Shown piece after piece: positions 1 to 64,000 of a DNA stretch of 64,000 nucleotides. Numbering within the stretch: the stretch's first letter is position 1; each line of letters opens with the position of its first letter. Origin of the DNA: Lachnospiraceae bacterium NK4A179. GTDB taxonomy: Bacteria > Bacillota > Clostridia > Lachnospirales > Lachnospiraceae. The DNA lies in the NCBI GenBank assembly GCA_000421045.1, contig ATWC01000001.1, positions 186,001 through 250,000 of the forward strand, read 5' to 3'. Both the position numbers and the translations under genes were made by a program. The notes under the pieces are model-generated. The model had not been told where the DNA came from and ran no database searches. It was given only the letters and a program-made list of their open reading frames with translations.

Positions 1-15
1 AAAGTATTTCATAAA

Positions 16-43
16 AACAGCCTCCTGTAAACAGGAGGCTGTT
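16..43 (-). terminator. Rho-independent terminator of the pilin operon
   Basis: A 13-bp near-perfect stem (aacagcctcctgt paired with acaggaggctgtt) is followed on the minus strand by TTTTTAT. It lies about 22 bases after the stop codon of the last prepilin gene (66-560), so it ends the leftward pilin operon. The plus strand has no T-tract after the stem. Confidence 0.9.
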
Positions 44-65
44 ATAAAACAATTACTATATTTAT

Positions 66-560
66 TTAATCTGTGACATAGTCCCCTGTAGGATTGGGAA
101 ACATCCTTTGTCCAGTTCCAAGCGAAACACCTGATGAATCACCTGCATATACAAATACCCCTGTATCACCTATCGCAACCACCCATGTTTCACAACCATT
201 CTTTGTATATTTGATTTCCGGAGCTTTATTGTTAAGATGCTGATTAAGCGTTCCAACAAACAGAGATGAATCCCCGGGACCGGCTACGCCCGGAAATGCA
301 TGAAAAGGCTGCCCCGGCGGAGCCCATACTATAAACCCAGTTGCCATATGAGATGCACATTCATTCTTAATCTCAGTCTCATTAAGAGCTGTCTGTACAG
401 CCGCGGCTATTGTACTGGCATTGGATACATCTGCTTCTTTCCTGGATCGCTGAATAAACCTGAAAAGGGATACGGATATCACAGTCACAACAATAGAAAT
501 AATAGCAACAACTATGATAAGCTCTACAACCGAAAGTCCCTTGTTATTATGTTTTTTCAA
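66..560 (-). CDS. Type IV prepilin (PilA-like), last gene of pilin operon
   Basis: 164 aa. The N-terminus is a class III prepilin signal: a short basic leader MKKHNNKG, then LSVVELIIVVAIIS, so cleavage would fall after Gly8 and the mature protein carries Glu5. One hydrophobic helix (about residues 9-35) is followed by a small globular domain with two cysteines (Cys68, Cys123) that could form the usual pilin disulphide. It is the fifth and last gene of the prepilin operon, 27 bp behind the PilW-like gene and just ahead of a terminator. A separate major pilin gene exists at 19.9 kb, so this one may be a minor pilin. The family assignment is firm; the specific role is inferred. Confidence 0.88.
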   Translation of the reverse strand: MKKHNNKGLSVVELIIVVAIISIVVTVISVSLFRFIQRSRKEADVSNASTIAAAVQTALNETEIKNECASHMATGFIVWAPPGQPFHAFPGVAGPGDSSLFVGTLNQHLNNKAPEIKYTKNGCETWVVAIGDTGVFVYAGDSSGVSLGTGQRMFPNPTGDYVTD

Positions 561-587
561 AAATATACCCCCTTTCGGTACAAAAGA

Positions 588-2123
588 TCAATAACTCTTA
601 ATAATAGGATTAGCCCATCTATAAGCAATGCCTCTTGCAGCATCAGTATCTGCATCTGTTCCTATAAAAAGACCATAAATAGGAAAGCTTAAATTATGAG
701 AAAACGGGAACTCAATATCAGCATAACCATAAAATTTCTCATTAGCATTATCAAAATTTGCGACTTGAACATCAGTCCAGTGACCACTATTAAATGTACA
801 GAATGTATTCTGATCACCATCCATATATACATACTGAGCTCCACAAAGATTTGAATAGGGACCAGAACCGGCATTGTCCGGATAAACTGGAAATTTATTT
901 CCACCACTAGTACCATCACCTATAAGTCTGGCAGCAAAAACCGGATGAGCAGAAACAGGGTAATTACGGTTTTCACTGTTAGGAGTCGAAAGTATTGTAT
1001 CTATTGTAGAGTTTGTTTTGTTAACATTAATAGACTGTATCTGGGTTCCATCACCTTTTTCAAGAACTGTCCCTCGAACGGTATTAGTAATATTGGCACC
1101 TTTATTTGCATATTCCATGTAATAATTTGCCTTAACAGCGCTGTTTACATCTATACCATAAACCTGTGTCTGACAAACCGCATCGATCGAAGAAGCCTGA
1201 TACCAGTTAAAATATGCAATACTTTTAGTTTCATCTGTTATTCCACAGCCTACAGGATCTGTTTTAACCTGTATAACACAATGCTTGCTGGGATTAGATA
1301 CTGATGTAGCGGCATCCTTATATCCCCATACTCTTGCAGAGCCTGTAAGGGACCAGTCAGTATTTATTGTAGTACCACATTTAAGTTCCTTATTAGCGGT
1401 TAAATAATATGTAACCGAAGGATCCTGCATATTTGTTGTAAATGATGAACCTGATGCATCTTCCCATACAAAATATGTGCATGCTTCTCCGTCGCATTCA
1501 AAATTCATATCCGAAAGATCATAATCTCCTACTTTATATCTGAGTGCAAGAAGATCATAATCAAAATCGTTTGAAGGAGCACCACCACCGCCATTACCGG
1601 TACCAAGCTTGTTTCTTAAAAATACTTCCTTGGATGCACCATATGTATATGTTCCATTATTCATTTTTAATGATAAAACTACAGAATCACCTGAGTGAGT
1701 TGAAATCTGTGAGGTATCAACATAAAAATACTGTACATAATCACTTAAAGGCATCGCAGTACCGGTTGAACCGGCAGTATTATGCTGATACGTAAGAGTG
1801 CCATATCCAAGTGCAGACCTCTTTGCATCAGTAACATACTTAATTATATAAGTATCATCATGATTAACAATTGTTAATGTACCATTCTCTGATACTGAAC
1901 CGCTCTGTGGGGTATATATAATATCAGAATTAACATCGATTATCAGATCCTCAAGCTCAAGGATCGTCTGCTGAGCCTCAGTCTGGAGAGCCACATCAAC
2001 GCTTCCACGCTCGTAAACCTTTGAACCGCTGTTCATGACCATATACACTTCCATAAGCACTATGACCAAAACAACCATAGCCACAAGCAGTTCAACTAAT
2101 GTATATCCTTTGTTCTTTTTCAT
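588..2123 (-). CDS. Minor prepilin, PilW/PilJ-like
   Basis: 511 aa from the chosen start. The minus-strand sequence ATGAGGGAGGCAAAAATG shows that the upstream ATG (at 2138) overlaps the ribosome site GGGAGG, so the ATG at 2123 is used. Leader MKKNKG, cleavage after Gly6, then YTLVELLVAMVVLVIVL with Glu5 present. The rest is a long extracellular domain rich in Thr, Asn, Tyr and Gly with several Cys, unusually large for a minor pilin. Long PilW-type proteins sit at pilus tips and prime assembly; some carry adhesive domains. No recognisable adhesin motif is visible. It lies between the GspH-like and PilA-like genes of the five-gene operon. Confidence 0.85.
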   Translation of the reverse strand: MKKNKGYTLVELLVAMVVLVIVLMEVYMVMNSGSKVYERGSVDVALQTEAQQTILELEDLIIDVNSDIIYTPQSGSVSENGTLTIVNHDDTYIIKYVTDAKRSALGYGTLTYQHNTAGSTGTAMPLSDYVQYFYVDTSQISTHSGDSVVLSLKMNNGTYTYGASKEVFLRNKLGTGNGGGGAPSNDFDYDLLALRYKVGDYDLSDMNFECDGEACTYFVWEDASGSSFTTNMQDPSVTYYLTANKELKCGTTINTDWSLTGSARVWGYKDAATSVSNPSKHCVIQVKTDPVGCGITDETKSIAYFNWYQASSIDAVCQTQVYGIDVNSAVKANYYMEYANKGANITNTVRGTVLEKGDGTQIQSINVNKTNSTIDTILSTPNSENRNYPVSAHPVFAARLIGDGTSGGNKFPVYPDNAGSGPYSNLCGAQYVYMDGDQNTFCTFNSGHWTDVQVANFDNANEKFYGYADIEFPFSHNLSFPIYGLFIGTDADTDAARGIAYRWANPIIKSY

Positions 2124-2193
2124 TTTTGCCTCCCTCATCTCGCGATGGCGGTTAGTGAATAAACCAATTTACAAAACAACAAATTTATATAAC

Positions 2194-2748
2194 TTACAGA
2201 TTAAATATCCTGGTGCCATGTTGACCGGTCTCGGGATAAAAGTAAAAAACGCAAGCTCTCTTACCATGAGAAAAAGTAAAAACATTTGTATAAGGATGAA
2301 TACCGGCCGAACCTGCAACTTTTACAGAACCTGAAGGAGTGAAAGTAAAACTATATGAAGATCCTTCAGGTATAACTGTACCAACTACATGTGATGCAGG
2401 GTCATCAGGATTATAAGATGTAGGTTTATTATCTCGATCAATCCTAATGGCCGAATTCGAAATCTGTTCCCAGTCTTTAATATTCGCCGGAGGTGTAGCG
2501 CCTATGTAGCCATAGTACTTACCATTTACCACTTTAAGTGTAAGCTTTCCTTTGGCTTCACCCTTTGCCATCGCCGTAACCCTGGCATCATTATACATAC
2601 TGTCCAGCTTTTTTGCAGCCTTTGATACATTAGCATTATTTACAACGCTGATACTAAGACCGGCAACTGCTGAAAGTACCATGATAATGGACATCACGAC
2701 CAGCACTTCGACCATGGAAAAACCTTTTTTGTTTTTCACATTATTCAT
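2194..2748 (-). CDS. Minor pseudopilin, GspH/FimT-like
   Basis: 184 aa. The ATG at 2748 is preceded by AAAGGAG with 7-base spacing; an in-frame ATG at 2772 would overlap the preceding gene and lacks such a site. Leader MNNVKNKKG, then FSMVEVLVVMSIIMVLS with Glu5. The layout (one N-terminal helix, a mostly beta C-terminal domain, 180-190 aa) fits GspH/FimT pseudopilins, which join the tip complex that initiates the pilus. It is the third gene in the operon, 20 bases after the GspK-like gene. Confidence 0.85.
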   Translation of the reverse strand: MNNVKNKKGFSMVEVLVVMSIIMVLSAVAGLSISVVNNANVSKAAKKLDSMYNDARVTAMAKGEAKGKLTLKVVNGKYYGYIGATPPANIKDWEQISNSAIRIDRDNKPTSYNPDDPASHVVGTVIPEGSSYSFTFTPSGSVKVAGSAGIHPYTNVFTFSHGKRACVFYFYPETGQHGTRIFNL

Positions 2749-2768
2749 AAAAACTCCTTTCCAAATAA

Positions 2769-4787
2769 TCAAAGCTTATACCAGTCCTGATAAGATATCT
2801 GGCTTTCATCATTGTTAGGATCATCTCCAAGACAGTTAAATACTCGTCCTATAGCACCGGCAGTATCATCTACAAGGAAATTCTTCATCTTTAACATATT
2901 AACATTTGTCGATGTAGCCTCTGCCGTTCTCTCTTTTGCAGGATGACCGGGAACATCTGAATTCGGGTCCTTGTATGTAAGAGTATTGGAAGCTGTAAGT
3001 GATGCAAGCGGACTATCCGGAAACAGAGGATTTTCACCACCTGTCAAACCTGCAATGTCACTACCACGATTTCCTGAAGCATCGAGTGAAACATAAGGAA
3101 TATTATCAGTTGCGTTGTTTGCATGGCCACTGCCTGGACTATTACAATACTCAACATAGTAACTATCCAAAATTTTATCATAAATCTTCTTATCCATCTT
3201 CTGAAGATAAACAGGAAGAGACCTGTCATCTCTGTCAACTGCAACTTCACTGAGCATGGTTGAATTGAAGAAAGTACCCTTAAGTGTCATGGGTTTAGTA
3301 CAATAATTCAAAAGAAGCAGATTCTCAGCCTTACCACCAAACTTATCTGTGTAATCCTTAGATGTATAAGTTGTACCACCTGTTCCATTAATGATATATC
3401 CACCGGGGGTTCCGGGAAGCTTCGCCATATTATTATATCTAGTCGCATCAGCCATTCTGCCAAGTGAAATCCAACCTGTACCATTCGCAAGACGAAGAGG
3501 AATGGTCTTTGCAAACAGCATAGTTGTAAGTCCCTGTGCTCCCGCACTTGTAACTTCCCAATGACCGGCTACTGCCGGCACCGGCGCATCAGTAATTTGC
3601 TGATAATCATTCCACCAGGCTCTTTTGATCACATAACCATTATACTCCGTTGACCCTTCAGCATAAATTCCTCCAGGCACTATATTACAACTAATAGAAG
3701 CCCAATTGGATGGATTTTCTATCTGATAAGCGGCCGCACCTTCATTAAATTCAACCAATATAAACGATCCACCACCAGCAGAAGGATAATTATGAAAAGG
3801 AGAAGGATCTGCCCTAAAAAGAACCTGACGATATCTGCCGGGAACATAAGTTGACGTTTCAGCTGTTCCTCCCGGAATAGTATTATCCGGAAGATTCTCC
3901 CAATGAAGTGAGGAATCAGCTGCTCTGTTTATCCCATCCTGAACATAATAAGTAGAAGAACCGGTAATACCATCCCTGACATGAAAATCTCCACTGCCTA
4001 TAACAGCTCCACCGGCTTCAACAGTTATCTGGCCATTAACCTGAAAATCTCCGACAACATTAAGAACTCCGCCTTTTTTTACCTTAACATCACCATTGAT
4101 GATATTTCTTTTACCAAGAAATGCAGTCATGCCATCAGATACAACAAGTGCATCCTGATGAGGATATACGGCATTACCGGATACTCCCTGAAGATAAACG
4201 CATCCATTGAAAAAAGTATCTCCACCGGACCCGTTATAAGGCGCATCACATATAAGACTGAAATCATAAATGTCAAGTGGACCGCCGCTTGCTGTGGAAA
4301 AATTAACACTCAGATCAGTGCCTATAGTGCTCTCATAGCCATCACGAGAAGTTCCCGGAATACCGGTAGCCTTAACCTGAACGCCATTCATTTCAAACTG
4401 TCCCGAAGTTGAATATTCATTGCCACTCACGGTACAAGTAAGAGCCAGCAGCGCATCTTTACTTGCATGCGGCATAAGTGTAGAGACTATAGTTGAAGCA
4501 TTATCGTGCCACTGATTATTACCATCCGGGTCGATAGCATGAGCCATATCAGTCTTAGCTGTAGCTATATCCGGTGCGTTAGCGGCAATCTGCTGAAGTG
4601 ATGTTGCTAACTCATCAAGTGCAAATTCAGCAGTATAGAAATTATCTGTTGATTTATGTCTTGTTGCCTTTGTAAGATAATTCATGTATGCCATGAACAT
4701 AAGGGATGTAGAAAGAATCCCTATAAATGTAATGGCAATCAAGACCGAAACCATTGCTGCGCCTTTGTTTCTCTTAAAAAATTTCAT
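2769..4787 (-). CDS. Large minor pseudopilin, PilX/GspK-like, without Glu5
   Basis: 672 aa, with AAAGGAGG ahead of the ATG. Leader MKFFKRNKG, then AAMVSVLIAITFIGILS: the residue at mature position 5 is Ser, not Glu. Loss of Glu5 is the known hallmark of GspK, the tip pseudopilin. Residues 10-60 form the helix. Around residues 225-275 lies a run with regular Gly and alternating Val/Ile (NGDVKVKKGG, VVGDFQVNGQ, VEAGGAVIGS) that looks like a short beta-helix or bactofilin-like stretch. The rest is Gly/Asn/Thr-rich. It probably caps the pilus tip. It is much longer than ordinary GspK (about 320 aa), so additional adhesive function is possible but not shown. Confidence 0.82.
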   Translation of the reverse strand: MKFFKRNKGAAMVSVLIAITFIGILSTSLMFMAYMNYLTKATRHKSTDNFYTAEFALDELATSLQQIAANAPDIATAKTDMAHAIDPDGNNQWHDNASTIVSTLMPHASKDALLALTCTVSGNEYSTSGQFEMNGVQVKATGIPGTSRDGYESTIGTDLSVNFSTASGGPLDIYDFSLICDAPYNGSGGDTFFNGCVYLQGVSGNAVYPHQDALVVSDGMTAFLGKRNIINGDVKVKKGGVLNVVGDFQVNGQITVEAGGAVIGSGDFHVRDGITGSSTYYVQDGINRAADSSLHWENLPDNTIPGGTAETSTYVPGRYRQVLFRADPSPFHNYPSAGGGSFILVEFNEGAAAYQIENPSNWASISCNIVPGGIYAEGSTEYNGYVIKRAWWNDYQQITDAPVPAVAGHWEVTSAGAQGLTTMLFAKTIPLRLANGTGWISLGRMADATRYNNMAKLPGTPGGYIINGTGGTTYTSKDYTDKFGGKAENLLLLNYCTKPMTLKGTFFNSTMLSEVAVDRDDRSLPVYLQKMDKKIYDKILDSYYVEYCNSPGSGHANNATDNIPYVSLDASGNRGSDIAGLTGGENPLFPDSPLASLTASNTLTYKDPNSDVPGHPAKERTAEATSTNVNMLKMKNFLVDDTAGAIGRVFNCLGDDPNNDESQISYQDWYKL

Positions 4788-4800
4788 CTCCCATCCTCCT

Positions 4801-5673
4801 TTATTTATTCCTGATACATGTCATCATAGTGCATAACGGATCTCCGGTCATCCTGTTAGGCTGTCCGACCATCTCAGGAGTAAGCTCATATACATAAGCA
4901 TAAACCTGATAAGTATAATACTTCTGATTGATCGCATCAGCTGCCGGTGTTACGCCCTCTTTAAACATGGGAACAAACTGTACCACTACATCAAAATGAT
5001 ACTTTGCTCTGTCAATATTTGTAAGGCACATAAAGCCAATACCTTCATTATCGTGAGATGCTACATGGGCAACTTCTCCACATGCTATCATAGCCTTTCT
5101 TCCATATGTAGGATCACTTTCAGTTGCACCAAGTTCAGTTACTGCATCTACACCGTAGCCGGCACATAAAGCAGGATCAAGGCACTGCTTTGCGACACTG
5201 GCATAAATCTGATTCATGGCATACGAATATGCCCTATTCCCTGAAGCAACCAGATCGGAAGTTTTACATGAAATAGCTCCTATAGACATATTTTCAGGAG
5301 CCGATGTAGGACTTGTAAAGCTGATCATATCAAGATCATTACCTGAGCAAGTGCTTATCTGAATACCATTATTTGCAGTATTATAAGCACCTCCATCAAT
5401 AATAGTAAGGCTATTGGAACCACTGTTGACTGATGAAAGTTCATTTGCAACTTCCTTGTAGGTTTTCCCTCTGATTCCTTCAAGCACATTCTGCGCTACC
5501 TCGGTTGCAGCCATTTGTTTTCTCGATTTCATATTAAGCCTGAGCGATGTGACCATGGATGCCATGATAGGAACAACCACGATAGCAAACAAGCCTACTG
5601 CAACAACCAGCTCTACAAGTGCAAAAGCCTTGTTTCCTCCTCTTTTTTTCTTAAACTTCAGCTTTTTTTTCAC
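4801..5673 (-). CDS. Minor prepilin, PilV-like, first gene of pilin operon
   Basis: 290 aa starting with GTG; AGAGAGG lies 9 bases upstream. Leader of 16 residues ending NKA, then FALVELVVAVGLFAIVVVP with Glu5. The residue before the cleavage site is Ala instead of the usual Gly, which prepilin peptidases tolerate less well. The globular part has several Cys (for example SCKTSD, QCLDPALCAGYG), suggesting disulphides. First gene of the operon, driven by the promoter at 5729-5757 and 13 bp ahead of the GspK-like gene. The PilV label rests on position and general layout only. Confidence 0.82.
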   Translation of the reverse strand: MKKKLKFKKKRGGNKAFALVELVVAVGLFAIVVVPIMASMVTSLRLNMKSRKQMAATEVAQNVLEGIRGKTYKEVANELSSVNSGSNSLTIIDGGAYNTANNGIQISTCSGNDLDMISFTSPTSAPENMSIGAISCKTSDLVASGNRAYSYAMNQIYASVAKQCLDPALCAGYGVDAVTELGATESDPTYGRKAMIACGEVAHVASHDNEGIGFMCLTNIDRAKYHFDVVVQFVPMFKEGVTPAADAINQKYYTYQVYAYVYELTPEMVGQPNRMTGDPLCTMMTCIRNK

Positions 5674-5728
5674 TCCCTCAAGCCTCTCTTTCCTTAGTAT
5701 AAATACATCATATCGCTACATTAAAGCA

Positions 5729-5757
5729 ATAATACCACACTATTTATGAATAGACAA
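5729..5757 (-). promoter_or_regulatory. Sigma-A-type promoter of the prepilin operon
   Basis: Minus strand TTGTCT, 17-base spacer, TATTAT, with TGG before the -10 (extended -10). It lies about 55 bases upstream of the GTG start of the PilV-like gene and beyond the terminator of the pilMN-pilO unit, so the prepilin operon has its own promoter. Confidence 0.75.
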
Positions 5758-5800
5758 CACTTTTTATGCAATTATTTTACTATTTCATACTAAATAAACA

Positions 5801-5834
5801 AAAACGGCACGGCCATTTCTGACCATGCCGTTTT
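5801..5834 (-). terminator. Terminator after pilO
   Basis: Stem aaaacggca / tgccgtttt with partial inner pairing. On the minus strand it is followed by TTTTTGTTTATTT. It lies 18 bases after the pilO stop codon. Confidence 0.85.
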
Positions 5835-5851
5835 CATTATAGTAATGATTA

Positions 5852-6778
5852 TTACTGTTCAGCAGGCGTTTCTTCTGCCGCACCATCACCGGCATTTTCA
5901 CCGGCATCAGCAGCGCCATTATCAGCAGGCTCCTCATCGGGAGCAAGCCTATCATTCTGATCGGCCAGAGCCTTCTCGCCCTCATCACTGAGTTCTTCCT
6001 CTGAAACGATCGGACCGAATATACCATTGATACCGTCTATACCGTTTGTGCCATATTCGTAAAGATTCCCGCGAAGATTGTACTTATCCAGATCAGGCCT
6101 GATAACAACATCAGGAAGCTTTCTGTCCGGATCTTCAGCATTTCTTATAGCAAACTGAGAAATTGTAAAGGCACCCTTGATAATACCGGTTTCTTCTTCA
6201 TACTGGGCCGAAAATGTCGGATAACATACAGGTATCTGACATGCATTCTGATCAACGAAGTATGCAATAAGCTTTTTCAAGCCCGCATAGTAGCACTGAT
6301 ACTGTATGGTTGACTGATTATAGATACTGGTATATGCAGTAGCTGTTCCGTCTTCCAAAGTAATAACAACCTCATCATTTGATCCAAATGCAACTGTCTC
6401 GATCCATACATCCTGAGAAGGCTCATCCCAGGTTACCTTTCTGGTCTCCTCATCAAGATTGGCTGTCGTAACATCATGATTGAGCTCTGTCTCAAGTAAC
6501 CACTGTGCATAATTTTCCTGTTTTATATCAGGAGGATATGAGGCAACTATCTTGTCTCTTTCTTCGTTGAGTTCCGCAGTTCTGTCCAGGAATTCCTGTC
6601 TGTGCAGATCCATAGCCTTAAGATATTCAAGTCTTTCTCTCTTCGTAACCGTGTCAGCCTTAATACTCTCCGTTTCAAGTTTTGTATCCTTTATATACAA
6701 AACATAAGGGAGTGCAATGATCGCAATTACAAGGAGGAGCATGATTATCGAAGCATCTCTATCCGAAAGTTTTCCCAT
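5852..6778 (-). CDS. pilO: PilO-like inner-membrane alignment protein
   Basis: 308 aa. Short cytoplasmic N-terminus (MGKLSDRDAS), one transmembrane helix at about residues 11-28, then a coiled-coil-prone stretch (about 30-80) and a ferredoxin-like globular part, the layout of PilO. The last 45 residues are Asp/Glu/Ala/Pro-rich and likely disordered. It follows the PilM-PilN fusion by 2 bp, as pilO normally follows pilN. PilM, PilN and PilO form the membrane platform linking the cytoplasmic motor to the growing pilus. Sequence identity of PilO is always weak, so the call depends on order and topology. Confidence 0.82.
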   Translation of the reverse strand: MGKLSDRDASIIMLLLVIAIIALPYVLYIKDTKLETESIKADTVTKRERLEYLKAMDLHRQEFLDRTAELNEERDKIVASYPPDIKQENYAQWLLETELNHDVTTANLDEETRKVTWDEPSQDVWIETVAFGSNDEVVITLEDGTATAYTSIYNQSTIQYQCYYAGLKKLIAYFVDQNACQIPVCYPTFSAQYEEETGIIKGAFTISQFAIRNAEDPDRKLPDVVIRPDLDKYNLRGNLYEYGTNGIDGINGIFGPIVSEEELSDEGEKALADQNDRLAPDEEPADNGAADAGENAGDGAAEETPAEQ

Positions 6779-6780
6779 GA

Positions 6781-8718
6781 TTACATATCCTCCTCTTCTG
6801 CTGCAGGTGCTTCAGGAGCTGCGCCATCAGCGGGTGTTGAACTGCTGTCAGGATTAACGGCATCGATAATTATAGCCTTATCACCTGTAAAGCCTGCTTC
6901 TTCATTAACTCTCTCTTCAACAATATAGTCATGACCTATATGAACAGAAACCTGATACTTTGTCTGAACAAGATTAATGGCCATATCATTTACTGTTTCA
7001 AGAGTGAGTTCAGGAGGATAATCCTGAACATTATCATTATTTGCAAGTTTAGTTATAAGTTCCATCAGCTCAGATCTGGAAGTAACCTCAATGATCTTGC
7101 CCTTTAAAAGAGGATCATCAGATATTTCTCTCAGATAAACATCATCACCAAGGGTCTCAAGAGCTGCTGCATCAATGCTCGGTGACATGAATCTGATCGC
7201 CTGTTCTTCAGTAAGATCCGGAAGCTGCAGGTTAGAAGTATAATCAAGCTTGTTTATCTGGACAATAACATCAGCAACTTCGTTCTTTGTCGTAGGATGC
7301 CATGCCGACCTAAGATCAAGCTTAACATCTCCATTGTCAGCCTCAATCTTTTCTACAACAGTACCCTTCGGAAGGATCTTCTCAAGATCATCAACGAACT
7401 GAGGAAGAAGATTGTTATCATTCTCCTTCTCATATTTGAAGGTATCAATGGCAGCGAAAAGGATCTGTGCGTTTTCGTAAGCCTTGGCTATATCCTCAAT
7501 ATCCTTGATCTTATCAATCTCAGCCTGTACCTCTTCATTTTCTTTGACAGCAAGATAATGAAGTGCGAAAGTTGTACCGGTCCATCCAAGCATAACAACG
7601 AAAGCAATTATGCAGGCAACCCTCATGAACTTGACCATATCGGAAGACTCGATCGCTGATTTCTTGCTGTTTCCGATAACAAGATCCATGGGATCGATAA
7701 CAGAACCGATATTAGGAAGGTATCTTAACACTTCAGCAGCGGTAAGGGCAGCCTGTCCCTTGATCGATACACCGGAAAGCGTTTCAAAGTGTTCAACTCT
7801 GGCACCAAGCTCTCTTTCAAGGATCTTCTCGATACCGGCAATAGCAGAACCTTCACCGAAAACCTTGATTCCCTGCAGCATATCGCCGGGATTCTTTGTT
7901 CTGTGATACTCAACAGCTCGTCCTATACCGTTTACCAGTCCCTGCACTGCCTGAGCATATTCATCAGCAGTAACATGCTGATCAAGAAGCTGTTCATTTG
8001 AAAGCAGAGTTCTCGCATCCTTTTCGGATATCTTCTTGACATCCATGAGAGCGTTAACAACAGCAGTCTTACCGTAGTTGACGTTTCTCTGAAGGACGAG
8101 AGTCTTACCTCTCATTACGTTAACATATGTCTGGTCCATTTCGATCTGGAGAACCAGATCGGTACGGCCTTCCTGCATCTGCATGGAAAGGAGCTGGATA
8201 ACCGAGTTACCGAAATAATCGATATGCTTTACGCTGAGTTTAAGATCTTCAGCCAACTCGTAATAGCACCTTATAAGATCCATAGGTGCTGCAACGGCCG
8301 ATATACGGTACATACGTCTTCCGTCATCCCTGCTTAAATAATCCTCCAGGATATTGTATGCAAATACATAATCCCCTGAATTACTCATCGGGAAGTAATC
8401 CCCTGAATTTGCCTGCAGTACCTGCTGCAGTTTTCTGGGACTCTTCACATAGGGCATCTCCACTTCCTTGCTGGCGATCTTTTTGCTGGCAATTGTGAAA
8501 ATGACATCCTTTGAACTGAACTGTCTGCCGAATATAGCTGTTCTTACAGCTTCAGCAGCAGCCGTGACATCTGTCAGATATCCGTCGTTAAAACATCCTG
8601 CCGGAGTCTTTATCTCGGCAGCATTCGTAAGCACGATCTGGTTCTTGCCGGCCTTCATAATCTCGGCGACACGGATCATGTCGGAACTGACGTAGATTGT
8701 CAAAAACTTATTGGCCAT
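6781..8718 (-). CDS. pilM: PilM-PilN fusion protein
   Basis: 645 aa, about the sum of PilM (350) and PilN (200-280). Residues 1-350 are an actin-like PilM domain (MANKFLTIYVSSDMIRVAE start, FGEGSAIAGIEKILE near residue 290 as in the ASKHA fold). Residues 365-388 are a transmembrane helix, followed by a coiled coil (390-430) and a globular domain matching PilN. The short PilN tail that normally docks into PilM is replaced by a covalent linker (about 344-362). The C-terminus is Pro/Ala/Glu-rich. Anchors the pilus alignment complex. Ribosome site GGGGAG precedes the ATG. Confidence 0.85.
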   Translation of the reverse strand: MANKFLTIYVSSDMIRVAEIMKAGKNQIVLTNAAEIKTPAGCFNDGYLTDVTAAAEAVRTAIFGRQFSSKDVIFTIASKKIASKEVEMPYVKSPRKLQQVLQANSGDYFPMSNSGDYVFAYNILEDYLSRDDGRRMYRISAVAAPMDLIRCYYELAEDLKLSVKHIDYFGNSVIQLLSMQMQEGRTDLVLQIEMDQTYVNVMRGKTLVLQRNVNYGKTAVVNALMDVKKISEKDARTLLSNEQLLDQHVTADEYAQAVQGLVNGIGRAVEYHRTKNPGDMLQGIKVFGEGSAIAGIEKILERELGARVEHFETLSGVSIKGQAALTAAEVLRYLPNIGSVIDPMDLVIGNSKKSAIESSDMVKFMRVACIIAFVVMLGWTGTTFALHYLAVKENEEVQAEIDKIKDIEDIAKAYENAQILFAAIDTFKYEKENDNNLLPQFVDDLEKILPKGTVVEKIEADNGDVKLDLRSAWHPTTKNEVADVIVQINKLDYTSNLQLPDLTEEQAIRFMSPSIDAAALETLGDDVYLREISDDPLLKGKIIEVTSRSELMELITKLANNDNVQDYPPELTLETVNDMAINLVQTKYQVSVHIGHDYIVEERVNEEAGFTGDKAIIIDAVNPDSSSTPADGAAPEAPAAEEEDM

Positions 8719-8744
8719 CCTGTTGCTCCCCTTTCGTGGTTTAT

Positions 8745-8753
8745 TTTATACCA
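8745..8753 (-). promoter_or_regulatory. Possible extended -10 promoter for pilMN-pilO
   Basis: Minus strand TGGTATAAA in the 86-bp gap ahead of the PilM-PilN gene. No convincing -35 box is present. It could let pilMN-pilO be expressed apart from pilT-B-C. Confidence 0.35.
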
Positions 8754-8804
8754 AATTAGACTATATCATAATCCGGTAATATTTTCCAGTAAAAATTACA
8801 TTTT

Positions 8805-9539
8805 TTAAGAATTGGAAACACTTACAAGGTAATCGAGATATAACCTTATAAGCTCATCCCCAAAGCACATTGACAATATGCCGCCGGCAGACAGATACGG
8901 TCCGAATGCAAGCACATGTTCCTTTTTGGAAACAGCCATTATGATGCTGTGTATCACAGAACCGAGTATGGCTCCAAGCCCCATCACCAAAAGTATCTTC
9001 TTCCACCCTACCAAAAGTCCAAGCGCGGCCATCAGCTTTATATCTCCACCACCCATCGCCCTTCCTTTGCTGAAAAAAGCAATGAGGAAAAAAATCCCGC
9101 TCACAATAACAGCCCCGATAAGGTAATCGAGAAAATGATCCAGGTCAGTCAACAAGCGGATCACCCCAAGAGCTGCAATGATAATATCATACAGCGGAGG
9201 GATTTCAAATATTCTGATATCAACATACGACAATCCGGTAAGCGCTATAGCCGCAAGACAATACAGTACGATTTCAAAGATCACCGGGGCAGTGTAATTT
9301 TCCCGTGACAGACCGGTTCCGAATGCAAATATAAGCACCCCACAGATCGCAGAGACGGGAATGATAAACGACTCAGGACTTTTGATCTTCCATTTGTACT
9401 TTTTCCGTATCTTAACCGGATCATTTTCATCTTCTTCCGGTCCAAGGAGAACACGGTAACCGGAATATGCGGCCGCAGGTACTGCTGCCAAACCACAGGC
9501 AACAAATACAGCAGCACATAATACAATATTATAAAGCAT
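8805..9539 (-). CDS. pilD: Prepilin peptidase, short form without zinc cysteines
   Basis: 244 aa, about seven hydrophobic segments. Both catalytic aspartates of the aspartyl prepilin peptidase family are visible: SYVDIRIFEIPP near residue 110 and MGGGDIKLMAALG near residue 165. The usual cytoplasmic loop with two CxxC pairs, associated with zinc binding and N-methylation in PilD/GspO, is absent; in its place is a charged loop at about residues 30-55 (PEEDENDPVKIRKKYKWK). The enzyme should cut prepilins after Gly(-1). Methylation cannot be predicted. It lies downstream of pilC, with a terminator in the gap. Confidence 0.88.
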   Translation of the reverse strand: MLYNIVLCAAVFVACGLAAVPAAAYSGYRVLLGPEEDENDPVKIRKKYKWKIKSPESFIIPVSAICGVLIFAFGTGLSRENYTAPVIFEIVLYCLAAIALTGLSYVDIRIFEIPPLYDIIIAALGVIRLLTDLDHFLDYLIGAVIVSGIFFLIAFFSKGRAMGGGDIKLMAALGLLVGWKKILLVMGLGAILGSVIHSIIMAVSKKEHVLAFGPYLSAGGILSMCFGDELIRLYLDYLVSVSNS

Positions 9540-9564
9540 AATATATTCCTTATTAGGTCAAAAA

Positions 9565-9590
9565 CCGCCTGCGGAATGTACCGCAGGCGG
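9565..9590 (-). terminator. Terminator between pilC and pilD
   Basis: Perfect 10-bp stem ccgcctgcgg / ccgcaggcgg with a 6-base loop, followed on the minus strand by TTTTTGACC. It lies just after pilC. pilD must be reached by read-through or from a weak promoter in the 50 bp between. Confidence 0.85.
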
Positions 9591-9611
9591 CAGAAATGAC
9601 ATTGATTATTA

Positions 9612-10823
9612 TTATGACAGAGCGTCGTACAGTGTGAACATAGGCTGGAATATAGCCACGCACATGTAGCCGACGATAACAGCCATTACAACTATGATGG
9701 CAGGCTCGAGAATGGTCATCAACTGTTCGGTAGCAAGCTGAACATCTTCTTCATAGTACTGTGCAACGTTTTCAAGCATGGCTTCAATATTACCGGTCTC
9801 CTCACCGATAGCAACCATATGAACTACCATGGGAGGGAAAAGACCGCATGACTGAAGAGGCTTTGAAAGAGGAACACCGCGGAGAACCTGATCTTTAGCA
9901 TCTTTCATCGCTCTCTTGTAAAGAAGGTTTTCCATTGAACGGCCTGTAATATCGATCGCATCAACCATCGGAACACCTGCGCCGAGAAGTGTGCAAAGAG
10001 TACGACCAAGACGTGCACAGGCACTCTTTGTCTTTACAGGTCCGATAAAAGGAAGCTTTATCGCAAGAGAACTGGTAACTTCTTTTCCTGATTCAGTAGC
10101 AGCATACGCTTTCCATCCAAATACAAGGATAACTACTATAATAGCACACAGCCACCAGTAAGCAAGAAGGAAATCACTTATGTGTATCAGTATCATTGTG
10201 GATGCAGGCATTTCAACATCCAGATCTGCGAACATGTTCATGAATGTAGGTACAACGAACATCATCATCGCAACCAGAACGCCGATCATAACAACTATAA
10301 GGATTATAGGATATGTAACAGCTTTCTTAACAGCCTGCTGTAATGCAGCATCCTTTTCGAACTGTATTGACATACGATCGAATGATTTATCAAGCGATCC
10401 GGATGCTTCACCTGCTTCAACCATGTTGGTAAGCATTTCAGGGAAGACACCACTCTGCTTTCTCATCGACTTTGCCAGAGTTTCACCTTTAGAAATATCA
10501 AGATGAACTGCGTTGATAGCATCTCTGAGTGCAGCATTTTCAGTCTGATCTGCCAGCATTCCGAAAGCTTCAACAACGCTTACACCGGCCTTATTAATGG
10601 ATGCAAACTGATGTGAAAAAAGAGCCAGATCTCTGGGTGTAACTTTTTTGGCTTTGTTTAGTAATACCAGTGGTTTATTAAATCCGGTAGCTTCATCACA
10701 CTGAACAACAACATTCTTGTCGTTCTTGAGCATGGTCATAGCCGCATCTCTTGACTTGGCTTCGAGCGTGCCCTTTTTTTCTTTGCCTGCCGGTGTTATG
10801 ACCCGGTAATTAAATGTTGCCAT
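9612..10823 (-). CDS. pilC: Type IV pilus platform protein PilC
   Basis: 403 aa with the two-domain layout of PilC/GspF: a small N-terminal domain (about 1-60), then two repeats each made of a cytoplasmic helical bundle (for example LFSHQFASINKAGVSVVEA near residue 68) and transmembrane segments (about 165-195, 215-235, 375-395). The second repeat holds RTLCTLLGAGVPMVDAID. PilC couples the PilB and PilT ATPases to pilin insertion and removal at the membrane. It follows pilB by 54 bp. Confidence 0.95.
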   Translation of the reverse strand: MATFNYRVITPAGKEKKGTLEAKSRDAAMTMLKNDKNVVVQCDEATGFNKPLVLLNKAKKVTPRDLALFSHQFASINKAGVSVVEAFGMLADQTENAALRDAINAVHLDISKGETLAKSMRKQSGVFPEMLTNMVEAGEASGSLDKSFDRMSIQFEKDAALQQAVKKAVTYPIILIVVMIGVLVAMMMFVVPTFMNMFADLDVEMPASTMILIHISDFLLAYWWLCAIIVVILVFGWKAYAATESGKEVTSSLAIKLPFIGPVKTKSACARLGRTLCTLLGAGVPMVDAIDITGRSMENLLYKRAMKDAKDQVLRGVPLSKPLQSCGLFPPMVVHMVAIGEETGNIEAMLENVAQYYEEDVQLATEQLMTILEPAIIVVMAVIVGYMCVAIFQPMFTLYDALS

Positions 10824-10851
10824 ATGTTTTTCCCCTTTTCTCTATATTTAC

Positions 10852-10869
10852 ATCCGGACAGCTCCGGAT
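10852..10869 (-). other. Hairpin between pilB and pilC
   Basis: Stem atccgga / tccggat with a 4-base loop in the 54-bp gap. No T-tract follows, so it is not an obvious terminator. It may be an RNA-processing or stability element; no direct evidence. Confidence 0.35.
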
Positions 10870-10877
10870 ATAATATC

Positions 10878-12629
10878 CTATTTCTGTTCAGCCTCTTCGC
10901 TCTCTTCTTCCTTAGCCTTCGAAGCCTCGGTCTGTGCATCCATATCATAGGCCACACGCATCATTTCAGCTATGGATGTAGTTCCCTCAAGCACGTTTCT
11001 GGCGCCTGACATCTTAAGAGTATTCATTCCCTCGGAAACAGCCTGATTCTCAATGATCTCGGCTGTGACAGTTTCATGAAGTATCCTTCTAATACCTGCA
11101 GAGATAGGCATTATCTCATAAATAGCCTTTCGACCCTTATAGCCGTTACCGCACTTTTCACATCCCCCGGGTTCATAAACCGTAACAGCAGTTCCTGCAG
11201 GAAGACCGAGCAGCACAAGTTCTTGAGGAGTAGCCTGATGCGGCACTTTGCAGTCGTTGCAGAGTCGTCTTACCAGACGCTGAGCAATGATACCAACGAC
11301 AGCATCACCTATCATGTAAGCTTCAACACCCATATCGATAAGACGCGTAATGGATGCAGCCGTAGAGTTTGTATGAAGTGTAGAAATAACAAGATGGCCG
11401 GTGATAGACGCCTGAACAGCTATCTGTGCTGTCTCACCGTCTCGGATCTCACCTATCATGATAATATCAGGATCCTGACGGAGAATGGATCTGAGCGCCG
11501 ACGCAAATGTAAGTCCGGCCTTAACATTAACCTGTACCTGATTGATACCTGCAATATTTGCCTCGACAGGATCCTCAACCGTGATTATATTTACTTCGGG
11601 CCTGTTAAGTTCATTCAGAACCGTATAACAGGTTGTTGATTTACCCGAACCGGTAGGTCCCGTAACCAGGATAATACCATGAGGATTGTTCATTATTCCA
11701 TCAAGTTTCTCTTCATCATCCGGATAAAGACCAAGGTATTTCTTTTCCTGAGTAAGACCCTGTTTCTTGGTAAGTCGCATGACGGTCTTCTCACCATAAA
11801 CGGTAGGAAGTATTGATACACGGACATCGTATTCCACGCCATCTACAACATAGGTAAGTCGACCGTCCTGAGGCTTTCTTTTCTCTGAAATATCAAGTCC
11901 GGAAATGATCTTGATACGAGCTGTCATGGCGGAAAGCATAGTCTGCGAGTACTGTGCATCCTCCTGGAGCATACCATCGACTCTGTTGCGGATACGAACA
12001 CTGTGTTCAAGCGGCTCGATGTGTATATCGGACGCTCCCTCACGAACAGCCTGCTGTATCATTGATCGAACGATCTTAACGATAGGAGACTCACCTACGG
12101 TATCCTCTTCTTCAACATTATCATTCTGTGCATACTCAGCTGCATGTTCCTCTTCAAACTGTCTGGCAGCATCAGATGTTTCCTGCTTGCCATACATCTT
12201 GTCCAGATAGATGTTGATCATCTTCTGGGGCGCATAATAAGGTACAACATCAAGGCCTGTTACCATGGTAATATCATCAATGATGGCCAGGTTCATGGGA
12301 TCTGACATTGCAACCTTGATCTCTGTTATACTCTCAAAACCAAAAGGTATGATCTCATGTTTTTTTATGACTTCATCCGAAACCATTTCAATGGCCTTAG
12401 GATCAGCTTCCTTAAGGTCATCATCCGTAGCAAGTTCAAAGCCCTGTGAATTATGCATGAACTTTGCAAAATCAGCATCAGAAACAAAGCCCATAGCCAT
12501 AATGGTCTCGCCAAGCTTTGTCTTAGTATTCTTCTGCTCCTCAAGAGCCTTGCTGAGCTGTTCTTCCGTTATAAGCCCTGCATCAACAAGCTGATCTCCG
12601 AGTCTTTTTCTTTGTCCGAATAATGCCAT
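10878..12629 (-). CDS. pilB: Type IV pilus extension ATPase PilB with MshEN domain
   Basis: 583 aa. Residues 8-32 (RLGDQLVDAGLI..LSKALEEQ) match the first MshEN cyclic-di-GMP-binding motif; residues 39-62 hold a weaker second copy with Lys for Arg (KLGETIMAMGFVS). The ATPase core has Walker A GPTGSGKST (about 324-332), an Asp box, Walker B DIIMIGEIRD near 395 and a His box (STLHTN). The C-terminus has CNDC and CEKCGNGYKG, the zinc tetracysteine of the GspE/PilB family. It powers pilus extension. It lies 25 bp behind pilT and upstream of pilC in the same operon. Confidence 0.95.
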   Translation of the reverse strand: MALFGQRKRLGDQLVDAGLITEEQLSKALEEQKNTKTKLGETIMAMGFVSDADFAKFMHNSQGFELATDDDLKEADPKAIEMVSDEVIKKHEIIPFGFESITEIKVAMSDPMNLAIIDDITMVTGLDVVPYYAPQKMINIYLDKMYGKQETSDAARQFEEEHAAEYAQNDNVEEEDTVGESPIVKIVRSMIQQAVREGASDIHIEPLEHSVRIRNRVDGMLQEDAQYSQTMLSAMTARIKIISGLDISEKRKPQDGRLTYVVDGVEYDVRVSILPTVYGEKTVMRLTKKQGLTQEKKYLGLYPDDEEKLDGIMNNPHGIILVTGPTGSGKSTTCYTVLNELNRPEVNIITVEDPVEANIAGINQVQVNVKAGLTFASALRSILRQDPDIIMIGEIRDGETAQIAVQASITGHLVISTLHTNSTAASITRLIDMGVEAYMIGDAVVGIIAQRLVRRLCNDCKVPHQATPQELVLLGLPAGTAVTVYEPGGCEKCGNGYKGRKAIYEIMPISAGIRRILHETVTAEIIENQAVSEGMNTLKMSGARNVLEGTTSIAEMMRVAYDMDAQTEASKAKEEESEEAEQK

Positions 12630-12654
12630 TTCTGTATGTAGCCCCCTTGAATTA

Positions 12655-13716
12655 TTATCTCAGTTTCTGCTGCATGCCATCAGGATCGACAGCATACTGT
12701 ATAGCCATATCTCTCGTGATCTTACCTTCCTGGAAGAGAGCCGTAAGGGCTTCATCCATGGCGATCATTCCGAGTTTTCTGTTTGTCTGCATAACTGAAA
12801 GCAGCTGATGTGACTTACCTTCACGGATAAGTGCACGTACTGCAGAGTTTGCTATCATAACCTCGAATGCAGCTGCTCGCCCCTGGCCATCTGCGGTAGG
12901 AATGAGCTGCTGGGAAATAACTGCCTCAAGAACGTTGGCAAGCTGAACTCTTATCTGCTGCTGCTGATGAGGCGGGAAAACGTCGATGATTCGGTCGACA
13001 GTAGATGCCGCACCGATGGTATGCAATGTCGAAAGAACCAGATGGCCTGTCTCGGCAGCGGTTATAGCAACGGAAATCGTCTCAAAGTCACGCATCTCGC
13101 CGACGAGGATAACATCAGGATCCTCTCGGAGAGCAGCCCTGAGGGCATTAGCATAACTCATGGAGTCAAATCCTATCTCACGCTGATTGACCATTGATGT
13201 TTTATGAAGGTGAAGATACTCGATAGGATCCTCAAGAGTGATGATATGTGCATCTCTGTGCTCATTTACCATATTGATAACAGATGCAAGAGATGTCGAC
13301 TTACCGGATCCGGTAGGTCCTGTAACGAGGATCAGACCTCTTTTTCTTGTATAAAGATCTACAAAAGCCTGAGGAAGGCCTAACTGCTCAGGGCTGGGAA
13401 CTACAGTATTAACGGTTCGCATTGCCATTGCAACCGAACCTCTCTGACGGAAAGCATTAACTCGATAACGACCTATGGGATCAACTGCAAATGACATATC
13501 CAGCTCACCCTTGCTGTTAAATACTTCTCGCTGATGATCATTCGTTATCGAAAGCATCAGTTCAAGAGTATCATCCGGAGTAAGTACCGGGAACTGCTCC
13601 ATTCTAACAAGATGACCGTTTACACGCATCATAGGAGGAAGCTGCACCGTAAGATGCACATCCGAAGCTTTAGCCTGCTTTGCAACCAGCAATACATCAC
13701 TTATTTTGATCGACAT
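12655..13716 (-). CDS. pilT: Type IV pilus retraction ATPase PilT
   Basis: 353 aa, standard length. N-terminal PAS-like domain (DVHLTVQLPPMMRVNG), Walker A GPTGSGKST at about 133-141, Walker B DVILVGEMRD, His box STLHTIGAA, and the PilT-specific C-terminal motif, here AVRALIRE instead of AIRNLIRE. It drives pilus disassembly and thus twitching and DNA uptake. First gene after the promoter at 13806-13835, followed 25 bp later by pilB. dprA and comM at the right end of the window would fit a DNA-uptake role, but they are 50 kb away. Confidence 0.96.
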   Translation of the reverse strand: MSIKISDVLLVAKQAKASDVHLTVQLPPMMRVNGHLVRMEQFPVLTPDDTLELMLSITNDHQREVFNSKGELDMSFAVDPIGRYRVNAFRQRGSVAMAMRTVNTVVPSPEQLGLPQAFVDLYTRKRGLILVTGPTGSGKSTSLASVINMVNEHRDAHIITLEDPIEYLHLHKTSMVNQREIGFDSMSYANALRAALREDPDVILVGEMRDFETISVAITAAETGHLVLSTLHTIGAASTVDRIIDVFPPHQQQQIRVQLANVLEAVISQQLIPTADGQGRAAAFEVMIANSAVRALIREGKSHQLLSVMQTNRKLGMIAMDEALTALFQEGKITRDMAIQYAVDPDGMQQKLR

Positions 13717-13765
13717 TCCTCTGCCCTCTTTCCTTTAGGTTTTCCCCATCTTATTTGTCGGGAAT

Positions 13766-13784
13766 AAGTGCAATTTGCACACTT
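13766..13784 (-). promoter_or_regulatory. Perfect palindrome in the pilT leader, possible operator
   Basis: gtgcaa-t-ttgcac is a 13-base perfect inverted repeat with flanking partial symmetry (aagtg...cactt). It lies about 20-30 bases after the expected transcript start of pilT. It could be a repressor site or a small RNA hairpin. No T-tract follows. Confidence 0.4.
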
Positions 13785-13805
13785 CGCCCGCATCTAAACA
13801 TACGC

Positions 13806-13835
13806 ATTATATCAAAAAGTGACATATGCTGTAAA
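13806..13835 (-). promoter_or_regulatory. Promoter of the pilT-pilB-pilC operon
   Basis: Minus strand TTTACA, 18-base spacer, TATAAT, giving a leader of about 80 bases before pilT. It sits back to back with the rightward promoter at 13857-13886. Confidence 0.75.
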
Positions 13836-13856
13836 GGGACATTTTTGATGCAGAGC

Positions 13857-13886
13857 TTGTCATAACTACTTATTTTAATGTATAAT
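13857..13886 (+). promoter_or_regulatory. Promoter of the rightward YfhO pair
   Basis: TTGTCA, 18-base spacer, TATAAT. Its -10 overlaps an in-frame ATG at 13878, which rules that ATG out as the start of the following gene. Confidence 0.78.
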
Positions 13887-13925
13887 CCGTTATGCTTTAA
13901 AAAACCTAACCATCGCGGAGATATC

Positions 13926-16655
13926 ATGGAAACGACAACAAAAAAAAACTCTGAATACAGGCAGACCGGCACAACCTGTCTGATTGCCTTTGCTGCCGGC
14001 ACACTGCTTTTTGCAGCCATACTCATTATTAACGGATTTCTTTTTACAAACGGTGGAAGCTTATATTACGGCGATAACTTTTCACAGTATTTCGCATTTA
14101 TAAAATCCTTTCTGAGATCCGTAACCGGTAAACAGAGTTTTGACTATTCATTTTCAATGTATGCAGGATCAGGAACGATACTGACGTATGTCTATTACTG
14201 CTTAAGTCCTTTTAACCTGCTTTATCTTATTCCCGGTATTTCAATAATCACTTTGACTCATATCATAGCATGTCTGAAAGCAGGACTTGCAGCCGCTGCT
14301 TTTGCATTCTACTGTGTTCATTCCCTGAAGAAACCTAAGTCTGTTGCGATATTCTTTTCTATTTGCTACTGTCTTTCCTCATGGGCAGTGACAATGAGCA
14401 TCAACTGCATGTGGGCTGACTCTCTTTATGTGCTTCCTATGCTTATAGCAGAAATAAATGATCTTATAAACATTTCCGTTACTCCCGCTGATGAGGCTCC
14501 CTCAAAAGATTCACTTTCGCCTGCCTTAAGAAATTATCTTCTTCTCACTCTGCTCTATGCTTACCTGTTCCTCACAAATTTCTATATGGGATTTATCTGC
14601 GGCACATTCACCTTTCTTTATTTTATACTTAATCTGGTAACTACCTTTGAAAAGAAACAATCCCTAAAGAAAGCGGGAATATATATATCTTCAGTCATCC
14701 TTGCCGCCTGCATCGATGCGGCTTTCCTGCTTCCTGCAGGAGCCTTTCTTTTTGAACACTTAAAAGGCGCGCAGGCAGATCCTTTTACACAGCTTTCAGC
14801 ATCTATCCCTGATCTGTTAAGCACTCTTTTCGCCGGATCATCAACAGGCCTTGACGGCGGTCTGCCTTATCTTTATTCAGGACTCCCTGTTCTGATGATC
14901 GCACCATTTTATTTCTTCTCTAAGAAGATCACTGTCAGGAAAAAATTAACGGCAGGAATACTGCTTTCGTTTTACCTTTGTGGCATGCTTTCAACCAAAC
15001 TTTATATGTTTTTACATGCCTTCGATAATCCTAATTATTACCCTTTCCGTTTTTCACCCTGCATTGTTTTTCTTATAACGGCTCTTGCTGCTTCAGCCGC
15101 AGACAAGATCACAGACTTCAAAAAGAAAACATTTATCATATACTCCGTTTCTCTCATACTCGCATACTCATTCCTGATCATGTTCCAGGACGTAAGCGGA
15201 TTTAAATCCGTAAGCAGAGATTCGCTGATCTTAAACGCACTGTTCATCACATTATGGCTCGCACTTTATCTGTACAGAAACAAAGAAAAAATTTCTAAAT
15301 ATCTGGTTCCCGCATGCATTATCATACTCAGCCTTGAAATGATATGGAACGCATCAAACAATCTCACTTCTTTTGCAGGCAAGGCCGGGAATGATTCACT
15401 CAGGATAAGCAGCAGTACATTTGATGAATGGTATGAAAATGAAGAAAAAACAGTAAATAGTATAAAAGCGACAGACAACAGCTTCTATCGTGTTCACATC
15501 AACGGCGAGCGTTGCTTTAACGGAGCCTCTCTTTTTGACATAAACACACTTACAAGTTTTGCTTCATATGATGATATAAAGCAGCGTACAGCTCTCGGGC
15601 ATCTTGGTATAAGCAACGCATATCACATGATATTTGATCTGAGCAGCAGACCACTTCCGGAAATGCTCCTTGGCGTAAAATACAAAGCCGATATAAAAGG
15701 ATACAATGGCATATCTGAGAACAGCATTAGTTTAAACAACTACAGTCTTCCTGTTGCATTTACGGTCAGCAGTGATATTGCCTCATATACTTCCGGGGAT
15801 GATCCGTTCGAAAACGAAGAAAATCTTGTAAAATGTATGACCGGAAAGAGTTACGATCTGTACGAAACGATTTCCCCAAACACAGTACTCACATCAGAAT
15901 TCAATACAGACGTATACCCCTTCGGAAATCTCACAGCATATGAAGTAAAGGCAAAAGATGTCACTCCTTCATGGATATGTTATTCAATACCTAAGAAAGA
16001 AGGAAAAAAAGCTCTTGCCTATTTCCATACAAACGGAACATTTTTCAACTCCGGAGCTCCTGAATTCGCTAATGGCTTCAGTGGGCTTTCATGTCCTGCA
16101 AACATATCTTCGGGCGCAGTTATAACGGCATCTGATGATTGCTTCTTTAACAAAGAGAATCTGAACGACAAAGAGGGGACCGAATATACCTACATCCCCA
16201 TTACGATCAATAATGCAGGATTTACTTCTTACACAGTACAGTATATTAATTTTGTATACGCCGATGATTCATTGATCCCTGAAATATATAACGATCTGCT
16301 TCCCGGGGCTATAAACCTTACATCATATACAGACTCACACTTTGAAGGAATTGTTACTGCCTCAGAAGATCGCCCTATTCTTTTCACCTCCATACCTTAT
16401 GATAAAGGATGGACTGCATATGTAGACGGAGCGCCCGCAAAAATATACGTTACAACCGACAACGCTTTCTGTGCTCTTCCCCTTTCTCCGGGCGAGCATA
16501 AGATAATTTTCGCTTATGAAACTCCCCTTTCATCCGAAGGGAGTTCCATAAGCGCTATCGCCGCTGTTATATTGCTTCTCATAATACTTGCCGGCAGCAA
16601 AAAAAATAAAAAGAGTAAAACAGCAGACCAGACAGAGGATAACAATAATGAATAA
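13926..16655 (+). CDS. YfhO-family membrane protein (probable glycosyltransferase)
   Basis: 909 aa. The ATG at 13926 follows GCGGAG with 6-base spacing; an in-frame ATG at 13878 lies inside the promoter -10. About a dozen transmembrane segments fill residues 20-480; the C-terminal half (about 490-870) is extracytoplasmic and ends with the YfhO hallmark IPYDKGWTAYVDG and one last helix. The N-terminal loop has YGDNFSQYFAFIKSF. Bacillus YfhO and relatives are GT-C-fold proteins linked to sugar decoration of lipoteichoic acid; the substrate here is unknown. It overlaps the next gene, a paralogue, by 8 bp, indicating translational coupling. Confidence 0.85.
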   Translation: METTTKKNSEYRQTGTTCLIAFAAGTLLFAAILIINGFLFTNGGSLYYGDNFSQYFAFIKSFLRSVTGKQSFDYSFSMYAGSGTILTYVYYCLSPFNLLYLIPGISIITLTHIIACLKAGLAAAAFAFYCVHSLKKPKSVAIFFSICYCLSSWAVTMSINCMWADSLYVLPMLIAEINDLINISVTPADEAPSKDSLSPALRNYLLLTLLYAYLFLTNFYMGFICGTFTFLYFILNLVTTFEKKQSLKKAGIYISSVILAACIDAAFLLPAGAFLFEHLKGAQADPFTQLSASIPDLLSTLFAGSSTGLDGGLPYLYSGLPVLMIAPFYFFSKKITVRKKLTAGILLSFYLCGMLSTKLYMFLHAFDNPNYYPFRFSPCIVFLITALAASAADKITDFKKKTFIIYSVSLILAYSFLIMFQDVSGFKSVSRDSLILNALFITLWLALYLYRNKEKISKYLVPACIIILSLEMIWNASNNLTSFAGKAGNDSLRISSSTFDEWYENEEKTVNSIKATDNSFYRVHINGERCFNGASLFDINTLTSFASYDDIKQRTALGHLGISNAYHMIFDLSSRPLPEMLLGVKYKADIKGYNGISENSISLNNYSLPVAFTVSSDIASYTSGDDPFENEENLVKCMTGKSYDLYETISPNTVLTSEFNTDVYPFGNLTAYEVKAKDVTPSWICYSIPKKEGKKALAYFHTNGTFFNSGAPEFANGFSGLSCPANISSGAVITASDDCFFNKENLNDKEGTEYTYIPITINNAGFTSYTVQYINFVYADDSLIPEIYNDLLPGAINLTSYTDSHFEGIVTASEDRPILFTSIPYDKGWTAYVDGAPAKIYVTTDNAFCALPLSPGEHKIIFAYETPLSSEGSSISAIAAVILLLIILAGSKKNKKSKTADQTEDNNNE

Positions 16656-19359
16656 ACGCATCATTTTGAAAAGGACATATCCTCTTATAGCAGCTTTTAT
16701 CACTGCTGCGCTTTTTATCATCACACTTACTTTTCTGGGTATTACAGGATCAGGAAACTACACCATTATGTATGGCGACCTGTACGCTCAGTATATGGCC
16801 TTCATCAAAACCTTCTTAAGAGCATTAAAGGGTGAGAGCGGTTTCTGGTACTCGTTCTCTCTTTATCTGGGTTCGGGCACTGCGCTCACCTATGCATATT
16901 ACTGCATAAATCCTTTTAACCTCCTCTATCTGATCGAATCCATCCCGTTTCCCGTGATGACCTATGTGATCATCTGTTCAAAGATATCACTTGCTGCAGC
17001 CTCATTTGTTTATTTTGAAAAGAAGGCATTAAAAAACGAAGGATTCTCTTCGGTTATATTTGCTGTTTGCTATGCTTTAAGTACCTTTACTGCAGCGCTT
17101 TATATACACATCATGTGGCTTGATGCTCTGTATATACTTCCGTTCCTTACCTATCTTACAATGAGAGCTGCGGGAGCAATTAAAGAAGAAAACAAAAAGA
17201 GCTGTAAGTATCCTTTTGCTGCGCTTACTCTCACTTTCGCATACCTTTTTATAACAAACTTTTATATGGGTTTTATCGTAGGCGTGTTTGAGGCACTGAC
17301 ATTTTTCCTTTCATTTTTCAGGCACTCTTATAATACCGCGGCAGAAACTCTAAAAACACTTTTACGCAAGGGGCTAGCCTATGCAGGAACTGTCATCCTC
17401 GCAGCAGCTATGTGTTCTGCATTTCTTATACCTGCAGCATGGTTTATCTATAGTCACGCTGCGCCTGATAATTTTGAATTTACACAGCTCTATGCAACTA
17501 TCCCTGACATAATCAACTCCATGTTCATAGGTGAAATGCCTCATCTTGACAATGATACACCTTTTCTATATTGCTCACTTGCTGTACTTCTCCTGCTTCC
17601 ACTCTTTTTTAAGATGAAAAGCATTTCCAAAAGAGATAAATACCTTATAGCTTCAGCATTTGTTTTTTATCTTCTTTCAATGCTTATACTTCCCTTTTAT
17701 AAATTTATGCATGCATTTGACTATCCCAACTGGTACGCATACCGGTACAGTTTCTGCATCATATTCATGATGACCGTATTATCCTCACTTGCTATACGCG
17801 AATTGAAAGAACAGCGTATCACTCTGATATCGATCCCTGTAGTATTATATATAGTCCTCTATTCATTTATGATTCCCATAACCGCAAACAGAGCAGCCCC
17901 CAGCCAGATCACCAACTCAACCGGCAACTTTTTTATTAATTCAGCCTATCTTCTCTTATATCTTGGACTTTTTCTTCTTTACAAAAAGTCTTTTTCAAAA
18001 CTTAGGATCATCCTGCCGGCCTGCTTTGTTATTGCGGTATATTCTGAACTTGTGCTCAATTTCTATTTATGTGATCTAAACAGAGCCGGAGATGCCGTAT
18101 CTGAACTGGCCTACAGACAATGGTATGAAAGTGAACGAGATGCATTAGCCAAGATAAAAGCTAACGACGATACTTTCTATCGCATAAGCGTAGACAACGA
18201 AATGCTAATAAACTCACCGGCTGCCCTGAACTATGCCGGCCTCAACACGTTCTCATCCTCCGATGACTATCCGTTAAGAAAAGCACTGTTCTCTCTTGGA
18301 ATTGTTGCTCCAAACAGAGCAGTAACCGAATCCGGCTTCACCCCGGTAACATACATGCTTACAGCCACAAAATACCGGATAAAAAAGTATGACGAAACCG
18401 CTCCCGAAAACAGAGATAAACCTCCCATTCCCGACGATGTGATAGTGCCTGCGGAAATCAGCAGATTAGATTATGCGCTGCCTCTTATTTTTATGGCAGA
18501 TGATGACATTCTTTCATATTCTTTTACCGATGACCCTTTTATAAATCAGGAAAAACTGATAAGCAGTCTTTCCGGCCATGAGTATACTTTTTTTTCTCCG
18601 GTTGAAGAAGAAGACTTTATTATCAGTAATTACAACACAACTATTGATGAGAAAAAAGAAATTACCATTATTTCCAAGAAAAGTAGCCTGGACTCAACTC
18701 TTTTTTACTCCTTTTTGCGTCCTAAACAAGACGGCAGAACACTATTAGCATATTTCAAACAGGACGGAAGTAATGCAAAGGCCGATACCTTCTGGATCAT
18801 ATCAAGAGCATTAGGTTGGTACGAAACAAGAGATATCCAAAGCAGCGGCATTGTTGAAAGTACATTAGATGCCGAACAAGCCCTGGTATTTGTTCCGGAT
18901 GCCAACCCCGACGCCGAATATGAATGTATAGGTATATATACATACAGAGAAAACGTCAGCAAGGATTATTGCAGTGATATCCTCTTTTATGACTATAATG
19001 AAAACGGGACCTTGAAAAAGGCTTATGATGACCTTATAACCGGCGGAATTCAAAATGCCGTGTTCAATAATGACACAATAAAGGGCACTATAACCACTCA
19101 AAAAGATCGAAACATTATGTTCACTACCATCCCTTATGATGAAGGCTGGCATATCTATTGTGATGGTCAGGAAATTGAAAAGATATCAACCGTTGAAGGC
19201 GCATTCCTGGCAGCATCCCTTCCGGAAGGTACACATGAACTTGAGCTAAAATACATTGCTCCATTTGCAAAAGAAGGACAGATAATATCGATTGTAGCTA
19301 TTGTAATATTCCTGATATGTGTTGGTATATCGTTTATCAACAAAGAAAAGCGCAAATAA
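16648..19359 (+). CDS. YfhO-family membrane protein, second of tandem pair
   Basis: 903 aa. The start at 16648 overlaps the stop of the preceding gene and has AGAGG 9 bases upstream. It is a clear paralogue of the preceding protein: MYGDLYAQYMAFIKTF and FWYSFSLYLGSG near the N-terminus, a multi-helix block, then an extracytoplasmic domain ending in IPYDEGWHIYCDG and a final transmembrane helix. Same predicted role, transfer of a sugar from a lipid carrier to a surface polymer. Ends at a strong terminator (19382-19411). Confidence 0.85.
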   Translation: MNKRIILKRTYPLIAAFITAALFIITLTFLGITGSGNYTIMYGDLYAQYMAFIKTFLRALKGESGFWYSFSLYLGSGTALTYAYYCINPFNLLYLIESIPFPVMTYVIICSKISLAAASFVYFEKKALKNEGFSSVIFAVCYALSTFTAALYIHIMWLDALYILPFLTYLTMRAAGAIKEENKKSCKYPFAALTLTFAYLFITNFYMGFIVGVFEALTFFLSFFRHSYNTAAETLKTLLRKGLAYAGTVILAAAMCSAFLIPAAWFIYSHAAPDNFEFTQLYATIPDIINSMFIGEMPHLDNDTPFLYCSLAVLLLLPLFFKMKSISKRDKYLIASAFVFYLLSMLILPFYKFMHAFDYPNWYAYRYSFCIIFMMTVLSSLAIRELKEQRITLISIPVVLYIVLYSFMIPITANRAAPSQITNSTGNFFINSAYLLLYLGLFLLYKKSFSKLRIILPACFVIAVYSELVLNFYLCDLNRAGDAVSELAYRQWYESERDALAKIKANDDTFYRISVDNEMLINSPAALNYAGLNTFSSSDDYPLRKALFSLGIVAPNRAVTESGFTPVTYMLTATKYRIKKYDETAPENRDKPPIPDDVIVPAEISRLDYALPLIFMADDDILSYSFTDDPFINQEKLISSLSGHEYTFFSPVEEEDFIISNYNTTIDEKKEITIISKKSSLDSTLFYSFLRPKQDGRTLLAYFKQDGSNAKADTFWIISRALGWYETRDIQSSGIVESTLDAEQALVFVPDANPDAEYECIGIYTYRENVSKDYCSDILFYDYNENGTLKKAYDDLITGGIQNAVFNNDTIKGTITTQKDRNIMFTTIPYDEGWHIYCDGQEIEKISTVEGAFLAASLPEGTHELELKYIAPFAKEGQIISIVAIVIFLICVGISFINKEKRK

Positions 19360-19381
19360 ATTACAGAATTCAGGTAATCTC

Positions 19382-19411
19382 AAAGCCCCGGTGAGACCAC
19401 CGGGGCTTTTT
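19382..19411 (+). terminator. Terminator of the rightward YfhO operon
   Basis: Perfect 12-bp stem aaagccccggtg / caccggggcttt with a 4-base loop, followed by further T residues. 22 bases after the stop codon. Confidence 0.92.
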
Positions 19412-19806
19412 ATGTCGAAACTCCGATATAAGTTAATCTATTGAAACAGTAACTAAACTGACCCACACCGTGTAGCCTTGCCTGACGGTGGTACCGTTTG
19501 TCATGCAGTTCTTTCGATAATGCCCCAAATTTTCTTTTTTCCCGGAATCACTCACACGCCACATCCATTTGGCGTTGCTCGCTCGGCCCGCCAGCCTTGG
19601 TGGCCCGTCCCTGGTGAATCTATGCATTTTTGAGAACTGCTAGTCTCACTTAAAAACCGTCAAACAAGGCTACATGGTATGGAAAATCTGCTGTATATAA
19701 CAAGCAGGAAGATTTAATTATTTATATCTACCCAAATCCAACGAATGATGTTTTGGCGGCAATGAGGAAGAAGACAGCTATTACTAAAGGTTTTAAGGCA
19801 TAAAAA
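19412..19806. other. Gene-free stretch between two terminators
   Basis: 395 bp with no gene I can support. It holds an imperfect palindromic element (19463-19682), then an open frame of about 45 codons ending at 19803 (…YIYPNPTNDVLAAMRKK…, stop TAA). That frame has no start codon with a ribosome site and is closed upstream, so it looks like the decayed 3' end of a lost gene. Confidence 0.5.
19463..19682. repeat. Imperfect palindromic element, MITE- or REP-like
   Basis: The left arm 19463-19489 and right arm 19656-19682 are inverted copies matching at 23 of 27 bases. A second inverted pair, gcagttct (19505-19512) and agaactgc (19633-19640), lies inside. Read inward to outward, both arms would encode TV(R/K)QGY(T/M)VW. 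The 120-bp centre has no obvious gene. Whether it is repeated elsewhere cannot be seen from this window. Confidence 0.5.
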
Positions 19807-19842
19807 AACCGCCCCCAAGTGTTATCACACTCGAGAGCGGTT
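19807..19842 (-). terminator. Terminator of the major pilin gene
   Basis: Outer stem aaccgc / gcggtt and inner stem agtgt / acact, followed on the minus strand by TTTTTTTA. It is 33 bases beyond the pilin stop codon. Confidence 0.85.
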
Positions 19843-19875
19843 AGTTTGTTTAGATCTTTACTTCAAATCTTCTTA

Positions 19876-20340
19876 TTAGTCAACAGAGATGCTTGAAGAT
19901 GTTGAAGAGTTGCGGCCCTTTGAACCAGAAGCATCTGTACCAGGAAGCCATACTGATACTGAGTTAGCATCCTTAACCTGAATGCTGATTGTTGTAGCGT
20001 TGAATGACTTAAGGCTGCTTGAAACCTCTGCACCAGATGCTACAGCAAGGTTCTCCTTCATTGCTGAGCCGATTGCAGGCTGTGAAAGAGCTGTTGTTAC
20101 GTCAACTGCGCTTCCAAGGTTTGTAAACTCTGTGTTGTAAGTTGAAGCATCGTTAACCTGAGGATCAGCAAGAGCTGTAACAAGAGCTGTCTGAACGGTT
20201 CCGCAAAGCTGTGTATCAGATGAAACCTTTGACTTCTCGATGTACTTGATCAGCTGAGGTGCCATAACACCAACCAGGATAGCCATGATTGCGATAACGA
20301 TGATCAGCTCTACCAGTGAAAAACCTTTGTTCTTTCTCAT
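19876..20340 (-). CDS. pilA: Major type IV pilin
   Basis: 154 aa. Leader MRKNKG, cleavage after Gly6, then FSLVELIIVIAIMAILVGV, a near-consensus pilin helix with Glu5. The mature protein (148 aa) is rich in Ala, Ser, Thr and Val, with a single Cys (Cys46), so no disulphide. Standing alone with its own strong promoter, a long leader, an AGGAG ribosome site and a terminator, it has the monocistronic layout expected of the most highly made subunit. It is flanked on both sides by YfhO-type membrane proteins, which raises the possibility of pilin or surface glycosylation but does not show it. Confidence 0.92.
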   Translation of the reverse strand: MRKNKGFSLVELIIVIAIMAILVGVMAPQLIKYIEKSKVSSDTQLCGTVQTALVTALADPQVNDASTYNTEFTNLGSAVDVTTALSQPAIGSAMKENLAVASGAEVSSSLKSFNATTISIQVKDANSVSVWLPGTDASGSKGRNSSTSSSISVD

Positions 20341-20382
20341 TTCTTTGTTCTCCTTTTCTTTTTTAAAATGTTTTTGTTTTTT

Positions 20383-20413
20383 GACAGCCCCCTTTTTTAT
20401 CTGACCGGCTGTC
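20383..20413 (-). promoter_or_regulatory. Hairpin in the pilA 5' leader
   Basis: Stem gacagcc / ggctgtc around a loop holding a GGTCAG..AAAAAAGGG tract, about 45-70 bases ahead of the pilA start. No T-tract follows on the pilA strand, so it is more likely an mRNA-stabilising or regulatory leader hairpin than an attenuator. Confidence 0.4.
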
Positions 20414-20431
20414 TTATTTGTTTGTAACTAC

Positions 20432-20460
20432 AATATACCACCGGTTAAGTTGTCAGACAA
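20432..20460 (-). promoter_or_regulatory. Promoter of the major pilin gene
   Basis: Minus strand TTGTCT, 17-base spacer, TATATT, with TGG before the -10. The layout is nearly the same as the prepilin-operon promoter at 5729-5757 (same TTGTCT, same spacing, same GGTAT core). Leader of about 85 bases. Confidence 0.75.
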
Positions 20461-20545
20461 TACGAGTTTATGACAGGTTTTTTTTAGTTCATGTCAAAAT
20501 AACGTATTTTTTCACTTTTTTATCAAAAACCGTACATCTTTCAAT

Positions 20546-23140
20546 TCATATTTGTTTACAAGCCTTCTTTTTTCTACATTCAGACATAAACAACATCAGC
20601 CAGATAAACAAGCCTGCAGCAGCACAAACAGGCGCCATATCAGATCCCGGCGCTGTATATACCATTTTCACTTCCGATACGCTTTCATTCAGCCTCACAG
20701 CACAGAATGCATTTCCAAAGGCCGGTAACACCATGCTTTCAGCGCCATCCAGATAAACCTTCCATGAAGGATCATACGGTATTGAAAAAAACATTATTTT
20801 CTTATCAGTATCCGAGGGCGGTACAGCTTTAAAACTTGCATCAGAATACTCTGTAACCTGTGCAGAGCCTTCATTCAATTCCCTATATACAGAATCAAGG
20901 ACTTCTTCATCTTCAGAAGCAAAATATACTCCCGTATACCTGAATTCTTTTCCCGCACTATCCCGGTCTATCAGTCTGATCTGCTCAGTCTGATGATCAT
21001 CCCATGACTCCGTCTCGATCACAGCCGATGAAAGTGCTATATTCCTGGTCCCGTCTCCTTTTCTGTCATTATCGGAATATAATTCCACATCCGACACTTC
21101 CCCGCTTATCGAAGTTGCATTAATACCGCCGGGCGAAGATGTATCTTTTGAGGATTTGGAGAAATAAACATAATTATGTTCCTCTCCCGTTCCGGCAACA
21201 TAAAATATTGCCCCGCAGGGCGTATCATCTTTTTGAGGCGTTATTATAATACTTCCGTCCTCATTAGCAACAACTGTCAGATCTGAAGGAGCAACCGATA
21301 TCGGCTGCATTTTTCTAAAGACTGAAACCTTTCTACCCAGTAATGATGTCAAAAATGCATTTTGAACCTCAAAAGGATCAGTATGTTCCGGTACAGCATC
21401 CGGATCAAGTACTGAATCGTCAGCCATAAACGCTAACGGCAGGACCCTATCATTTATTTCTTCCTGATGGATTCCCTCCACTCCTTGGTCAGAATTTCCT
21501 CTGAACGCAACCGAATACAGCATATCTGTCACATCTGTGCTGCCCTCATTGCCTATAGAAAAAGGAGTCATATTAATTCCCATTTTGAACATAACAGACT
21601 GGTAGGCACTGTTTCCCCCGGAAAGAAAAAAAGTCTGTGCAGGATAGCCATATCTTGCTCCCTGATTCTGCATCACCCCCGAAAGCATTATCCTGTGGAA
21701 GTTTCCTTTATCAACATATTTTTCTGCTTCTGCATACATCTCATCTGCAGCTTTCCATGCATTAGTATATGTTGCATCTTCAACAGCACCACAATCAGAA
21801 AAAACTATACAAAAAGCAGATATACACTCTATAATAGCAAGCAGTGGCAAACAGATGTTCCTTACATTTTTATTTTTCAACACGAACAGAAACACGGTCC
21901 AGGTTATGATAAGAATTGCATTTCCTGCCGCAAAAACAGCTTTTCCACCAAAGGATGAAACATCTGATAATACTACGCATATAATTTCAAAAGGTATGAT
22001 CAAAAGAAACAAAAAAGCCGCTTTTTTAGACAGAATCAATGTATTAACGGTTCTAGCAGCTGCAAAGACACACACAAAACTTATCAGTATCGAAAATCTC
22101 ACTGTATATCCGTCAGGTCTGTTGAAAACATGAAAAAACAGGTATAAAGGATCGATATAAATTGATAAAAACAGCATTAAAAGAGCTACTCCTGTTAAAG
22201 CCTTCTCTCTTTTTCCTATTTTTCTGTTCAGGAAATACAAAGGAGTAAGAAGCAGTACGGGAATACCGCAATACAGTGCAGGTACCTCTTCATAAAATAT
22301 GCTTTTTCTCCCCCAGAAAAAAGAAGCGATCAGATCTCCCGGATTAACCATCCTTTCAGCTACTGAAGCATTCCATTGCCCGGCAGTATCGGAAAGCAAC
22401 CTGGAAATTGCAGGGAAAAGCACTATCATCGAGATCAGAATTGCAGAAGCCACAGATACAAAATATTTTAAGATCATTTTTATTCCCATTTTTCGGTTTT
22501 CCCCGTCATATTTAAGAATAAGCCAGCCAATAAAACACAGGAAGGTAAATATTCCAATAAGAAAACCACTGTAAAAATGAGTGATAAAAACAAGCGCATA
22601 TGCTGCTGAAAGTACCGTCATCCTTCCCCCAGTCAGGAAATAAGCAAGTATTAAAGCCATAAAAGGAAGGAGCCAGACTGTATCAGCAAGGCATATATTC
22701 TGAAGCATCATTGCCTGGTAGCCGGAGAATGCATAGCATAAAGAAAGAACAACAGCATATATATCATCGGTATGACAGTAAATCCGAATGAACAGATACA
22801 TAAAGAAAGCCGAAAGGCCGGTCTTGACTGCCATCATGAGGATCAGCGCTATACGATCAGAGCTGACAAATAACGTTATCAGATTCACCGGACTATAAGC
22901 ATAAAACGCATAGATAAGCGTCGTATTCATGCCAAGCCCGATTTCATCACTGTAAGTTAAATCTTCTCCGGAAAAGATCTTTCTGGTAAACATTCTTATC
23001 ACAGGAAGTACCTGTTCCGTTGAATCATTAAAAAGAGCCCAATCCTGCCCGGGAAACAGCCGCATGATATAAAGGGCCGCAATAAACATTAAAACAGCCG
23101 CGGCAAAGATCATAAAAGCCGAAGCATATATTTTTTTCAT
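20546..23140 (-). CDS. YfhO-family membrane protein
   Basis: 864 aa from the ATG at 23140 (MKKIYASAFM); a TTG at 23164 in frame is a possible earlier start. N-terminal helix, then the loop DSTEQVLPVIRMFTRKI equivalent to the YfhO entry loop, around twelve transmembrane helices to about residue 440, an extracytoplasmic domain with IPYDPSWKVYLDG near residue 790, and a C-terminal helix with a short Lys/Cys tail. Forms a tandem pair with the next gene upstream, 28 bp apart. No terminator is visible in the 200 bp before the pilA leader. Function in sugar transfer is inferred from family. Confidence 0.83.
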   Translation of the reverse strand: MKKIYASAFMIFAAAVLMFIAALYIMRLFPGQDWALFNDSTEQVLPVIRMFTRKIFSGEDLTYSDEIGLGMNTTLIYAFYAYSPVNLITLFVSSDRIALILMMAVKTGLSAFFMYLFIRIYCHTDDIYAVVLSLCYAFSGYQAMMLQNICLADTVWLLPFMALILAYFLTGGRMTVLSAAYALVFITHFYSGFLIGIFTFLCFIGWLILKYDGENRKMGIKMILKYFVSVASAILISMIVLFPAISRLLSDTAGQWNASVAERMVNPGDLIASFFWGRKSIFYEEVPALYCGIPVLLLTPLYFLNRKIGKREKALTGVALLMLFLSIYIDPLYLFFHVFNRPDGYTVRFSILISFVCVFAAARTVNTLILSKKAAFLFLLIIPFEIICVVLSDVSSFGGKAVFAAGNAILIITWTVFLFVLKNKNVRNICLPLLAIIECISAFCIVFSDCGAVEDATYTNAWKAADEMYAEAEKYVDKGNFHRIMLSGVMQNQGARYGYPAQTFFLSGGNSAYQSVMFKMGINMTPFSIGNEGSTDVTDMLYSVAFRGNSDQGVEGIHQEEINDRVLPLAFMADDSVLDPDAVPEHTDPFEVQNAFLTSLLGRKVSVFRKMQPISVAPSDLTVVANEDGSIIITPQKDDTPCGAIFYVAGTGEEHNYVYFSKSSKDTSSPGGINATSISGEVSDVELYSDNDRKGDGTRNIALSSAVIETESWDDHQTEQIRLIDRDSAGKEFRYTGVYFASEDEEVLDSVYRELNEGSAQVTEYSDASFKAVPPSDTDKKIMFFSIPYDPSWKVYLDGAESMVLPAFGNAFCAVRLNESVSEVKMVYTAPGSDMAPVCAAAGLFIWLMLFMSECRKKKACKQI

Positions 23141-23168
23141 AACTTTCTTATCGGTGATCAGCAATTCT

Positions 23169-25769
23169 TCAGTTCTTCTTTCTTAATATCTCAACAACAG
23201 AAAGTATTATCAGCAGTATTATTCCTGTAACAAAGCAGACAGTTCCTGCAAGCCTTCCCTCCGCATCATATATAAGCATGATGTCATGTTCACCTGCAGA
23301 GAGCTTCACCGCAGAAAATGCCCCCGCAAAAGCAGGTTGGATCACTGTTTCCTTTCCATCTACATACATTTTGAAATTTCTGTCATATGGGATTGACATG
23401 AACAATACCTGTCGGTCACTTTGTACGCTTACAGTAGCCGAAATACAATCATCCGAACAGTAATTCTCTCTCCAACCGCCCGATGCAAGTTTATTATATA
23501 CAGCATCAATAGCTTCTTCATCCTGATAAGCCGTAAACATGCCTGTATAGGAAAACAGCGTATCATTCTCATCATAATCGATAAGACGCACACGGAAATC
23601 ATCATTCCCGCCATCTTCCATCTCCAATATAGAAAGCGCTCCTGCTATATTCCTCACGCCGTTACCTTTTCTGTCAGAATCAGATAACAATTCCACATAG
23701 GATGTTTCATCAGCAGAACCAAGAAGTTTTACAGAATCTCCGCTCACCGATCTTGTGAAATATATATAGGCTTTAGAATAACCATTTTTTGGTATGCTTA
23801 TAGTCTCTCCACCCACATTTATCTCATCCGTATTCTGAAACGCCCCACTTCCATCAGAATAAATCACATGATTAAGATCAACCGGTACAATAGTTCTGTC
23901 CGTAGTTTCAACATAAACTTCAGTCTCTTCACCCAGCAATGAAGATACAAGCAGATTCTGATTTACAAAGGGATCGATAGACAGACTTGTTCTGTCAACT
24001 TCAAGGATCTTTTCATCCGCCATGAACCCTATCGGCAATGTCTTATCAACAAACACTCCGTCCCTGTTTCCTACAGCAAGCAGCATATCAGTAAGATCAG
24101 TACCGCCTTGAGGAGAAAGAGAAAAAATCATCATCTGCCTGCCAAGTCTGTACATTGCCATAAGCATATCATTGTAGACCGATGAAGAAAAAATCGTGTC
24201 AGACGGAAAGCCATAAAGAGCCCCCTGGTTATCGAATGTTCCCGTGAGCTCTGTTCTATACAGATTCCCGTTGATATTTCCGGAACCTGCTACTATCTTT
24301 TCTCTTGCAATCCTGTCCTTTTCAATTCTTTCAGAAGTATCCATTATTTCCATCTGACTGTAATAATTCACAGCATTGCTTACACATTCCCCCGCACTGA
24401 GGACAAATACTATCACTCCAAGAGCCACAAAAGTTCCCTTGCTTTTCTTTATACGCGGAAGCAGAAAAACCACACCGGCCCATAAAATGATAAACAGCAG
24501 ATTACCGCATACAATAAACATCACTTTGGAAAAAGACTGTATACCGGATATCTTTGAATATACAAACAAAATCGGAAGGATCGCTGCTGCTGCAGCAAAA
24601 AACAGCTCATAATAATGCCTGCCACGATCTGTTTCATCCATTTCGCGTTCCGTCAGTGTCCTTGATGCCGCAAAAATGCATATAAAATCAAGGAGCAGCG
24701 AAAATCTTGCAGTATAGCCATCAGGCCTGTTAAACATATGCCACATGTCATAAAGAGGGTCGATCGCAAAGGATAATAAAAGGATCGTAATCCCGGCTGC
24801 TGTAGCTATTTTTTCCTTAAGCGGTATACGTTTGTTGACAAAATATACCGGGGCACAGATAAACGGAATAAGGCCACAGTACAGTGCCGGAATATCTTCG
24901 CAGGCGGCATTTCCCCTGCCCCAGAAGAATGAAACGAGTATCCCTACCAGATCGATATTTCTTTCATGAATCTGTTTATTGAATATATCTCCGCCATTTT
25001 CCGTATAAATACAGAGCACAGGAAATATAACAGCCATAGATATCAGTACTGATGTAAGCACTGCCGCTGCATACCCCATGATCAGATCAACAAATTTCTT
25101 TTTTTCAGCCTTTTTATAGCGGAGAATAATATATGCAACAAATACACCGAAAGAGAATACGCCTATGAGAAATCCGGAATAAAAATGTGTGATAAAACAC
25201 AGGGCATAAGAAGCCGAAAGAATTGTAAAACTTCCGTCTTTTATAAATACAAAAAGCGCACACATAAGCAATGGAAGAAGCCATACAGTATCCGAAAGAC
25301 ATATATTCTGAAACATATTAAGCTGATAAGTCGAAAATCCCCATGAAAGAGCCAGTACCACTGCAGGTACCAACTCCGATCTCAGATGCTTTCTTAAAAA
25401 AACATACATAAAAAGTGTGGAAAGACCCGTTTTCAGAATTATCAGCATGCATAATGCCAGCTGATCATCCCGTATGAACAAAAGAATATAATTGACCGGA
25501 CTCATCGAATAAAATGCATAAGACAACGCCGTACGAACACCCATCCCCATCTCATGGCTGTAATACAGAGATCTGCCGGACATCAAGTGTTCAAGGTACA
25601 TACGGCTGATTGGGATGACCTGCTTGGCTGAATCATTGATAAAAGAAAGCCTGCCTCCCGGCATAAGCCCGGATATCCACAAAGCTACAGTCATAAGCAG
25701 CATTGCAGTTGCCCATACAAAAACATATTCCAGATATATGATATTTTTACTTGAAGTCTTATTTTTCAT
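23169..25769 (-). CDS. YfhO-family membrane protein
   Basis: 866 aa, paralogue of the following gene: INDSAKQVIPISRMYLEHL in the first loop, MGMGVRTALSYAFYSMSPVN, many helices to about residue 440, then an extracytoplasmic domain with IPYDRNFKMYVDGKE near residue 790 and a last helix ending in a Lys-rich tail. The two minus-strand YfhO proteins resemble each other more than the rightward pair. It lies 27 bp after a GT-C-like gene, so the whole minus-strand block from lepA to 20546 may be one transcription unit. The ribosome site before the ATG is weak. Confidence 0.83.
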   Translation of the reverse strand: MKNKTSSKNIIYLEYVFVWATAMLLMTVALWISGLMPGGRLSFINDSAKQVIPISRMYLEHLMSGRSLYYSHEMGMGVRTALSYAFYSMSPVNYILLFIRDDQLALCMLIILKTGLSTLFMYVFLRKHLRSELVPAVVLALSWGFSTYQLNMFQNICLSDTVWLLPLLMCALFVFIKDGSFTILSASYALCFITHFYSGFLIGVFSFGVFVAYIILRYKKAEKKKFVDLIMGYAAAVLTSVLISMAVIFPVLCIYTENGGDIFNKQIHERNIDLVGILVSFFWGRGNAACEDIPALYCGLIPFICAPVYFVNKRIPLKEKIATAAGITILLLSFAIDPLYDMWHMFNRPDGYTARFSLLLDFICIFAASRTLTEREMDETDRGRHYYELFFAAAAAILPILFVYSKISGIQSFSKVMFIVCGNLLFIILWAGVVFLLPRIKKSKGTFVALGVIVFVLSAGECVSNAVNYYSQMEIMDTSERIEKDRIAREKIVAGSGNINGNLYRTELTGTFDNQGALYGFPSDTIFSSSVYNDMLMAMYRLGRQMMIFSLSPQGGTDLTDMLLAVGNRDGVFVDKTLPIGFMADEKILEVDRTSLSIDPFVNQNLLVSSLLGEETEVYVETTDRTIVPVDLNHVIYSDGSGAFQNTDEINVGGETISIPKNGYSKAYIYFTRSVSGDSVKLLGSADETSYVELLSDSDRKGNGVRNIAGALSILEMEDGGNDDFRVRLIDYDENDTLFSYTGMFTAYQDEEAIDAVYNKLASGGWRENYCSDDCISATVSVQSDRQVLFMSIPYDRNFKMYVDGKETVIQPAFAGAFSAVKLSAGEHDIMLIYDAEGRLAGTVCFVTGIILLIILSVVEILRKKN

Positions 25770-25796
25770 TATATCTTGCCGATCATATGAATGGCT

Positions 25797-27905
25797 TTAT
25801 CCGAACGCATCAAACATTGATCTAATATTGTACCATAATTGCGGATTTCCTTTTTCAAGGAAAAATTTGGTATTCCCTCCTCCGCAAAACATAAACAGAC
25901 CAAAAATCAAAGAAACAAGCAGCACTGCTGTTAATGTATTATAAAAAATCCTACTCTCTTTTCCATCTGATTTCCTGAAACTCTCTTCCATCTCCAAAAG
26001 TACAACCGCAGCCGGCAAAAAAAGCGTCCAGGAGAACTCCGCCACATAACGGTTGGTAATATACAGGGAATATATAGCTGAGAAAAGCATTATTCCCAGG
26101 CCGGATGCCATAAGAATAAGTAATTGTATAAATAAATGCTTTGACTTAAGTTTTTCTTTATATACCGACATAAAAGGTATTGCAAGTACACAGGAAAACA
26201 TACCGATGATACCGCCAGATATTTTTGAAATAACAAATTCGACCCCATTTTCGCAGAAATGCGCACGTTCCGCAGCTATAAAAGGAAAAGAAGGATCAAG
26301 TGTTGGAGGCTTGATCAGATATTCATATATGCATTTATATATCGCATACGGCATAAAAGTATCAGCAGCTCCTACAGGTATGGATGTAAGATTATTCTCA
26401 AAACCAAATTCCAGCACAGAACCGAAACGCACATAGTTATAGAGCATGCATATTGATGCACAGACTATAAACGGCACTGCCATACACAAGCCTTCAATAA
26501 TGGTCTTTTTTGTATCACAGCCTTTTATATTGCTTAATACCATACCTGTCGGAATACACATGATAAGAAGCGAAAAGATGAGCATTGCCGGTCTGCAAAG
26601 AGAAACCAATGCAAGGCACAGACTACCGAGAACCAGTGTCAGATATGTCCTTTTATTATTCTCTTCCAATTTAATTATGAATATGATACCGGCAAATATC
26701 AGATCGCAGGCTGCAAGGATAGGGACCTGATAGTGTTCCGGTCCTGTTATATAAACCGGCAGATACATTCCAACCGCAAATACGGCAGTAAGCAGTATAT
26801 GAACCTGAAACGATGCATGCCTGTACCATTTTGCTATGACAGCTTTCAGCATAAAATAAATAAGTGCTACTGCGATCACACAGAGAGCTGAAACCGCATA
26901 AGCATTTGGCATATCATGTCCTGTAAGGAGAAGATACGGAATGTAGAACAGCACACACGGAAGTACGCCAAAATACACATAATACTTTCCTCCATGAAAG
27001 GAGTAATCATACATATCTATCTTTGCGTCATCATATCTCCAGTAAACAGGCTGTCCCTCCGTAGCACTTATATAATCCGGGACCGGTCCGCCGACAGATG
27101 TACGGCCTTCCAAAAATGATCTGGCCAGCATGGCATAAGGCGCATAATCATCTTGCATAACCAGGTGATTAAGAGTCGGCCAAACAAATGCAAATACAGA
27201 GAATATCACAAATACTGAAAGCAAAATGATCTTTCCCCTTTTAGAAAGTTTCAGCGTTTCGCACTTTCTCATTTGTTCATCAAAAAAGAGAAAATAAAAG
27301 ATCAACACAACCGCAAAGATACATACAATACGAAGCGGTGATATGAACAAAGGTCTGAAAGCATTGAGTTCCAGATCATATATTCTAAACGTATCATAAT
27401 TCTCCGAAGGATCCGACAAAAACAGTACGCAGCTTCTCGTCTCGCCCGTACTTTCTGTTCTCAGATAATAAGAAGACTCAATTCCATGAAAAACATTTTT
27501 TACGGTACTGCCCGTAACATGCCACTCAAATAATCCCGAACCGTCAGGATTCTTTCCTCCCACAAGAACATTTTCCTCAAGAGAAAAATCCACATTACAT
27601 GGTATATCATTTACCGGATTGCCCTGTGAATCTACACAGCATACATCTAACTTAAGATTATTTACTCTTTTACCCGGAACATCCAATATCAGACCAACAC
27701 AATCAGAATCAGGATCTAAGACAATATCCCCCTGTCCATTCATTTTTCCACTCAGAATCTCAAAATTCACGATCTCAGATAAAGGTATGGATATATTGTC
27801 TATAGAGTCATAGGTCTGGGAATTAAAAAGGAATAACTCTGCCAACACAGCAATCAGCAACATGATCAATATTTTTTTGTATTTAAATGCAACGCCTTTC
27901 ATCAT
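25797..27905 (-). CDS. Polytopic membrane protein, GT-C-like, GKYYVYFG family
   Basis: 702 aa. N-terminal transmembrane helix ending ELFLFNSQTYDS, an extracytoplasmic beta-rich domain (about 35-190), then about twelve helices. A loop near residue 305 has HGGKYYVYFGVLPCVLFYIP. The C-terminus reads GNPQLWYNI. Three other proteins here (27969-30014, 56666-58786, 58801-60921) share both signatures and the order of domains. The topology and an acidic pair in the first loop after the ectodomain (QDDY) suggest a GT-C glycosyltransferase using a lipid-linked sugar, but this is inference; I recognise no named family. AAAGGAG precedes the ATG. Confidence 0.7.
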   Translation of the reverse strand: MMKGVAFKYKKILIMLLIAVLAELFLFNSQTYDSIDNISIPLSEIVNFEILSGKMNGQGDIVLDPDSDCVGLILDVPGKRVNNLKLDVCCVDSQGNPVNDIPCNVDFSLEENVLVGGKNPDGSGLFEWHVTGSTVKNVFHGIESSYYLRTESTGETRSCVLFLSDPSENYDTFRIYDLELNAFRPLFISPLRIVCIFAVVLIFYFLFFDEQMRKCETLKLSKRGKIILLSVFVIFSVFAFVWPTLNHLVMQDDYAPYAMLARSFLEGRTSVGGPVPDYISATEGQPVYWRYDDAKIDMYDYSFHGGKYYVYFGVLPCVLFYIPYLLLTGHDMPNAYAVSALCVIAVALIYFMLKAVIAKWYRHASFQVHILLTAVFAVGMYLPVYITGPEHYQVPILAACDLIFAGIIFIIKLEENNKRTYLTLVLGSLCLALVSLCRPAMLIFSLLIMCIPTGMVLSNIKGCDTKKTIIEGLCMAVPFIVCASICMLYNYVRFGSVLEFGFENNLTSIPVGAADTFMPYAIYKCIYEYLIKPPTLDPSFPFIAAERAHFCENGVEFVISKISGGIIGMFSCVLAIPFMSVYKEKLKSKHLFIQLLILMASGLGIMLFSAIYSLYITNRYVAEFSWTLFLPAAVVLLEMEESFRKSDGKESRIFYNTLTAVLLVSLIFGLFMFCGGGNTKFFLEKGNPQLWYNIRSMFDAFG

Positions 27906-27968
27906 GTCCTTTCTCTCCTTTGGCAGAGCGATATTTCTTCAGTTTTTTATAAAACAGGTCCGCATTTT

Positions 27969-30014
27969 TTATAGGAAATTGAATGCATAATAAATTTTAT
28001 AATATAGCGGTGTATTTCCCCACAGCAGAGGATACTTAAGTCCTGTAAGGAAATAAAAATTCATGTGAAACAGTACCGAAACAGCCAATGCACAGATAAG
28101 GAAACGTCTTATATCCTTTCCATCCTTTATCATATTCATCAGTGCAACAACCGCTGCGATCAGAAATACAAGAGAAAAATCAGCCTCATATCTGTAAACG
28201 ATCCCTGCAGATTCTGTCTCGAATATCATAAGAAGGAACGCAGTCACCGCCGCGGTAATAACAAACACCGATCTGTGTGCCTTTTTGAAAGAATAAGGTA
28301 TGGCAAATAAGATCAGATTTACAGGAAGCAGTCCAGCAAAAATGTATTCCATATGGATAAAACAATGCTTCAGTTCATTAACTGATGTACCGTCACCCGG
28401 TATGGACATAAACGGAAATGTATAAGTCAGATCGGGAAGCTTCAAAAGATACTCATAAATTCCCACGATAAGCTTATCAAGCGATACCGGATTACGTGAT
28501 ACATCGGAAACCGTAAGATTATAAGCATTTCCAAAATCAAACGGAGAACCAAAACGTACTGCATTATAGTACATGATAAGTACAGCGGCAGGAACTGCAG
28601 GAAGTACAAGTGCAGCAAGTAATGCCGCCATCTTCTTATTCTGTTTTTCCTTAAGCATTATCTTTACTCTGTCCACAAAAAGCGGCAAAGCAAGTACGGC
28701 ATACACTTCCATATTCGGTCTGCAGCCTGCCACCATTGATATAAGCAGCGAGCCGACAGCCAGTCGCCAAAGAGATACACCCTTTTCTTTAAGCGATGAT
28801 ACCCAAAAATACAGTCCCCATACTAAGAACGTCTCACCACAGGCAACCGGTACCGAATAACCATCAGGCTGGTTCATGAAGAAAACTATCTGACATCCCA
28901 GATAAACCAGAACTGTCAGGATATAATGAGCAGCCGTCTTTAAATCTCTGCAATAAACAGATGCAAGCGCTTTTATAAGTTCATAGATTCCAAATATTAA
29001 AAATATCGCACATATTGTCACCGGAACCGGATTCGGCATGCCAACTCCCAAAAACAGATAAACCGGAAGGTAAAATATCAGGCAGGGAAGTGCTCCGAAA
29101 TACACATAATACTTCCCATTGTAATAAGCATAATCCCATTTTGTTTCCACCCCCTCAGCTGTTCGTAGAGTGTCATCATAAGGGTTTGAAAGATTTTTCA
29201 GTGCCTCTGAAGGCTCTTCCAAAATATAAGTGTGTCCAGCCGCAAAGCTTTCAGCAAGATCCTGGTAAGGATTGAAGTTCATAAAACTGGAAATATAAGG
29301 ATTTGACTGTATAAGATACCACTGAGGCATGATAAGCGCTGCACATAACACAACCATAACAGGCAATTTCCATGCAGCTTTTTCCAAAGCATTCTGTTTC
29401 CATAAAAATGAATTTTTCCTGAATGCCGTAATGCAGGTGAAAAACAACAGTAAATACAGGAATCTTACAGGTAAAAAGTTCAGCTTTCTTCGTGCATTGA
29501 TCGTAATGGATTTAATATTGAGCACCGCACCGTTAGTCATCGACAGATTCATTGCTATGGTCTTCACCTTTCCTGCGGGATCAATGAAAACATATTTGGA
29601 AGCCTCATTACCCTCAAGGAACTTATGCCCCTCAAGTATCGCATATCTGTCATTTCCTTCGTCGCGCACATATATATCCGCATTTAACACACCGGATTCA
29701 ATAAACATAAGATCTATCGACGATGGAGTTTCTGCATCAAATCTAATATTGTGCACCTCACCGGCACATTCAAGCTCATCCAGATGACTTAAATATATAA
29801 CCCTTGCTTCTTCCGAATCCGGATCGAATTTATATACTCCTTCTCCGAACGAAAGTATTCCTGTTGTCTCAAGCCCATCTACAGGTATCTGTATCTCTTT
29901 ATAAAACAGTGACTGTATGGTCCTGAAATTAAAAACAAACAGTTCGGTAAAAACTGCCGCCGCAAATACGATAAGTATAAGGATGATCCTATTTTTCCAT
30001 ATTGAGCTTTTCAT
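27969..30014 (-). CDS. Polytopic membrane protein, GT-C-like, GKYYVYFG family
   Basis: 681 aa. Starts MKSSIWKNRII, with helix 1 ending TELFVFNFRTIQS; ectodomain to about residue 175; then a block of some twelve helices. Shared signature NGKYYVYFGALPCLIFYLP near residue 297 and C-terminal GNTPLYYKIYY. Its start overlaps the preceding CDP-glycerol transferase-like gene by 26 bp, showing translational coupling and suggesting that the two act on the same polymer. Role inferred as a sugar or phosphosugar transferase; nothing in the sequence gives the substrate. Confidence 0.7.
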   Translation of the reverse strand: MKSSIWKNRIILILIVFAAAVFTELFVFNFRTIQSLFYKEIQIPVDGLETTGILSFGEGVYKFDPDSEEARVIYLSHLDELECAGEVHNIRFDAETPSSIDLMFIESGVLNADIYVRDEGNDRYAILEGHKFLEGNEASKYVFIDPAGKVKTIAMNLSMTNGAVLNIKSITINARRKLNFLPVRFLYLLLFFTCITAFRKNSFLWKQNALEKAAWKLPVMVVLCAALIMPQWYLIQSNPYISSFMNFNPYQDLAESFAAGHTYILEEPSEALKNLSNPYDDTLRTAEGVETKWDYAYYNGKYYVYFGALPCLIFYLPVYLFLGVGMPNPVPVTICAIFLIFGIYELIKALASVYCRDLKTAAHYILTVLVYLGCQIVFFMNQPDGYSVPVACGETFLVWGLYFWVSSLKEKGVSLWRLAVGSLLISMVAGCRPNMEVYAVLALPLFVDRVKIMLKEKQNKKMAALLAALVLPAVPAAVLIMYYNAVRFGSPFDFGNAYNLTVSDVSRNPVSLDKLIVGIYEYLLKLPDLTYTFPFMSIPGDGTSVNELKHCFIHMEYIFAGLLPVNLILFAIPYSFKKAHRSVFVITAAVTAFLLMIFETESAGIVYRYEADFSLVFLIAAVVALMNMIKDGKDIRRFLICALAVSVLFHMNFYFLTGLKYPLLWGNTPLYYKIYYAFNFL

Positions 30015-31230
30015 ATTTCCCTATCATATAGTCTGCCACTCTTTCGGCAGCCTTTCCCTTATGTGTCCAGTCTTCATCCGAAGCCTGTTTTCTGCCCCTT
30101 ATCAGTTCTCTTGAAACGGATGCTTTATCAATAAGATCTTTTATATTGGAAATATCTTCCTCATGGATGGGTATCCCCACTTTTGGAAGACTTTTTACAG
30201 TCCATGGAATTTCATCTTTTATCCATGCCGCATCATTCTTTGATGTGTCAAATTCAGATTCAAGATATAACACAGGCTTTTCGAACACCAGGCTAAAATC
30301 ATATATAACACCCGAAAAATCAGATATCATGATATCAGAGCGTCTGAGTACTTCGAAATTATCCGCATCAAAGTTCCATTCCAGATGATCACTCTCCGGA
30401 TAAGCCATCATCAATTCATCAAGCATATCCTTTTCCGCAGTCACAGACTGCGGATGAGGTCTTATGATCAGATAATAGCCTGTAGATATAAGCGCATCTA
30501 TAAGCTTGTGCCCGAAACGGTTAAACAGACTGTTCACTCCCCATGAAGGCGCAAGAAGGACCGTGAAATGCCCGTTCTCTTTCTTACCCCCGCCTGCCTT
30601 TTTCACTCTTTCATCAAGCGAATCAAAGTACGTAAGTCCGGCCTCATAAAGTTCCTTCGGCTTCTCTTTCCGCATTTTTTCCAGAAGCCTCACCTTCCTT
30701 TTTTGAAAGTTTCCGGCCATAAGTATAGCATCATAGAAGTCAAGGCCGAACATCCGATACAGCGTAAGGTCCCCTACAGAATGAGGCATATGTACATACC
30801 ACTGAACGTTTTTAGAACGTTTCCACTGGTATACATTCAGTCCCGGAGTCGTTGAAAGCAGTATGCCAGCATTGGCAAGGTTCAGTCTGGCGTAAGCCTT
30901 GTTTCCCTCCCCTATAAACTCTGTCTCCACATATTCATATTGTTTATCAAGCAGCGGATCATCTGCGGATGCTGTCCAGAAAACTGCTTTTACTCTGCGT
31001 TTTTCAAACTCATCCATTACCGGTTCAAATACCGAATCATATCTTTTATGATCACTGAATATCAGATACGGTATCTTTTCCGATGACACGGCCGCCCTGC
31101 CTCCCGAAATCCTGAACCTTATCTTCAGGATCACCCTCTGTGCCAGGAAGAACAATGCCGCAACAGCACTTATAAGTATTGAAAATAGCATGCTCCCGGT
31201 ACCGGGATCTATATACAAAAGGCAATTCAT
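29989..31230 (-). CDS. CDP-glycerol glycerophosphotransferase-like protein (TagB/TagF type)
   Basis: 413 aa. N-terminal membrane anchor beginning MNCLLYIDPGTGSMLFSIL, then the GT-B-like core of the CDP-glycerol:poly(glycerophosphate) family. Visible motifs include WYVHMPHSVGDLTLY, LLAPSWGVNS, IIRPHPQS and ISDFSGVIYDF, the last two corresponding to the conserved HP and SD(F)S residues that bind the phosphates. Members add glycerol phosphate, or other CDP-activated polyol phosphate, to cell-wall teichoic acids. The cytidylyltransferase-like gene at 37458 could supply the donor. Lies 8 bp after lepA. Confidence 0.85.
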   Translation of the reverse strand: MNCLLYIDPGTGSMLFSILISAVAALFFLAQRVILKIRFRISGGRAAVSSEKIPYLIFSDHKRYDSVFEPVMDEFEKRRVKAVFWTASADDPLLDKQYEYVETEFIGEGNKAYARLNLANAGILLSTTPGLNVYQWKRSKNVQWYVHMPHSVGDLTLYRMFGLDFYDAILMAGNFQKRKVRLLEKMRKEKPKELYEAGLTYFDSLDERVKKAGGGKKENGHFTVLLAPSWGVNSLFNRFGHKLIDALISTGYYLIIRPHPQSVTAEKDMLDELMMAYPESDHLEWNFDADNFEVLRRSDIMISDFSGVIYDFSLVFEKPVLYLESEFDTSKNDAAWIKDEIPWTVKSLPKVGIPIHEEDISNIKDLIDKASVSRELIRGRKQASDEDWTHKGKAAERVADYMIGKYEKLNMEK

Positions 31231-31238
31231 ATCAGTGA

Positions 31239-33053
31239 TCAGTTTTTATCCTCATCAAGCTTAAGCACACTCATGAATGCGCTCTGCGGTATCTCGACAT
31301 TTCCGATCTGCCGCATTCTCTTCTTTCCTTCCTTCTGTTTTTCAAGAAGCTTCTTCTTTCTTGTGATATCACCGCCATAGCACTTTGCAAGCACGTCCTT
31401 GCGGAGAGCCTTTACGGTTTCTCTTGCGATGACCTTGCCGCCTACTGCAGCCTGTATGGGAATTTCAAAAAGGTGCCTGGGTATCTCATCTTTTAAACGT
31501 TCACACATACGTCTGCCTCTCTCATACGCAGAATCGGCATGAACTATGAACGACAATGCATCAACTTCTTCCTTGTTGATAAGGATATCCAGTTTCACGA
31601 GCTTTGCGACCTCGTAGCCCTTAAGTTCATAATCAAATGAAGCATATCCTTTCGAACGGCTCTTCAGCGCATCAAAAAAGTCATAGATTATCTCATTGAG
31701 CGGAAGGTCATATTTTAAAACTGCCCTGTCAGCTTCTATATAATCTATGGACTTATATACGCCTCGTCTCTCCTGGCAGAGTTCCATGATGGAACCGATA
31801 AATTCTTTTGTAACGATGATCTCGGCCTTGACTACAGGCTCTTCCATATGATCGATCATTGAAGGATCCGGAAGATTTGAAGGATTTGTAAGTTCGATCA
31901 TCGAACCGTCTGTTTTAAATATTTTATAGATAACGCCCGGTGCCGTAGTTACAAGATCCAGATCATACTCTCTCTCAAGCCTTTCCTGTATCACGTCAAG
32001 ATGAAGCAGACCTAAGAATCCGCACCTGAAACCAAATCCAAGCGCTATGGATGTTTCGGGTTCAAAATTAAGAGCCGCATCATTAAGCTGCAGCTTCTCA
32101 AGCGCATCCTTAAGATCCGGATACTTGGCACCGTCAGCCGGATAAAGACCGCAAAATACCATGGACTGGGCCTTCTTATATCCCGGAAGAGCCTCTTCAC
32201 ACGGAGAATCGGCATCAGTCACCGTATCACCAACTGCCGTATCCCTTACATTTTTGATCGAAGCGGTAAGGTATCCGACCATTCCTGCCGTCAATTCATC
32301 ACAGGGGAAAAATCTGCCGGCACCGAAGGTTCCCACTTCGATAACATCAAATACAGCGCCGGTAGCCATCATCTTAACCTTTGTACCTTTTTTCACCGTA
32401 CCGTCAACGATTCGCATGAAGACTATAACGCCCTTGTAGGAATCATAAAGTGAATCAAAGATAAGTGCTTTGAGAGGCGCCTTTTCATCGCCTCCGGGAG
32501 CAGGTATCTTTTCAACAACGGCTTCAAGCACCTGGTCGATGTTTATTCCGTTCTTTGCAGAGATCATAGGCGCATCCAGAGCTTCAATACCTATGACATC
32601 CTCTATTTCCTCCTTCACGCGCTCGGGCTCAGCACTCGGAAGATCGATCTTGTTAATAACAGGAAACACTTCCAGATCATGATCCAATGCCATATAGACA
32701 TTTGCAAGAGTCTGAGCCTCTATTCCCTGTGCGGCATCAACCACAAGAATAGCACCGTCACATGCTGCAAGTGCACGGCTCACTTCGTAATTGAAGTCAA
32801 CATGCCCCGGAGTATCTATAAGATTAAATATATATTCCTCCCCGTTAGCAGCCTTATATACGGTCCTTACAGCCTGCGCCTTGATAGTTATGCCTCTTTC
32901 TCTTTCAAGATCCATATTGTCGAGGACCTGTTCCTGCATTTCACGTTCGGTAAGCAGGCCCGTCTTTTCTATGATGCGGTCCGCAAGAGTAGATTTGCCA
33001 TGATCTATATGGGCAATGATACAGAAGTTTCTGATGTGTGATCTGTCAGTCAT
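31239..33053 (-). CDS. lepA: Elongation factor 4 (LepA) GTPase
   Basis: 604 aa, typical length. GTPase motifs [14 protein letters not shown] (G1), DTPGHVDF (G3) and NKIDLP (G4); LepA-specific C-terminal domain ending after [22 protein letters not shown]4 acts on stalled or early ribosomal complexes. lepA and rpsT are often near each other in Firmicutes, and rpsT lies just across a divergent promoter region here. Downstream genes on the same strand are glycan genes, so lepA may drive them by read-through. Confidence 0.98.
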
Positions 33054-33068
33054 AATTTATCTCCACTA

Positions 33069-33095
33069 AGAGAAATCCGCGTATGCGGTTTCTCT
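33069..33095 (-). other. Hairpin in the gap upstream of lepA
   Basis: agagaaa(t)ccgc pairs with gcggtttctct around a 4-base loop, 11 pairs with one bulge. On the minus strand TTAGTGGAG follows, not a T-tract, and its GTGGAG is the lepA ribosome site. It may influence lepA translation or mark an RNA-processing site. Confidence 0.4.
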
Positions 33096-33119
33096 GAATT
33101 TTCCTCTCAGTTATTATAT

Positions 33120-34064
33120 TTATATCCAGAATTTTTTATCCGGTGATCCCAGATCTATCTCGGGACATTTATCAGCGCAAAGATCATATATCTTCTTTGC
33201 AAAATAAATATCATGAAGCGAAATGCCAACGTTATAAACGATGATCCGTTCCCGTTCATGCTTCCTTCCGGAAGCTCTCCCGCATACAACATCGGCAACT
33301 TCAGCATAATTCTTCCATTCACCAAAGGAAGAAAAGCTCTTTACCTGTGCAGTATCATCCGCAAATACCCTGTCAAAGAAACGATCGCAGTTTGCAAAGC
33401 CTCTCGTATGCACCGGTACGACCAGTACCCCTTCATCAAAAGAAGCATCGTCACAGATATTCTCCGCAAAATATGTGGCGCAGGATATCACTACTTCGCT
33501 GCCTTTAACCGTTTCATCATATGAATCACAATATACAAACTCCAGATCCTCATAATCCGAAAACCTATTCGCAAACTGTTCATGCTGATCCTTATATCGA
33601 AACAGTTTTATCTTAAACCGTCTGCCCGGGTAGAGCGAAAGCAGAAACATCATAACAGCTCTCTGGATGTTTCCAAGACCTATCATTCCTATTTCACAAA
33701 ATCCGTCTTTGGCCAAAAGTTTTATGGAATGAACGGCTGCCGCAGCCGTTCGCATAGCAGTTATCCAATTTCCGTCAAGCAGCGCAAGCGCATCACCTGT
33801 GGAAAGATCATACAGAAGGATCTCACTGTCCAGACTCGGATCCCGTTTCGGATATCTTGTAACTTCCTTCACCCCTGCTACGTTAAGATATGGTATGATA
33901 ACCGGCATGGAATTATAAAAGCAACCAGGAACATCCGGCTTCATGCTTATCTTGGGAGGAAGTATCACTTCATCCTTCCTGGAGATCGCATCACCGGTCC
34001 ATCCCAAACAGGTCTCCGGTGATATATTTAGTTCAAGTATCCTGTCCAGGGAAATTGCTTTCAT
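33120..34064 (-). CDS. Ornithine cyclodeaminase / mu-crystallin family protein
   Basis: 314 aa from the ATG at 34064 (MKAISLDRILELN), which aligns with the usual start of the family; an upstream ATG at 34076 lies inside the -10 element. Features: substrate-binding part with VILPPKISM, the hallmark NWITAMRTAAAAV near residue 95, and the Rossmann stretch IGMIGLGNIQRAVM near 125. Members are NAD(P)-dependent enzymes on amino or imino acids (ornithine cyclodeaminase, alanine dehydrogenase, ketimine reductase, and staphylopine/SbnB-type enzymes). The substrate cannot be told from the sequence. Transcribed toward lepA, 66 bp away. Confidence 0.85.
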   Translation of the reverse strand: MKAISLDRILELNISPETCLGWTGDAISRKDEVILPPKISMKPDVPGCFYNSMPVIIPYLNVAGVKEVTRYPKRDPSLDSEILLYDLSTGDALALLDGNWITAMRTAAAAVHSIKLLAKDGFCEIGMIGLGNIQRAVMMFLLSLYPGRRFKIKLFRYKDQHEQFANRFSDYEDLEFVYCDSYDETVKGSEVVISCATYFAENICDDASFDEGVLVVPVHTRGFANCDRFFDRVFADDTAQVKSFSSFGEWKNYAEVADVVCGRASGRKHERERIIVYNVGISLHDIYFAKKIYDLCADKCPEIDLGSPDKKFWI

Positions 34065-34074
34065 ACAAGAGGAC

Positions 34075-34080
34075 ATTATA
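34075..34080 (-). promoter_or_regulatory. Extended -10 promoter for the cyclodeaminase-like gene
   Basis: Minus strand TGGTATAAT. A start about 7 bases on would place the transcript start 4-5 bases ahead of the ATG at 34064, so the mRNA would be nearly leaderless. A TTGTCA lies 14 bases upstream, too close for a normal -35; it overlaps the -35 of rpsT on the other strand. Confidence 0.55.
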
Positions 34081-34093
34081 CCAAAAATTAACG

Positions 34094-34122
34094 TTGACAA
34101 CACCCTTTTCTTTGCGTAAAAT
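34094..34122 (+). promoter_or_regulatory. Promoter of rpsT
   Basis: TTGACA, 17-base spacer, TAAAAT: close to consensus, as expected for a ribosomal protein gene. Leader of about 82 bases. Confidence 0.88.
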
Positions 34123-34210
34123 ACTAACCGTATGTACATCGGACTGTCCGTGTCCGGCTCCGATGCATGACACCTAAAAACAGTCATTTAATTATTGGAG
34201 GTAAAAGGAC

Positions 34211-34477
34211 TTGGCTAATATTAAATCCGCTAAGAAAAGGATCTTAGTCACCAAGACAAAGGAAGAGAGAAACAAGGCTATCCGTTCATCTGTAAAGACT
34301 GCTGTAAAGAAGGTTTACACAGCTATCGATGCAAATGATGCCGAAGCTGCAAAGAGTGCACTTCTTAATGCTACAAGCATTATCGACAAGGCTACACGCA
34401 AGGGTGTATATCACAAGAACTATGCAGCAAGAAAGGTTTCCCGCTTAAGTCTTGCAGTCAACAAGATGAGCAGATAA
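34211..34477 (+). CDS. rpsT: Small ribosomal subunit protein S20
   Basis: 88 aa, Lys/Arg-rich and helical, N-terminus MANIKSAKKRIL and C-terminus NKMSR as in bS20. The start codon is TTG at 34211, with GGAGG 9 bases upstream. S20 in Escherichia coli also starts with UUG and is autoregulated at translation, so the weak start may be functional. S20 binds 16S rRNA early in 30S assembly. Own promoter and terminator. Confidence 0.98.
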   Translation: MANIKSAKKRILVTKTKEERNKAIRSSVKTAVKKVYTAIDANDAEAAKSALLNATSIIDKATRKGVYHKNYAARKVSRLSLAVNKMSR

Positions 34478-34508
34478 GATCCGCGCAGAATATATATATG
34501 ATCTATTA

Positions 34509-34538
34509 CATCCGGGAGCCGTCATTCCCGGATGTTTT
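34509..34538 (+). terminator. Terminator of rpsT
   Basis: Stem catccggga / tcccggatg, then TTTTATTTT. Confidence 0.9.
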
Positions 34539-34585
34539 ATTTTCAGAAAGCAATTGTGCGAAGCATGGAGGAATGATATAAAGCT

Positions 34586-35011
34586 ATGAGAAAACGTATA
34601 CTTGCCTATCTTGATTTCGTTGATCAGGTTCTTGCCTATAAGCTTGACGTGACCACTTCCTTCTCCGATGACGGTGAACACGGAGAACGTCTTGTAAAGG
34701 ATACCATTCCTACAAGAAAAGATTATGAGAAACTTCTTCAGTCTCACCTTGATCACATAAAGTTTTTTCAGCATGAAAGACTTATCCATCTTATAGTTAC
34801 TGCCCTTTTTGCCGTTCTTGCTTTCCTGACATTTTTCGCCATGCTCTTTATTTCAAATATCACAGGTGAATGGAACTGGGGACTGACTGCCCTTTTCGTA
34901 GCGCTTCTGATCCTTCTGATACCCTATATCAGACATTATTACCTGCTCGAAAACGGTGTACAGAAAATGTACAAACAGTATGATGAAATGCTGAAACGCA
35001 TAAAAATGTAA
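34586..35011 (+). CDS. Small two-helix membrane protein, unknown function
   Basis: 141 aa. Residues 1-65 are hydrophilic and helical (FVDQVLAYKLDVTT, then DYEKLLQSHLDHIKFFQHERLIHL); two transmembrane helices follow at about 67-90 and 95-115 with a short GEWNWG turn; the C-terminus is basic (YKQYDEMLKRIKM). I recognise no family. It lies alone between the rpsT terminator and a shared terminator. GGAGG lies 14 bases from the ATG, further than usual, so translation may be modest. Confidence 0.7.
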   Translation: MRKRILAYLDFVDQVLAYKLDVTTSFSDDGEHGERLVKDTIPTRKDYEKLLQSHLDHIKFFQHERLIHLIVTALFAVLAFLTFFAMLFISNITGEWNWGLTALFVALLILLIPYIRHYYLLENGVQKMYKQYDEMLKRIKM

Positions 35012-35033
35012 ATTATATAATTTATAAATGCAA

Positions 35034-35066
35034 AAAAGGACCGGGAAATAAATTCCCGGTCCTTTT
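35034..35066. terminator. Bidirectional terminator between convergent genes
   Basis: Perfect 14-bp stem aaaaggaccgggaa / ttcccggtcctttt with a T-tract on each side (TTTTGCTTTTT on plus; CCTTTTTTG on minus). It serves the small membrane protein gene and the cold-shock gene. Confidence 0.93.
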
Positions 35067-35145
35067 GCTTTTTCATCGTTTTTTACTATATTAATTGTAA
35101 GGCACTTATGTGCGTCGCAACTGTTTTAGTAATAATATCAACCGA

Positions 35146-35346
35146 TCAAAGCTTAACTACGTTGCTTGCCTGAGGTCCCTTAGCACCTTCAACGACGTCA
35201 AACTCAACAGCCTGACCTTCGTTTAATGTCTTATAGCCCTCTTCATTCTGGATTGCAGAGAAATGTACGAATACATCCTTGCCCTCGGGAGTTGAAAGGA
35301 AACCATAACCCTTCTGTGCGTTGAACCACTTAACTGTACCCTGCAT
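35146..35346 (-). CDS. csp: Cold-shock protein
   Basis: 66 aa, full length for the CspA family. RNP1-type motif KGYGFLST at residues 13-20, RNP2-type motif DVFVHFSAI near residue 27, and the acidic end with [11 protein letters not shown] single-stranded nucleic-acid-binding beta-barrel acting as an RNA chaperone. Own promoter (35399-35427), a leader of about 46 bases, GGAGG 12 bases from the ATG, and the shared terminator downstream. Confidence 0.97.
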
Positions 35347-35398
35347 AACTTTTTACTACCTCCAAGAAAAATATAAATGCGTCAAAAATGACAAGTAA

Positions 35399-35427
35399 AA
35401 TATACCACAGTATTATGCTGTTGTAAA
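35399..35427 (-). promoter_or_regulatory. Promoter of the cold-shock gene
   Basis: Minus strand TTTACA, 17-base spacer, TATATT, with an extended TGG before the -10. Confidence 0.75.
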
Positions 35428-35440
35428 GAAAATAATTTCG

Positions 35441-36397
35441 TTAACCGTACACTCTTTTTATCGTATCCAAAAATTGAATGCCGGGCCGCCAGGCCGTGTC
35501 TTTCCTGAGTTTGGAGATATCGGGCTCAAGATTTACTCTCGGAAATGACTCTTCTCCGTAAACAACAGAAGCTCCATTTTGTGAATAAACATTAACCAAT
35601 TTCTCGGTAAAATATTTTAACGGATGATAATCTCCGTTTGCGACATTATAGTTTTCTCCATCCACTCCCTTTTCAGCTATCCGGATAAAAGCCTCGGCAC
35701 AGTCACCTGCATCCAGATAGTCCCAATTCTGCGTTCCGGCAGAAAGTTTGATACTCACATCCCCATTCTTCAGTCTGGCAATAAGATCCGGTATAAGGCG
35801 TCCCTGAGCCTCATATTCGCCTATAAGGCTGAAAATAGTACCGAAACACCACTCCATCCCCAGGCACTTGCATTGCCCTCTTGTAAGCTCACAGATGGAT
35901 GCCTTAGCAGCGCCGTACATATTAAACGAATTGTATCTGATATCCTCGGTGATCGTCCCGTCAACCACTCCGTACATAGCCTGTGATCCTGTCCCTATAA
36001 ACCGTCTGCATTTCAAGGCAGAGGCAGCCGTAACAGCTGCATTAGCATCAGTCACATTCCTGTATGCCGCTGCAATATCATCCCTGCCGCTCCCAGGCAC
36101 AGATGCCATGTGAAAGAAAAGATCAACAGGCTCATTTATATGCTCCGGAAGCGTTGCAAAATCGCTGTCATCTATCTCGATGACCACAATCTCACCTGTA
36201 TATCCGGCACCTGTCCAGCCAAATGCATCTCTGTAGGCCTGATCATTCAACAGGAGATTCTGTTCCTGTAGCCTGATATTATGCGGAGAATTCTTCCTGA
36301 CTACCGCATATACCCTGTAACCGTGCATAAGCAGGTGATTGAGCAGGTGTATCCCCGCAAACCCCGCAGCACCTGTCAGAACCGCAGTTTTTCTCAT
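35441..36397 (-). CDS. NAD-dependent epimerase/dehydratase (extended SDR)
   Basis: 318 aa. Dinucleotide-binding GAAGFAG at residues 9-15 and catalytic YGAAK near residue 162, preceded by Ser/Thr of GTGSQAMYG. Family members act on nucleotide sugars as epimerases, dehydratases or 4-ketoreductases. The start ATG overlaps the stop of the GDPD-like gene (ATGA) and has GGAGG upstream, so the two are coupled. Given the CDP-dideoxyhexose genes nearby, a 4-keto reductase role on a CDP sugar is possible, but they are in a different transcription unit. Substrate not determinable. Confidence 0.85.
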   Translation of the reverse strand: MRKTAVLTGAAGFAGIHLLNHLLMHGYRVYAVVRKNSPHNIRLQEQNLLLNDQAYRDAFGWTGAGYTGEIVVIEIDDSDFATLPEHINEPVDLFFHMASVPGSGRDDIAAAYRNVTDANAAVTAASALKCRRFIGTGSQAMYGVVDGTITEDIRYNSFNMYGAAKASICELTRGQCKCLGMEWCFGTIFSLIGEYEAQGRLIPDLIARLKNGDVSIKLSAGTQNWDYLDAGDCAEAFIRIAEKGVDGENYNVANGDYHPLKYFTEKLVNVYSQNGASVVYGEESFPRVNLEPDISKLRKDTAWRPGIQFLDTIKRVYG

Positions 36398-37398
36398 TTG
36401 CCCTCCTCCACATATTTCCAGTCGCTTTCATATAACCAGTCGGTAACAGCCATATCTACTCCCATATCGTGATAATACTGCATATCCGATATATGTTCCA
36501 CGACCGCAACCGCTATATGGATATTATACTTATTTAACAGACCCACAAACCCGTTATCGATATGATCGCCCTGAATGCCCACACAGTGTATATCATTCTT
36601 TACGCAGAACTCAACAAGTCCTGCAGGATCATCATAGCGGCTCCCGTATCGTCTGATCATATAATGCTTAAACGGATAAACTTTTTTTATCTTCTCAAAA
36701 TCTTTATCATCATAAAAAGCCACAATAACTCTGGAAAGCACATCCGAACAGCCTGTATTCTCTGCAGTTTCAACAAGCTTGCGATAGCCTTCCTCAGTAT
36801 CTTTCTTCATATCACAGACCACATAAAGATCGTCATGCTCTGCCATAAAATCAAGCATTGCCTCCACATCCATAGGAGTGTATTTTCTGTACACAGGCTC
36901 TGACATAAAAGTCTTATGATCGGGGATGTTACTTTCCGGCAGTTTATACTCAAGCAGATGAAAGTAATTCATTTCCGCATCTGCAGGATCTAATCTGTTA
37001 CCATTCTTCTCCAGATTATCCTTAAAACTATGCGCTAAAACAAGATGGCCATCCGAAGTTGTATTCAGATCAGCATCTATGATCCTGTTTCCTTCCTCAT
37101 ACGAGTGTTCCCAGGCTTCCAAACTGTCAGAATAAAGCTTTCCGTCTATACCGCCTCCGGAATGCGAAATAAAATGCAGTGTGGAATACCAGGCTCCCTC
37201 CTCATCCTCAAGGGGCACTATATCCTCAGGCACGGATCCAATATTCTGAGATCCCTGCACCTGCGCTTTTGAAGCTTTTGACAAAGTCTCATCATTAACG
37301 TGGTCCTTAAAAAAAAGCAGCACCGAAAAACAGAGCAGCGCGATCATAGCAATGCTCTGTATTATTAGCGCTATTCTGTACTTTTTTATTTTATCCAT
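36394..37398 (-). CDS. Membrane-anchored glycerophosphodiester phosphodiesterase-like protein
   Basis: 334 aa. One N-terminal transmembrane helix (about 10-28), then a TIM-barrel domain of the GDPD family outside the membrane. Motifs HFISHSGGGIDGK (residue 75 region) and IIDADLNTTSDGHLVLAHS (about 105-125) correspond to the first His and the E-x-D...DG...H block. Departures: HRG has become HSG, the usual Glu of ElD is Asp, and the final HD is HS. It may hydrolyse a glycerophosphodiester or teichoic acid, or have shifted substrate. Coupled to the epimerase gene by an ATGA overlap. Confidence 0.75.
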   Translation of the reverse strand: MDKIKKYRIALIIQSIAMIALLCFSVLLFFKDHVNDETLSKASKAQVQGSQNIGSVPEDIVPLEDEEGAWYSTLHFISHSGGGIDGKLYSDSLEAWEHSYEEGNRIIDADLNTTSDGHLVLAHSFKDNLEKNGNRLDPADAEMNYFHLLEYKLPESNIPDHKTFMSEPVYRKYTPMDVEAMLDFMAEHDDLYVVCDMKKDTEEGYRKLVETAENTGCSDVLSRVIVAFYDDKDFEKIKKVYPFKHYMIRRYGSRYDDPAGLVEFCVKNDIHCVGIQGDHIDNGFVGLLNKYNIHIAVAVVEHISDMQYYHDMGVDMAVTDWLYESDWKYVEEGK

Positions 37399-37404
37399 CT
37401 ATTC

Positions 37405-37433
37405 TTGCCTAAGTTCCGATACTGTTTTATACT
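37405..37433 (+). promoter_or_regulatory. Promoter of the cytidylyltransferase-like gene
   Basis: TTGCCT, 17-base spacer, TATACT. The expected transcript start near 37440 excludes the ATG at 37437 and favours that at 37458. Confidence 0.65.
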
Positions 37434-37457
37434 TCTATGAGCGGAGGCAGTTATTAT

Positions 37458-37892
37458 ATGAAAAAGTATCATTACGGTTACACGACCGGTGTGTTCGATA
37501 TGTTCCATATCGGTCATCTGAATATATTAAAACATGCAAAAGAACAATGCGATTATCTTATTGTAGGCGTAAGCACGGATGAACTGGTAAACACTTACAA
37601 GCACAAATCCCCTATCATTCCGTTTGAGGAAAGGATAGAGATCGTAAGATCCATCCGTTATGTTGATAAAGTGGTTCCCCAGATAACCATGGACAAAATG
37701 GATGCCTGGAATGAACTGCACTTTGATGTTCTTTTTCACGGCTCCGACTGGAAGAATACCGCACTCTATGATGACATCATAAAGAAAATGAACAGCGTCG
37801 GCTGTGAAGTGGTTTTCCTTCCTCATACCGAAGGGGTCTCATCAACGCTTCTATCTGATGTCCTTCACAAGATACAGGACGAAAATCCCTGA
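37458..37892 (+). CDS. Glycerol-3-phosphate cytidylyltransferase-like protein (TagD type)
   Basis: 144 aa from the ATG at 37458, which follows CGGAGG by 10 bases. The nucleotidylyltransferase signature GVFDMFHIGHLN holds the HxGH motif; GSDWKNT lies near residue 100, and HTEGVSSTLL corresponds to the C-terminal RTxGISTT motif with His for Arg. TagD-type enzymes make CDP-glycerol from CTP and glycerol 3-phosphate; related forms make CDP-ethanolamine or other CDP-polyols. It could feed the CDP-glycerol transferase-like protein at 29989. It converges on licD with only 6 bp between the stops and no terminator. Confidence 0.88.
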   Translation: MKKYHYGYTTGVFDMFHIGHLNILKHAKEQCDYLIVGVSTDELVNTYKHKSPIIPFEERIEIVRSIRYVDKVVPQITMDKMDAWNELHFDVLFHGSDWKNTALYDDIIKKMNSVGCEVVFLPHTEGVSSTLLSDVLHKIQDENP

Positions 37893-37898
37893 TACAAA

Positions 37899-38738
37899 TC
37901 AGCTGTAATGTTTCTCATAGGTTGAACTGTCATTCACCGGTTTCATATACTCACCGTACTCATGTGTAAGATACCTGTCGAAACCGGCGGGTACAGGATA
38001 CTTCCTGTCACCAAATCTGACGAGGCGCTGTCTTGCAAACCATGATCTGTGATAATCATATTTGGTCTTCTTTTTAACCTTTACGCCAGCAAACACGGTA
38101 TCATATCTTCCTACATAACATGCCCCTTCAGGCTTTATCTGTGTACAGAAGGAATCCCTTATTTTCATTAAGACAGGCATCGGTATCATACGACCTGCGG
38201 CTGTCACAAGCTTAACCCCAAACTGCGTTGCCTTACCTCCGTAAGCGTTAAGATCAAGCTCATATCTGTGTCCCATCGAAAGCATCCATATAAACCAGTA
38301 GATGTATTTTCTGACTTTTACTTCAGCCTGTGAACGTCCGGTGCAGTCAAGTGTAAAGACATCTATAAATACATGGTTCTGCCTGTTGTCCTGAGCCTTA
38401 TCAGCCTCTGTCGGTTCATGCAACAGATATTCCTTATTCTCTACCCTTGTCATAAAATCATGGAAATACGGATAATTATCCTCGGGAGTGACAAGACAGA
38501 ATCTTTCCGGAAGCTTTTTTCTTAACGCTTCTTCGATTCTTTTCTTATCCTTTCTCCAGACAATGATATCCAGATCATCATCCCAGGGAATGATATCATA
38601 TTCCCTTACCGCGCCAAGGCAGCTCCCTCCCCAGAGCATATAAGGAATCTTTTCTTCCCTGCATATGCCGTCTATCACTTCAAGCATTTCTTTTAAAAGA
38701 CTCTGAAGCATCTTCAGATCTTCAACTTTCCTAGCCAA
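37899..38738 (-). CDS. licD: LicD-family phosphotransferase
   Basis: 279 aa. The LicD/fukutin nucleotidyltransferase-fold signature is clear: MLWGGSCLGAVREYDIIPW then DDDLDIIVW (about residues 31-60), where the paired Asp residues bind metal. LicD enzymes move phosphocholine or other CDP-carried phosphoalcohols onto surface glycans. No choline uptake or licC gene is visible, so the group transferred is unknown. Last gene of the long glycan operon; 12 bp after the GT8 gene. Confidence 0.88.
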   Translation of the reverse strand: MARKVEDLKMLQSLLKEMLEVIDGICREEKIPYMLWGGSCLGAVREYDIIPWDDDLDIIVWRKDKKRIEEALRKKLPERFCLVTPEDNYPYFHDFMTRVENKEYLLHEPTEADKAQDNRQNHVFIDVFTLDCTGRSQAEVKVRKYIYWFIWMLSMGHRYELDLNAYGGKATQFGVKLVTAAGRMIPMPVLMKIRDSFCTQIKPEGACYVGRYDTVFAGVKVKKKTKYDYHRSWFARQRLVRFGDRKYPVPAGFDRYLTHEYGEYMKPVNDSSTYEKHYS

Positions 38739-38750
38739 ACCTTTTCTTCC

Positions 38751-39785
38751 TCACTTTCCGGTTGCAGACTTAATCCTGTCCGTAACGGCAGTTTTTAATT
38801 TAAAAAGCCTGTTGTATGTTCTCCTCATGAATCTGAACAGGATAAGATAAAGCCTGTCAGGGAGCAGCCTGTACATAACTCTTTCGAACATGATAGCCGG
38901 TCCGACTTTCTTTTTCCTGATAGGCATATTCCTCCAGGGCGTCATCGAAAGATATTTTCTGTATACTTTTTCATCCGGATGCATGCTGTCCTTATCCCAT
39001 GGATGCATACCCAGATACCGGAAATAGTGAAGTATCACAATGTGTTTTCTGCCTTTTACAAGCTCCTCCGGAGTATAATACAGATCATCCTTATGGTATG
39101 AACTGAAATATACAGAAGGACTGTAATCAATGTGTGCCGGCTGATAATTATATCTGCAGCCGATCGTAAGGCACTTGCCTCTGACGGCAATATTTATATA
39201 ATCCTGATCAACGGTATTGTATTTTACACCGCTGTTTTTCTGCTCGATTATATTTTCAAAGATCTTCTCTTCCTTCCAGCGTTTTTTATCAATGAGCATA
39301 ACGCCGGAGTTATAGAAAGGTTCTTCCGGTCTCATTCCTATCATCTTCTTATGACCGGTATCAGTGTAGCAGTCAAGCGCAGCTGCCATGACATTTCCCT
39401 TAAGATCTGTCCCCAGCAGTCCTTTTATACTGCCGGTCACAGCAGTATCACAGTCTATGTAGAGTATCCTGTCTGAAGCCATGGCGGATGTGGGATATAG
39501 CATCTTAAGATACGATACCCGGTTTTCCCTGTAGCCTTTGTATTCAGAAAAACCAAAATCACCGACTTCCTTCTCAAGCTCATCACCGGTCACAAATGTT
39601 ACCGATCTGCCATCTTCTTTTGTCATCTTCTGCAGGAGTTTCCTGCTTTTTTGAGAAAGCCCGCAGTCGATAACAACAATCCTGAAATCCGCATCCCTGT
39701 TATTTACACATAAGGACTTTATTGCAGGAGCCAGGACCTTGGCATATTTTTCATCAGACTGAAATAATATATCAGGTCTATTCAT
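38751..39785 (-). CDS. Glycosyltransferase family 8
   Basis: 344 aa. Galactosyltransferase-like GT8 core: ILYIDCDTAVTG near residue 108 has the metal-binding DxD, followed by FYNSGVMLIDKKRW and the C-terminal HYFRYLGMHPW region typical of the family. Basic tail (KLKTAVTDRIKS). GT8 enzymes transfer Gal or Glc from UDP sugars onto outer polysaccharides. It overlaps the TPP enzyme gene by 8 bp. Confidence 0.92.
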   Translation of the reverse strand: MNRPDILFQSDEKYAKVLAPAIKSLCVNNRDADFRIVVIDCGLSQKSRKLLQKMTKEDGRSVTFVTGDELEKEVGDFGFSEYKGYRENRVSYLKMLYPTSAMASDRILYIDCDTAVTGSIKGLLGTDLKGNVMAAALDCYTDTGHKKMIGMRPEEPFYNSGVMLIDKKRWKEEKIFENIIEQKNSGVKYNTVDQDYINIAVRGKCLTIGCRYNYQPAHIDYSPSVYFSSYHKDDLYYTPEELVKGRKHIVILHYFRYLGMHPWDKDSMHPDEKVYRKYLSMTPWRNMPIRKKKVGPAIMFERVMYRLLPDRLYLILFRFMRRTYNRLFKLKTAVTDRIKSATGK

Positions 39786-41565
39786 ATCTATTCTCTTTCA
39801 TTTCCTCTTCCGAAAGGAACGGTGCCATATCATCCAATGATGTTGATACCATCTTTCCGTCAGGCAACATCTTTGAAGATGATTTGGGTTCAAAGTTCTG
39901 CGAAGGATCCACAACAGCCTCGATCACACAGGGGCCTTTGGAAGTAAGCGCTTTATCTAACACCTCTCCTGCTTCCGTCTCAGAATCCAGCCTGTAATAC
40001 GGTATGCCAAAAGCTTCCGAAAGCTTGCCGAAATCAGGAAAGCATATTCCGCTCTCGTTATCTATACCGATAAAAGGCGGTTTGAAAAGATTTCTCTGTG
40101 TCTGTCTTATGGAAAGATAACCGTTGTTATTTAAGATGATAAGCTTAAGGTCCAGCTTGTTATAGGCTACCGTTGCAAGCTCCTGAAGATTCATCATGAA
40201 GCTGCCGTCACCGTCAATGCATATGGTACGTCTGCTGTTATCTGAAACCGCAGCACCTATTGCCGCAGGAAAGCCGTATCCCATTGCCGCACAGCCTGAA
40301 TTGGTAAACATCCTCTGGCCTTTCTTTATCTTTGCCGTCTGGAAAGTTATAACGCATGCAGCCCCGTTTCCGGTTATCACGCGGTCATTCTCATCAAGCT
40401 TTTCAAAAAGCTTATCAATAAATACATAAGGATTTATAAGCCCTTCTCCATGATATGAAGGAAGAACGGCCGGATATCTCTCTATCCTCTCTCTGCACCA
40501 AACACGCCACTTCTCATGCGCTGCCTGAGGCTCATACGTGACAGCGTTAAGTTTTCTGAGCACATCCAAAACATCCGCATTGACAGGCATATCTATGCGT
40601 ACAGTAGGCTTCATCAGTTCTTTTGGATCTATATCGACCGATATCTTATAAGCATTTCTTGCAAAATCATTGTGATTGTAGCCTATCATTCGTATGTTCA
40701 TACGGCATGCAAAGGATATGAGCAGATCACAATTCTGAAGCGCAAAATTACCAGGTCTGGTTCCTACTGTTCCCGGCATTCCTGCAAAATAAGGGCTGTC
40801 ATATTCAAGTATGTCATTTGCATTCCATGCTACAGCAACAGGGAGCTTATACTCTTCGATAAAACGCCTGAACTCATCTTCAGCGCCCGCAAGTCTTATC
40901 CCCGTACCTGCCAGTACCAAGGGAGCCTTTGCAGACTTAATCTTCTCTATGATCTCTTCGATCTTGGTACTGTTTATCTCAGGCACCTGCCAGGGATATT
41001 CCGCTGCTGCATCAAAATGCTTAAGTTCGTTTTCGTTTATCTGCGCTCCCTGTACATCAAGGGGAACATCAAGCCAGACAGGTCCCTTCCTTCCATTCAT
41101 GGCAAGGTAGAGAGCTTTCTCCAGATGATAGGCTACATCACGCGGATCATCTATCACCGCAGCATACTTTGTCATGCATTTAACTGAAGAAACTATATCT
41201 ACTTCCTGATCTCCAAGCTGTCTTAAGCCAAGGTCCGCGCATGACGAAACCATTGTTTCTCTCTTTGCCTGTCCTGTTATTACAAGCATCGGGATCGAAT
41301 CCGTAAAACCGCCCATCACTCCGGTTATCGCATTTGTGCCTCCGGGGCCTGCGGTAACACATACGCAGGCTATCTTTCCCGTAAGTCTTGCATATCCTTC
41401 CGCTGCGATCGCACAAGCCTGTTCGTGATGATTAAATATGCAATGCATTCCTTCCTGATGCCCTATAGCATCATCAAGATGCATGGCACCACCGCCGGTT
41501 ATCATAAAAGTATCTGTTATCCCATTTTTTATGAGAAACTCTGATATATACTTCGCTGCCTTCAT
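39778..41565 (-). CDS. TPP-dependent enzyme, acetolactate synthase-like (possible YerE-type)
   Basis: 595 aa, three-domain ALS layout. N-terminal domain with catalytic Glu in NHHEQACAIAAEGYAR (residue 48 region); central domain with possible FAD-site remnants; C-terminal TPP-binding motif GDGSFMMNLQELAT...NNNGY near residue 440-470. ALS-type enzymes add a two-carbon unit from pyruvate to a ketone or aldehyde. In Yersinia, YerE of this family adds it to CDP-3,6-dideoxy-4-keto-glucose, the product of RfbF/G/H, all of which are in this operon. No small regulatory subunit is present, arguing against valine/isoleucine synthesis. Substrate is inferred. Confidence 0.82.
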   Translation of the reverse strand: MKAAKYISEFLIKNGITDTFMITGGGAMHLDDAIGHQEGMHCIFNHHEQACAIAAEGYARLTGKIACVCVTAGPGGTNAITGVMGGFTDSIPMLVITGQAKRETMVSSCADLGLRQLGDQEVDIVSSVKCMTKYAAVIDDPRDVAYHLEKALYLAMNGRKGPVWLDVPLDVQGAQINENELKHFDAAAEYPWQVPEINSTKIEEIIEKIKSAKAPLVLAGTGIRLAGAEDEFRRFIEEYKLPVAVAWNANDILEYDSPYFAGMPGTVGTRPGNFALQNCDLLISFACRMNIRMIGYNHNDFARNAYKISVDIDPKELMKPTVRIDMPVNADVLDVLRKLNAVTYEPQAAHEKWRVWCRERIERYPAVLPSYHGEGLINPYVFIDKLFEKLDENDRVITGNGAACVITFQTAKIKKGQRMFTNSGCAAMGYGFPAAIGAAVSDNSRRTICIDGDGSFMMNLQELATVAYNKLDLKLIILNNNGYLSIRQTQRNLFKPPFIGIDNESGICFPDFGKLSEAFGIPYYRLDSETEAGEVLDKALTSKGPCVIEAVVDPSQNFEPKSSSKMLPDGKMVSTSLDDMAPFLSEEEMKENRYE

Positions 41566-42222
41566 TTACGAAACTCCTTTTAAAACAAAAGATGCTATGT
41601 CTGCGGCGGTGTCAGACACATGGACATGCGGATAAGTTATCTCTTCTCCCGGCTTAAAACCAAAGCCGAAAGTAACAGCAAGGAAATCAACACCTATGCC
41701 CTCCGCACCTATTGCATCATTATCGGTATCGCCGACCATCAGAACCTTTTCCTTTGGAATACCGCTTTCGTTTATACAGATTTCTATTATATCGCTCTTG
41801 CTAAGTTTATTATTATCGTCTGCTCCGTGTATGATCTTCGTATGATCATCAAAATGAAAATGCTTCATTATCCTCTGCGCATAATCATCACGTTTGTAGG
41901 TTGCTATGGCCGTTTTTATCCCGTTGCTTTCAAGACTGTCAAAGCACTCATATATTCCTTCATAAGACACAGCCTTGATAAGATCGTCTCCCTTATATCT
42001 GTCACGGAAAACGGCTGTCATTTCCTGAATGATATCCCCCGAGAGTCCAAAGGTATCTGCAAAAGACCTCTGTATAGGCGGTCCTATAAAAGTTCTGAGC
42101 TGTTTATCATCCGGCATGTCAAAACCGAAACGCTCTATCGTATATTTTACGGATGACAGTACCCCTTCCGAAGTATCAAGCAGTGTCCCGTCCACATCAA
42201 AGATCACTAATTCATATTTCAT
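41566..42222 (-). CDS. HAD-superfamily phosphatase (PGP/PhnX-like)
   Basis: 218 aa. Motif I DVDGTLLDT at residues 8-16 with the nucleophile Asp, a helical cap (about 17-80), a Thr/Lys region around ATYKRDD, and the C-terminal metal site VGDTDNDAIGAEG near residue 165. Subclass I HAD phosphatase, probably removing phosphate from a small sugar or sugar phosphate. It sits between the aldolase and the TPP enzyme, overlapping the former by 11 bp, which suggests that the three act in one short pathway. Confidence 0.88.
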   Translation of the reverse strand: MKYELVIFDVDGTLLDTSEGVLSSVKYTIERFGFDMPDDKQLRTFIGPPIQRSFADTFGLSGDIIQEMTAVFRDRYKGDDLIKAVSYEGIYECFDSLESNGIKTAIATYKRDDYAQRIMKHFHFDDHTKIIHGADDNNKLSKSDIIEICINESGIPKEKVLMVGDTDNDAIGAEGIGVDFLAVTFGFGFKPGEEITYPHVHVSDTAADIASFVLKGVS

Positions 42223-43807
42223 ATCTGGTCTCCGTTATAAACTCAATTTTTAATTCATCCTTAACACTCTTTATAAAGCCGGACATGTAGCTGTTAAGGT
42301 AATCCGCTTTCTTCTTGGCAAATTCATATTCCCTGCCTTCATCAAGGTAATTCGCATCCGTCCCCGAATAACCGTCAAAGCCTGCAAGACTTACACTCTT
42401 AACCCCGGTCTTAATGAAGAGTTTTAATAGCATCATAAGTGAGTTATCAGCATATTCGGAATTTTTATCGAGCAGATCGCTTATATTTACCGTGTAATCA
42501 AAGCTGTCAGCCGGAGCTGTCACATTGGAAGTAGCGATCACGGGGCATTCCTTACGACTGAGCGGATATGCCATCTGAATACATCTCTTGGCATTTGTAA
42601 GAAAAACCATATCCGTTTTATACGCCTCAGGCATATAGTTTATGGCCATGACCATCGGACTTTCAGACTTTATAAATGCATTTATCTTATCCTGCTCAGT
42701 CTGTATGGTCTTACCGGGCCCCAGAACAAGTATATGTTTACCGTCAAATATAGCTTTAAGCTTTTCTATCGCCGCAGCATCATTGATTTCCCTGTCCTGA
42801 TACTCCACATAAAGCTTTTCAAGGTAATCGGCATCATAGAGAAGTTTCTTCTCACCCTCAAGCCTCCCGAGCAGTTCATTTATCTGCATAACGGAAAGCG
42901 TATGTTTATTTGTGAGCTGCTTGACATAGTTGGGATGACAGTCATTCGATGCCGCCAGAAAATAAAAGAGATTGTAGCCCCATGTCGCAGGTATGCAATA
43001 CTGCATGATATTTGCATCTATAGCCTCAAGATACTGGCTGATATTGTAATTCTTCCCATATTCATGGTTCATATGCATGGCCACAAGTTCAATGGGCGCA
43101 TTACCCGCAGACTTTCCCATGCCGTAAAGAGTACCGTCTACATACAGTGTTCTGTCCGTCTCTGACGAATATGCAAGCATGGTCTGACAGTTGGCATAAC
43201 CCATTTGGAAATTATTGTGACCGTGATAGCCTATCGCTATATCCTTATCAAGATCCGCATCCAGTATCTTAAGTATATGTTTAAGATCCTTCTGATGCGT
43301 AAGGCCATAGGTATCAACCATCGAAACCGTATCAGGCTTAACTTTATTTGCTATAGCGCAGAGATCCTTAAGTTCATCATCCGAATATGCGGTTACACTA
43401 ACAAGTTGGGCAAAAACAATATAACCAAGTTTCTTAAGCTCACCGCAGAAAGCCAGAGCCTCTTCTCTTAAATGCTTTTTAAAAATGACTCTTATACCAT
43501 CTAAAACAGACTCAGCACATGGCTCTATATTCTCCAGATCACAGGTCCCGTAATCTATCATCCCGAATACAAGAGTATTCTTTCTGTCCAGTCCGCCGTA
43601 TGTCTGTCTTATAGCTTTGGTATCGGGGAAAATGCTCCTGTCCCTGTCATATTCCACACGTCCGTCAAGAAAACCCACTTCTATGATATCCGTTCCTGCA
43701 CTTACCACGCGTTCAAAAACAGAAATGATATTGTCATATCCGAATTTCCAGTAATTCAGATATCCTCCGTCGCGCAGTGTACAATCAAGAAGTTTTACAT
43801 CCCCCAT
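42212..43807 (-). CDS. HMGL-like aldolase with extra C-terminal domain
   Basis: 531 aa. Residues 1-310 form the metal-dependent TIM-barrel of the HMG-CoA lyase / 4-hydroxy-2-oxovalerate aldolase / isopropylmalate synthase family: LLDCTLRDGGYLN, IIEVGFLDGR, a metal-binding GYHGHNN, and DGTLYGMGKSAGNAP. Residues 340-520 add a Rossmann-like domain (HILVLGPGKTIQ near 352, SVSLAGFDGYSG near 478), longer than the simple aldolase. Probably makes or breaks a carbon-carbon bond with pyruvate as a partner. Neighbours are HAD phosphatase and TPP enzyme. The product is unknown. Confidence 0.83.
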   Translation of the reverse strand: MGDVKLLDCTLRDGGYLNYWKFGYDNIISVFERVVSAGTDIIEVGFLDGRVEYDRDRSIFPDTKAIRQTYGGLDRKNTLVFGMIDYGTCDLENIEPCAESVLDGIRVIFKKHLREEALAFCGELKKLGYIVFAQLVSVTAYSDDELKDLCAIANKVKPDTVSMVDTYGLTHQKDLKHILKILDADLDKDIAIGYHGHNNFQMGYANCQTMLAYSSETDRTLYVDGTLYGMGKSAGNAPIELVAMHMNHEYGKNYNISQYLEAIDANIMQYCIPATWGYNLFYFLAASNDCHPNYVKQLTNKHTLSVMQINELLGRLEGEKKLLYDADYLEKLYVEYQDREINDAAAIEKLKAIFDGKHILVLGPGKTIQTEQDKINAFIKSESPMVMAINYMPEAYKTDMVFLTNAKRCIQMAYPLSRKECPVIATSNVTAPADSFDYTVNISDLLDKNSEYADNSLMMLLKLFIKTGVKSVSLAGFDGYSGTDANYLDEGREYEFAKKKADYLNSYMSGFIKSVKDELKIEFITETRYEI

Positions 43808-43809
43808 TT

Positions 43810-44760
43810 TTAAACCTCTTTTTCATCATCAAAATTTATGGTTTTTTCAACCACGACAAGCGGCCTGTTCATAAGTCTTGTATTCATGGCCATAACGTAT
43901 TCACCCATAAAGCCCATGAATGCAAGCAGCAGCCCGCCCATAAAATACAGTGATATCATCATCGGTGCGTAGCCGACCGCAAATTTGTCCCACATGACAA
44001 GCTTAAGCACCAGATATGCTATGCCTATGACAAAGCTGATCGCCGCGATACTGAATCCTGCGAAGGTTGCTATTCTCATTCCGCTCTTTGTATATGATGT
44101 GAAAGAAAGCATCATTGCATCGTAGAGGGTGAACAGATTGTTATGAGTCTTACCTGCGCGGCGCTTGGGCTGGGTATACTCAATTTCTTTTCTGTCAGGT
44201 CCGAGTTCAGCAACTATGCCACGCATAAAAGGCGTGGGATCCTTAAGTTCCCTGAGAGTCTCGACAAATGACTTGTCATAAAGACCGAATCCAGTGAACT
44301 GTTTAATGATCTCCACGGAAGACATTTTTTTAAGAGCAGCATAATACATCGCCCTTATCACATACATAAAAGGATTCTCACGTGAACGGCTCTTTATACC
44401 TATGACTACCCTGTAACCATTCTCCCATTCACGCACAAATTCCGGGATCATTTCCACCGGATCCTGGAAATCCGCGCACATGGTTATCGTACAATCTCCT
44501 GATGTGTGGATTATGCCGTAATAGGGGCTGTTGAACTGACCAAAATTCTTCTGATTGAATATAGCCTTAACCTTGGGATCAGAGCTGCATATGGATTCTA
44601 TGATCTCCCTGGTCCCGTCGGTAGATTTGTTATCTATAAACAATATCTCATAATCATAGGCAGAAAGCTCTTTTTTTATCACATCCCTTACTGCCTCGTA
44701 TATAGCCTGCGCATTTTCCCGCTCATTGTATGTCGGGATCATCACTGAAATGGTCTTCAT
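43810..44760 (-). CDS. Polyprenyl-phosphate glycosyltransferase, GT2 (DPM1/GtrB-like)
   Basis: 316 aa. GT2 catalytic domain (residues 1-225) with VMIPTYNERENA, ILFIDNKSTDGT, and a DxD-type CADFQDP; then two transmembrane helices at about 232-258 and 265-290, the layout of GtrB and dolichol-phosphate mannose synthases. These enzymes make undecaprenyl-phosphate-linked sugars used by GT-C transferases on the outer face. The YfhO and GKYYVYFG proteins in this window could be such users. 2 bp after the aldolase start side, in the same operon. Confidence 0.88.
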   Translation of the reverse strand: MKTISVMIPTYNERENAQAIYEAVRDVIKKELSAYDYEILFIDNKSTDGTREIIESICSSDPKVKAIFNQKNFGQFNSPYYGIIHTSGDCTITMCADFQDPVEMIPEFVREWENGYRVVIGIKSRSRENPFMYVIRAMYYAALKKMSSVEIIKQFTGFGLYDKSFVETLRELKDPTPFMRGIVAELGPDRKEIEYTQPKRRAGKTHNNLFTLYDAMMLSFTSYTKSGMRIATFAGFSIAAISFVIGIAYLVLKLVMWDKFAVGYAPMMISLYFMGGLLLAFMGFMGEYVMAMNTRLMNRPLVVVEKTINFDDEKEV

Positions 44761-44772
44761 CTTACGTCTCTT

Positions 44773-45330
44773 TCATCTTCTTATTAGTTTCTTTTTTATG
44801 GCAGCACCTTTTTCCCTTAACTGCCTGCAGGTATTGTACCATAAAGCACTGCTCTTTTTTAACGGAACAGCCTTTATATACTCATTCATATGCTCATCCG
44901 TAAACAGCTGCTCAAGGATTTTCACGTCCGATCTGTCCTTCTCGCGATCCATGAGCTTTACAAGTTTTTTCTTATAGCAATACTGTAGCTCAAGATCCGC
45001 TATGCGACATATCGTATCTTCTCTTGAGCACCTCCCAAACACAAGTGAATCATCTGCGCCGACAAGTCCGTATATATTGTGGAAAAGGTCCAGATTCTCC
45101 GATATCTTTATATGCCCCCAGGAGCCGGCTTTCTTTCCCATTTCCCGACTCACGCGTTCAAAAGCAGAAGGCATCAGTATCACTTCCAGATCATCATTTT
45201 CCCTGATCCCGGAAGCCGCCATAACTGCAGACCCGACTATGCACACCTCATCAGAAGACAGGCCATATTTCTCCATAAAAGCCTTAAGCTCATCCGTGTG
45301 TGCTATTTTTCCCATAACAATATCAGCCAT
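44773..45330 (-). CDS. Nucleotidyltransferase-fold protein, unknown role
   Basis: 185 aa. IVGSAVMAASGIRENDDLEVIL (about residues 31-52, described here in parts: IVGSAVMAASGIR then NDDLEVIL) resembles the GS..R...D(L/I)(D/E) core of small nucleotidyltransferases, but the second metal ligand is Glu. A later helical part with YCYKKKLVKLMDREKD resembles the substrate-binding helices of the same superfamily. Located between the flippase (8-bp overlap) and a GT2, so likely acts on a glycan precursor. I cannot name the family, and it may be inactive. Confidence 0.6.
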   Translation of the reverse strand: MADIVMGKIAHTDELKAFMEKYGLSSDEVCIVGSAVMAASGIRENDDLEVILMPSAFERVSREMGKKAGSWGHIKISENLDLFHNIYGLVGADDSLVFGRCSREDTICRIADLELQYCYKKKLVKLMDREKDRSDVKILEQLFTDEHMNEYIKAVPLKKSSALWYNTCRQLREKGAAIKKKLIRR

Positions 45331-46861
45331 TTTTCTTTAACTTATTCATGATGCGACCGGCAATTTTCCATAAAGCCTTAAACTCATCCGACTTAAATGA
45401 TATGAGCATATATATCGAGCACGGAATGATAACACCAATAAAGGCTTTTGCTATTATCTTAAACAGAAGCGGCCCTGAAACAAATGAACATACAAAATAT
45501 GAGAAAGCACCAACGACAGCTATTACCATAAAATAAACCATCATCCTGAAGAAATATTCAAAAGGATTTTTGTGGAATTTTAGCTTGAACAGCACCCACG
45601 CCTCCCAGGGAGTTTCGATAAAGAAAACACTGACTATGGTCGATACCACAACGGCATTTACTCCATATTTCTTTACAAACACTATGTCTATAAGAAGATC
45701 GACGACTGCAACAACATACGGCTTGTATCGATCCTCCCACCACATGCCCGCAGCATTTTTGTACGTGACCACCACACGCCTCATCTGAGTGACAAGAAGA
45801 GCAACGGCTAAAAGTATCACTGTCGATTCCCCCAGCATCTTTTTTCTGCCAAGCCAGAGTTCCACGGTATCCTGACAGGCACACAGAAATACTGTGGATA
45901 TTATCCCCACACTGAAGGCAACCATATATGCAAAGTTTTTGAAGTCCTTATATATCTTTTCCTCACTGTCAACCACCAGACTGTTGCCGACGCCTGCCTG
46001 AACCCCCATGGTTATGATACGGATTATGTTCTCCATTCCGGAAAACAACATATAATAATTTCCGTACAGACCGACAGTCTTTATGCCCATAAAAGCAGAA
46101 AGAACTATATCATCGGCAGAATGAATGATGGTGTAATTGGTCTGATGCCCAAATAGAGCTATGACCCTCTTTTTAAGATTGGCATAGAATTCGTTATCCA
46201 CCTTACCATAAGGTTTTGCATAAGCCGGGAAATTCTTATCGGCAATATGACGCCTCATCAGATTGAGGAAGATCGTGCCTGCCGGAAGGCACAACGCATA
46301 GATATAATATGATGAAGTAAACCATATAGCCGCGGCCTGAAGTACGGAAACGACCATATTCATGGTAATTACTGCAACGTATTTTAAGTCCATACGCTGA
46401 AAAGCGCTGAGCACAGAATCCTTATATGCAAAAAGGAAATAGCTCAGAGCCGTATCTGCAAGGAATATCACAAATACAATATAAACATTTACATCAGGGG
46501 GCACATCATCCTTGATCAGGTATTTTATGAATGGTGTGACTATAAGACCTGCCGTAAGAATGAAGGCTCCGATGGCACGATAGAGTTTACGGTAGGAATT
46601 TAAGATATTATTGATCTTTTCATGGTCTTCACGGGCTATCGGCTCATAAAGACTGTATATCATGGCGCTTCCGATACCCAGTTCGGAAAGCTTGAGCATT
46701 GAAAGCACAGATGAGAAGAGCGTACTGATACCGGCATATTCCAATCCCATCTTCTTTATCAGAACGGTCCTGACCATGAACGGGAAAAGTATATTCACGG
46801 CCATGCTTACGATACCGAAGATCACGTTCCTTATAGAATTTTTAGTCCGGCTGTATACCAT
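45323..46861 (-). CDS. Polysaccharide flippase, Wzx-like (MOP superfamily)
   Basis: 512 aa with about 12-14 transmembrane helices and little hydrophilic sequence. Starts MVYSRTKNSIRNVIFG, with the early helix IVSMAVNILFPFMVRTVLI followed by LGIGSAMIYSLYEPIA, typical of Wzx/RfbX exporters. It would flip the undecaprenyl-linked repeat made by the operon's glycosyltransferases. Overlaps both neighbours (20 bp and 8 bp). No Wzy polymerase is recognisable nearby. Confidence 0.9.
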   Translation of the reverse strand: MVYSRTKNSIRNVIFGIVSMAVNILFPFMVRTVLIKKMGLEYAGISTLFSSVLSMLKLSELGIGSAMIYSLYEPIAREDHEKINNILNSYRKLYRAIGAFILTAGLIVTPFIKYLIKDDVPPDVNVYIVFVIFLADTALSYFLFAYKDSVLSAFQRMDLKYVAVITMNMVVSVLQAAAIWFTSSYYIYALCLPAGTIFLNLMRRHIADKNFPAYAKPYGKVDNEFYANLKKRVIALFGHQTNYTIIHSADDIVLSAFMGIKTVGLYGNYYMLFSGMENIIRIITMGVQAGVGNSLVVDSEEKIYKDFKNFAYMVAFSVGIISTVFLCACQDTVELWLGRKKMLGESTVILLAVALLVTQMRRVVVTYKNAAGMWWEDRYKPYVVAVVDLLIDIVFVKKYGVNAVVVSTIVSVFFIETPWEAWVLFKLKFHKNPFEYFFRMMVYFMVIAVVGAFSYFVCSFVSGPLLFKIIAKAFIGVIIPCSIYMLISFKSDEFKALWKIAGRIMNKLKKNG

Positions 46862-47549
46862 TATCCTCTGCTCCGGTCACTGATATTTTTCTGTCTATCC
46901 CTTTGGGGAAAAGATATCTTGATAGGAATTTCCTTCCTCCGATTATCCTTGCAGTGTTCACAGGGTCAGGTGTTGCTATCCTTATAGTCTCACTGTCCTC
47001 TGATATCACTTTAAATCTGCATGTATGGTCAAGGATGTAGAACATTTCCTTTTCATCCTTCCAGCCACCGCATCCGGCTATATCACCGATAGTAAGATTC
47101 TCCCCACTCCTGTTCAAAAAATCCTCCGGCGACATCCCTGTAAGGAGAGTCAGATCATGACATGTCTCTTCCGGTGTATTGGTCCCATGAACACAGTTAT
47201 GTCCCTTTTTATCATTGGTCCATGACCTGTACAGTTTCTTTTTATCAAAAGTCCTTATATTTACCCGTTCCATCTCTCCGCGGGTTGTCTTTCGCTCTGA
47301 GTATTCGGGAGAACTGTCTCTAAACACAACAAGAGTAAAGGGACCTGTCCCGCATGCTTTTTCCTTGAACGAATTCTTCGGCAGCTTCTCTCCGTAAAAA
47401 CGGTTCAGATTCTCCGTAAAATGATCAATACTCCACTGCACCTCAAGGACTTTTATTATCTCAAAAGTCCCCTTAAGATCAGTCAGGATATCATCTTTTC
47501 TGACATAAGCCTTATTCCATATTATAAAAAGAAATACATCTTCTATCAT
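46842..47549 (-). CDS. Putative nucleoside-diphosphate-kinase-fold protein with extra domain
   Basis: 235 aa from the ATG at 47549, which overlaps the kinase-like stop (ATGA); a GTG at 47561 with AGGGA upstream is an alternative. Residues about 5-50 (FLFIIWNKAYVRKDDILTD, FEIIKVLEVQWS) follow the NDK start pattern; GTGPFTLVVFRD matches the NDK (T)SGP..(M/L)V strand; NCVHGTNTPEETCHDL resembles the NDK active-site block with the phosphorylated His (HGSDS). The last 75 residues form an added domain (GGWKDEKEMFYILDHTCRF). The match is by eye and distant. It might phosphorylate a nucleotide or glycan precursor. Otherwise unrecognised. Confidence 0.5.
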   Translation of the reverse strand: MIEDVFLFIIWNKAYVRKDDILTDLKGTFEIIKVLEVQWSIDHFTENLNRFYGEKLPKNSFKEKACGTGPFTLVVFRDSSPEYSERKTTRGEMERVNIRTFDKKKLYRSWTNDKKGHNCVHGTNTPEETCHDLTLLTGMSPEDFLNRSGENLTIGDIAGCGGWKDEKEMFYILDHTCRFKVISEDSETIRIATPDPVNTARIIGGRKFLSRYLFPKGIDRKISVTGAEDNGIQPD

Positions 47550-48775
47550 ACCGCTCTGCACACCAGTCTTCCCTGCCTGCTTTTAAGCTTTATAATGCAG
47601 GATGTCACATAATCATCGCCCTCATCCGGAATGAGTCTTTCAAGAATGAAAGCTGCCGAAGCCGCATCATCCCATATTTCTCCCGAATAACGGCATTCTC
47701 TTCCGCAATATCTTATCTCTGCCTTAGACAGATATCCTTTCGCTCTCTTTGTTCCCGAAAGTGAAGCACATCCAAAATCCGCAAGTTTAAATACCTTACT
47801 TCCATCAGGATCAGCCGCGATCAGTATATTATCCGGATGGATATCGCAATGGACAACCTTACACTTATACAGATCATCGGAAACTTCCACAAGGAAACCG
47901 GCAAGTGACTTGAGCTCCGTCTCCGTCAGATTTCTTTTTGAAAGCAGGTCTCCCAACGTGATATGCTGCAGGTAAGGAAACACATTCATAGCCTTCATAT
48001 CATCATCTTTAAGCGGAAGCAGATAAAGATATCTTTTTGCCGTAAGTTCATTTATACGTTCTCCGGCAAGCTTTTCGTTCATGGTATTCACAAGGCCGGT
48101 CGCTGCCGCTTTAATGAACATTTTTCGTCCATCCTGCGTAAACGCCTTAAAAAAGAGACTTTCACTCCTTGCAGCATTTGTCTTTACCGGAACCACCTTC
48201 TTATAATGCCGTGAGATACTGCTCGTTATAAAAGGCTTATTCATATACTTTAATACTCTTATATATGAATAAACGGCTGACCGTATGATCCTCTGCCTTG
48301 CATAATAGGCAAACAGCTTAAATCCCGCTGATGACAGATGATCCCCCGATACATACACTCCTTTTTCCATAAGGGCGGGAACCATTTCAAAAAGCCCTTG
48401 ATGCCCTTTCAGGATACAGAATGAATACCCTTTCTCTTTCATGAAAGTGATCAGGCACGAAATGATAAACTTATTGATCCCTTTCCGTATATCAAAGTCA
48501 ATCCCCTCAGGAAGACCATGTTTTTCAAGCGCTTCGATATCTTTTATATAAAGTCTTTTTCTGATCGAATAAACAAGATATACAACAGCAAAAAAAGAGG
48601 ATCTTCTGAACTCCTCACTCTCAGGTGACAGCGAAAGCAGTTCCTCTACCCAGCGCTTATCCATATCATGGATACCAAGAACTATGCCGTCATCATCCCT
48701 GTAAATGGCACTGCCGCACACATACACGGGAGTCATTTTTCCTTTGATCTCACACTCGCCTATCCTGATCTTCAT
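47546..48775 (-). CDS. Protein-kinase-like protein with novel N-terminal domain
   Basis: 409 aa. Residues about 200-409 are a kinase fold: MFIKAAATG has a likely nucleotide-binding Lys, VVHCDIHPDNILI is the catalytic loop (HCD for HRD, with Asn as metal ligand), and FKLADFGCAS is the DFG site. This resembles sugar kinases of the WaaP/KdkA type as much as protein kinases. Residues 1-180 (MKIRIGECEIKGKMTPVYVC start) match nothing I know. Given the operon, a glycan or lipid-sugar kinase is the more likely role. Coupled to the NDK-like gene. Confidence 0.68.
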   Translation of the reverse strand: MKIRIGECEIKGKMTPVYVCGSAIYRDDDGIVLGIHDMDKRWVEELLSLSPESEEFRRSSFFAVVYLVYSIRKRLYIKDIEALEKHGLPEGIDFDIRKGINKFIISCLITFMKEKGYSFCILKGHQGLFEMVPALMEKGVYVSGDHLSSAGFKLFAYYARQRIIRSAVYSYIRVLKYMNKPFITSSISRHYKKVVPVKTNAARSESLFFKAFTQDGRKMFIKAAATGLVNTMNEKLAGERINELTAKRYLYLLPLKDDDMKAMNVFPYLQHITLGDLLSKRNLTETELKSLAGFLVEVSDDLYKCKVVHCDIHPDNILIAADPDGSKVFKLADFGCASLSGTKRAKGYLSKAEIRYCGRECRYSGEIWDDAASAAFILERLIPDEGDDYVTSCIIKLKSRQGRLVCRAV

Positions 48776-48783
48776 TACGTTTA

Positions 48784-49674
48784 TCAGTCTTCCTTAAGAA
48801 CCTTTTCAAGCACATTCAGCGAACGAATAGAATTCTTCAGAAGGAATTCGTTCTTCTTTCTCCTGTCTGACATTGTCGCGTCTGTTGCCGCATCCTGATA
48901 ATGGATTATCTGAAGAGCAGGAGAATAAACCATTTTCAGCCCGTTCTTTCTGCATCTTGCTGCAAGCACTTCCTCTTCCATATACATAAATGTCCGCGGA
49001 TCAAGTCCGTCGAAAACATTGATGTATTTTTCGGAAAAGATCAGGCAGCTTCCATGAAGGACATATGCGTTTCCATCCCCGCAGACCGCGCTTTCCTTAT
49101 ATGCATCCCTGCTTTTTCTGCTCTTTGAATGCTTCTTTTTAAACTCAAAAACACGATCATAGAGTCCAAACAGATTGAGCATCCTGCCTGCATAAAAGCG
49201 AAAACGCTGTGCCGGTATGGTCTTTACATCTATCTTCACACCCACAGCCGGGTTCTGATGCTTATCGGTCCGGATACAGTAAATATCCGGACCAAGCACT
49301 GCAAAGCCCTCTTTCTCATAAAGAGAAACAGTCTTTGTCAGGAAGTCCGGATCTTTTATCTCCGTATCATTATTTATGAGTATTATAAAATCTGCGCCGT
49401 CTTTTTTTGCCCTTCTGAAGCCTGCGTTATTTCCTCTCGCAAACCCTGCATTTGTTTTTCCGAGTATGACCGTAACATCATCATTTCCGGAATACTTTTC
49501 ATAAAGTCTCTGCCCGCTTCCGTCAGGCGAAGCATTGTCCACTACATAAATATGAACCTTCGGCCCGCCGCTCTTACAGAGTTTCTGCACTGATGAAACA
49601 CAGCTTTCAGTATACTCTTCAGTAAGATAATGCAGTATGACAAAGGCAAACTTTCCGGTTACCACCTTATCCAC
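48784..49674 (-). CDS. Glycosyltransferase family 2 (rhamnosyltransferase-like)
   Basis: 296 aa. GT2 fold: FVILHYLTEEYTESCVSSV start, VVDNASPDGSG near residue 46, GFARGNNAGFRRAK near 77, and ILINNDTEI holding the DxD-type metal site near 97. Later EEEVLAARCRKNG has the family's catalytic ED/EE region. Cytoplasmic, Lys-rich C-terminus. Adds a sugar, often rhamnose or another deoxyhexose, to the growing repeat. Next to the rfbFGH genes, so it may use the CDP-dideoxyhexose. Overlaps rfbF by 16 bp. Confidence 0.9.
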   Translation of the reverse strand: MDKVVTGKFAFVILHYLTEEYTESCVSSVQKLCKSGGPKVHIYVVDNASPDGSGQRLYEKYSGNDDVTVILGKTNAGFARGNNAGFRRAKKDGADFIILINNDTEIKDPDFLTKTVSLYEKEGFAVLGPDIYCIRTDKHQNPAVGVKIDVKTIPAQRFRFYAGRMLNLFGLYDRVFEFKKKHSKSRKSRDAYKESAVCGDGNAYVLHGSCLIFSEKYINVFDGLDPRTFMYMEEEVLAARCRKNGLKMVYSPALQIIHYQDAATDATMSDRRKKNEFLLKNSIRSLNVLEKVLKED

Positions 49675-50435
49675 GGCGCCTCACCTATCTCAATGCAATG
49701 CTCAAGTATCTTCTTTTCGAGTATTGTATCCATACACTGCCAGAAGCCTTTGTGAACGTAACTCTTAAGCTCTCCTTCATCAGCGAGTCTCATAAGCACA
49801 TCTCTCTCAAAAACAGTGCTGTCATCTTTGATATAATCAAAAACCTTAGGTTCAAGGACCATATAACCGGCATTGATAGGCTCGGCATCCCTGTCTTCTT
49901 TTTCACGGAATGCGCGTACTGTGTTATCAAGGCCTATATCCAGAACTCCTTTCTGCTGCTGTCTCAGTACCGCAGTAAGAGTTGCCGTCTTTTTATTCTC
50001 CATGTGGAACTTGATCACTTCATTTATATCCACATCACATACTCCGTCTCCGTAAGTTAAAAGAAACGGTTCATCACCTATATACTTCCTTATCCTTTTA
50101 ACACGTCCACCGGTCATGGTATCTACACCGGTATCGACAACCGTTACCTTCCATGGTTCCGTTCCGGCATCATGAACGGTCATTTTATTGCCGCCCTCTG
50201 TAAAATCAAAGGTTATATCACTCGTATAAAGAAAATAATCGGCAAACCATTCTTTTATCATATGCTGCTTGTAGCCTGCACATATGATAAATTCATTGTG
50301 TCCGAAATAACTGTACTCCTTCATGATATGCCAGAGTATCGGCATTCCGCCTATCTCGATCATAGGCTTTGGTCTGTATTCTGATTCCTCGGATATGCGC
50401 GTTCCTGCGCCTCCGGCAAGAAGAACAACCTTCAT
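49659..50435 (-). CDS. rfbF: Glucose-1-phosphate cytidylyltransferase
   Basis: 258 aa, standard length. LLAGGAGTRISEESEYRPKP near the N-terminus (nucleotide-binding Gly-rich loop with Arg and Lys) then MIEIGGMPILWHIMK; YGDGVCDVDI near residue 128 is the metal-binding region; C-terminal GFWQCMDT is the RfbF hallmark. Makes CDP-glucose from CTP and glucose 1-phosphate, the first step of CDP-3,6-dideoxyhexose synthesis. Coupled to rfbG by an ATGA overlap. Confidence 0.97.
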   Translation of the reverse strand: MKVVLLAGGAGTRISEESEYRPKPMIEIGGMPILWHIMKEYSYFGHNEFIICAGYKQHMIKEWFADYFLYTSDITFDFTEGGNKMTVHDAGTEPWKVTVVDTGVDTMTGGRVKRIRKYIGDEPFLLTYGDGVCDVDINEVIKFHMENKKTATLTAVLRQQQKGVLDIGLDNTVRAFREKEDRDAEPINAGYMVLEPKVFDYIKDDSTVFERDVLMRLADEGELKSYVHKGFWQCMDTILEKKILEHCIEIGEAPWIRW

Positions 50436-51526
50436 CCCTTGATATACTCCTTTATCTGATCTTCACAAACGGCATTCATATTTCCCGAAGAAGGATCCAA
50501 ACGCCATGCCTTTGTCCATTCAACAGTTTTTTCAACAGCCTCCGGCGTATGCCATACCGGAGCCCAGTCAAAAGTACTCTTAAGTAACGATGTATCGAGC
50601 TTGAGGAAATTAGCCTCATGAGGCGCCGTGCTGTCAACAGGTGCTATCTCAGACTTGAAACCTTCACCATAGTATTTTGCAAAAAGTCCGACAAGTTCTC
50701 CTGTATTAAGATTATCCTCTGTCTCGGGTCCCACATTATAAAAGCCGGCCTTCTTCACATCCTGATACTGCTCGGCTGCTATCCCCAGATACGCAAACAG
50801 AGGCTCCAGCACATGCTGATAAGGCCTTGTGCTTAAGGGATTGCGAATTATTATAGGTTCCGCTGACTGCACTGCCCTCACACAATCCGGAATTATACGA
50901 TCTGCGGCAAAATCACCGCCGCCAATGACATTTCCGGCCCTGGCGGTAGAAACTGAAACTACAGCCCCGTCTTCATTTCCTCCGAAGAAAGAATTGATAT
51001 ATGAATGAGTCACAAGCTCCGAACATGATTTGGAATTACTGTACGGATCAAAACCGTCAAGCGGTTCATTCTCCCTGTAGCCCCAGGCCCATTCATTATT
51101 TTTGTAGACCTTGTCAGTGGTAACATTCAGGAAACTCTTCACCGATCCGCAAAGCCTTACGGCCTCGCAGATATTGACTGTTCCCATCACATTGGTCTCA
51201 TATGTTTCTCTGGGATTTCTGTACGACTCACGGACTATCGGCTGCGCTGCAAGATGGAATACTATATCTGCACCGCTCTCGGTAAGGCTTTTGTTCAACA
51301 GTTCAAAATCCCTTACATCCCCCGTAATGTTTTTTAACCCGACAGCATCTCCAAGCCCGAGTATTCCAAAAAGAGAAGGCTCTGTCGGCGGCTCAAGGGA
51401 ATATCCGGTAACCTCGGCACCCGACATCAAAAGTATCTTAACAAGCCACGAACCCTTAAAACCCGTATGCCCGGTAACAAATACTTTTTTCCCTTTATAA
51501 AAATCAAATATCTTCTGTCTGTCCAT
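50432..51526 (-). CDS. rfbG: CDP-glucose 4,6-dehydratase
   Basis: 364 aa, extended SDR. NAD-binding GHTGFKG at residues 19-25, NVTTDKVYKNNEW with the active-site Thr-Asp-Lys region near 133, and YSNSK near 161 with the catalytic Tyr and Lys. Converts CDP-glucose to CDP-4-keto-6-deoxyglucose. Lies between rfbF and rfbH, the order seen in O-antigen clusters of Salmonella and Yersinia but reversed relative to dapA. Confidence 0.97.
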   Translation of the reverse strand: MDRQKIFDFYKGKKVFVTGHTGFKGSWLVKILLMSGAEVTGYSLEPPTEPSLFGILGLGDAVGLKNITGDVRDFELLNKSLTESGADIVFHLAAQPIVRESYRNPRETYETNVMGTVNICEAVRLCGSVKSFLNVTTDKVYKNNEWAWGYRENEPLDGFDPYSNSKSCSELVTHSYINSFFGGNEDGAVVSVSTARAGNVIGGGDFAADRIIPDCVRAVQSAEPIIIRNPLSTRPYQHVLEPLFAYLGIAAEQYQDVKKAGFYNVGPETEDNLNTGELVGLFAKYYGEGFKSEIAPVDSTAPHEANFLKLDTSLLKSTFDWAPVWHTPEAVEKTVEWTKAWRLDPSSGNMNAVCEDQIKEYIKG

Positions 51527-52882
51527 TTACAGCTCTCGCACAGCCTTTCCTATACAGTCTGCCATGAAAGACAGCATCTCATCTGTCATTCCCGGATATA
51601 CTCCGACCCAGAAGCTTTTTTTCATGATCTCCTCTGTATTCTCAAGACCGCCTATAACCCTGTATGCATCGGTTCCGCGTATCTCATCAAAACAGGGATG
51701 CTTTATTATATTTCCCGAAAACAAAAGTCTGGTCTGTATATTATTGTCTTCGAGATACTTCGTAACTTTGTTACGTCCGTTATCCGGCTTTATGGTCAGT
51801 ATAAAACCGAACCACGAAGGACTGCTGTTTTCCGCAGGTTCCGGAAGGATGATTTTATCCGTAACCTCACTTCCCTGCCTGATCAGCGCCTCCTTCAGAT
51901 ATTTCCAATTGTGCTTTCTTCTTTCTATAAAAGAAGGAAACTTCTTAAGCTGTTCCACGCCCACAGCCGCCTGCATATCTGTCGCTTTAAGATTGTATCC
52001 GAAATGACTGTAAGTGTATTTATGATCATATCCTTTAGGAAGCTCTCCAAACTGCCCGTCAAAACGGTGCCCGCAGAGATTATCCTTTCCGGGAGGACAT
52101 ACGCAGTCCCTTCCCCAGTCCCTGTATGAAAGGATAAGCCTGTTAAGAAGCGGATCATCTGTATATACAGCTCCACCCTCTCCCATGGTCATGTGATGAG
52201 GCGGATAGAAACTTGAGGTGCCTATATCCCCCCATGTTCCCGTAAATTTAGTGACACCATCGATCGTATATTTTGAACCAAGCGCATCACAGTTATCTTC
52301 CACAAGCCACAGACCATGCCTGTCACAAAAATCCTTCACTGTCTTAATGTCAAAAGGATTGCCTAAGGTATGCGCTATCATCACTGCCTTAGTCTTTCCC
52401 GGTACAAAAGCCTCTTCAAGAGCATCGGGATCTATATTGTACTGGGGTATGGTCACATCCAGAAATACCGGTATGGCACCATACTGTATTATCGGATTTA
52501 CCGTTGTAGGAAAACCGCATGCAACCGTAATGACTTCGTCTCCGCGTCTGATACGCCTGTCCCCGAGTTCGGGTGCCGTGAGAACGGTAAAAGCAAGCAG
52601 ATTTGCCGAAGATCCGCTGTTTACTATATGCGCATGCTTCACACCGATCCACTCTGCAAAATTCTTTTCAAATTCATCGGAAAAGCGTCCGGCTGTCAGC
52701 CAGAAATCAAGGCATGCATCCGCAAGCGACTGCATCTCCTTCTCATCAAAAACACGGGAGGCATAGTTAATGCGGTCTCCCGGTCTGAATACTTCATCAT
52801 TCTTTTTATATTGAAGATAATAATCCCCTATCAGGGTTTTTATCTCATTTCTTGCTTCTTCTTCACTGTTCCACTGCTTCAT
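51527..52882 (-). CDS. rfbH: CDP-4-keto-6-deoxyglucose 3-dehydrase (E1)
   Basis: 451 aa. PMP-dependent aminotransferase fold in which the usual Schiff-base Lys is His229 (SFYPPHHMTMGEGG), the defining change of the E1 dehydrase. Cys198, Cys260, Cys262 and Cys270 occupy places matching the [2Fe-2S] ligands of the Yersinia enzyme. It removes the C3 hydroxyl to give CDP-3,6-dideoxy-4-ketoglucose, with electrons from a reductase (E3, RfbI/AscD) that is not in this window. Starts by overlapping the hisA stop. Strong identification from the His and Cys set. Confidence 0.96.
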   Translation of the reverse strand: MKQWNSEEEARNEIKTLIGDYYLQYKKNDEVFRPGDRINYASRVFDEKEMQSLADACLDFWLTAGRFSDEFEKNFAEWIGVKHAHIVNSGSSANLLAFTVLTAPELGDRRIRRGDEVITVACGFPTTVNPIIQYGAIPVFLDVTIPQYNIDPDALEEAFVPGKTKAVMIAHTLGNPFDIKTVKDFCDRHGLWLVEDNCDALGSKYTIDGVTKFTGTWGDIGTSSFYPPHHMTMGEGGAVYTDDPLLNRLILSYRDWGRDCVCPPGKDNLCGHRFDGQFGELPKGYDHKYTYSHFGYNLKATDMQAAVGVEQLKKFPSFIERRKHNWKYLKEALIRQGSEVTDKIILPEPAENSSPSWFGFILTIKPDNGRNKVTKYLEDNNIQTRLLFSGNIIKHPCFDEIRGTDAYRVIGGLENTEEIMKKSFWVGVYPGMTDEMLSFMADCIGKAVREL

Positions 52883-53658
52883 ATATGAGAAAGCACCTCT
52901 CTCAAAGATAGATTTCCTCCGAAAAGATCCAAGGCTGAACCTATAGTCACATCAACCTTTCCGGCCCCTAACCTGTTTATTATATCAATATCAGAGAGAT
53001 TATGCACCCCTCCGGCATATGTCACGGGAACGGAATCCTTATCCTGTCTGTATTCAGACAGGATACCGAACACATCCTGTTCTATACCTGACTGTTTGCC
53101 TTCCGCATCAACAGCATGGATCAGGAATTCGCAGGCATACTGTTCAAGTTCATGCATAACAGAAACCGATAGTTCTGTATCGGTAAACTTCTGCCACCTG
53201 TCTGTGACTATAAAATATCTGCCGTCTTTCTTTCTGCAGCTAAGGTCAAGTATGAGATGCTCTCTTCCGGTCTTCTTTGAGAGCCTTTCAAGCCTGTCCA
53301 TATCCACTCTTCCGTTATTGAAGACATAGGATGTGACAATCACGGCATAAGCACCGGCCTCTATGAATTCCGTGGCATTTTCTTCCGTTATGCCTCCGCC
53401 GACTGACATCCCGTCTCGGAAAGCCGAAAGAGCCAAAAAAGCCTGCTCTTTGGATGCCATATATTCATCTGTGCCAATTTTGTTTAAAATTATCACATGA
53501 CCGCCGGAAAGATTGTTTTCTTTATAAATATACGCAAAATGAGCGGCATCATATTCCGCGACGAAATTTTCCTTTGCGCCTTTTTCGTCGTTTAAGCTGC
53601 CGCCCACTATCTGTTTGACTTTCCCGTCATGTATGTCTATGCAGGGTCTGAATCTCAT
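52879..53658 (-). CDS. hisA: ProFAR isomerase, eukaryotic-type HisA
   Basis: 259 aa TIM barrel. Starts RFRPCIDIHDGKVKQIVGGSL, with the first catalytic Asp in CIDIHDG; the second catalytic Asp lies in YAGGVHNLSDIDI or the preceding HAVDAEGKQ. The sequence follows the eukaryotic HIS6 type (RPCIDIH, NFVAEYDAAHFA) and not the common bacterial form. It should isomerise the ProFAR intermediate of histidine synthesis. No other his genes are nearby; it lies between dapB and rfbH with 4-bp overlaps on both sides, under the lysine riboswitch unit. Confidence 0.9.
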   Translation of the reverse strand: MRFRPCIDIHDGKVKQIVGGSLNDEKGAKENFVAEYDAAHFAYIYKENNLSGGHVIILNKIGTDEYMASKEQAFLALSAFRDGMSVGGGITEENATEFIEAGAYAVIVTSYVFNNGRVDMDRLERLSKKTGREHLILDLSCRKKDGRYFIVTDRWQKFTDTELSVSVMHELEQYACEFLIHAVDAEGKQSGIEQDVFGILSEYRQDKDSVPVTYAGGVHNLSDIDIINRLGAGKVDVTIGSALDLFGGNLSLREVLSHI

Positions 53659-54413
53659 CCTATCACATCACTCATATCATAAAGTCCTGCAGGCTTTCCT
53701 GCGAGGAATTTAGCTGCCTCAATGGCCCCTTTTCCGAAAACAGCCTTGGAATAAGCTCTGTGGCTGAAGGTGATGACCTCATCTTCTCCGGCAAAGATCA
53801 CATCATGATCCCCGACGATGGTTCCGCCTCTTACTGCCGAAATACCAAGTTCCTTCTTATCCCTCTTCTGTCTTCTCTGGGACCTGTCATAAACATATTC
53901 AAACTGTCCGTCCATCTCATCATTGATCGCATCAGCAAGAGCAAGTGCGGTTCCTGACGGAGCATCCACTTTCTGGTTATGATGCTTCTCAACGATCTCG
54001 ATATCAAAACCTGCAGGCGAAAATGTCGCTGCAGCCTCACGAAGCATCTTTAAGAGCACGTTTATGCCTAAAGACATATTTGCCGACTTAAGAACTGCTG
54101 TCTTCTTCGTCGAGACCTCAGTTGCTCTCTTTACCTGATCTTCAGAAAGTCCTGTTGAGCAGAGCACAACAGGCATCTGCTTCTCTTCACAGAAATCAAG
54201 CAGAGTATCTACTGCCTTTGCAGATGAGAAGTCAATAACAACATCAGCCTGCACATCACAATCATTTATATTCTTAAACACCGGATAATCATTCTGTATC
54301 CCGTCAAACAGGTCAATACCTGCAACTATCTCTATCTCCGGATCATCCTTTACGAGCCTTGTGATAGTCTGACCCATATGGCCATTACAGCCGTTCATTA
54401 TAGCTTTAACCAT
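53655..54413 (-). CDS. dapB: 4-hydroxy-tetrahydrodipicolinate reductase
   Basis: 252 aa. Rossmann start NGCNGHMGQTITRLV (GxxGxMG), and the DapB signature EKHHNQKVDAPSGTA near residue 133 with the catalytic His pair and Lys. Second enzyme of the diaminopimelate/lysine branch, needed for peptidoglycan and lysine. 1 bp separates it from dapA upstream, and it overlaps hisA downstream by 4 bp. Confidence 0.98.
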   Translation of the reverse strand: MVKAIMNGCNGHMGQTITRLVKDDPEIEIVAGIDLFDGIQNDYPVFKNINDCDVQADVVIDFSSAKAVDTLLDFCEEKQMPVVLCSTGLSEDQVKRATEVSTKKTAVLKSANMSLGINVLLKMLREAAATFSPAGFDIEIVEKHHNQKVDAPSGTALALADAINDEMDGQFEYVYDRSQRRQKRDKKELGISAVRGGTIVGDHDVIFAGEDEVITFSHRAYSKAVFGKGAIEAAKFLAGKPAGLYDMSDVIG

Positions 54414-54414
54414 A

Positions 54415-55302
54415 TCAAAGCACCCCGAATTCTTTCATTGCATTTTCAAGTATTTTTGCATGTTCAGGTTCGATCTCTGTAAGAGGCATTCTTAAAGGAC
54501 CTGCCGCCTGTCCCTGAAGTGCCATAGCCTTCTTTACAGGGATAGGATTTACCTCACAAAACAGAGCATTGATGAGAGGAAGAGCCTTAAGCTGTATCTC
54601 TCTTGCGCCCTCAACATCGCCTTCAAAGAACTTTGCACACATATCATGTGTCTGCTTAGGAGCCACATTAGAGAGAACTGAGATAACGCCCTTTCCGCCA
54701 AGTGAAAGAAGAGGAACAACCTGATCATCATTTCCCGAATATACATCAATGCATCCGTCTGCAAGACTCTGCATCTTTACCAGCTGTGAGAAGTTGCCTG
54801 TAGCATCTTTCACGCCTACTATATTCTTATTTTCCTTTGCAAGCTTTACCATAGTCTCCGGAAGAATATTTACTCCGCCTGTACGGCTCGGGATATTGTA
54901 AAGGATAAGAGGTATATTTACCGACTGTGCGACAGCCGTAAAATGTTTGATAAGGCCTGCCTGAGTTGCCTTGTTGTAATAAGGCGTAACGACCAGAGCC
55001 GCATCAACCCCTGCCTTTTCTGCTTCCTGCGTGAGATAAACCGCTGTCTTTGTGCAGTTTGAACCCGTACCTGCAATAACAGGGATACGGCCGTTTACTA
55101 CTTTCACGCAGTATCTGATAACATCAAGATGCTCTTCTTCAGTCATCGTTGCTGCTTCACCTGTGGTACCGCATACGATGATAGCATCTGTACCATTTGC
55201 TATCTGGTACTCGATATTTTTTGCAAATCCCTCATAATCAATTGATTCATCGTCTTTAAAGGGTGTGACGATGGCAACACCTGCTCCTGTGAATACTGAC
55301 AT
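54415..55302 (-). CDS. dapA: 4-hydroxy-tetrahydrodipicolinate synthase
   Basis: 295 aa from the ATG at 55302, which follows AGGAGG with 6-base spacing and gives the family-typical MSVFTGAGVAIVTPF start. The open frame continues upstream but only through the riboswitch. CGTTGEAATMT (pyruvate and active-site loop), YNIPSRTG (catalytic Tyr region) and GVKDATGN (Schiff-base Lys) are all present. Condenses pyruvate with aspartate semialdehyde. First gene of the long operon; controlled by the lysine riboswitch and terminator just upstream. Confidence 0.98.
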   Translation of the reverse strand: MSVFTGAGVAIVTPFKDDESIDYEGFAKNIEYQIANGTDAIIVCGTTGEAATMTEEEHLDVIRYCVKVVNGRIPVIAGTGSNCTKTAVYLTQEAEKAGVDAALVVTPYYNKATQAGLIKHFTAVAQSVNIPLILYNIPSRTGGVNILPETMVKLAKENKNIVGVKDATGNFSQLVKMQSLADGCIDVYSGNDDQVVPLLSLGGKGVISVLSNVAPKQTHDMCAKFFEGDVEGAREIQLKALPLINALFCEVNPIPVKKAMALQGQAAGPLRMPLTEIEPEHAKILENAMKEFGVL

Positions 55303-55331
55303 GATACGCCTCCTAAAAATGTTGATAAATG

Positions 55332-55356
55332 AAAAAACCGGCACGAAAGATGCCGG
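55332..55356 (-). terminator. Riboswitch-controlled terminator before dapA
   Basis: Stem ccggca / tgccgg, extended by flanking pairs, followed on the minus strand by TTTTTTC. It lies between the lysine aptamer and the dapA ribosome site, the expected expression platform: lysine bound, transcription stops. Confidence 0.92.
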
Positions 55357-55396
55357 CGCCTGACATAAAATCAATACGTAAATATACGTATCATAT

Positions 55397-55581
55397 GATA
55401 GCGCCCCATCTCTCCGGACTGACATGCAGTCCCTTTCAGATGACAGTGATACGGGTATTTCCCGCATCCCCAGGCAGACGGTAACGGATCCTGTCCCCTT
55501 CGGCGGCCAGCCCTTTCTTCTGCGATCAACCTTTACCGTAATCGTCCCGCAGGATACTTTTGCTTTCCGCAACCTCTATCT
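55397..55581 (-). promoter_or_regulatory. Lysine riboswitch (L box)
   Basis: On the minus strand the aptamer begins AGATAGAGGTTGCG and closes with GGAGAG...GCTATC (P1 stem gatag / ctatc). Inner landmarks of the L box are present in order: AGTA, AAAGG, GCCGAAGGGG, CTGGGG, ACTGTCAT. Followed by a terminator and dapA. An open frame crossing it is not coding. Confidence 0.93.
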
Positions 55582-55594
55582 TTATTAATTAATC

Positions 55595-55623
55595 ACTATA
55601 CACCTGCGGTATGTTTATGTCAA
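55595..55623 (-). promoter_or_regulatory. Promoter of the dapA-licD operon
   Basis: Minus strand TTGACA, 17-base spacer, TATAGT. Transcription would begin just ahead of the lysine aptamer. Confidence 0.88.
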
Positions 55624-55687
55624 TCATTTTCCCCTGAATGATCCATGTAATTATTGTATTTATTCATGTTCAAAACCTTAAAAACAA

Positions 55688-55716
55688 TTGACAAATCAGT
55701 CAGATTGAACGATTAT
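55688..55716 (+). promoter_or_regulatory. Probable promoter of the riboswitch-controlled pilin
   Basis: TTGACA, 17 bases, GATTAT; a better -10 (TATACT at 55716) would give an over-long 22-base spacer. Correctly placed ahead of the cyclic-di-GMP aptamer. Confidence 0.5.
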
Positions 55717-55732
55717 ATACTTAAGAAAAAAA

Positions 55733-55812
55733 CTTAGAGCAAAACCGGTTAAAGCCGGCGACGCAAAGCTAAAGGGCCTTATCCCGATCAGGATGGCAGC
55801 CAGCTGCAGCAA
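55733..55812 (+). promoter_or_regulatory. Class I cyclic-di-GMP riboswitch (GEMM-I)
   Basis: GCAAAACCGG-loop-CCGGCGACGCAAAGC, then GGGCC, a short helix (tcccgatcaggat) and GATGGCAGCCAGCTGC follow the GEMM-I core in order (GCAAA-CC...GACGCAAAGCC...GGCC...GGNAGCNGG.TGC). It lies upstream of a type IV pilin gene, a known setting for cyclic-di-GMP riboswitches. Confidence 0.9.
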
Positions 55813-55840
55813 TTGACATATATGTTTCGCTAGAACTTCT

Positions 55841-55874
55841 ACAAGCTGCCGCTGGAACAAGCGACAGCTTGTTT
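55841..55874 (+). terminator. Expression-platform hairpin of the cyclic-di-GMP riboswitch
   Basis: Stem acaagctg / cagcttgt, one mismatch, then cgct / agcg, loop ggaaca, followed by TTTGCATT. The 5' half (55845-55855) can pair instead with the aptamer 3' strand (55800-55810) at 10 of 11 positions, so the two structures exclude each other. The T-tract is weak, so termination efficiency is uncertain. Confidence 0.65.
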
Positions 55875-55892
55875 GCATTAAGGAGGCGGAAC

Positions 55893-56471
55893 ATGAGATC
55901 AAACAAAGGTATCACCCTCGTTGAACTTATAGTGGTCATCTGCATCATAGCCATTCTCACCGGAGTTGTGGCTCCTCAGCTTATCAGCTGGATCGAAAAA
56001 GCAAATCAGGTAACTGACCTGAACAATGCAAGAAACATTGCGGATGCACTCTACTTCTATTCTCTGGACGTAGATAATGAACCCCTCCGCTACAATACCG
56101 GTCTGGCCGCTCAAGGCAAAGGGCTTCGCGGATATGTATATGTTGACCGCGATGAACTCAGATGTTCTGATGAGATAGTATGGAATGCACTGGTTGATGC
56201 AGGCATGATACCTTCCACTGTACAGCCCGCTACCCGTTGGAACACCGAACAGGTCTGGCACAACCCCAAGCTTAGAACACGCGCAAGACTGTGGGATACT
56301 TATCAGATAGATTTCTACTTTTTTGAAGACGGTATAATAGATCACTTTACATATTCGGCTGCCGCTGCAGGAAGCAGGACAGCACTTACATCAGACAGTG
56401 AATTGAGCAAACTCTTCGCACACAGGCTCAATTCTACAACAAGGTCTACAGAACTTGGAGAAAGTGAATGA
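55893..56471 (+). CDS. Type IV pilin-like protein under cyclic-di-GMP riboswitch
   Basis: 192 aa from the ATG at 55893, which follows AAGGAGG by 6 bases; an in-frame ATG at 55869 lies in the leader hairpin. Leader MRSNKG, cleavage after Gly6, then ITLVELIVVICIIAILTGV with Glu5. The C-terminal domain (about 40-192) is unlike the other pilins here, Trp- and Arg-containing (PATRWNTEQVWHN), with a Ser/Thr/Arg tail. The position far from the main pil genes and the separate control suggest an alternative pilin made at a chosen cyclic-di-GMP level. It is followed by two GT-C-like genes with their own promoter. Confidence 0.88.
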   Translation: MRSNKGITLVELIVVICIIAILTGVVAPQLISWIEKANQVTDLNNARNIADALYFYSLDVDNEPLRYNTGLAAQGKGLRGYVYVDRDELRCSDEIVWNALVDAGMIPSTVQPATRWNTEQVWHNPKLRTRARLWDTYQIDFYFFEDGIIDHFTYSAAAAGSRTALTSDSELSKLFAHRLNSTTRSTELGESE

Positions 56472-56492
56472 CACTGTACCAAATGGTGAGAA

Positions 56493-56529
56493 GAAACAGG
56501 TCGGATCGTTTTTTGATCCGGCCTGTTTC
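56493..56529 (+). terminator. Hairpin after the riboswitch-controlled pilin
   Basis: Stem gaaacagg-t-cggatc / gatccg-g-cctgtttc, 15 positions, loop gtttttt. No T-tract follows (CAATTG), so it may be an RNA 3'-end stabiliser or an inefficient terminator. Confidence 0.5.
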
Positions 56530-56554
56530 AATTGACACAATTTAATATCCACTT

Positions 56555-56583
56555 TTGGGCTATATATCAATATATGCTATACT
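56555..56583 (+). promoter_or_regulatory. Promoter of the rightward GT-C-like pair
   Basis: TTGGGC, 17-base spacer, TATACT with a TGC extension before the -10. A short hairpin (actacaaa / tttgtagt, 56585-56607) would form at the very 5' end of the transcript. Confidence 0.6.
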
Positions 56584-56665
56584 AACTACAAAGTATATGT
56601 TTGTAGTAAAATCAATAAGTAAATGCGCTTACTACAACACTCCACAAAGATAACTATAAAGAATA

Positions 56666-58786
56666 ATGGCGGATAAGCTTCCTGTGAATAAAATAAAAAA
56701 GAAGAATCTTATATTGCTATTTCTGCTGTCATTGATAGCAGAAATTTTTCTGTTCAACCTCAGGACTTTTCAAACTGCAATGTATGAAGAAAAGTATCCG
56801 GATACATCATATACATCGGAACTTATTGGCGGCTCCCCGGACAGCAACGGAAATATTGTTATGAATCCCGACGCTGACTGCGTGATCATAAATTATAACG
56901 GTTTCGGCTATCCCCTAAAAAACATCAAACTTGATGCCGAGTGGATCGATGATGTGCGATCAGATCAGACGGAAGATCATGTATGTGTAGCCGAATGTTC
57001 AACCTTTGATGAAGCTTTATTTGAACAGGTGGATGAGAACGGAAACTCCTATTTTGAAAATGCATCGGTAGGAGTAGTAACAGCAAAAATCCTTCATACA
57101 GTAAAAAACTCCCAATATGTTTATTTTGAACCCTTCGGGAATACCCATAAGCTCCATATTGTCCTTTATCCCGCATCAGATAATGCAAAAACTCTTCGTA
57201 TCCATGAATTGATATTCAACGCAGCAAAGCCTTTGGAAATAAAGCCCATAAGGATACTGTTCATATTTGTGATGTTTCTTTTACTTTATTTTTCTCTTAT
57301 CGATCCTTTATTATGGCAAATTGACTGTGTCTCAGTTGACCGGAAAAAAACATGGGCTATTATAACGTTGTTTATCCTTTTTTCCATCTTTTCCGTTTTC
57401 TGGATGACATCAAACAGATCGTTTATGTATAATTCATTTTCTCCATATGCCGCGCTTGTCCGTGCACTATGTAAAGGACAAGTGTACATTGAAGAAGCGA
57501 GTGAAACTGTAAAGAATGTAGAAGATAAAGTTGTATTTTGGCGAAGCGGCAGTACAGAGGTTCTGTTTGACCATGCCCTTCATGACGGAAAATACTACGT
57601 CTATTTTGGATTATTGCCCTGTCTTGTCTTTTATCTTCCGTATCATTTGGCTACCGGAAGTGATCTGCCAAATATTTTTCCCGCACTGTTTTTGCGTTTG
57701 CTTACTGTGGCGCTTACAGGACGTGTGATCTGGCTGTTGATAAAGAAGCACTACCCCAAAACTCCATTTATTCTTTTCTTACTTATGTGGGGAAGCTCTG
57801 TCTCCGGTATGTATATTCCCTTTATGCTATCATCTATGTCATTTTATGATATACCTATTTTTTCGGGATTATCTCTTACTCTTGCGGGAATTTGCTTCTG
57901 GCTCAGAGCAGAAGAAGATAACAATATTATTGTAAAGAGATTAACAGCCGGAAGTATATGTATGGCCGCAGTATCCATGTGTCGGCCAACTATGCTTTTG
58001 TATGGCTTGACGCTGATCTCCATTGCCACATGGAACAGAAGAAAGCTGTTAAAGTCATACGAAAAAAAACATCTATTGAGAATTGCTATATCAATCCTAC
58101 TTCCGTATGTATTTTTTGCCATGATATCCATGAGTTATAATATCATGCGCTTTGGCAATCCACTTGATTTTGGGTCAGCATACAATGCTACGGTTTATCC
58201 TATAAAAGGACGTAGTCCCTTTATTCCTTATGTTGCGTACAGGGCAGTATATGAATATCTGTTAAAACCACCATTTTTAAATTTTAGCTTTCCATATGCC
58301 GCCTTTGGGCAATGGGAAAAGATACGTGATGCCGGCAATATAATGGTTGTAGACTTTGTAATAGGCGGATTGATAACATCTAATCCGTTTACATGGAGTC
58401 TTCTGCTTTCCGGACATTATGCAAAAAGTTTAAAAAACAAGAAGCTATTTATTCCATTACTAAGCTGTGTGCTGATCGCATTTTTCCTGATGGTATATGG
58501 GACTGTATATACAAGCTTTATGTTTACCCGATACACTCTGGAATTCTCTCCTTCATTTATTTTGGGCGGATGTATATTAATGATGGAAATATTCAATGAT
58601 ATATCATCTGTAAATGATCTTTTTGTCCGTCGGATACTTAAACGTAGCATTGCGGTGATTCTTCTTATTTCAATTTTCTGGGGAGCCCTGCAGCTTGGTA
58701 TGGATATAAATGACAGCACGCCGATGAGACTTGGAAATACAGAGCTGTGGTACCGTATAGTATATTCACTGAGAATATTTGGTTAA
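56666..58786 (+). CDS. Polytopic membrane protein, GT-C-like, GKYYVYFG family
   Basis: 706 aa, same length as the next gene. Helix 1 ends AEIFLFNLRTFQT; an ectodomain (about 40-190) has NGNIVMNPDADCVI, closely like DIVLDPDSDCVG in the protein at 25797; then about twelve helices. Signature HDGKYYVYFGLLPCLVFYLP near residue 308 and C-terminal GNTELWYRIVYS. Member of the four-protein family described in this window. Possible sugar transferase using a polyprenyl-phosphate donor; not shown. Ribosome site weak (AAAGAATA before ATG). Confidence 0.7.
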   Translation: MADKLPVNKIKKKNLILLFLLSLIAEIFLFNLRTFQTAMYEEKYPDTSYTSELIGGSPDSNGNIVMNPDADCVIINYNGFGYPLKNIKLDAEWIDDVRSDQTEDHVCVAECSTFDEALFEQVDENGNSYFENASVGVVTAKILHTVKNSQYVYFEPFGNTHKLHIVLYPASDNAKTLRIHELIFNAAKPLEIKPIRILFIFVMFLLLYFSLIDPLLWQIDCVSVDRKKTWAIITLFILFSIFSVFWMTSNRSFMYNSFSPYAALVRALCKGQVYIEEASETVKNVEDKVVFWRSGSTEVLFDHALHDGKYYVYFGLLPCLVFYLPYHLATGSDLPNIFPALFLRLLTVALTGRVIWLLIKKHYPKTPFILFLLMWGSSVSGMYIPFMLSSMSFYDIPIFSGLSLTLAGICFWLRAEEDNNIIVKRLTAGSICMAAVSMCRPTMLLYGLTLISIATWNRRKLLKSYEKKHLLRIAISILLPYVFFAMISMSYNIMRFGNPLDFGSAYNATVYPIKGRSPFIPYVAYRAVYEYLLKPPFLNFSFPYAAFGQWEKIRDAGNIMVVDFVIGGLITSNPFTWSLLLSGHYAKSLKNKKLFIPLLSCVLIAFFLMVYGTVYTSFMFTRYTLEFSPSFILGGCILMMEIFNDISSVNDLFVRRILKRSIAVILLISIFWGALQLGMDINDSTPMRLGNTELWYRIVYSLRIFG

Positions 58787-58800
58787 CTGAAACAAAGACA

Positions 58801-60921
58801 ATGGCAGATTTTAATAAAAAAACACTCATAAAAAAACTGGTTCTAATATTCTTGATCGCAGTCCTGTTGGACATGCTTGTGTTTAATATGCGTTTCTTTC
58901 AGTCGTTATCATATGAGGAAATACCTTTCGGAGCATCACATACACTGAGTATAGAAGGCGGAAATGTTGCTGAAGATGGCACCATAAAACTGGATGAAGG
59001 CTCTGCATCGCTAAAGCTTCATATAGGTAACATAAACGAACATCTGGAAAATGTTCGCATAGATGTTGAAGGTGTAGGCGAAGCTCAATCCTATTCATAT
59101 TATAGTGAAATTGGCGTGTATGACGTAAAAGTGTCTGTTTGGGACGAGGCCCTGCATGAGAAGCTTGGTGACGATGGAATGACTCGGCTTGATAACGGAT
59201 TGTATGAACTAACAGAAAAAAAACTATTACATGCCGTACCTGATTCGCAATATATCTGGCTGGAGACATTCGGAAAAACCAGTGACATAGAGATTTTAAT
59301 AACTCCTCAGCCGGATGATACACGTTCACTTAAAATTATTGATCTTACGTTTAATGCCACCAAACCATTTAAGCTTTCACCATACAGGATATCCGTATCA
59401 TTTTTCATATTATCGATCATATATATATTCCTTTTTGAAAAGTCCATATGGAATGAGGATTGTATTACCTATAAACGTTGGAAAGTGATTCTTCCAATAA
59501 TCGTATTATGTCTGTCAGCAGTTTTTATCTTTACATGGGATTCCTTAAACATGATGCTTAAAGATCCTGCCTTCGATGAATATGCTACTTTGGCTCGAGC
59601 TCTTGCCGGAAAAAATGTCTCACTCGGAAATGCCAGTAACATAGTTAAAGAATTAGAAGGCAGTACCGTTTTCTGGCGCATGGGCAGTAATGAAGTAATG
59701 TTTGACCACGCCATGTACAACGGAAAGTATTATGTTTATTTTGGGATTTTGCCCTGCCTTATATTCTTTCTTCCGTATTATCTTGTCACAGGAAAAGATA
59801 TGATCAATTCTGTTCCTGTTGCCATTTTGTGCCTGACTATAGCTTCGGAACTGTATATTTTGATGGGAATGATAATTCGCAGATACTACAGGAAAACGCC
59901 ATATGCCGCCAGATGGCTGATGACACTTGCCATGATCTGCGGAATGTATCTGCCTCTTTATATGAGCATTCCTGATCACTATATGATCGCAATATCATCC
60001 GGAGTGGCACTTACTCTTGCAGGCGGAATGTGCTGGATGCATGCATGGAAAAATGACGGAAAAGTAATGATACGCTTTCTGGCACTTGGTGCGTGTCTTT
60101 TTGCAACAGTATCACTTTGCAGGCCTACACTGCTTCTTATGGGCATAGCCTGGTTTATGGTCATGATTTATTTAAAGCGTGCAGAAATCGCAAAACTCAA
60201 AAAAAGCGAGTTCATAAAGAGTATGTTTGCAATAGCTATCCCCTATGTGGCTTTTGCATCATTCTGTATGTATTACAATTATATCCGCTTTGATTCTCCA
60301 TTTGATTTTGGTGCAGACAAAAACATGACCACAATACCGTTCACCAGTGGCACACCTTATCTGCCCTATATTATAGCCAGAACACTATATGAATATCTGT
60401 TTAGTATTCCTAAATATACTTCCGACTTTCCGTTTATTATCTACGAAGATTGGAAACAATTGTTTGAGAGTGCCTCTGCCCTGGCTGTCATTAAGCCTAC
60501 CGGAGGAATTTTCATAACATCACCGGTGCTGTGGTGTATGTTGCTCTGCATCGCATATCGAAAAAAAATTCATGAGAAAAAGTTAAGTGTATTGATGCTG
60601 GCTACACTTGCGACAGGAATGTTCCTGATGATCTATGCGGTTGTTTTTACCGGAAATGCCGCAGACAGATATATGATGGAATTCAGTTTTATACTTTTTA
60701 TATGTGCATTTACAGGGATTATGGAGTTTTATGCTGACGCAAAGGAAAAACTTCCCGAAAAAACACTAAACATGATAATGTCGGTTGTGATATGCCTGCT
60801 TCTGATCTCAGTATTTTATGGCTTTTTGCAGCTTTTTACCGGCAAAACGGGCTATGGAATGAAATTCGGCAATCCGGATCTGTATTATTCAATCTATTAT
60901 GATATGAATTTTATGTTATAA
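58801..60921 (+). CDS. Polytopic membrane protein, GT-C-like, GKYYVYFG family
   Basis: 706 aa from the ATG at 58801 (MADFNKKTLIKK); an upstream in-frame ATG at 58747 lies inside the preceding gene. The tandem paralogue starts MADKLP, supporting this choice. Helix 1 ends DMLVFNMRFFQS; ectodomain to about residue 200; signature NGKYYVYFGILPCLIFFLP; C-terminus GNPDLYYSIYY. The loop before the signature (VFWRMGSNEVMFDHAM) is shared almost exactly with the preceding protein (VFWRSGSTEVLFDHAL), showing a recent tandem duplication. Ends 8 bp from a convergent gene, with no terminator. Confidence 0.7.
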   Translation: MADFNKKTLIKKLVLIFLIAVLLDMLVFNMRFFQSLSYEEIPFGASHTLSIEGGNVAEDGTIKLDEGSASLKLHIGNINEHLENVRIDVEGVGEAQSYSYYSEIGVYDVKVSVWDEALHEKLGDDGMTRLDNGLYELTEKKLLHAVPDSQYIWLETFGKTSDIEILITPQPDDTRSLKIIDLTFNATKPFKLSPYRISVSFFILSIIYIFLFEKSIWNEDCITYKRWKVILPIIVLCLSAVFIFTWDSLNMMLKDPAFDEYATLARALAGKNVSLGNASNIVKELEGSTVFWRMGSNEVMFDHAMYNGKYYVYFGILPCLIFFLPYYLVTGKDMINSVPVAILCLTIASELYILMGMIIRRYYRKTPYAARWLMTLAMICGMYLPLYMSIPDHYMIAISSGVALTLAGGMCWMHAWKNDGKVMIRFLALGACLFATVSLCRPTLLLMGIAWFMVMIYLKRAEIAKLKKSEFIKSMFAIAIPYVAFASFCMYYNYIRFDSPFDFGADKNMTTIPFTSGTPYLPYIIARTLYEYLFSIPKYTSDFPFIIYEDWKQLFESASALAVIKPTGGIFITSPVLWCMLLCIAYRKKIHEKKLSVLMLATLATGMFLMIYAVVFTGNAADRYMMEFSFILFICAFTGIMEFYADAKEKLPEKTLNMIMSVVICLLLISVFYGFLQLFTGKTGYGMKFGNPDLYYSIYYDMNFML

Positions 60922-60929
60922 AGATATGA

Positions 60930-62459
60930 TCAATAAACATCAAAATGAAATAGATATGTGCCGGCAAAATCATACATCTGAACATCTCCCGAGGCTACAA
61001 GACTGTCATATAGTGGCTGCCAATTCTTTTGGGCTTCATATAAATGCGATGTGATTATCCAGCAATGCCCTGCATCTCTTATCGCATCCATATCCTTCTT
61101 CAAATTATCAGGGTCTGTAGCTGAGCCTGTAGACCAAATGATATTGTCGGTATCGGCTTTACCAAATCTGTCAACATCATATCCGATATGGTATTTAACC
61201 GCATATGCACTCTCATAATATACAAATACAGACTCATTGAATGTCATATTTTCCTGGATTACATCCATAAGTTTATTAACTTCCTCTCCCTGCCAGTATA
61301 CATTGTCAGGATTGATATAAGTCTTTATTCCCTTTCCATTAAGCACTACCATGATCAGAACAACTGCGCAGAGCAGTTCATATACGATTTCAGGTATTTT
61401 TTTCCATTTCATTGATAAATATTTTATCCATATATCTATACCATAAAAAACTAAGATCATATAAAGAGGATACGAAAAAAGCCATATTCGGTCAGATACA
61501 GGAAACAAGTGAAATGAAGATGCAATGACAGCTATAAGAAAAGATAATCCTATGCCGCATAATGTAATGTTCTTTTCTTTTATTGCCGTTATCAAACCGG
61601 CAGCCGATACGATAACAAGCAGGTAATTACTGTCAGCTGAAATCATCAGTATCTTAAAGAATTCAAAGTTTTTGATTAACGTCTCTATATTACCCGGAGA
61701 AAATACGAAGAACTGCCCTGTCCAGATATCCTGCATCTCATTAGAATTACATGTCTTCAGCCAGAAAAGATAATAAATCACAAAAACTGCAAATGATGAT
61801 GCTCCTGCTATCAGATCGGATACCATCACCTTTTTATCTTTTTTTAGCGCACCGTATACCATATCACATATGATCAATCCGGCTATAACAAAACAAGCCG
61901 GATTAGCAATGAGTATAGAGGCTATAAAGACACAACACAAAATTATGAGACTTTTACGGTCTCTTTTCTTTCTGTAAATTTCAAAGAATAGAACGCATAG
62001 CAGACAGCAGGCAGCCTCGGAAATATAGCCTTTCACCTGATTAGAGTATTTAATCAAATAGGTCATATTTGCCATGCAGGTCCCGAGCAAAACATAAAAC
62101 CGCATATCCAGAGCCTTTGATATGATCACTGCTAATATACATACCGCAGAAAAACCAATTATCGATAGCAGTCTCAGATTGAATTCACTGTTACCGAAGA
62201 TAATGACTATCAATTTTGTCAGAAACGTATATCCTATGGTAGGCGCCTGATTATTCAGTGGTGGAAGGGTCAAAATCTCACTTAAGCTTCTTCTTGAAAA
62301 GTTTTCCGCAAGCATAGCCTCATCATACCAGAGAGATCTGTTTACGAAGTTCATGAGTATACTTACCAATATACCTGCAGCAATCCCGAAACACCCAATA
62401 ATATTGATTATTCTGTCTATGCGAATATTCTTATCTTCAGTGGTTTTTACAGTATTCAT
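60930..62459 (-). CDS. GT39-like membrane glycosyltransferase
   Basis: 509 aa from the ATG at 62459; a TTG at 62483 is a weaker alternative. About eleven transmembrane helices. The first outer loop has RSLWYDEAMLAENF and then PPLNNQAPTIGYTFL, matching the ArnT/PMT-type pattern with a catalytic Asp-Glu near residue 45 followed by a (H/N)xP(P) loop. Such GT-C enzymes move a sugar from a polyprenyl phosphate to a lipid, protein or polymer. It is not a member of the GKYYVYFG group. 36 bases after dprA. Confidence 0.78.
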   Translation of the reverse strand: MNTVKTTEDKNIRIDRIINIIGCFGIAAGILVSILMNFVNRSLWYDEAMLAENFSRRSLSEILTLPPLNNQAPTIGYTFLTKLIVIIFGNSEFNLRLLSIIGFSAVCILAVIISKALDMRFYVLLGTCMANMTYLIKYSNQVKGYISEAACCLLCVLFFEIYRKKRDRKSLIILCCVFIASILIANPACFVIAGLIICDMVYGALKKDKKVMVSDLIAGASSFAVFVIYYLFWLKTCNSNEMQDIWTGQFFVFSPGNIETLIKNFEFFKILMISADSNYLLVIVSAAGLITAIKEKNITLCGIGLSFLIAVIASSFHLFPVSDRIWLFSYPLYMILVFYGIDIWIKYLSMKWKKIPEIVYELLCAVVLIMVVLNGKGIKTYINPDNVYWQGEEVNKLMDVIQENMTFNESVFVYYESAYAVKYHIGYDVDRFGKADTDNIIWSTGSATDPDNLKKDMDAIRDAGHCWIITSHLYEAQKNWQPLYDSLVASGDVQMYDFAGTYLFHFDVY

Positions 62460-62495
62460 GAGCCTATTATAACATGACGTCAAAAATAGAGAATC

Positions 62496-63689
62496 TTATA
62501 TCAGGAAATACATATTCCCTCTGTTTGATATCCTATCCTCCATCTGCAGGTTTATCAGATGCCCCATCAGCGCCTGCAGTGTTAAATCTTTGGCGGTTGA
62601 AGCAAGTTCACCCTGCCCCTGTTTTATACGTTCCAGGATCATTTCTGGTTCGTATTCATGTTCTGAGAGGAGCCTTAAAAGCTCTGTATCCAGAGGATCT
62701 TCACATTCCGGTATTTCAGGTTTTGTCTTTTCCCTTTTTTTCATTTTCTTTTCTTCGGCCATGCGTTCAGCCATGCTCAGACCGTCTGTACTTATGTGCT
62801 TCCTGTGCGCCTGGATCATGCCGTTAAGTTCAAATATGATATCATCTGCGCAGCTGGCTATCCCGGCACCATCACGGATGAGCCTGTTGCAGCCGGCACT
62901 CAAAGCATCATCAATCCTTCCCGGCAGCGCATATACATCCCTTCCCTGCTCAAGTGCATATCCTACTGTAATAAATGTTCCTGACTTTTCTCTTGCCTCT
63001 ATCACAAGCAATATATCTGAAAATGCAGAAATTATCCTGTTCCTCATTGGAAAATTCGATGCCTTTGATTCAGTTCCCGGATAGAATTCACTCACCACAC
63101 CGCCATGTTTAATTAAATTCTGATAAAGCTCAGTGTTAGCTCTAGGATATATCACATCAGGCCCCGACCCCAGACAGCCATAGCTCTTTCCTCCGTTATC
63201 AATGCACGCACTCTGGGATATCCCGTCTATCCCCACCGCCATACCGCTTATCACATTCACGCCTGCCTTAGCCATTTCAGCTCCAAAGTATGCAGCCGAG
63301 CGTCTTCCATAATCGCTGCAGTTCCTGGCCCCGATTATGCCTACGGTAGGTATGTCATCTGCAGGCAGTTCTCCTTTATACCAGAGTGCGTAAGGTGCAC
63401 CACTTGTTTCCCTAACCCTTCCCGGATATGAATCTTCCTCAAGGCAGACAAAACCAATCCCCTGCTTTTTCCATTCTTCAGCCTGTGACAAAGGCAGGCC
63501 CCGTTTCTTAGATGCACTTATCTCCATTACATCCTTATCCTTCAGAAATGAACAAGCCATCAAAGCCTTTTCACTGCAGTCAAATACATGTTTTGCGCTG
63601 CCGAATCTTTCGAGCAAACCCTTCTGCTTTGACGGAGAAACAGCTCCGCTAAGCAATGCAAACCACTGTCTGTATATCATTTCACTCAT
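62496..63689 (-). CDS. dprA: DNA processing protein DprA
   Basis: 397 aa from the ATG at 63689, which overlaps the comM stop (ATGA) and follows AGAGAGG by 8 bases. Rossmann-like core with GIIGARNCSDYGRRSA, VISGMAVGIDGISQ, GCLGSGPDVIYPRAN, and EFYPGTE...FPMRNRIIS, all family hallmarks; a C-terminal winged-helix-like part (about 330-390). Loads RecA on incoming single-stranded DNA in natural transformation. Together with comM and the type IV pilus genes it fits competence. Confidence 0.97.
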   Translation of the reverse strand: MSEMIYRQWFALLSGAVSPSKQKGLLERFGSAKHVFDCSEKALMACSFLKDKDVMEISASKKRGLPLSQAEEWKKQGIGFVCLEEDSYPGRVRETSGAPYALWYKGELPADDIPTVGIIGARNCSDYGRRSAAYFGAEMAKAGVNVISGMAVGIDGISQSACIDNGGKSYGCLGSGPDVIYPRANTELYQNLIKHGGVVSEFYPGTESKASNFPMRNRIISAFSDILLVIEAREKSGTFITVGYALEQGRDVYALPGRIDDALSAGCNRLIRDGAGIASCADDIIFELNGMIQAHRKHISTDGLSMAERMAEEKKMKKREKTKPEIPECEDPLDTELLRLLSEHEYEPEMILERIKQGQGELASTAKDLTLQALMGHLINLQMEDRISNRGNMYFLI

Positions 63690-64000
63690 TTCCAGTACCT
63701 CTCTTCTATGCTCCTGTAACACAGCGCTTCCTGCAGATGCATAAGTCCAATATTCTCTGCCCCTTCGATATCAGCAATAGTCCTGGCTACCCTCAGTATC
63801 TTATGATACGAACGGATACTCAGATGCATCCGCTCATAGGCTTTCTCCATAAACTTCCGTTCCTTCTCATCCAGTACGATCATTTCCTCTATATCTTTAG
63901 AGCCCATCTGTGCATTGAAATCTATCTTAAGAGCTTTAAACCTTTCCTTTTGTTTCTCTCTTGCTTTCAACACAAGTTCACGCATGGAAGCGCTGTCCAT
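63686..64000 (-). CDS. comM: ComM / YifB-type Mg-chelatase family ATPase, C-terminal part
   Basis: 104 aa visible; the gene continues past the right edge, so only the C-terminus is seen. RELVLKAREKQKERF, then KERKFMEKAYERMHLSIRSYHKILRVARTIADIEG (given in parts: LSIRSYHKILRVARTIAD) and HLQEALCYRS are the Mg-chelatase C-terminal domain of ComM. ComM is a hexameric helicase that promotes branch migration during transformation. Overlaps dprA by 4 bp. Confidence 0.93.
   Translation of the reverse strand: MDSASMRELVLKAREKQKERFKALKIDFNAQMGSKDIEEMIVLDEKERKFMEKAYERMHLSIRSYHKILRVARTIADIEGAENIGLMHLQEALCYRSIEERYWK

Follow-up and report, generated by a model that had tools for sequence, protein, structure and literature searches.

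What signal is read by the RNA leader of a solitary type IV pilin gene, and how could that RNA act on the gene? The question was raised by positions 55,733 to 56,471 of a 64,000-nucleotide stretch of contig ATWC01000001.1 of Lachnospiraceae bacterium NK4A179 (the window), where an initial annotation had proposed a cyclic di-GMP (c-di-GMP) riboswitch of the GEMM-I class followed by a hairpin and an isolated pilin. When the window was scanned with cmscan, a match to the entire RF01051 model (positions 1-87) was found at 55728-55811 on the + strand with a significant score of 54.5 bits (E 7e-08; gathering score 35), and the proposed GEMM-I core was thus borne out. It was one of four RF01051 matches in the 3.22-Mb genome. 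In the alignment, P2 and P3 were intact, and the equivalent of C92 was the C at 55807, within the aptamer 3' strand (55800-55810, +) that also serves as the anti-aptamer partner. The loop of P2 was UAAA, which was present in 2 of the 164 elements examined, compared to GNRA in 150; a GNRA loop at this place makes a tetraloop-receptor contact. A promoter-like site, TTGACA-17-GATTAT (55688-55716, +, 10/12 matches), was located directly 5' of the aptamer, and it counts as weak because the scan gave 3 sites when 3.1 were expected by chance. The Rfam scan of the window found one other element, a lysine riboswitch (RF00168, 98.7 bits, 55391-55586, - strand, opposite in orientation to the pilin) ahead of dapA and dapB, and none at the second pilin gene at 19.9 kb. 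A scan of the genome for the c-di-GMP-II class gave no match, nor did it give any in the controls, so that this negative carries no weight. The cyclic-dinucleotide-sensing RNA switch ahead of the lone pilin is real and probably functional.

The gene downstream (55893-56471, +) was confirmed to be a lone pilin. Its 192-aa product carried the prepilin N-terminal motif (N_methyl, PF07963, 24.3 bits; cut-off 21.2), and its N-terminal half was GspG-like below the cut-off. In a single-sequence AlphaFold model the mean pLDDT was 43, and the N-terminal helix alone was reliable. An inverted repeat 3' of the gene (56494-56528, +) is a possible transcript end, at which the scan called a - strand terminator only; together with the gap before the next ORF, it suggests a one-gene transcript. 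Two large ORFs past the pilin (706 and 724 aa, 56666-60921, +) had no Pfam or NCBIfam match. The same window contained a type IV pilus cluster (66-13716, -) with three prepilin-motif genes, PilM, a prepilin peptidase and, as named from T2SSF and T2SSE matches, PilC-like, PilB-like and PilT-like genes. The lone pilin had been described as unlike the major pilin at 19.9 kb. This held for most of the protein; the N-terminal parts were alike (47% over residues 1-75), and the likeness was confined to them. Four large YfhO-family membrane proteins surround the 19.9-kb gene (13878-25769).

In the genus, 45 RF01051 matches were found in 17 of 35 genomes, and 13 of them, spread over 10 genomes, directly precede a pilin gene. 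This count includes L134, in which the contig breaks off 12 residues into a prepilin-like start; among the 45, L122, L127 and L129 escaped the pattern and were left unclassified, no downstream ORF was called for L115, L119 and L150, and the ORF was cut in L149. Among the family loci examined outside the genus, two were clearly pilin-linked (L154 and L190) and one weakly so (L186). The pilin was a single gene in six wider stretches. By eye, flagellin-like and FliS-like genes were seen near the pilin in L277 and L279 and a FliS-like gene in L278, and a further prepilin-like gene was seen about 2.5 kb away in L279. Two full-length orthologues of the window pilin (60 and 62% identical, clade support 100/100) were both preceded by GEMM-I, at L095 and L096; a third orthologue, a fragment of C-terminal residues 86-191 (L097), was without GEMM-I. 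Within the family, none of the 20 top-ranking pilin homologues (L036-L055) had a GEMM-I beside it, and the pairing appeared only with the genus search. Among the named relatives' contigs, the search gave one weak match, in a Bacilli MAG, without RF01051. The genus-wide pairing lends support to the initial suggestion that the second messenger selects between alternative pili; an exchange with the major pilin lies outside this support. The titles and abstract beginnings returned by full-text literature searches held no report on GEMM-I ahead of lone pilins in this group. The riboswitch class is known; the riboswitch variant and the genus-wide association with pilins are new.

The variant concerns the binding pocket. 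Position 11 of the RF01051 model corresponds to G20 of Vibrio cholerae Vc2, the source of the numbering. At this position (55738, +) the cmscan alignment placed an A in place of G, and the remaining three RF01051 elements of the genome had G. By base 20, therefore, the window element lacks the G20 of c-di-GMP-selective GEMM-I and has the A20 of a 3',3'-cGAMP (GEMM-Ib) riboswitch. Because RF01051 includes both c-di-GMP and cGAMP members, the match leaves the ligand unnamed, and the initial assignment to c-di-GMP stands as to the class and is not secured as to the messenger. A20 should weaken the binding of c-di-GMP. Adenine protonation reportedly enables c-di-GMP binding by cGAMP riboswitches, according to the title of one study. 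In published work, the cGAMP selectivity of Geobacter Gmet_0970 is due to A20 and its A20G mutant is selective for c-di-GMP (PMC6456294), Gm0970 prefers cGAMP approximately 1600-fold (PMC8835794), and the base equivalent to 20 in Cd1 is a selectivity factor and no hard filter (PMC9262584).

The Geobacter precedents, together with a mixture of G20 and A20 in four of seven tandem GEMM-I leaders, argue for a cGAMP riboswitch that owes its ligand to A20, with a cGAMP source that went unrecognised and a mechanism otherwise the same. The search for such a source covered SMODS cGAMP synthases and Hypr GGDEF enzymes, which have Ser at the position of PleD D344 (PMC7288161). The genome gave 33 GGDEF matches (30 loci and 3 more). 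At the Hypr site 26 were readable, none with the Hypr residue (25 D and 1 N); the single N sits in a degenerate domain, and the other 7 had no pattern-readable motif. In G315, which has an A20 element before a pilin, no Hypr residue was found in the 23 readable sequences, all D, from 30 fetched of 55 GGDEF. The same was true of G262 (D in 4/4 GGDEF matches), a genome with two tandem, Rfam-confirmed A20 elements and no G20 pattern match. SMODS was not found in the NK4A179 genome or in any of the 26 genomes with A20 elements, and 3 of 14 controls were positive. The leaders of the two orthologues also count against cGAMP, L095 having G20 and L096 having U20. We consider a cGAMP riboswitch unlikely, though the most probable of the rival readings. 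Since no A20 element was seen alongside a known cGAMP maker in the readable data, weaker c-di-GMP binding is preferred; on this partial and negative evidence, c-di-GMP is the most probable ligand, with a lower affinity than a G20 aptamer would have for it.

Base 20 was found to vary among related leaders. In the 13 pilin-linked elements of the genus it was G in 10, A in 2 and U in 1. The U20 element of L096 (939, minus strand) was otherwise nearly equal to the G20 copy of L095. The second pilin with an A20 leader (L128) was placed elsewhere in the tree, in which deeper forks were weak, and A20 therefore most simply arose more than once. The exact A20 pattern occurred at 33 sites in 29 of 299 family genomes, and the corresponding G20 pattern in 85 of 299; when 30 A20 loci were fetched, an RF01051 match was in place at 24 and absent at 6. 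The 164 deduplicated elements comprised 135 with G20, 27 with A20 and 2 with another base, a set that is no fair sample because nearly all A20 sites were fetched, but only 117 stretches for G20 sites. The genes 3' of A20 elements were mostly surface- or signalling-protein-like by eye. The mixed tandem leaders (L149, L067, L081 and L088), in each of which both members exceeded the Rfam cut-off, are possible two-input or two-threshold leaders. In L001, L126, L139 and L089, GEMM-I preceded similar small proteins of approximately 64-70 aa (...KWNLTERRVQKMCEDG...), a recurrent target that is perhaps DNA-binding. A wider proposal, which we regard as speculative and improbable, is that the GEMM-I pocket shifts between G20, A20 and U20 before pilins and before further surface genes, making like leaders answer to different messengers or thresholds, with mixed tandems acting as two-input gates and cGAMP made without Hypr or SMODS.

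The second part of the question was how the aptamer could act on the gene. The proposed hairpin was present at 55841-55872 (+), without a U-tract, and had an energy of -17.9 kcal/mol when folded alone. Its 5' arm (55845-55855) was found to pair with the aptamer 3' strand at 10 of 11 positions, as claimed, with every pair Watson-Crick, and this anti-aptamer pairing is exclusive with the aptamer. When 55812-55892 was shuffled with dinucleotides preserved, 36 of 3000 shuffles paired with the aptamer 3' strand at 10/11 or better; with a partner allowed anywhere in the aptamer, 32 of 600 did. The fold energy of 55812-55892 was -27.4 kcal/mol compared to -16.3 +/- 2.9 kcal/mol for shuffles, and was equalled in 2 of 500. 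In a constrained fold of the anti-aptamer state, 55871-55880 (+) paired with J1/2 (55733-55742, 9/10). The Shine-Dalgarno (SD) sequence AAGGAGG (55880-55886, +) had been placed 19 bases past the hairpin; it starts 8 bases beyond the last base of the hairpin.

In the minimum-energy fold, the strands within 55821-55840 (+) hid both the SD and the AUG, CUUCU (55836-55840) pairing with AGGAG (55881-55885) and 55821-55830 pairing with 55886-55895. This helix encloses the hairpin, which is stacked upon it, and it favours the other possibility named in the initial annotation, that the effect of the hairpin is on access to the AAGGAGG site. Folding was also followed along the growing RNA. At RNA 3' ends from 55856 to 55892 the anti-aptamer was favoured over the aptamer by 1.8-7.8 kcal/mol, and from 55896 onward the aptamer and SD helix were favoured by 0.6-3.4 kcal/mol. 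The cost of forcing the aptamer rose from 2.7 to 7.8 kcal/mol and then dropped; around 55883 it climbed once more, to 7.7, and this ended when the AUG emerged. The unpaired probabilities of the SD and AUG were 0.29 and 0.05 in the aptamer state compared to 0.47 and 0.57 in the anti-aptamer state. The unconstrained full-length fold also gave 0.29 and 0.05. Since the equilibrium fold hides the SD just as strongly as the aptamer state does, the ligand may make no difference at equilibrium, and a working switch would have to depend on timing, either during transcription or in the loading of ribosomes. When 400 shuffles of 55812-55879 were examined for the barrier, SD hiding and AUG hiding, these features were seen singly in 85, 60 and 25, respectively; SD and AUG hiding coincided in 6, and both coincided with the barrier in none. 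The barrier plus a low full-length cost was seen in 4 of the 400. The shuffles give modest support for a translational OFF switch, and there is no covariation to draw on because the orthologues carry a different platform.

Our leading explanation, in which we place about even confidence, is that an A20-variant GEMM-I riboswitch exerts translational OFF control over a single type IV pilin, with c-di-GMP as the most likely ligand. Without ligand, the 5' arm of the hairpin would capture the aptamer 3' strand and J1/2 would be paired to 55871-55880, so that the AUG would be exposed together with part of the SD. Binding of a cyclic dinucleotide would let the aptamer retain its 3' strand and the hairpin form, and the SD and AUG would be locked in the helix around the hairpin, turning the pilin off. 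Timing during transcription would make the ligand-free state matter. Translation of the pilin is, on these predictions, probably shut down at high signal.

It is doubtful that the window copy is instead a relic or a very weak switch that has lost its regulation along with the terminator, G20 and the GNRA loop. Its A20, its UAAA loop, its missing terminator and the U20 of orthologue L096 would agree with decay, as would an SD that is hidden regardless of how the aptamer folds. Set against these are the 54.5-bit score with P2 and P3 intact, the anti-aptamer and SD helix, which were jointly unusual in shuffles, and the G20 kept in 10 of the 13 pilin-linked copies.

Terminators were scored in the window leader and in 14 further leaders linked to pilins (12 from the genus, L154 and L190). 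An intrinsic terminator, defined by a stable hairpin, a U-tract and a d-score >0, was found in 12 of the 14 (range 0.07 to 45) and was absent from L120 and L123. In the window the best d-score was -15.5, the tail was UUUGCAUUAAG, and the pattern scan called no + strand terminator at the hairpin. The hairpin was discarded as a terminator, and the initial suggestion of termination is unsupported. A transcriptional OFF switch, in which the ligand-bound state lets the hairpin terminate, is accordingly very unlikely, even though the layout is shared with the terminator-bearing relatives and with L002 of the same genome.

In L124 (the same site as L095), L134, L135, L143, L148 and L154, a CUUUGCC terminator 5' arm perfectly complements the aptamer GGCAAAG, including base 20. 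The cost of forcing the aptamer was followed in the window, in 13 of the 14 leaders (not L190) and in L002. In terminator-bearing leaders it climbed to approximately 7-15 kcal/mol when the terminator 5' arm emerged and dropped at hairpin closure, with a small rise in L096 and L121 and an incomplete fall in L138. This rise and fall is what an OFF switch should produce. In the two leaders without a terminator, the unpaired probability of the SD in the aptamer state was 0.00 (L120) and 0.62 (L123). Hiding of the AUG was also seen in terminator-bearing leaders (0.06 in L154 and 0.08 in L134). We read the window leader as one in which, after loss of the terminator, translation became the level at which this logic operates. 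A double duty of base 20, as ligand contact and antiterminator pair, was considered as an explanation of A20 and was unsupported in 96 terminator-bearing leaders at three thresholds (Fisher p 0.33, 0.59 and 1.0). In L090, an A20 leader, the terminator 5' arm GUUUUGCU perfectly complements AGCAAAAC over 8 bases, including base 20. The least probable reading, an ON switch in which ligand frees the SD, can appeal to a class with both ON and OFF members (PMC9262584), but the SD and AUG are predicted to be less accessible in the aptamer state than in the anti-aptamer state.

If translational OFF control is correct, one genus gates a set of lone pilins by GEMM-I, with a sign opposite to that seen at C. 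difficile pilA1, which is under a class II switch, and the window also encodes an MshEN-bearing ATPase of the pilus motor. The PilB-like protein of the window has an MshEN domain (58 bits), a family of c-di-GMP receptors (PMC7096442); were c-di-GMP to stimulate the motor as in MshE while the pilin is off, motor and pilin would be oppositely affected. The orthologous pilin genes display two platforms, terminator and SD-hiding, and their G20, A20 and U20 leaders offer a test of A20 beyond Geobacter, of cGAMP against merely weaker c-di-GMP binding.

Among known systems, C. difficile has class I switches that are OFF and a class II ON switch on pilA1 (PMC6200980). In its class I elements (Cd1, or Cdi-1-3, before flgB) the 3' part of GEMM-I competes with a downstream hairpin to give OFF control, as proposed for the window (PMC6200980, PMC9262584). 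In contrast to those elements, which have terminators, the window leader has no U-tract, an SD helix, A20 and a lone pilin as target. The pilA1 leader (Cdi-2-4) is like that of the window in that a type IV pilin gene follows a riboswitch for a cyclic dinucleotide, and differs in its aptamer class, its ON sign and its major pilin gene. The Geobacter GEMM-Ib elements (Gmet_0970 and GSU1761; before pgcA and in pilMNOP) share the A20 pocket and some pilus-related targets. Unlike the window, those described are ON by antitermination, in cells with a Hypr GGDEF enzyme, none of which was recognised among the 26 readable GGDEF matches of the NK4A179 genome. Vibrio cholerae Vc2 is, like the switch proposed here, a translational GEMM-I switch (PMC9262584); it differs in having G20, another gene and another helix arrangement.
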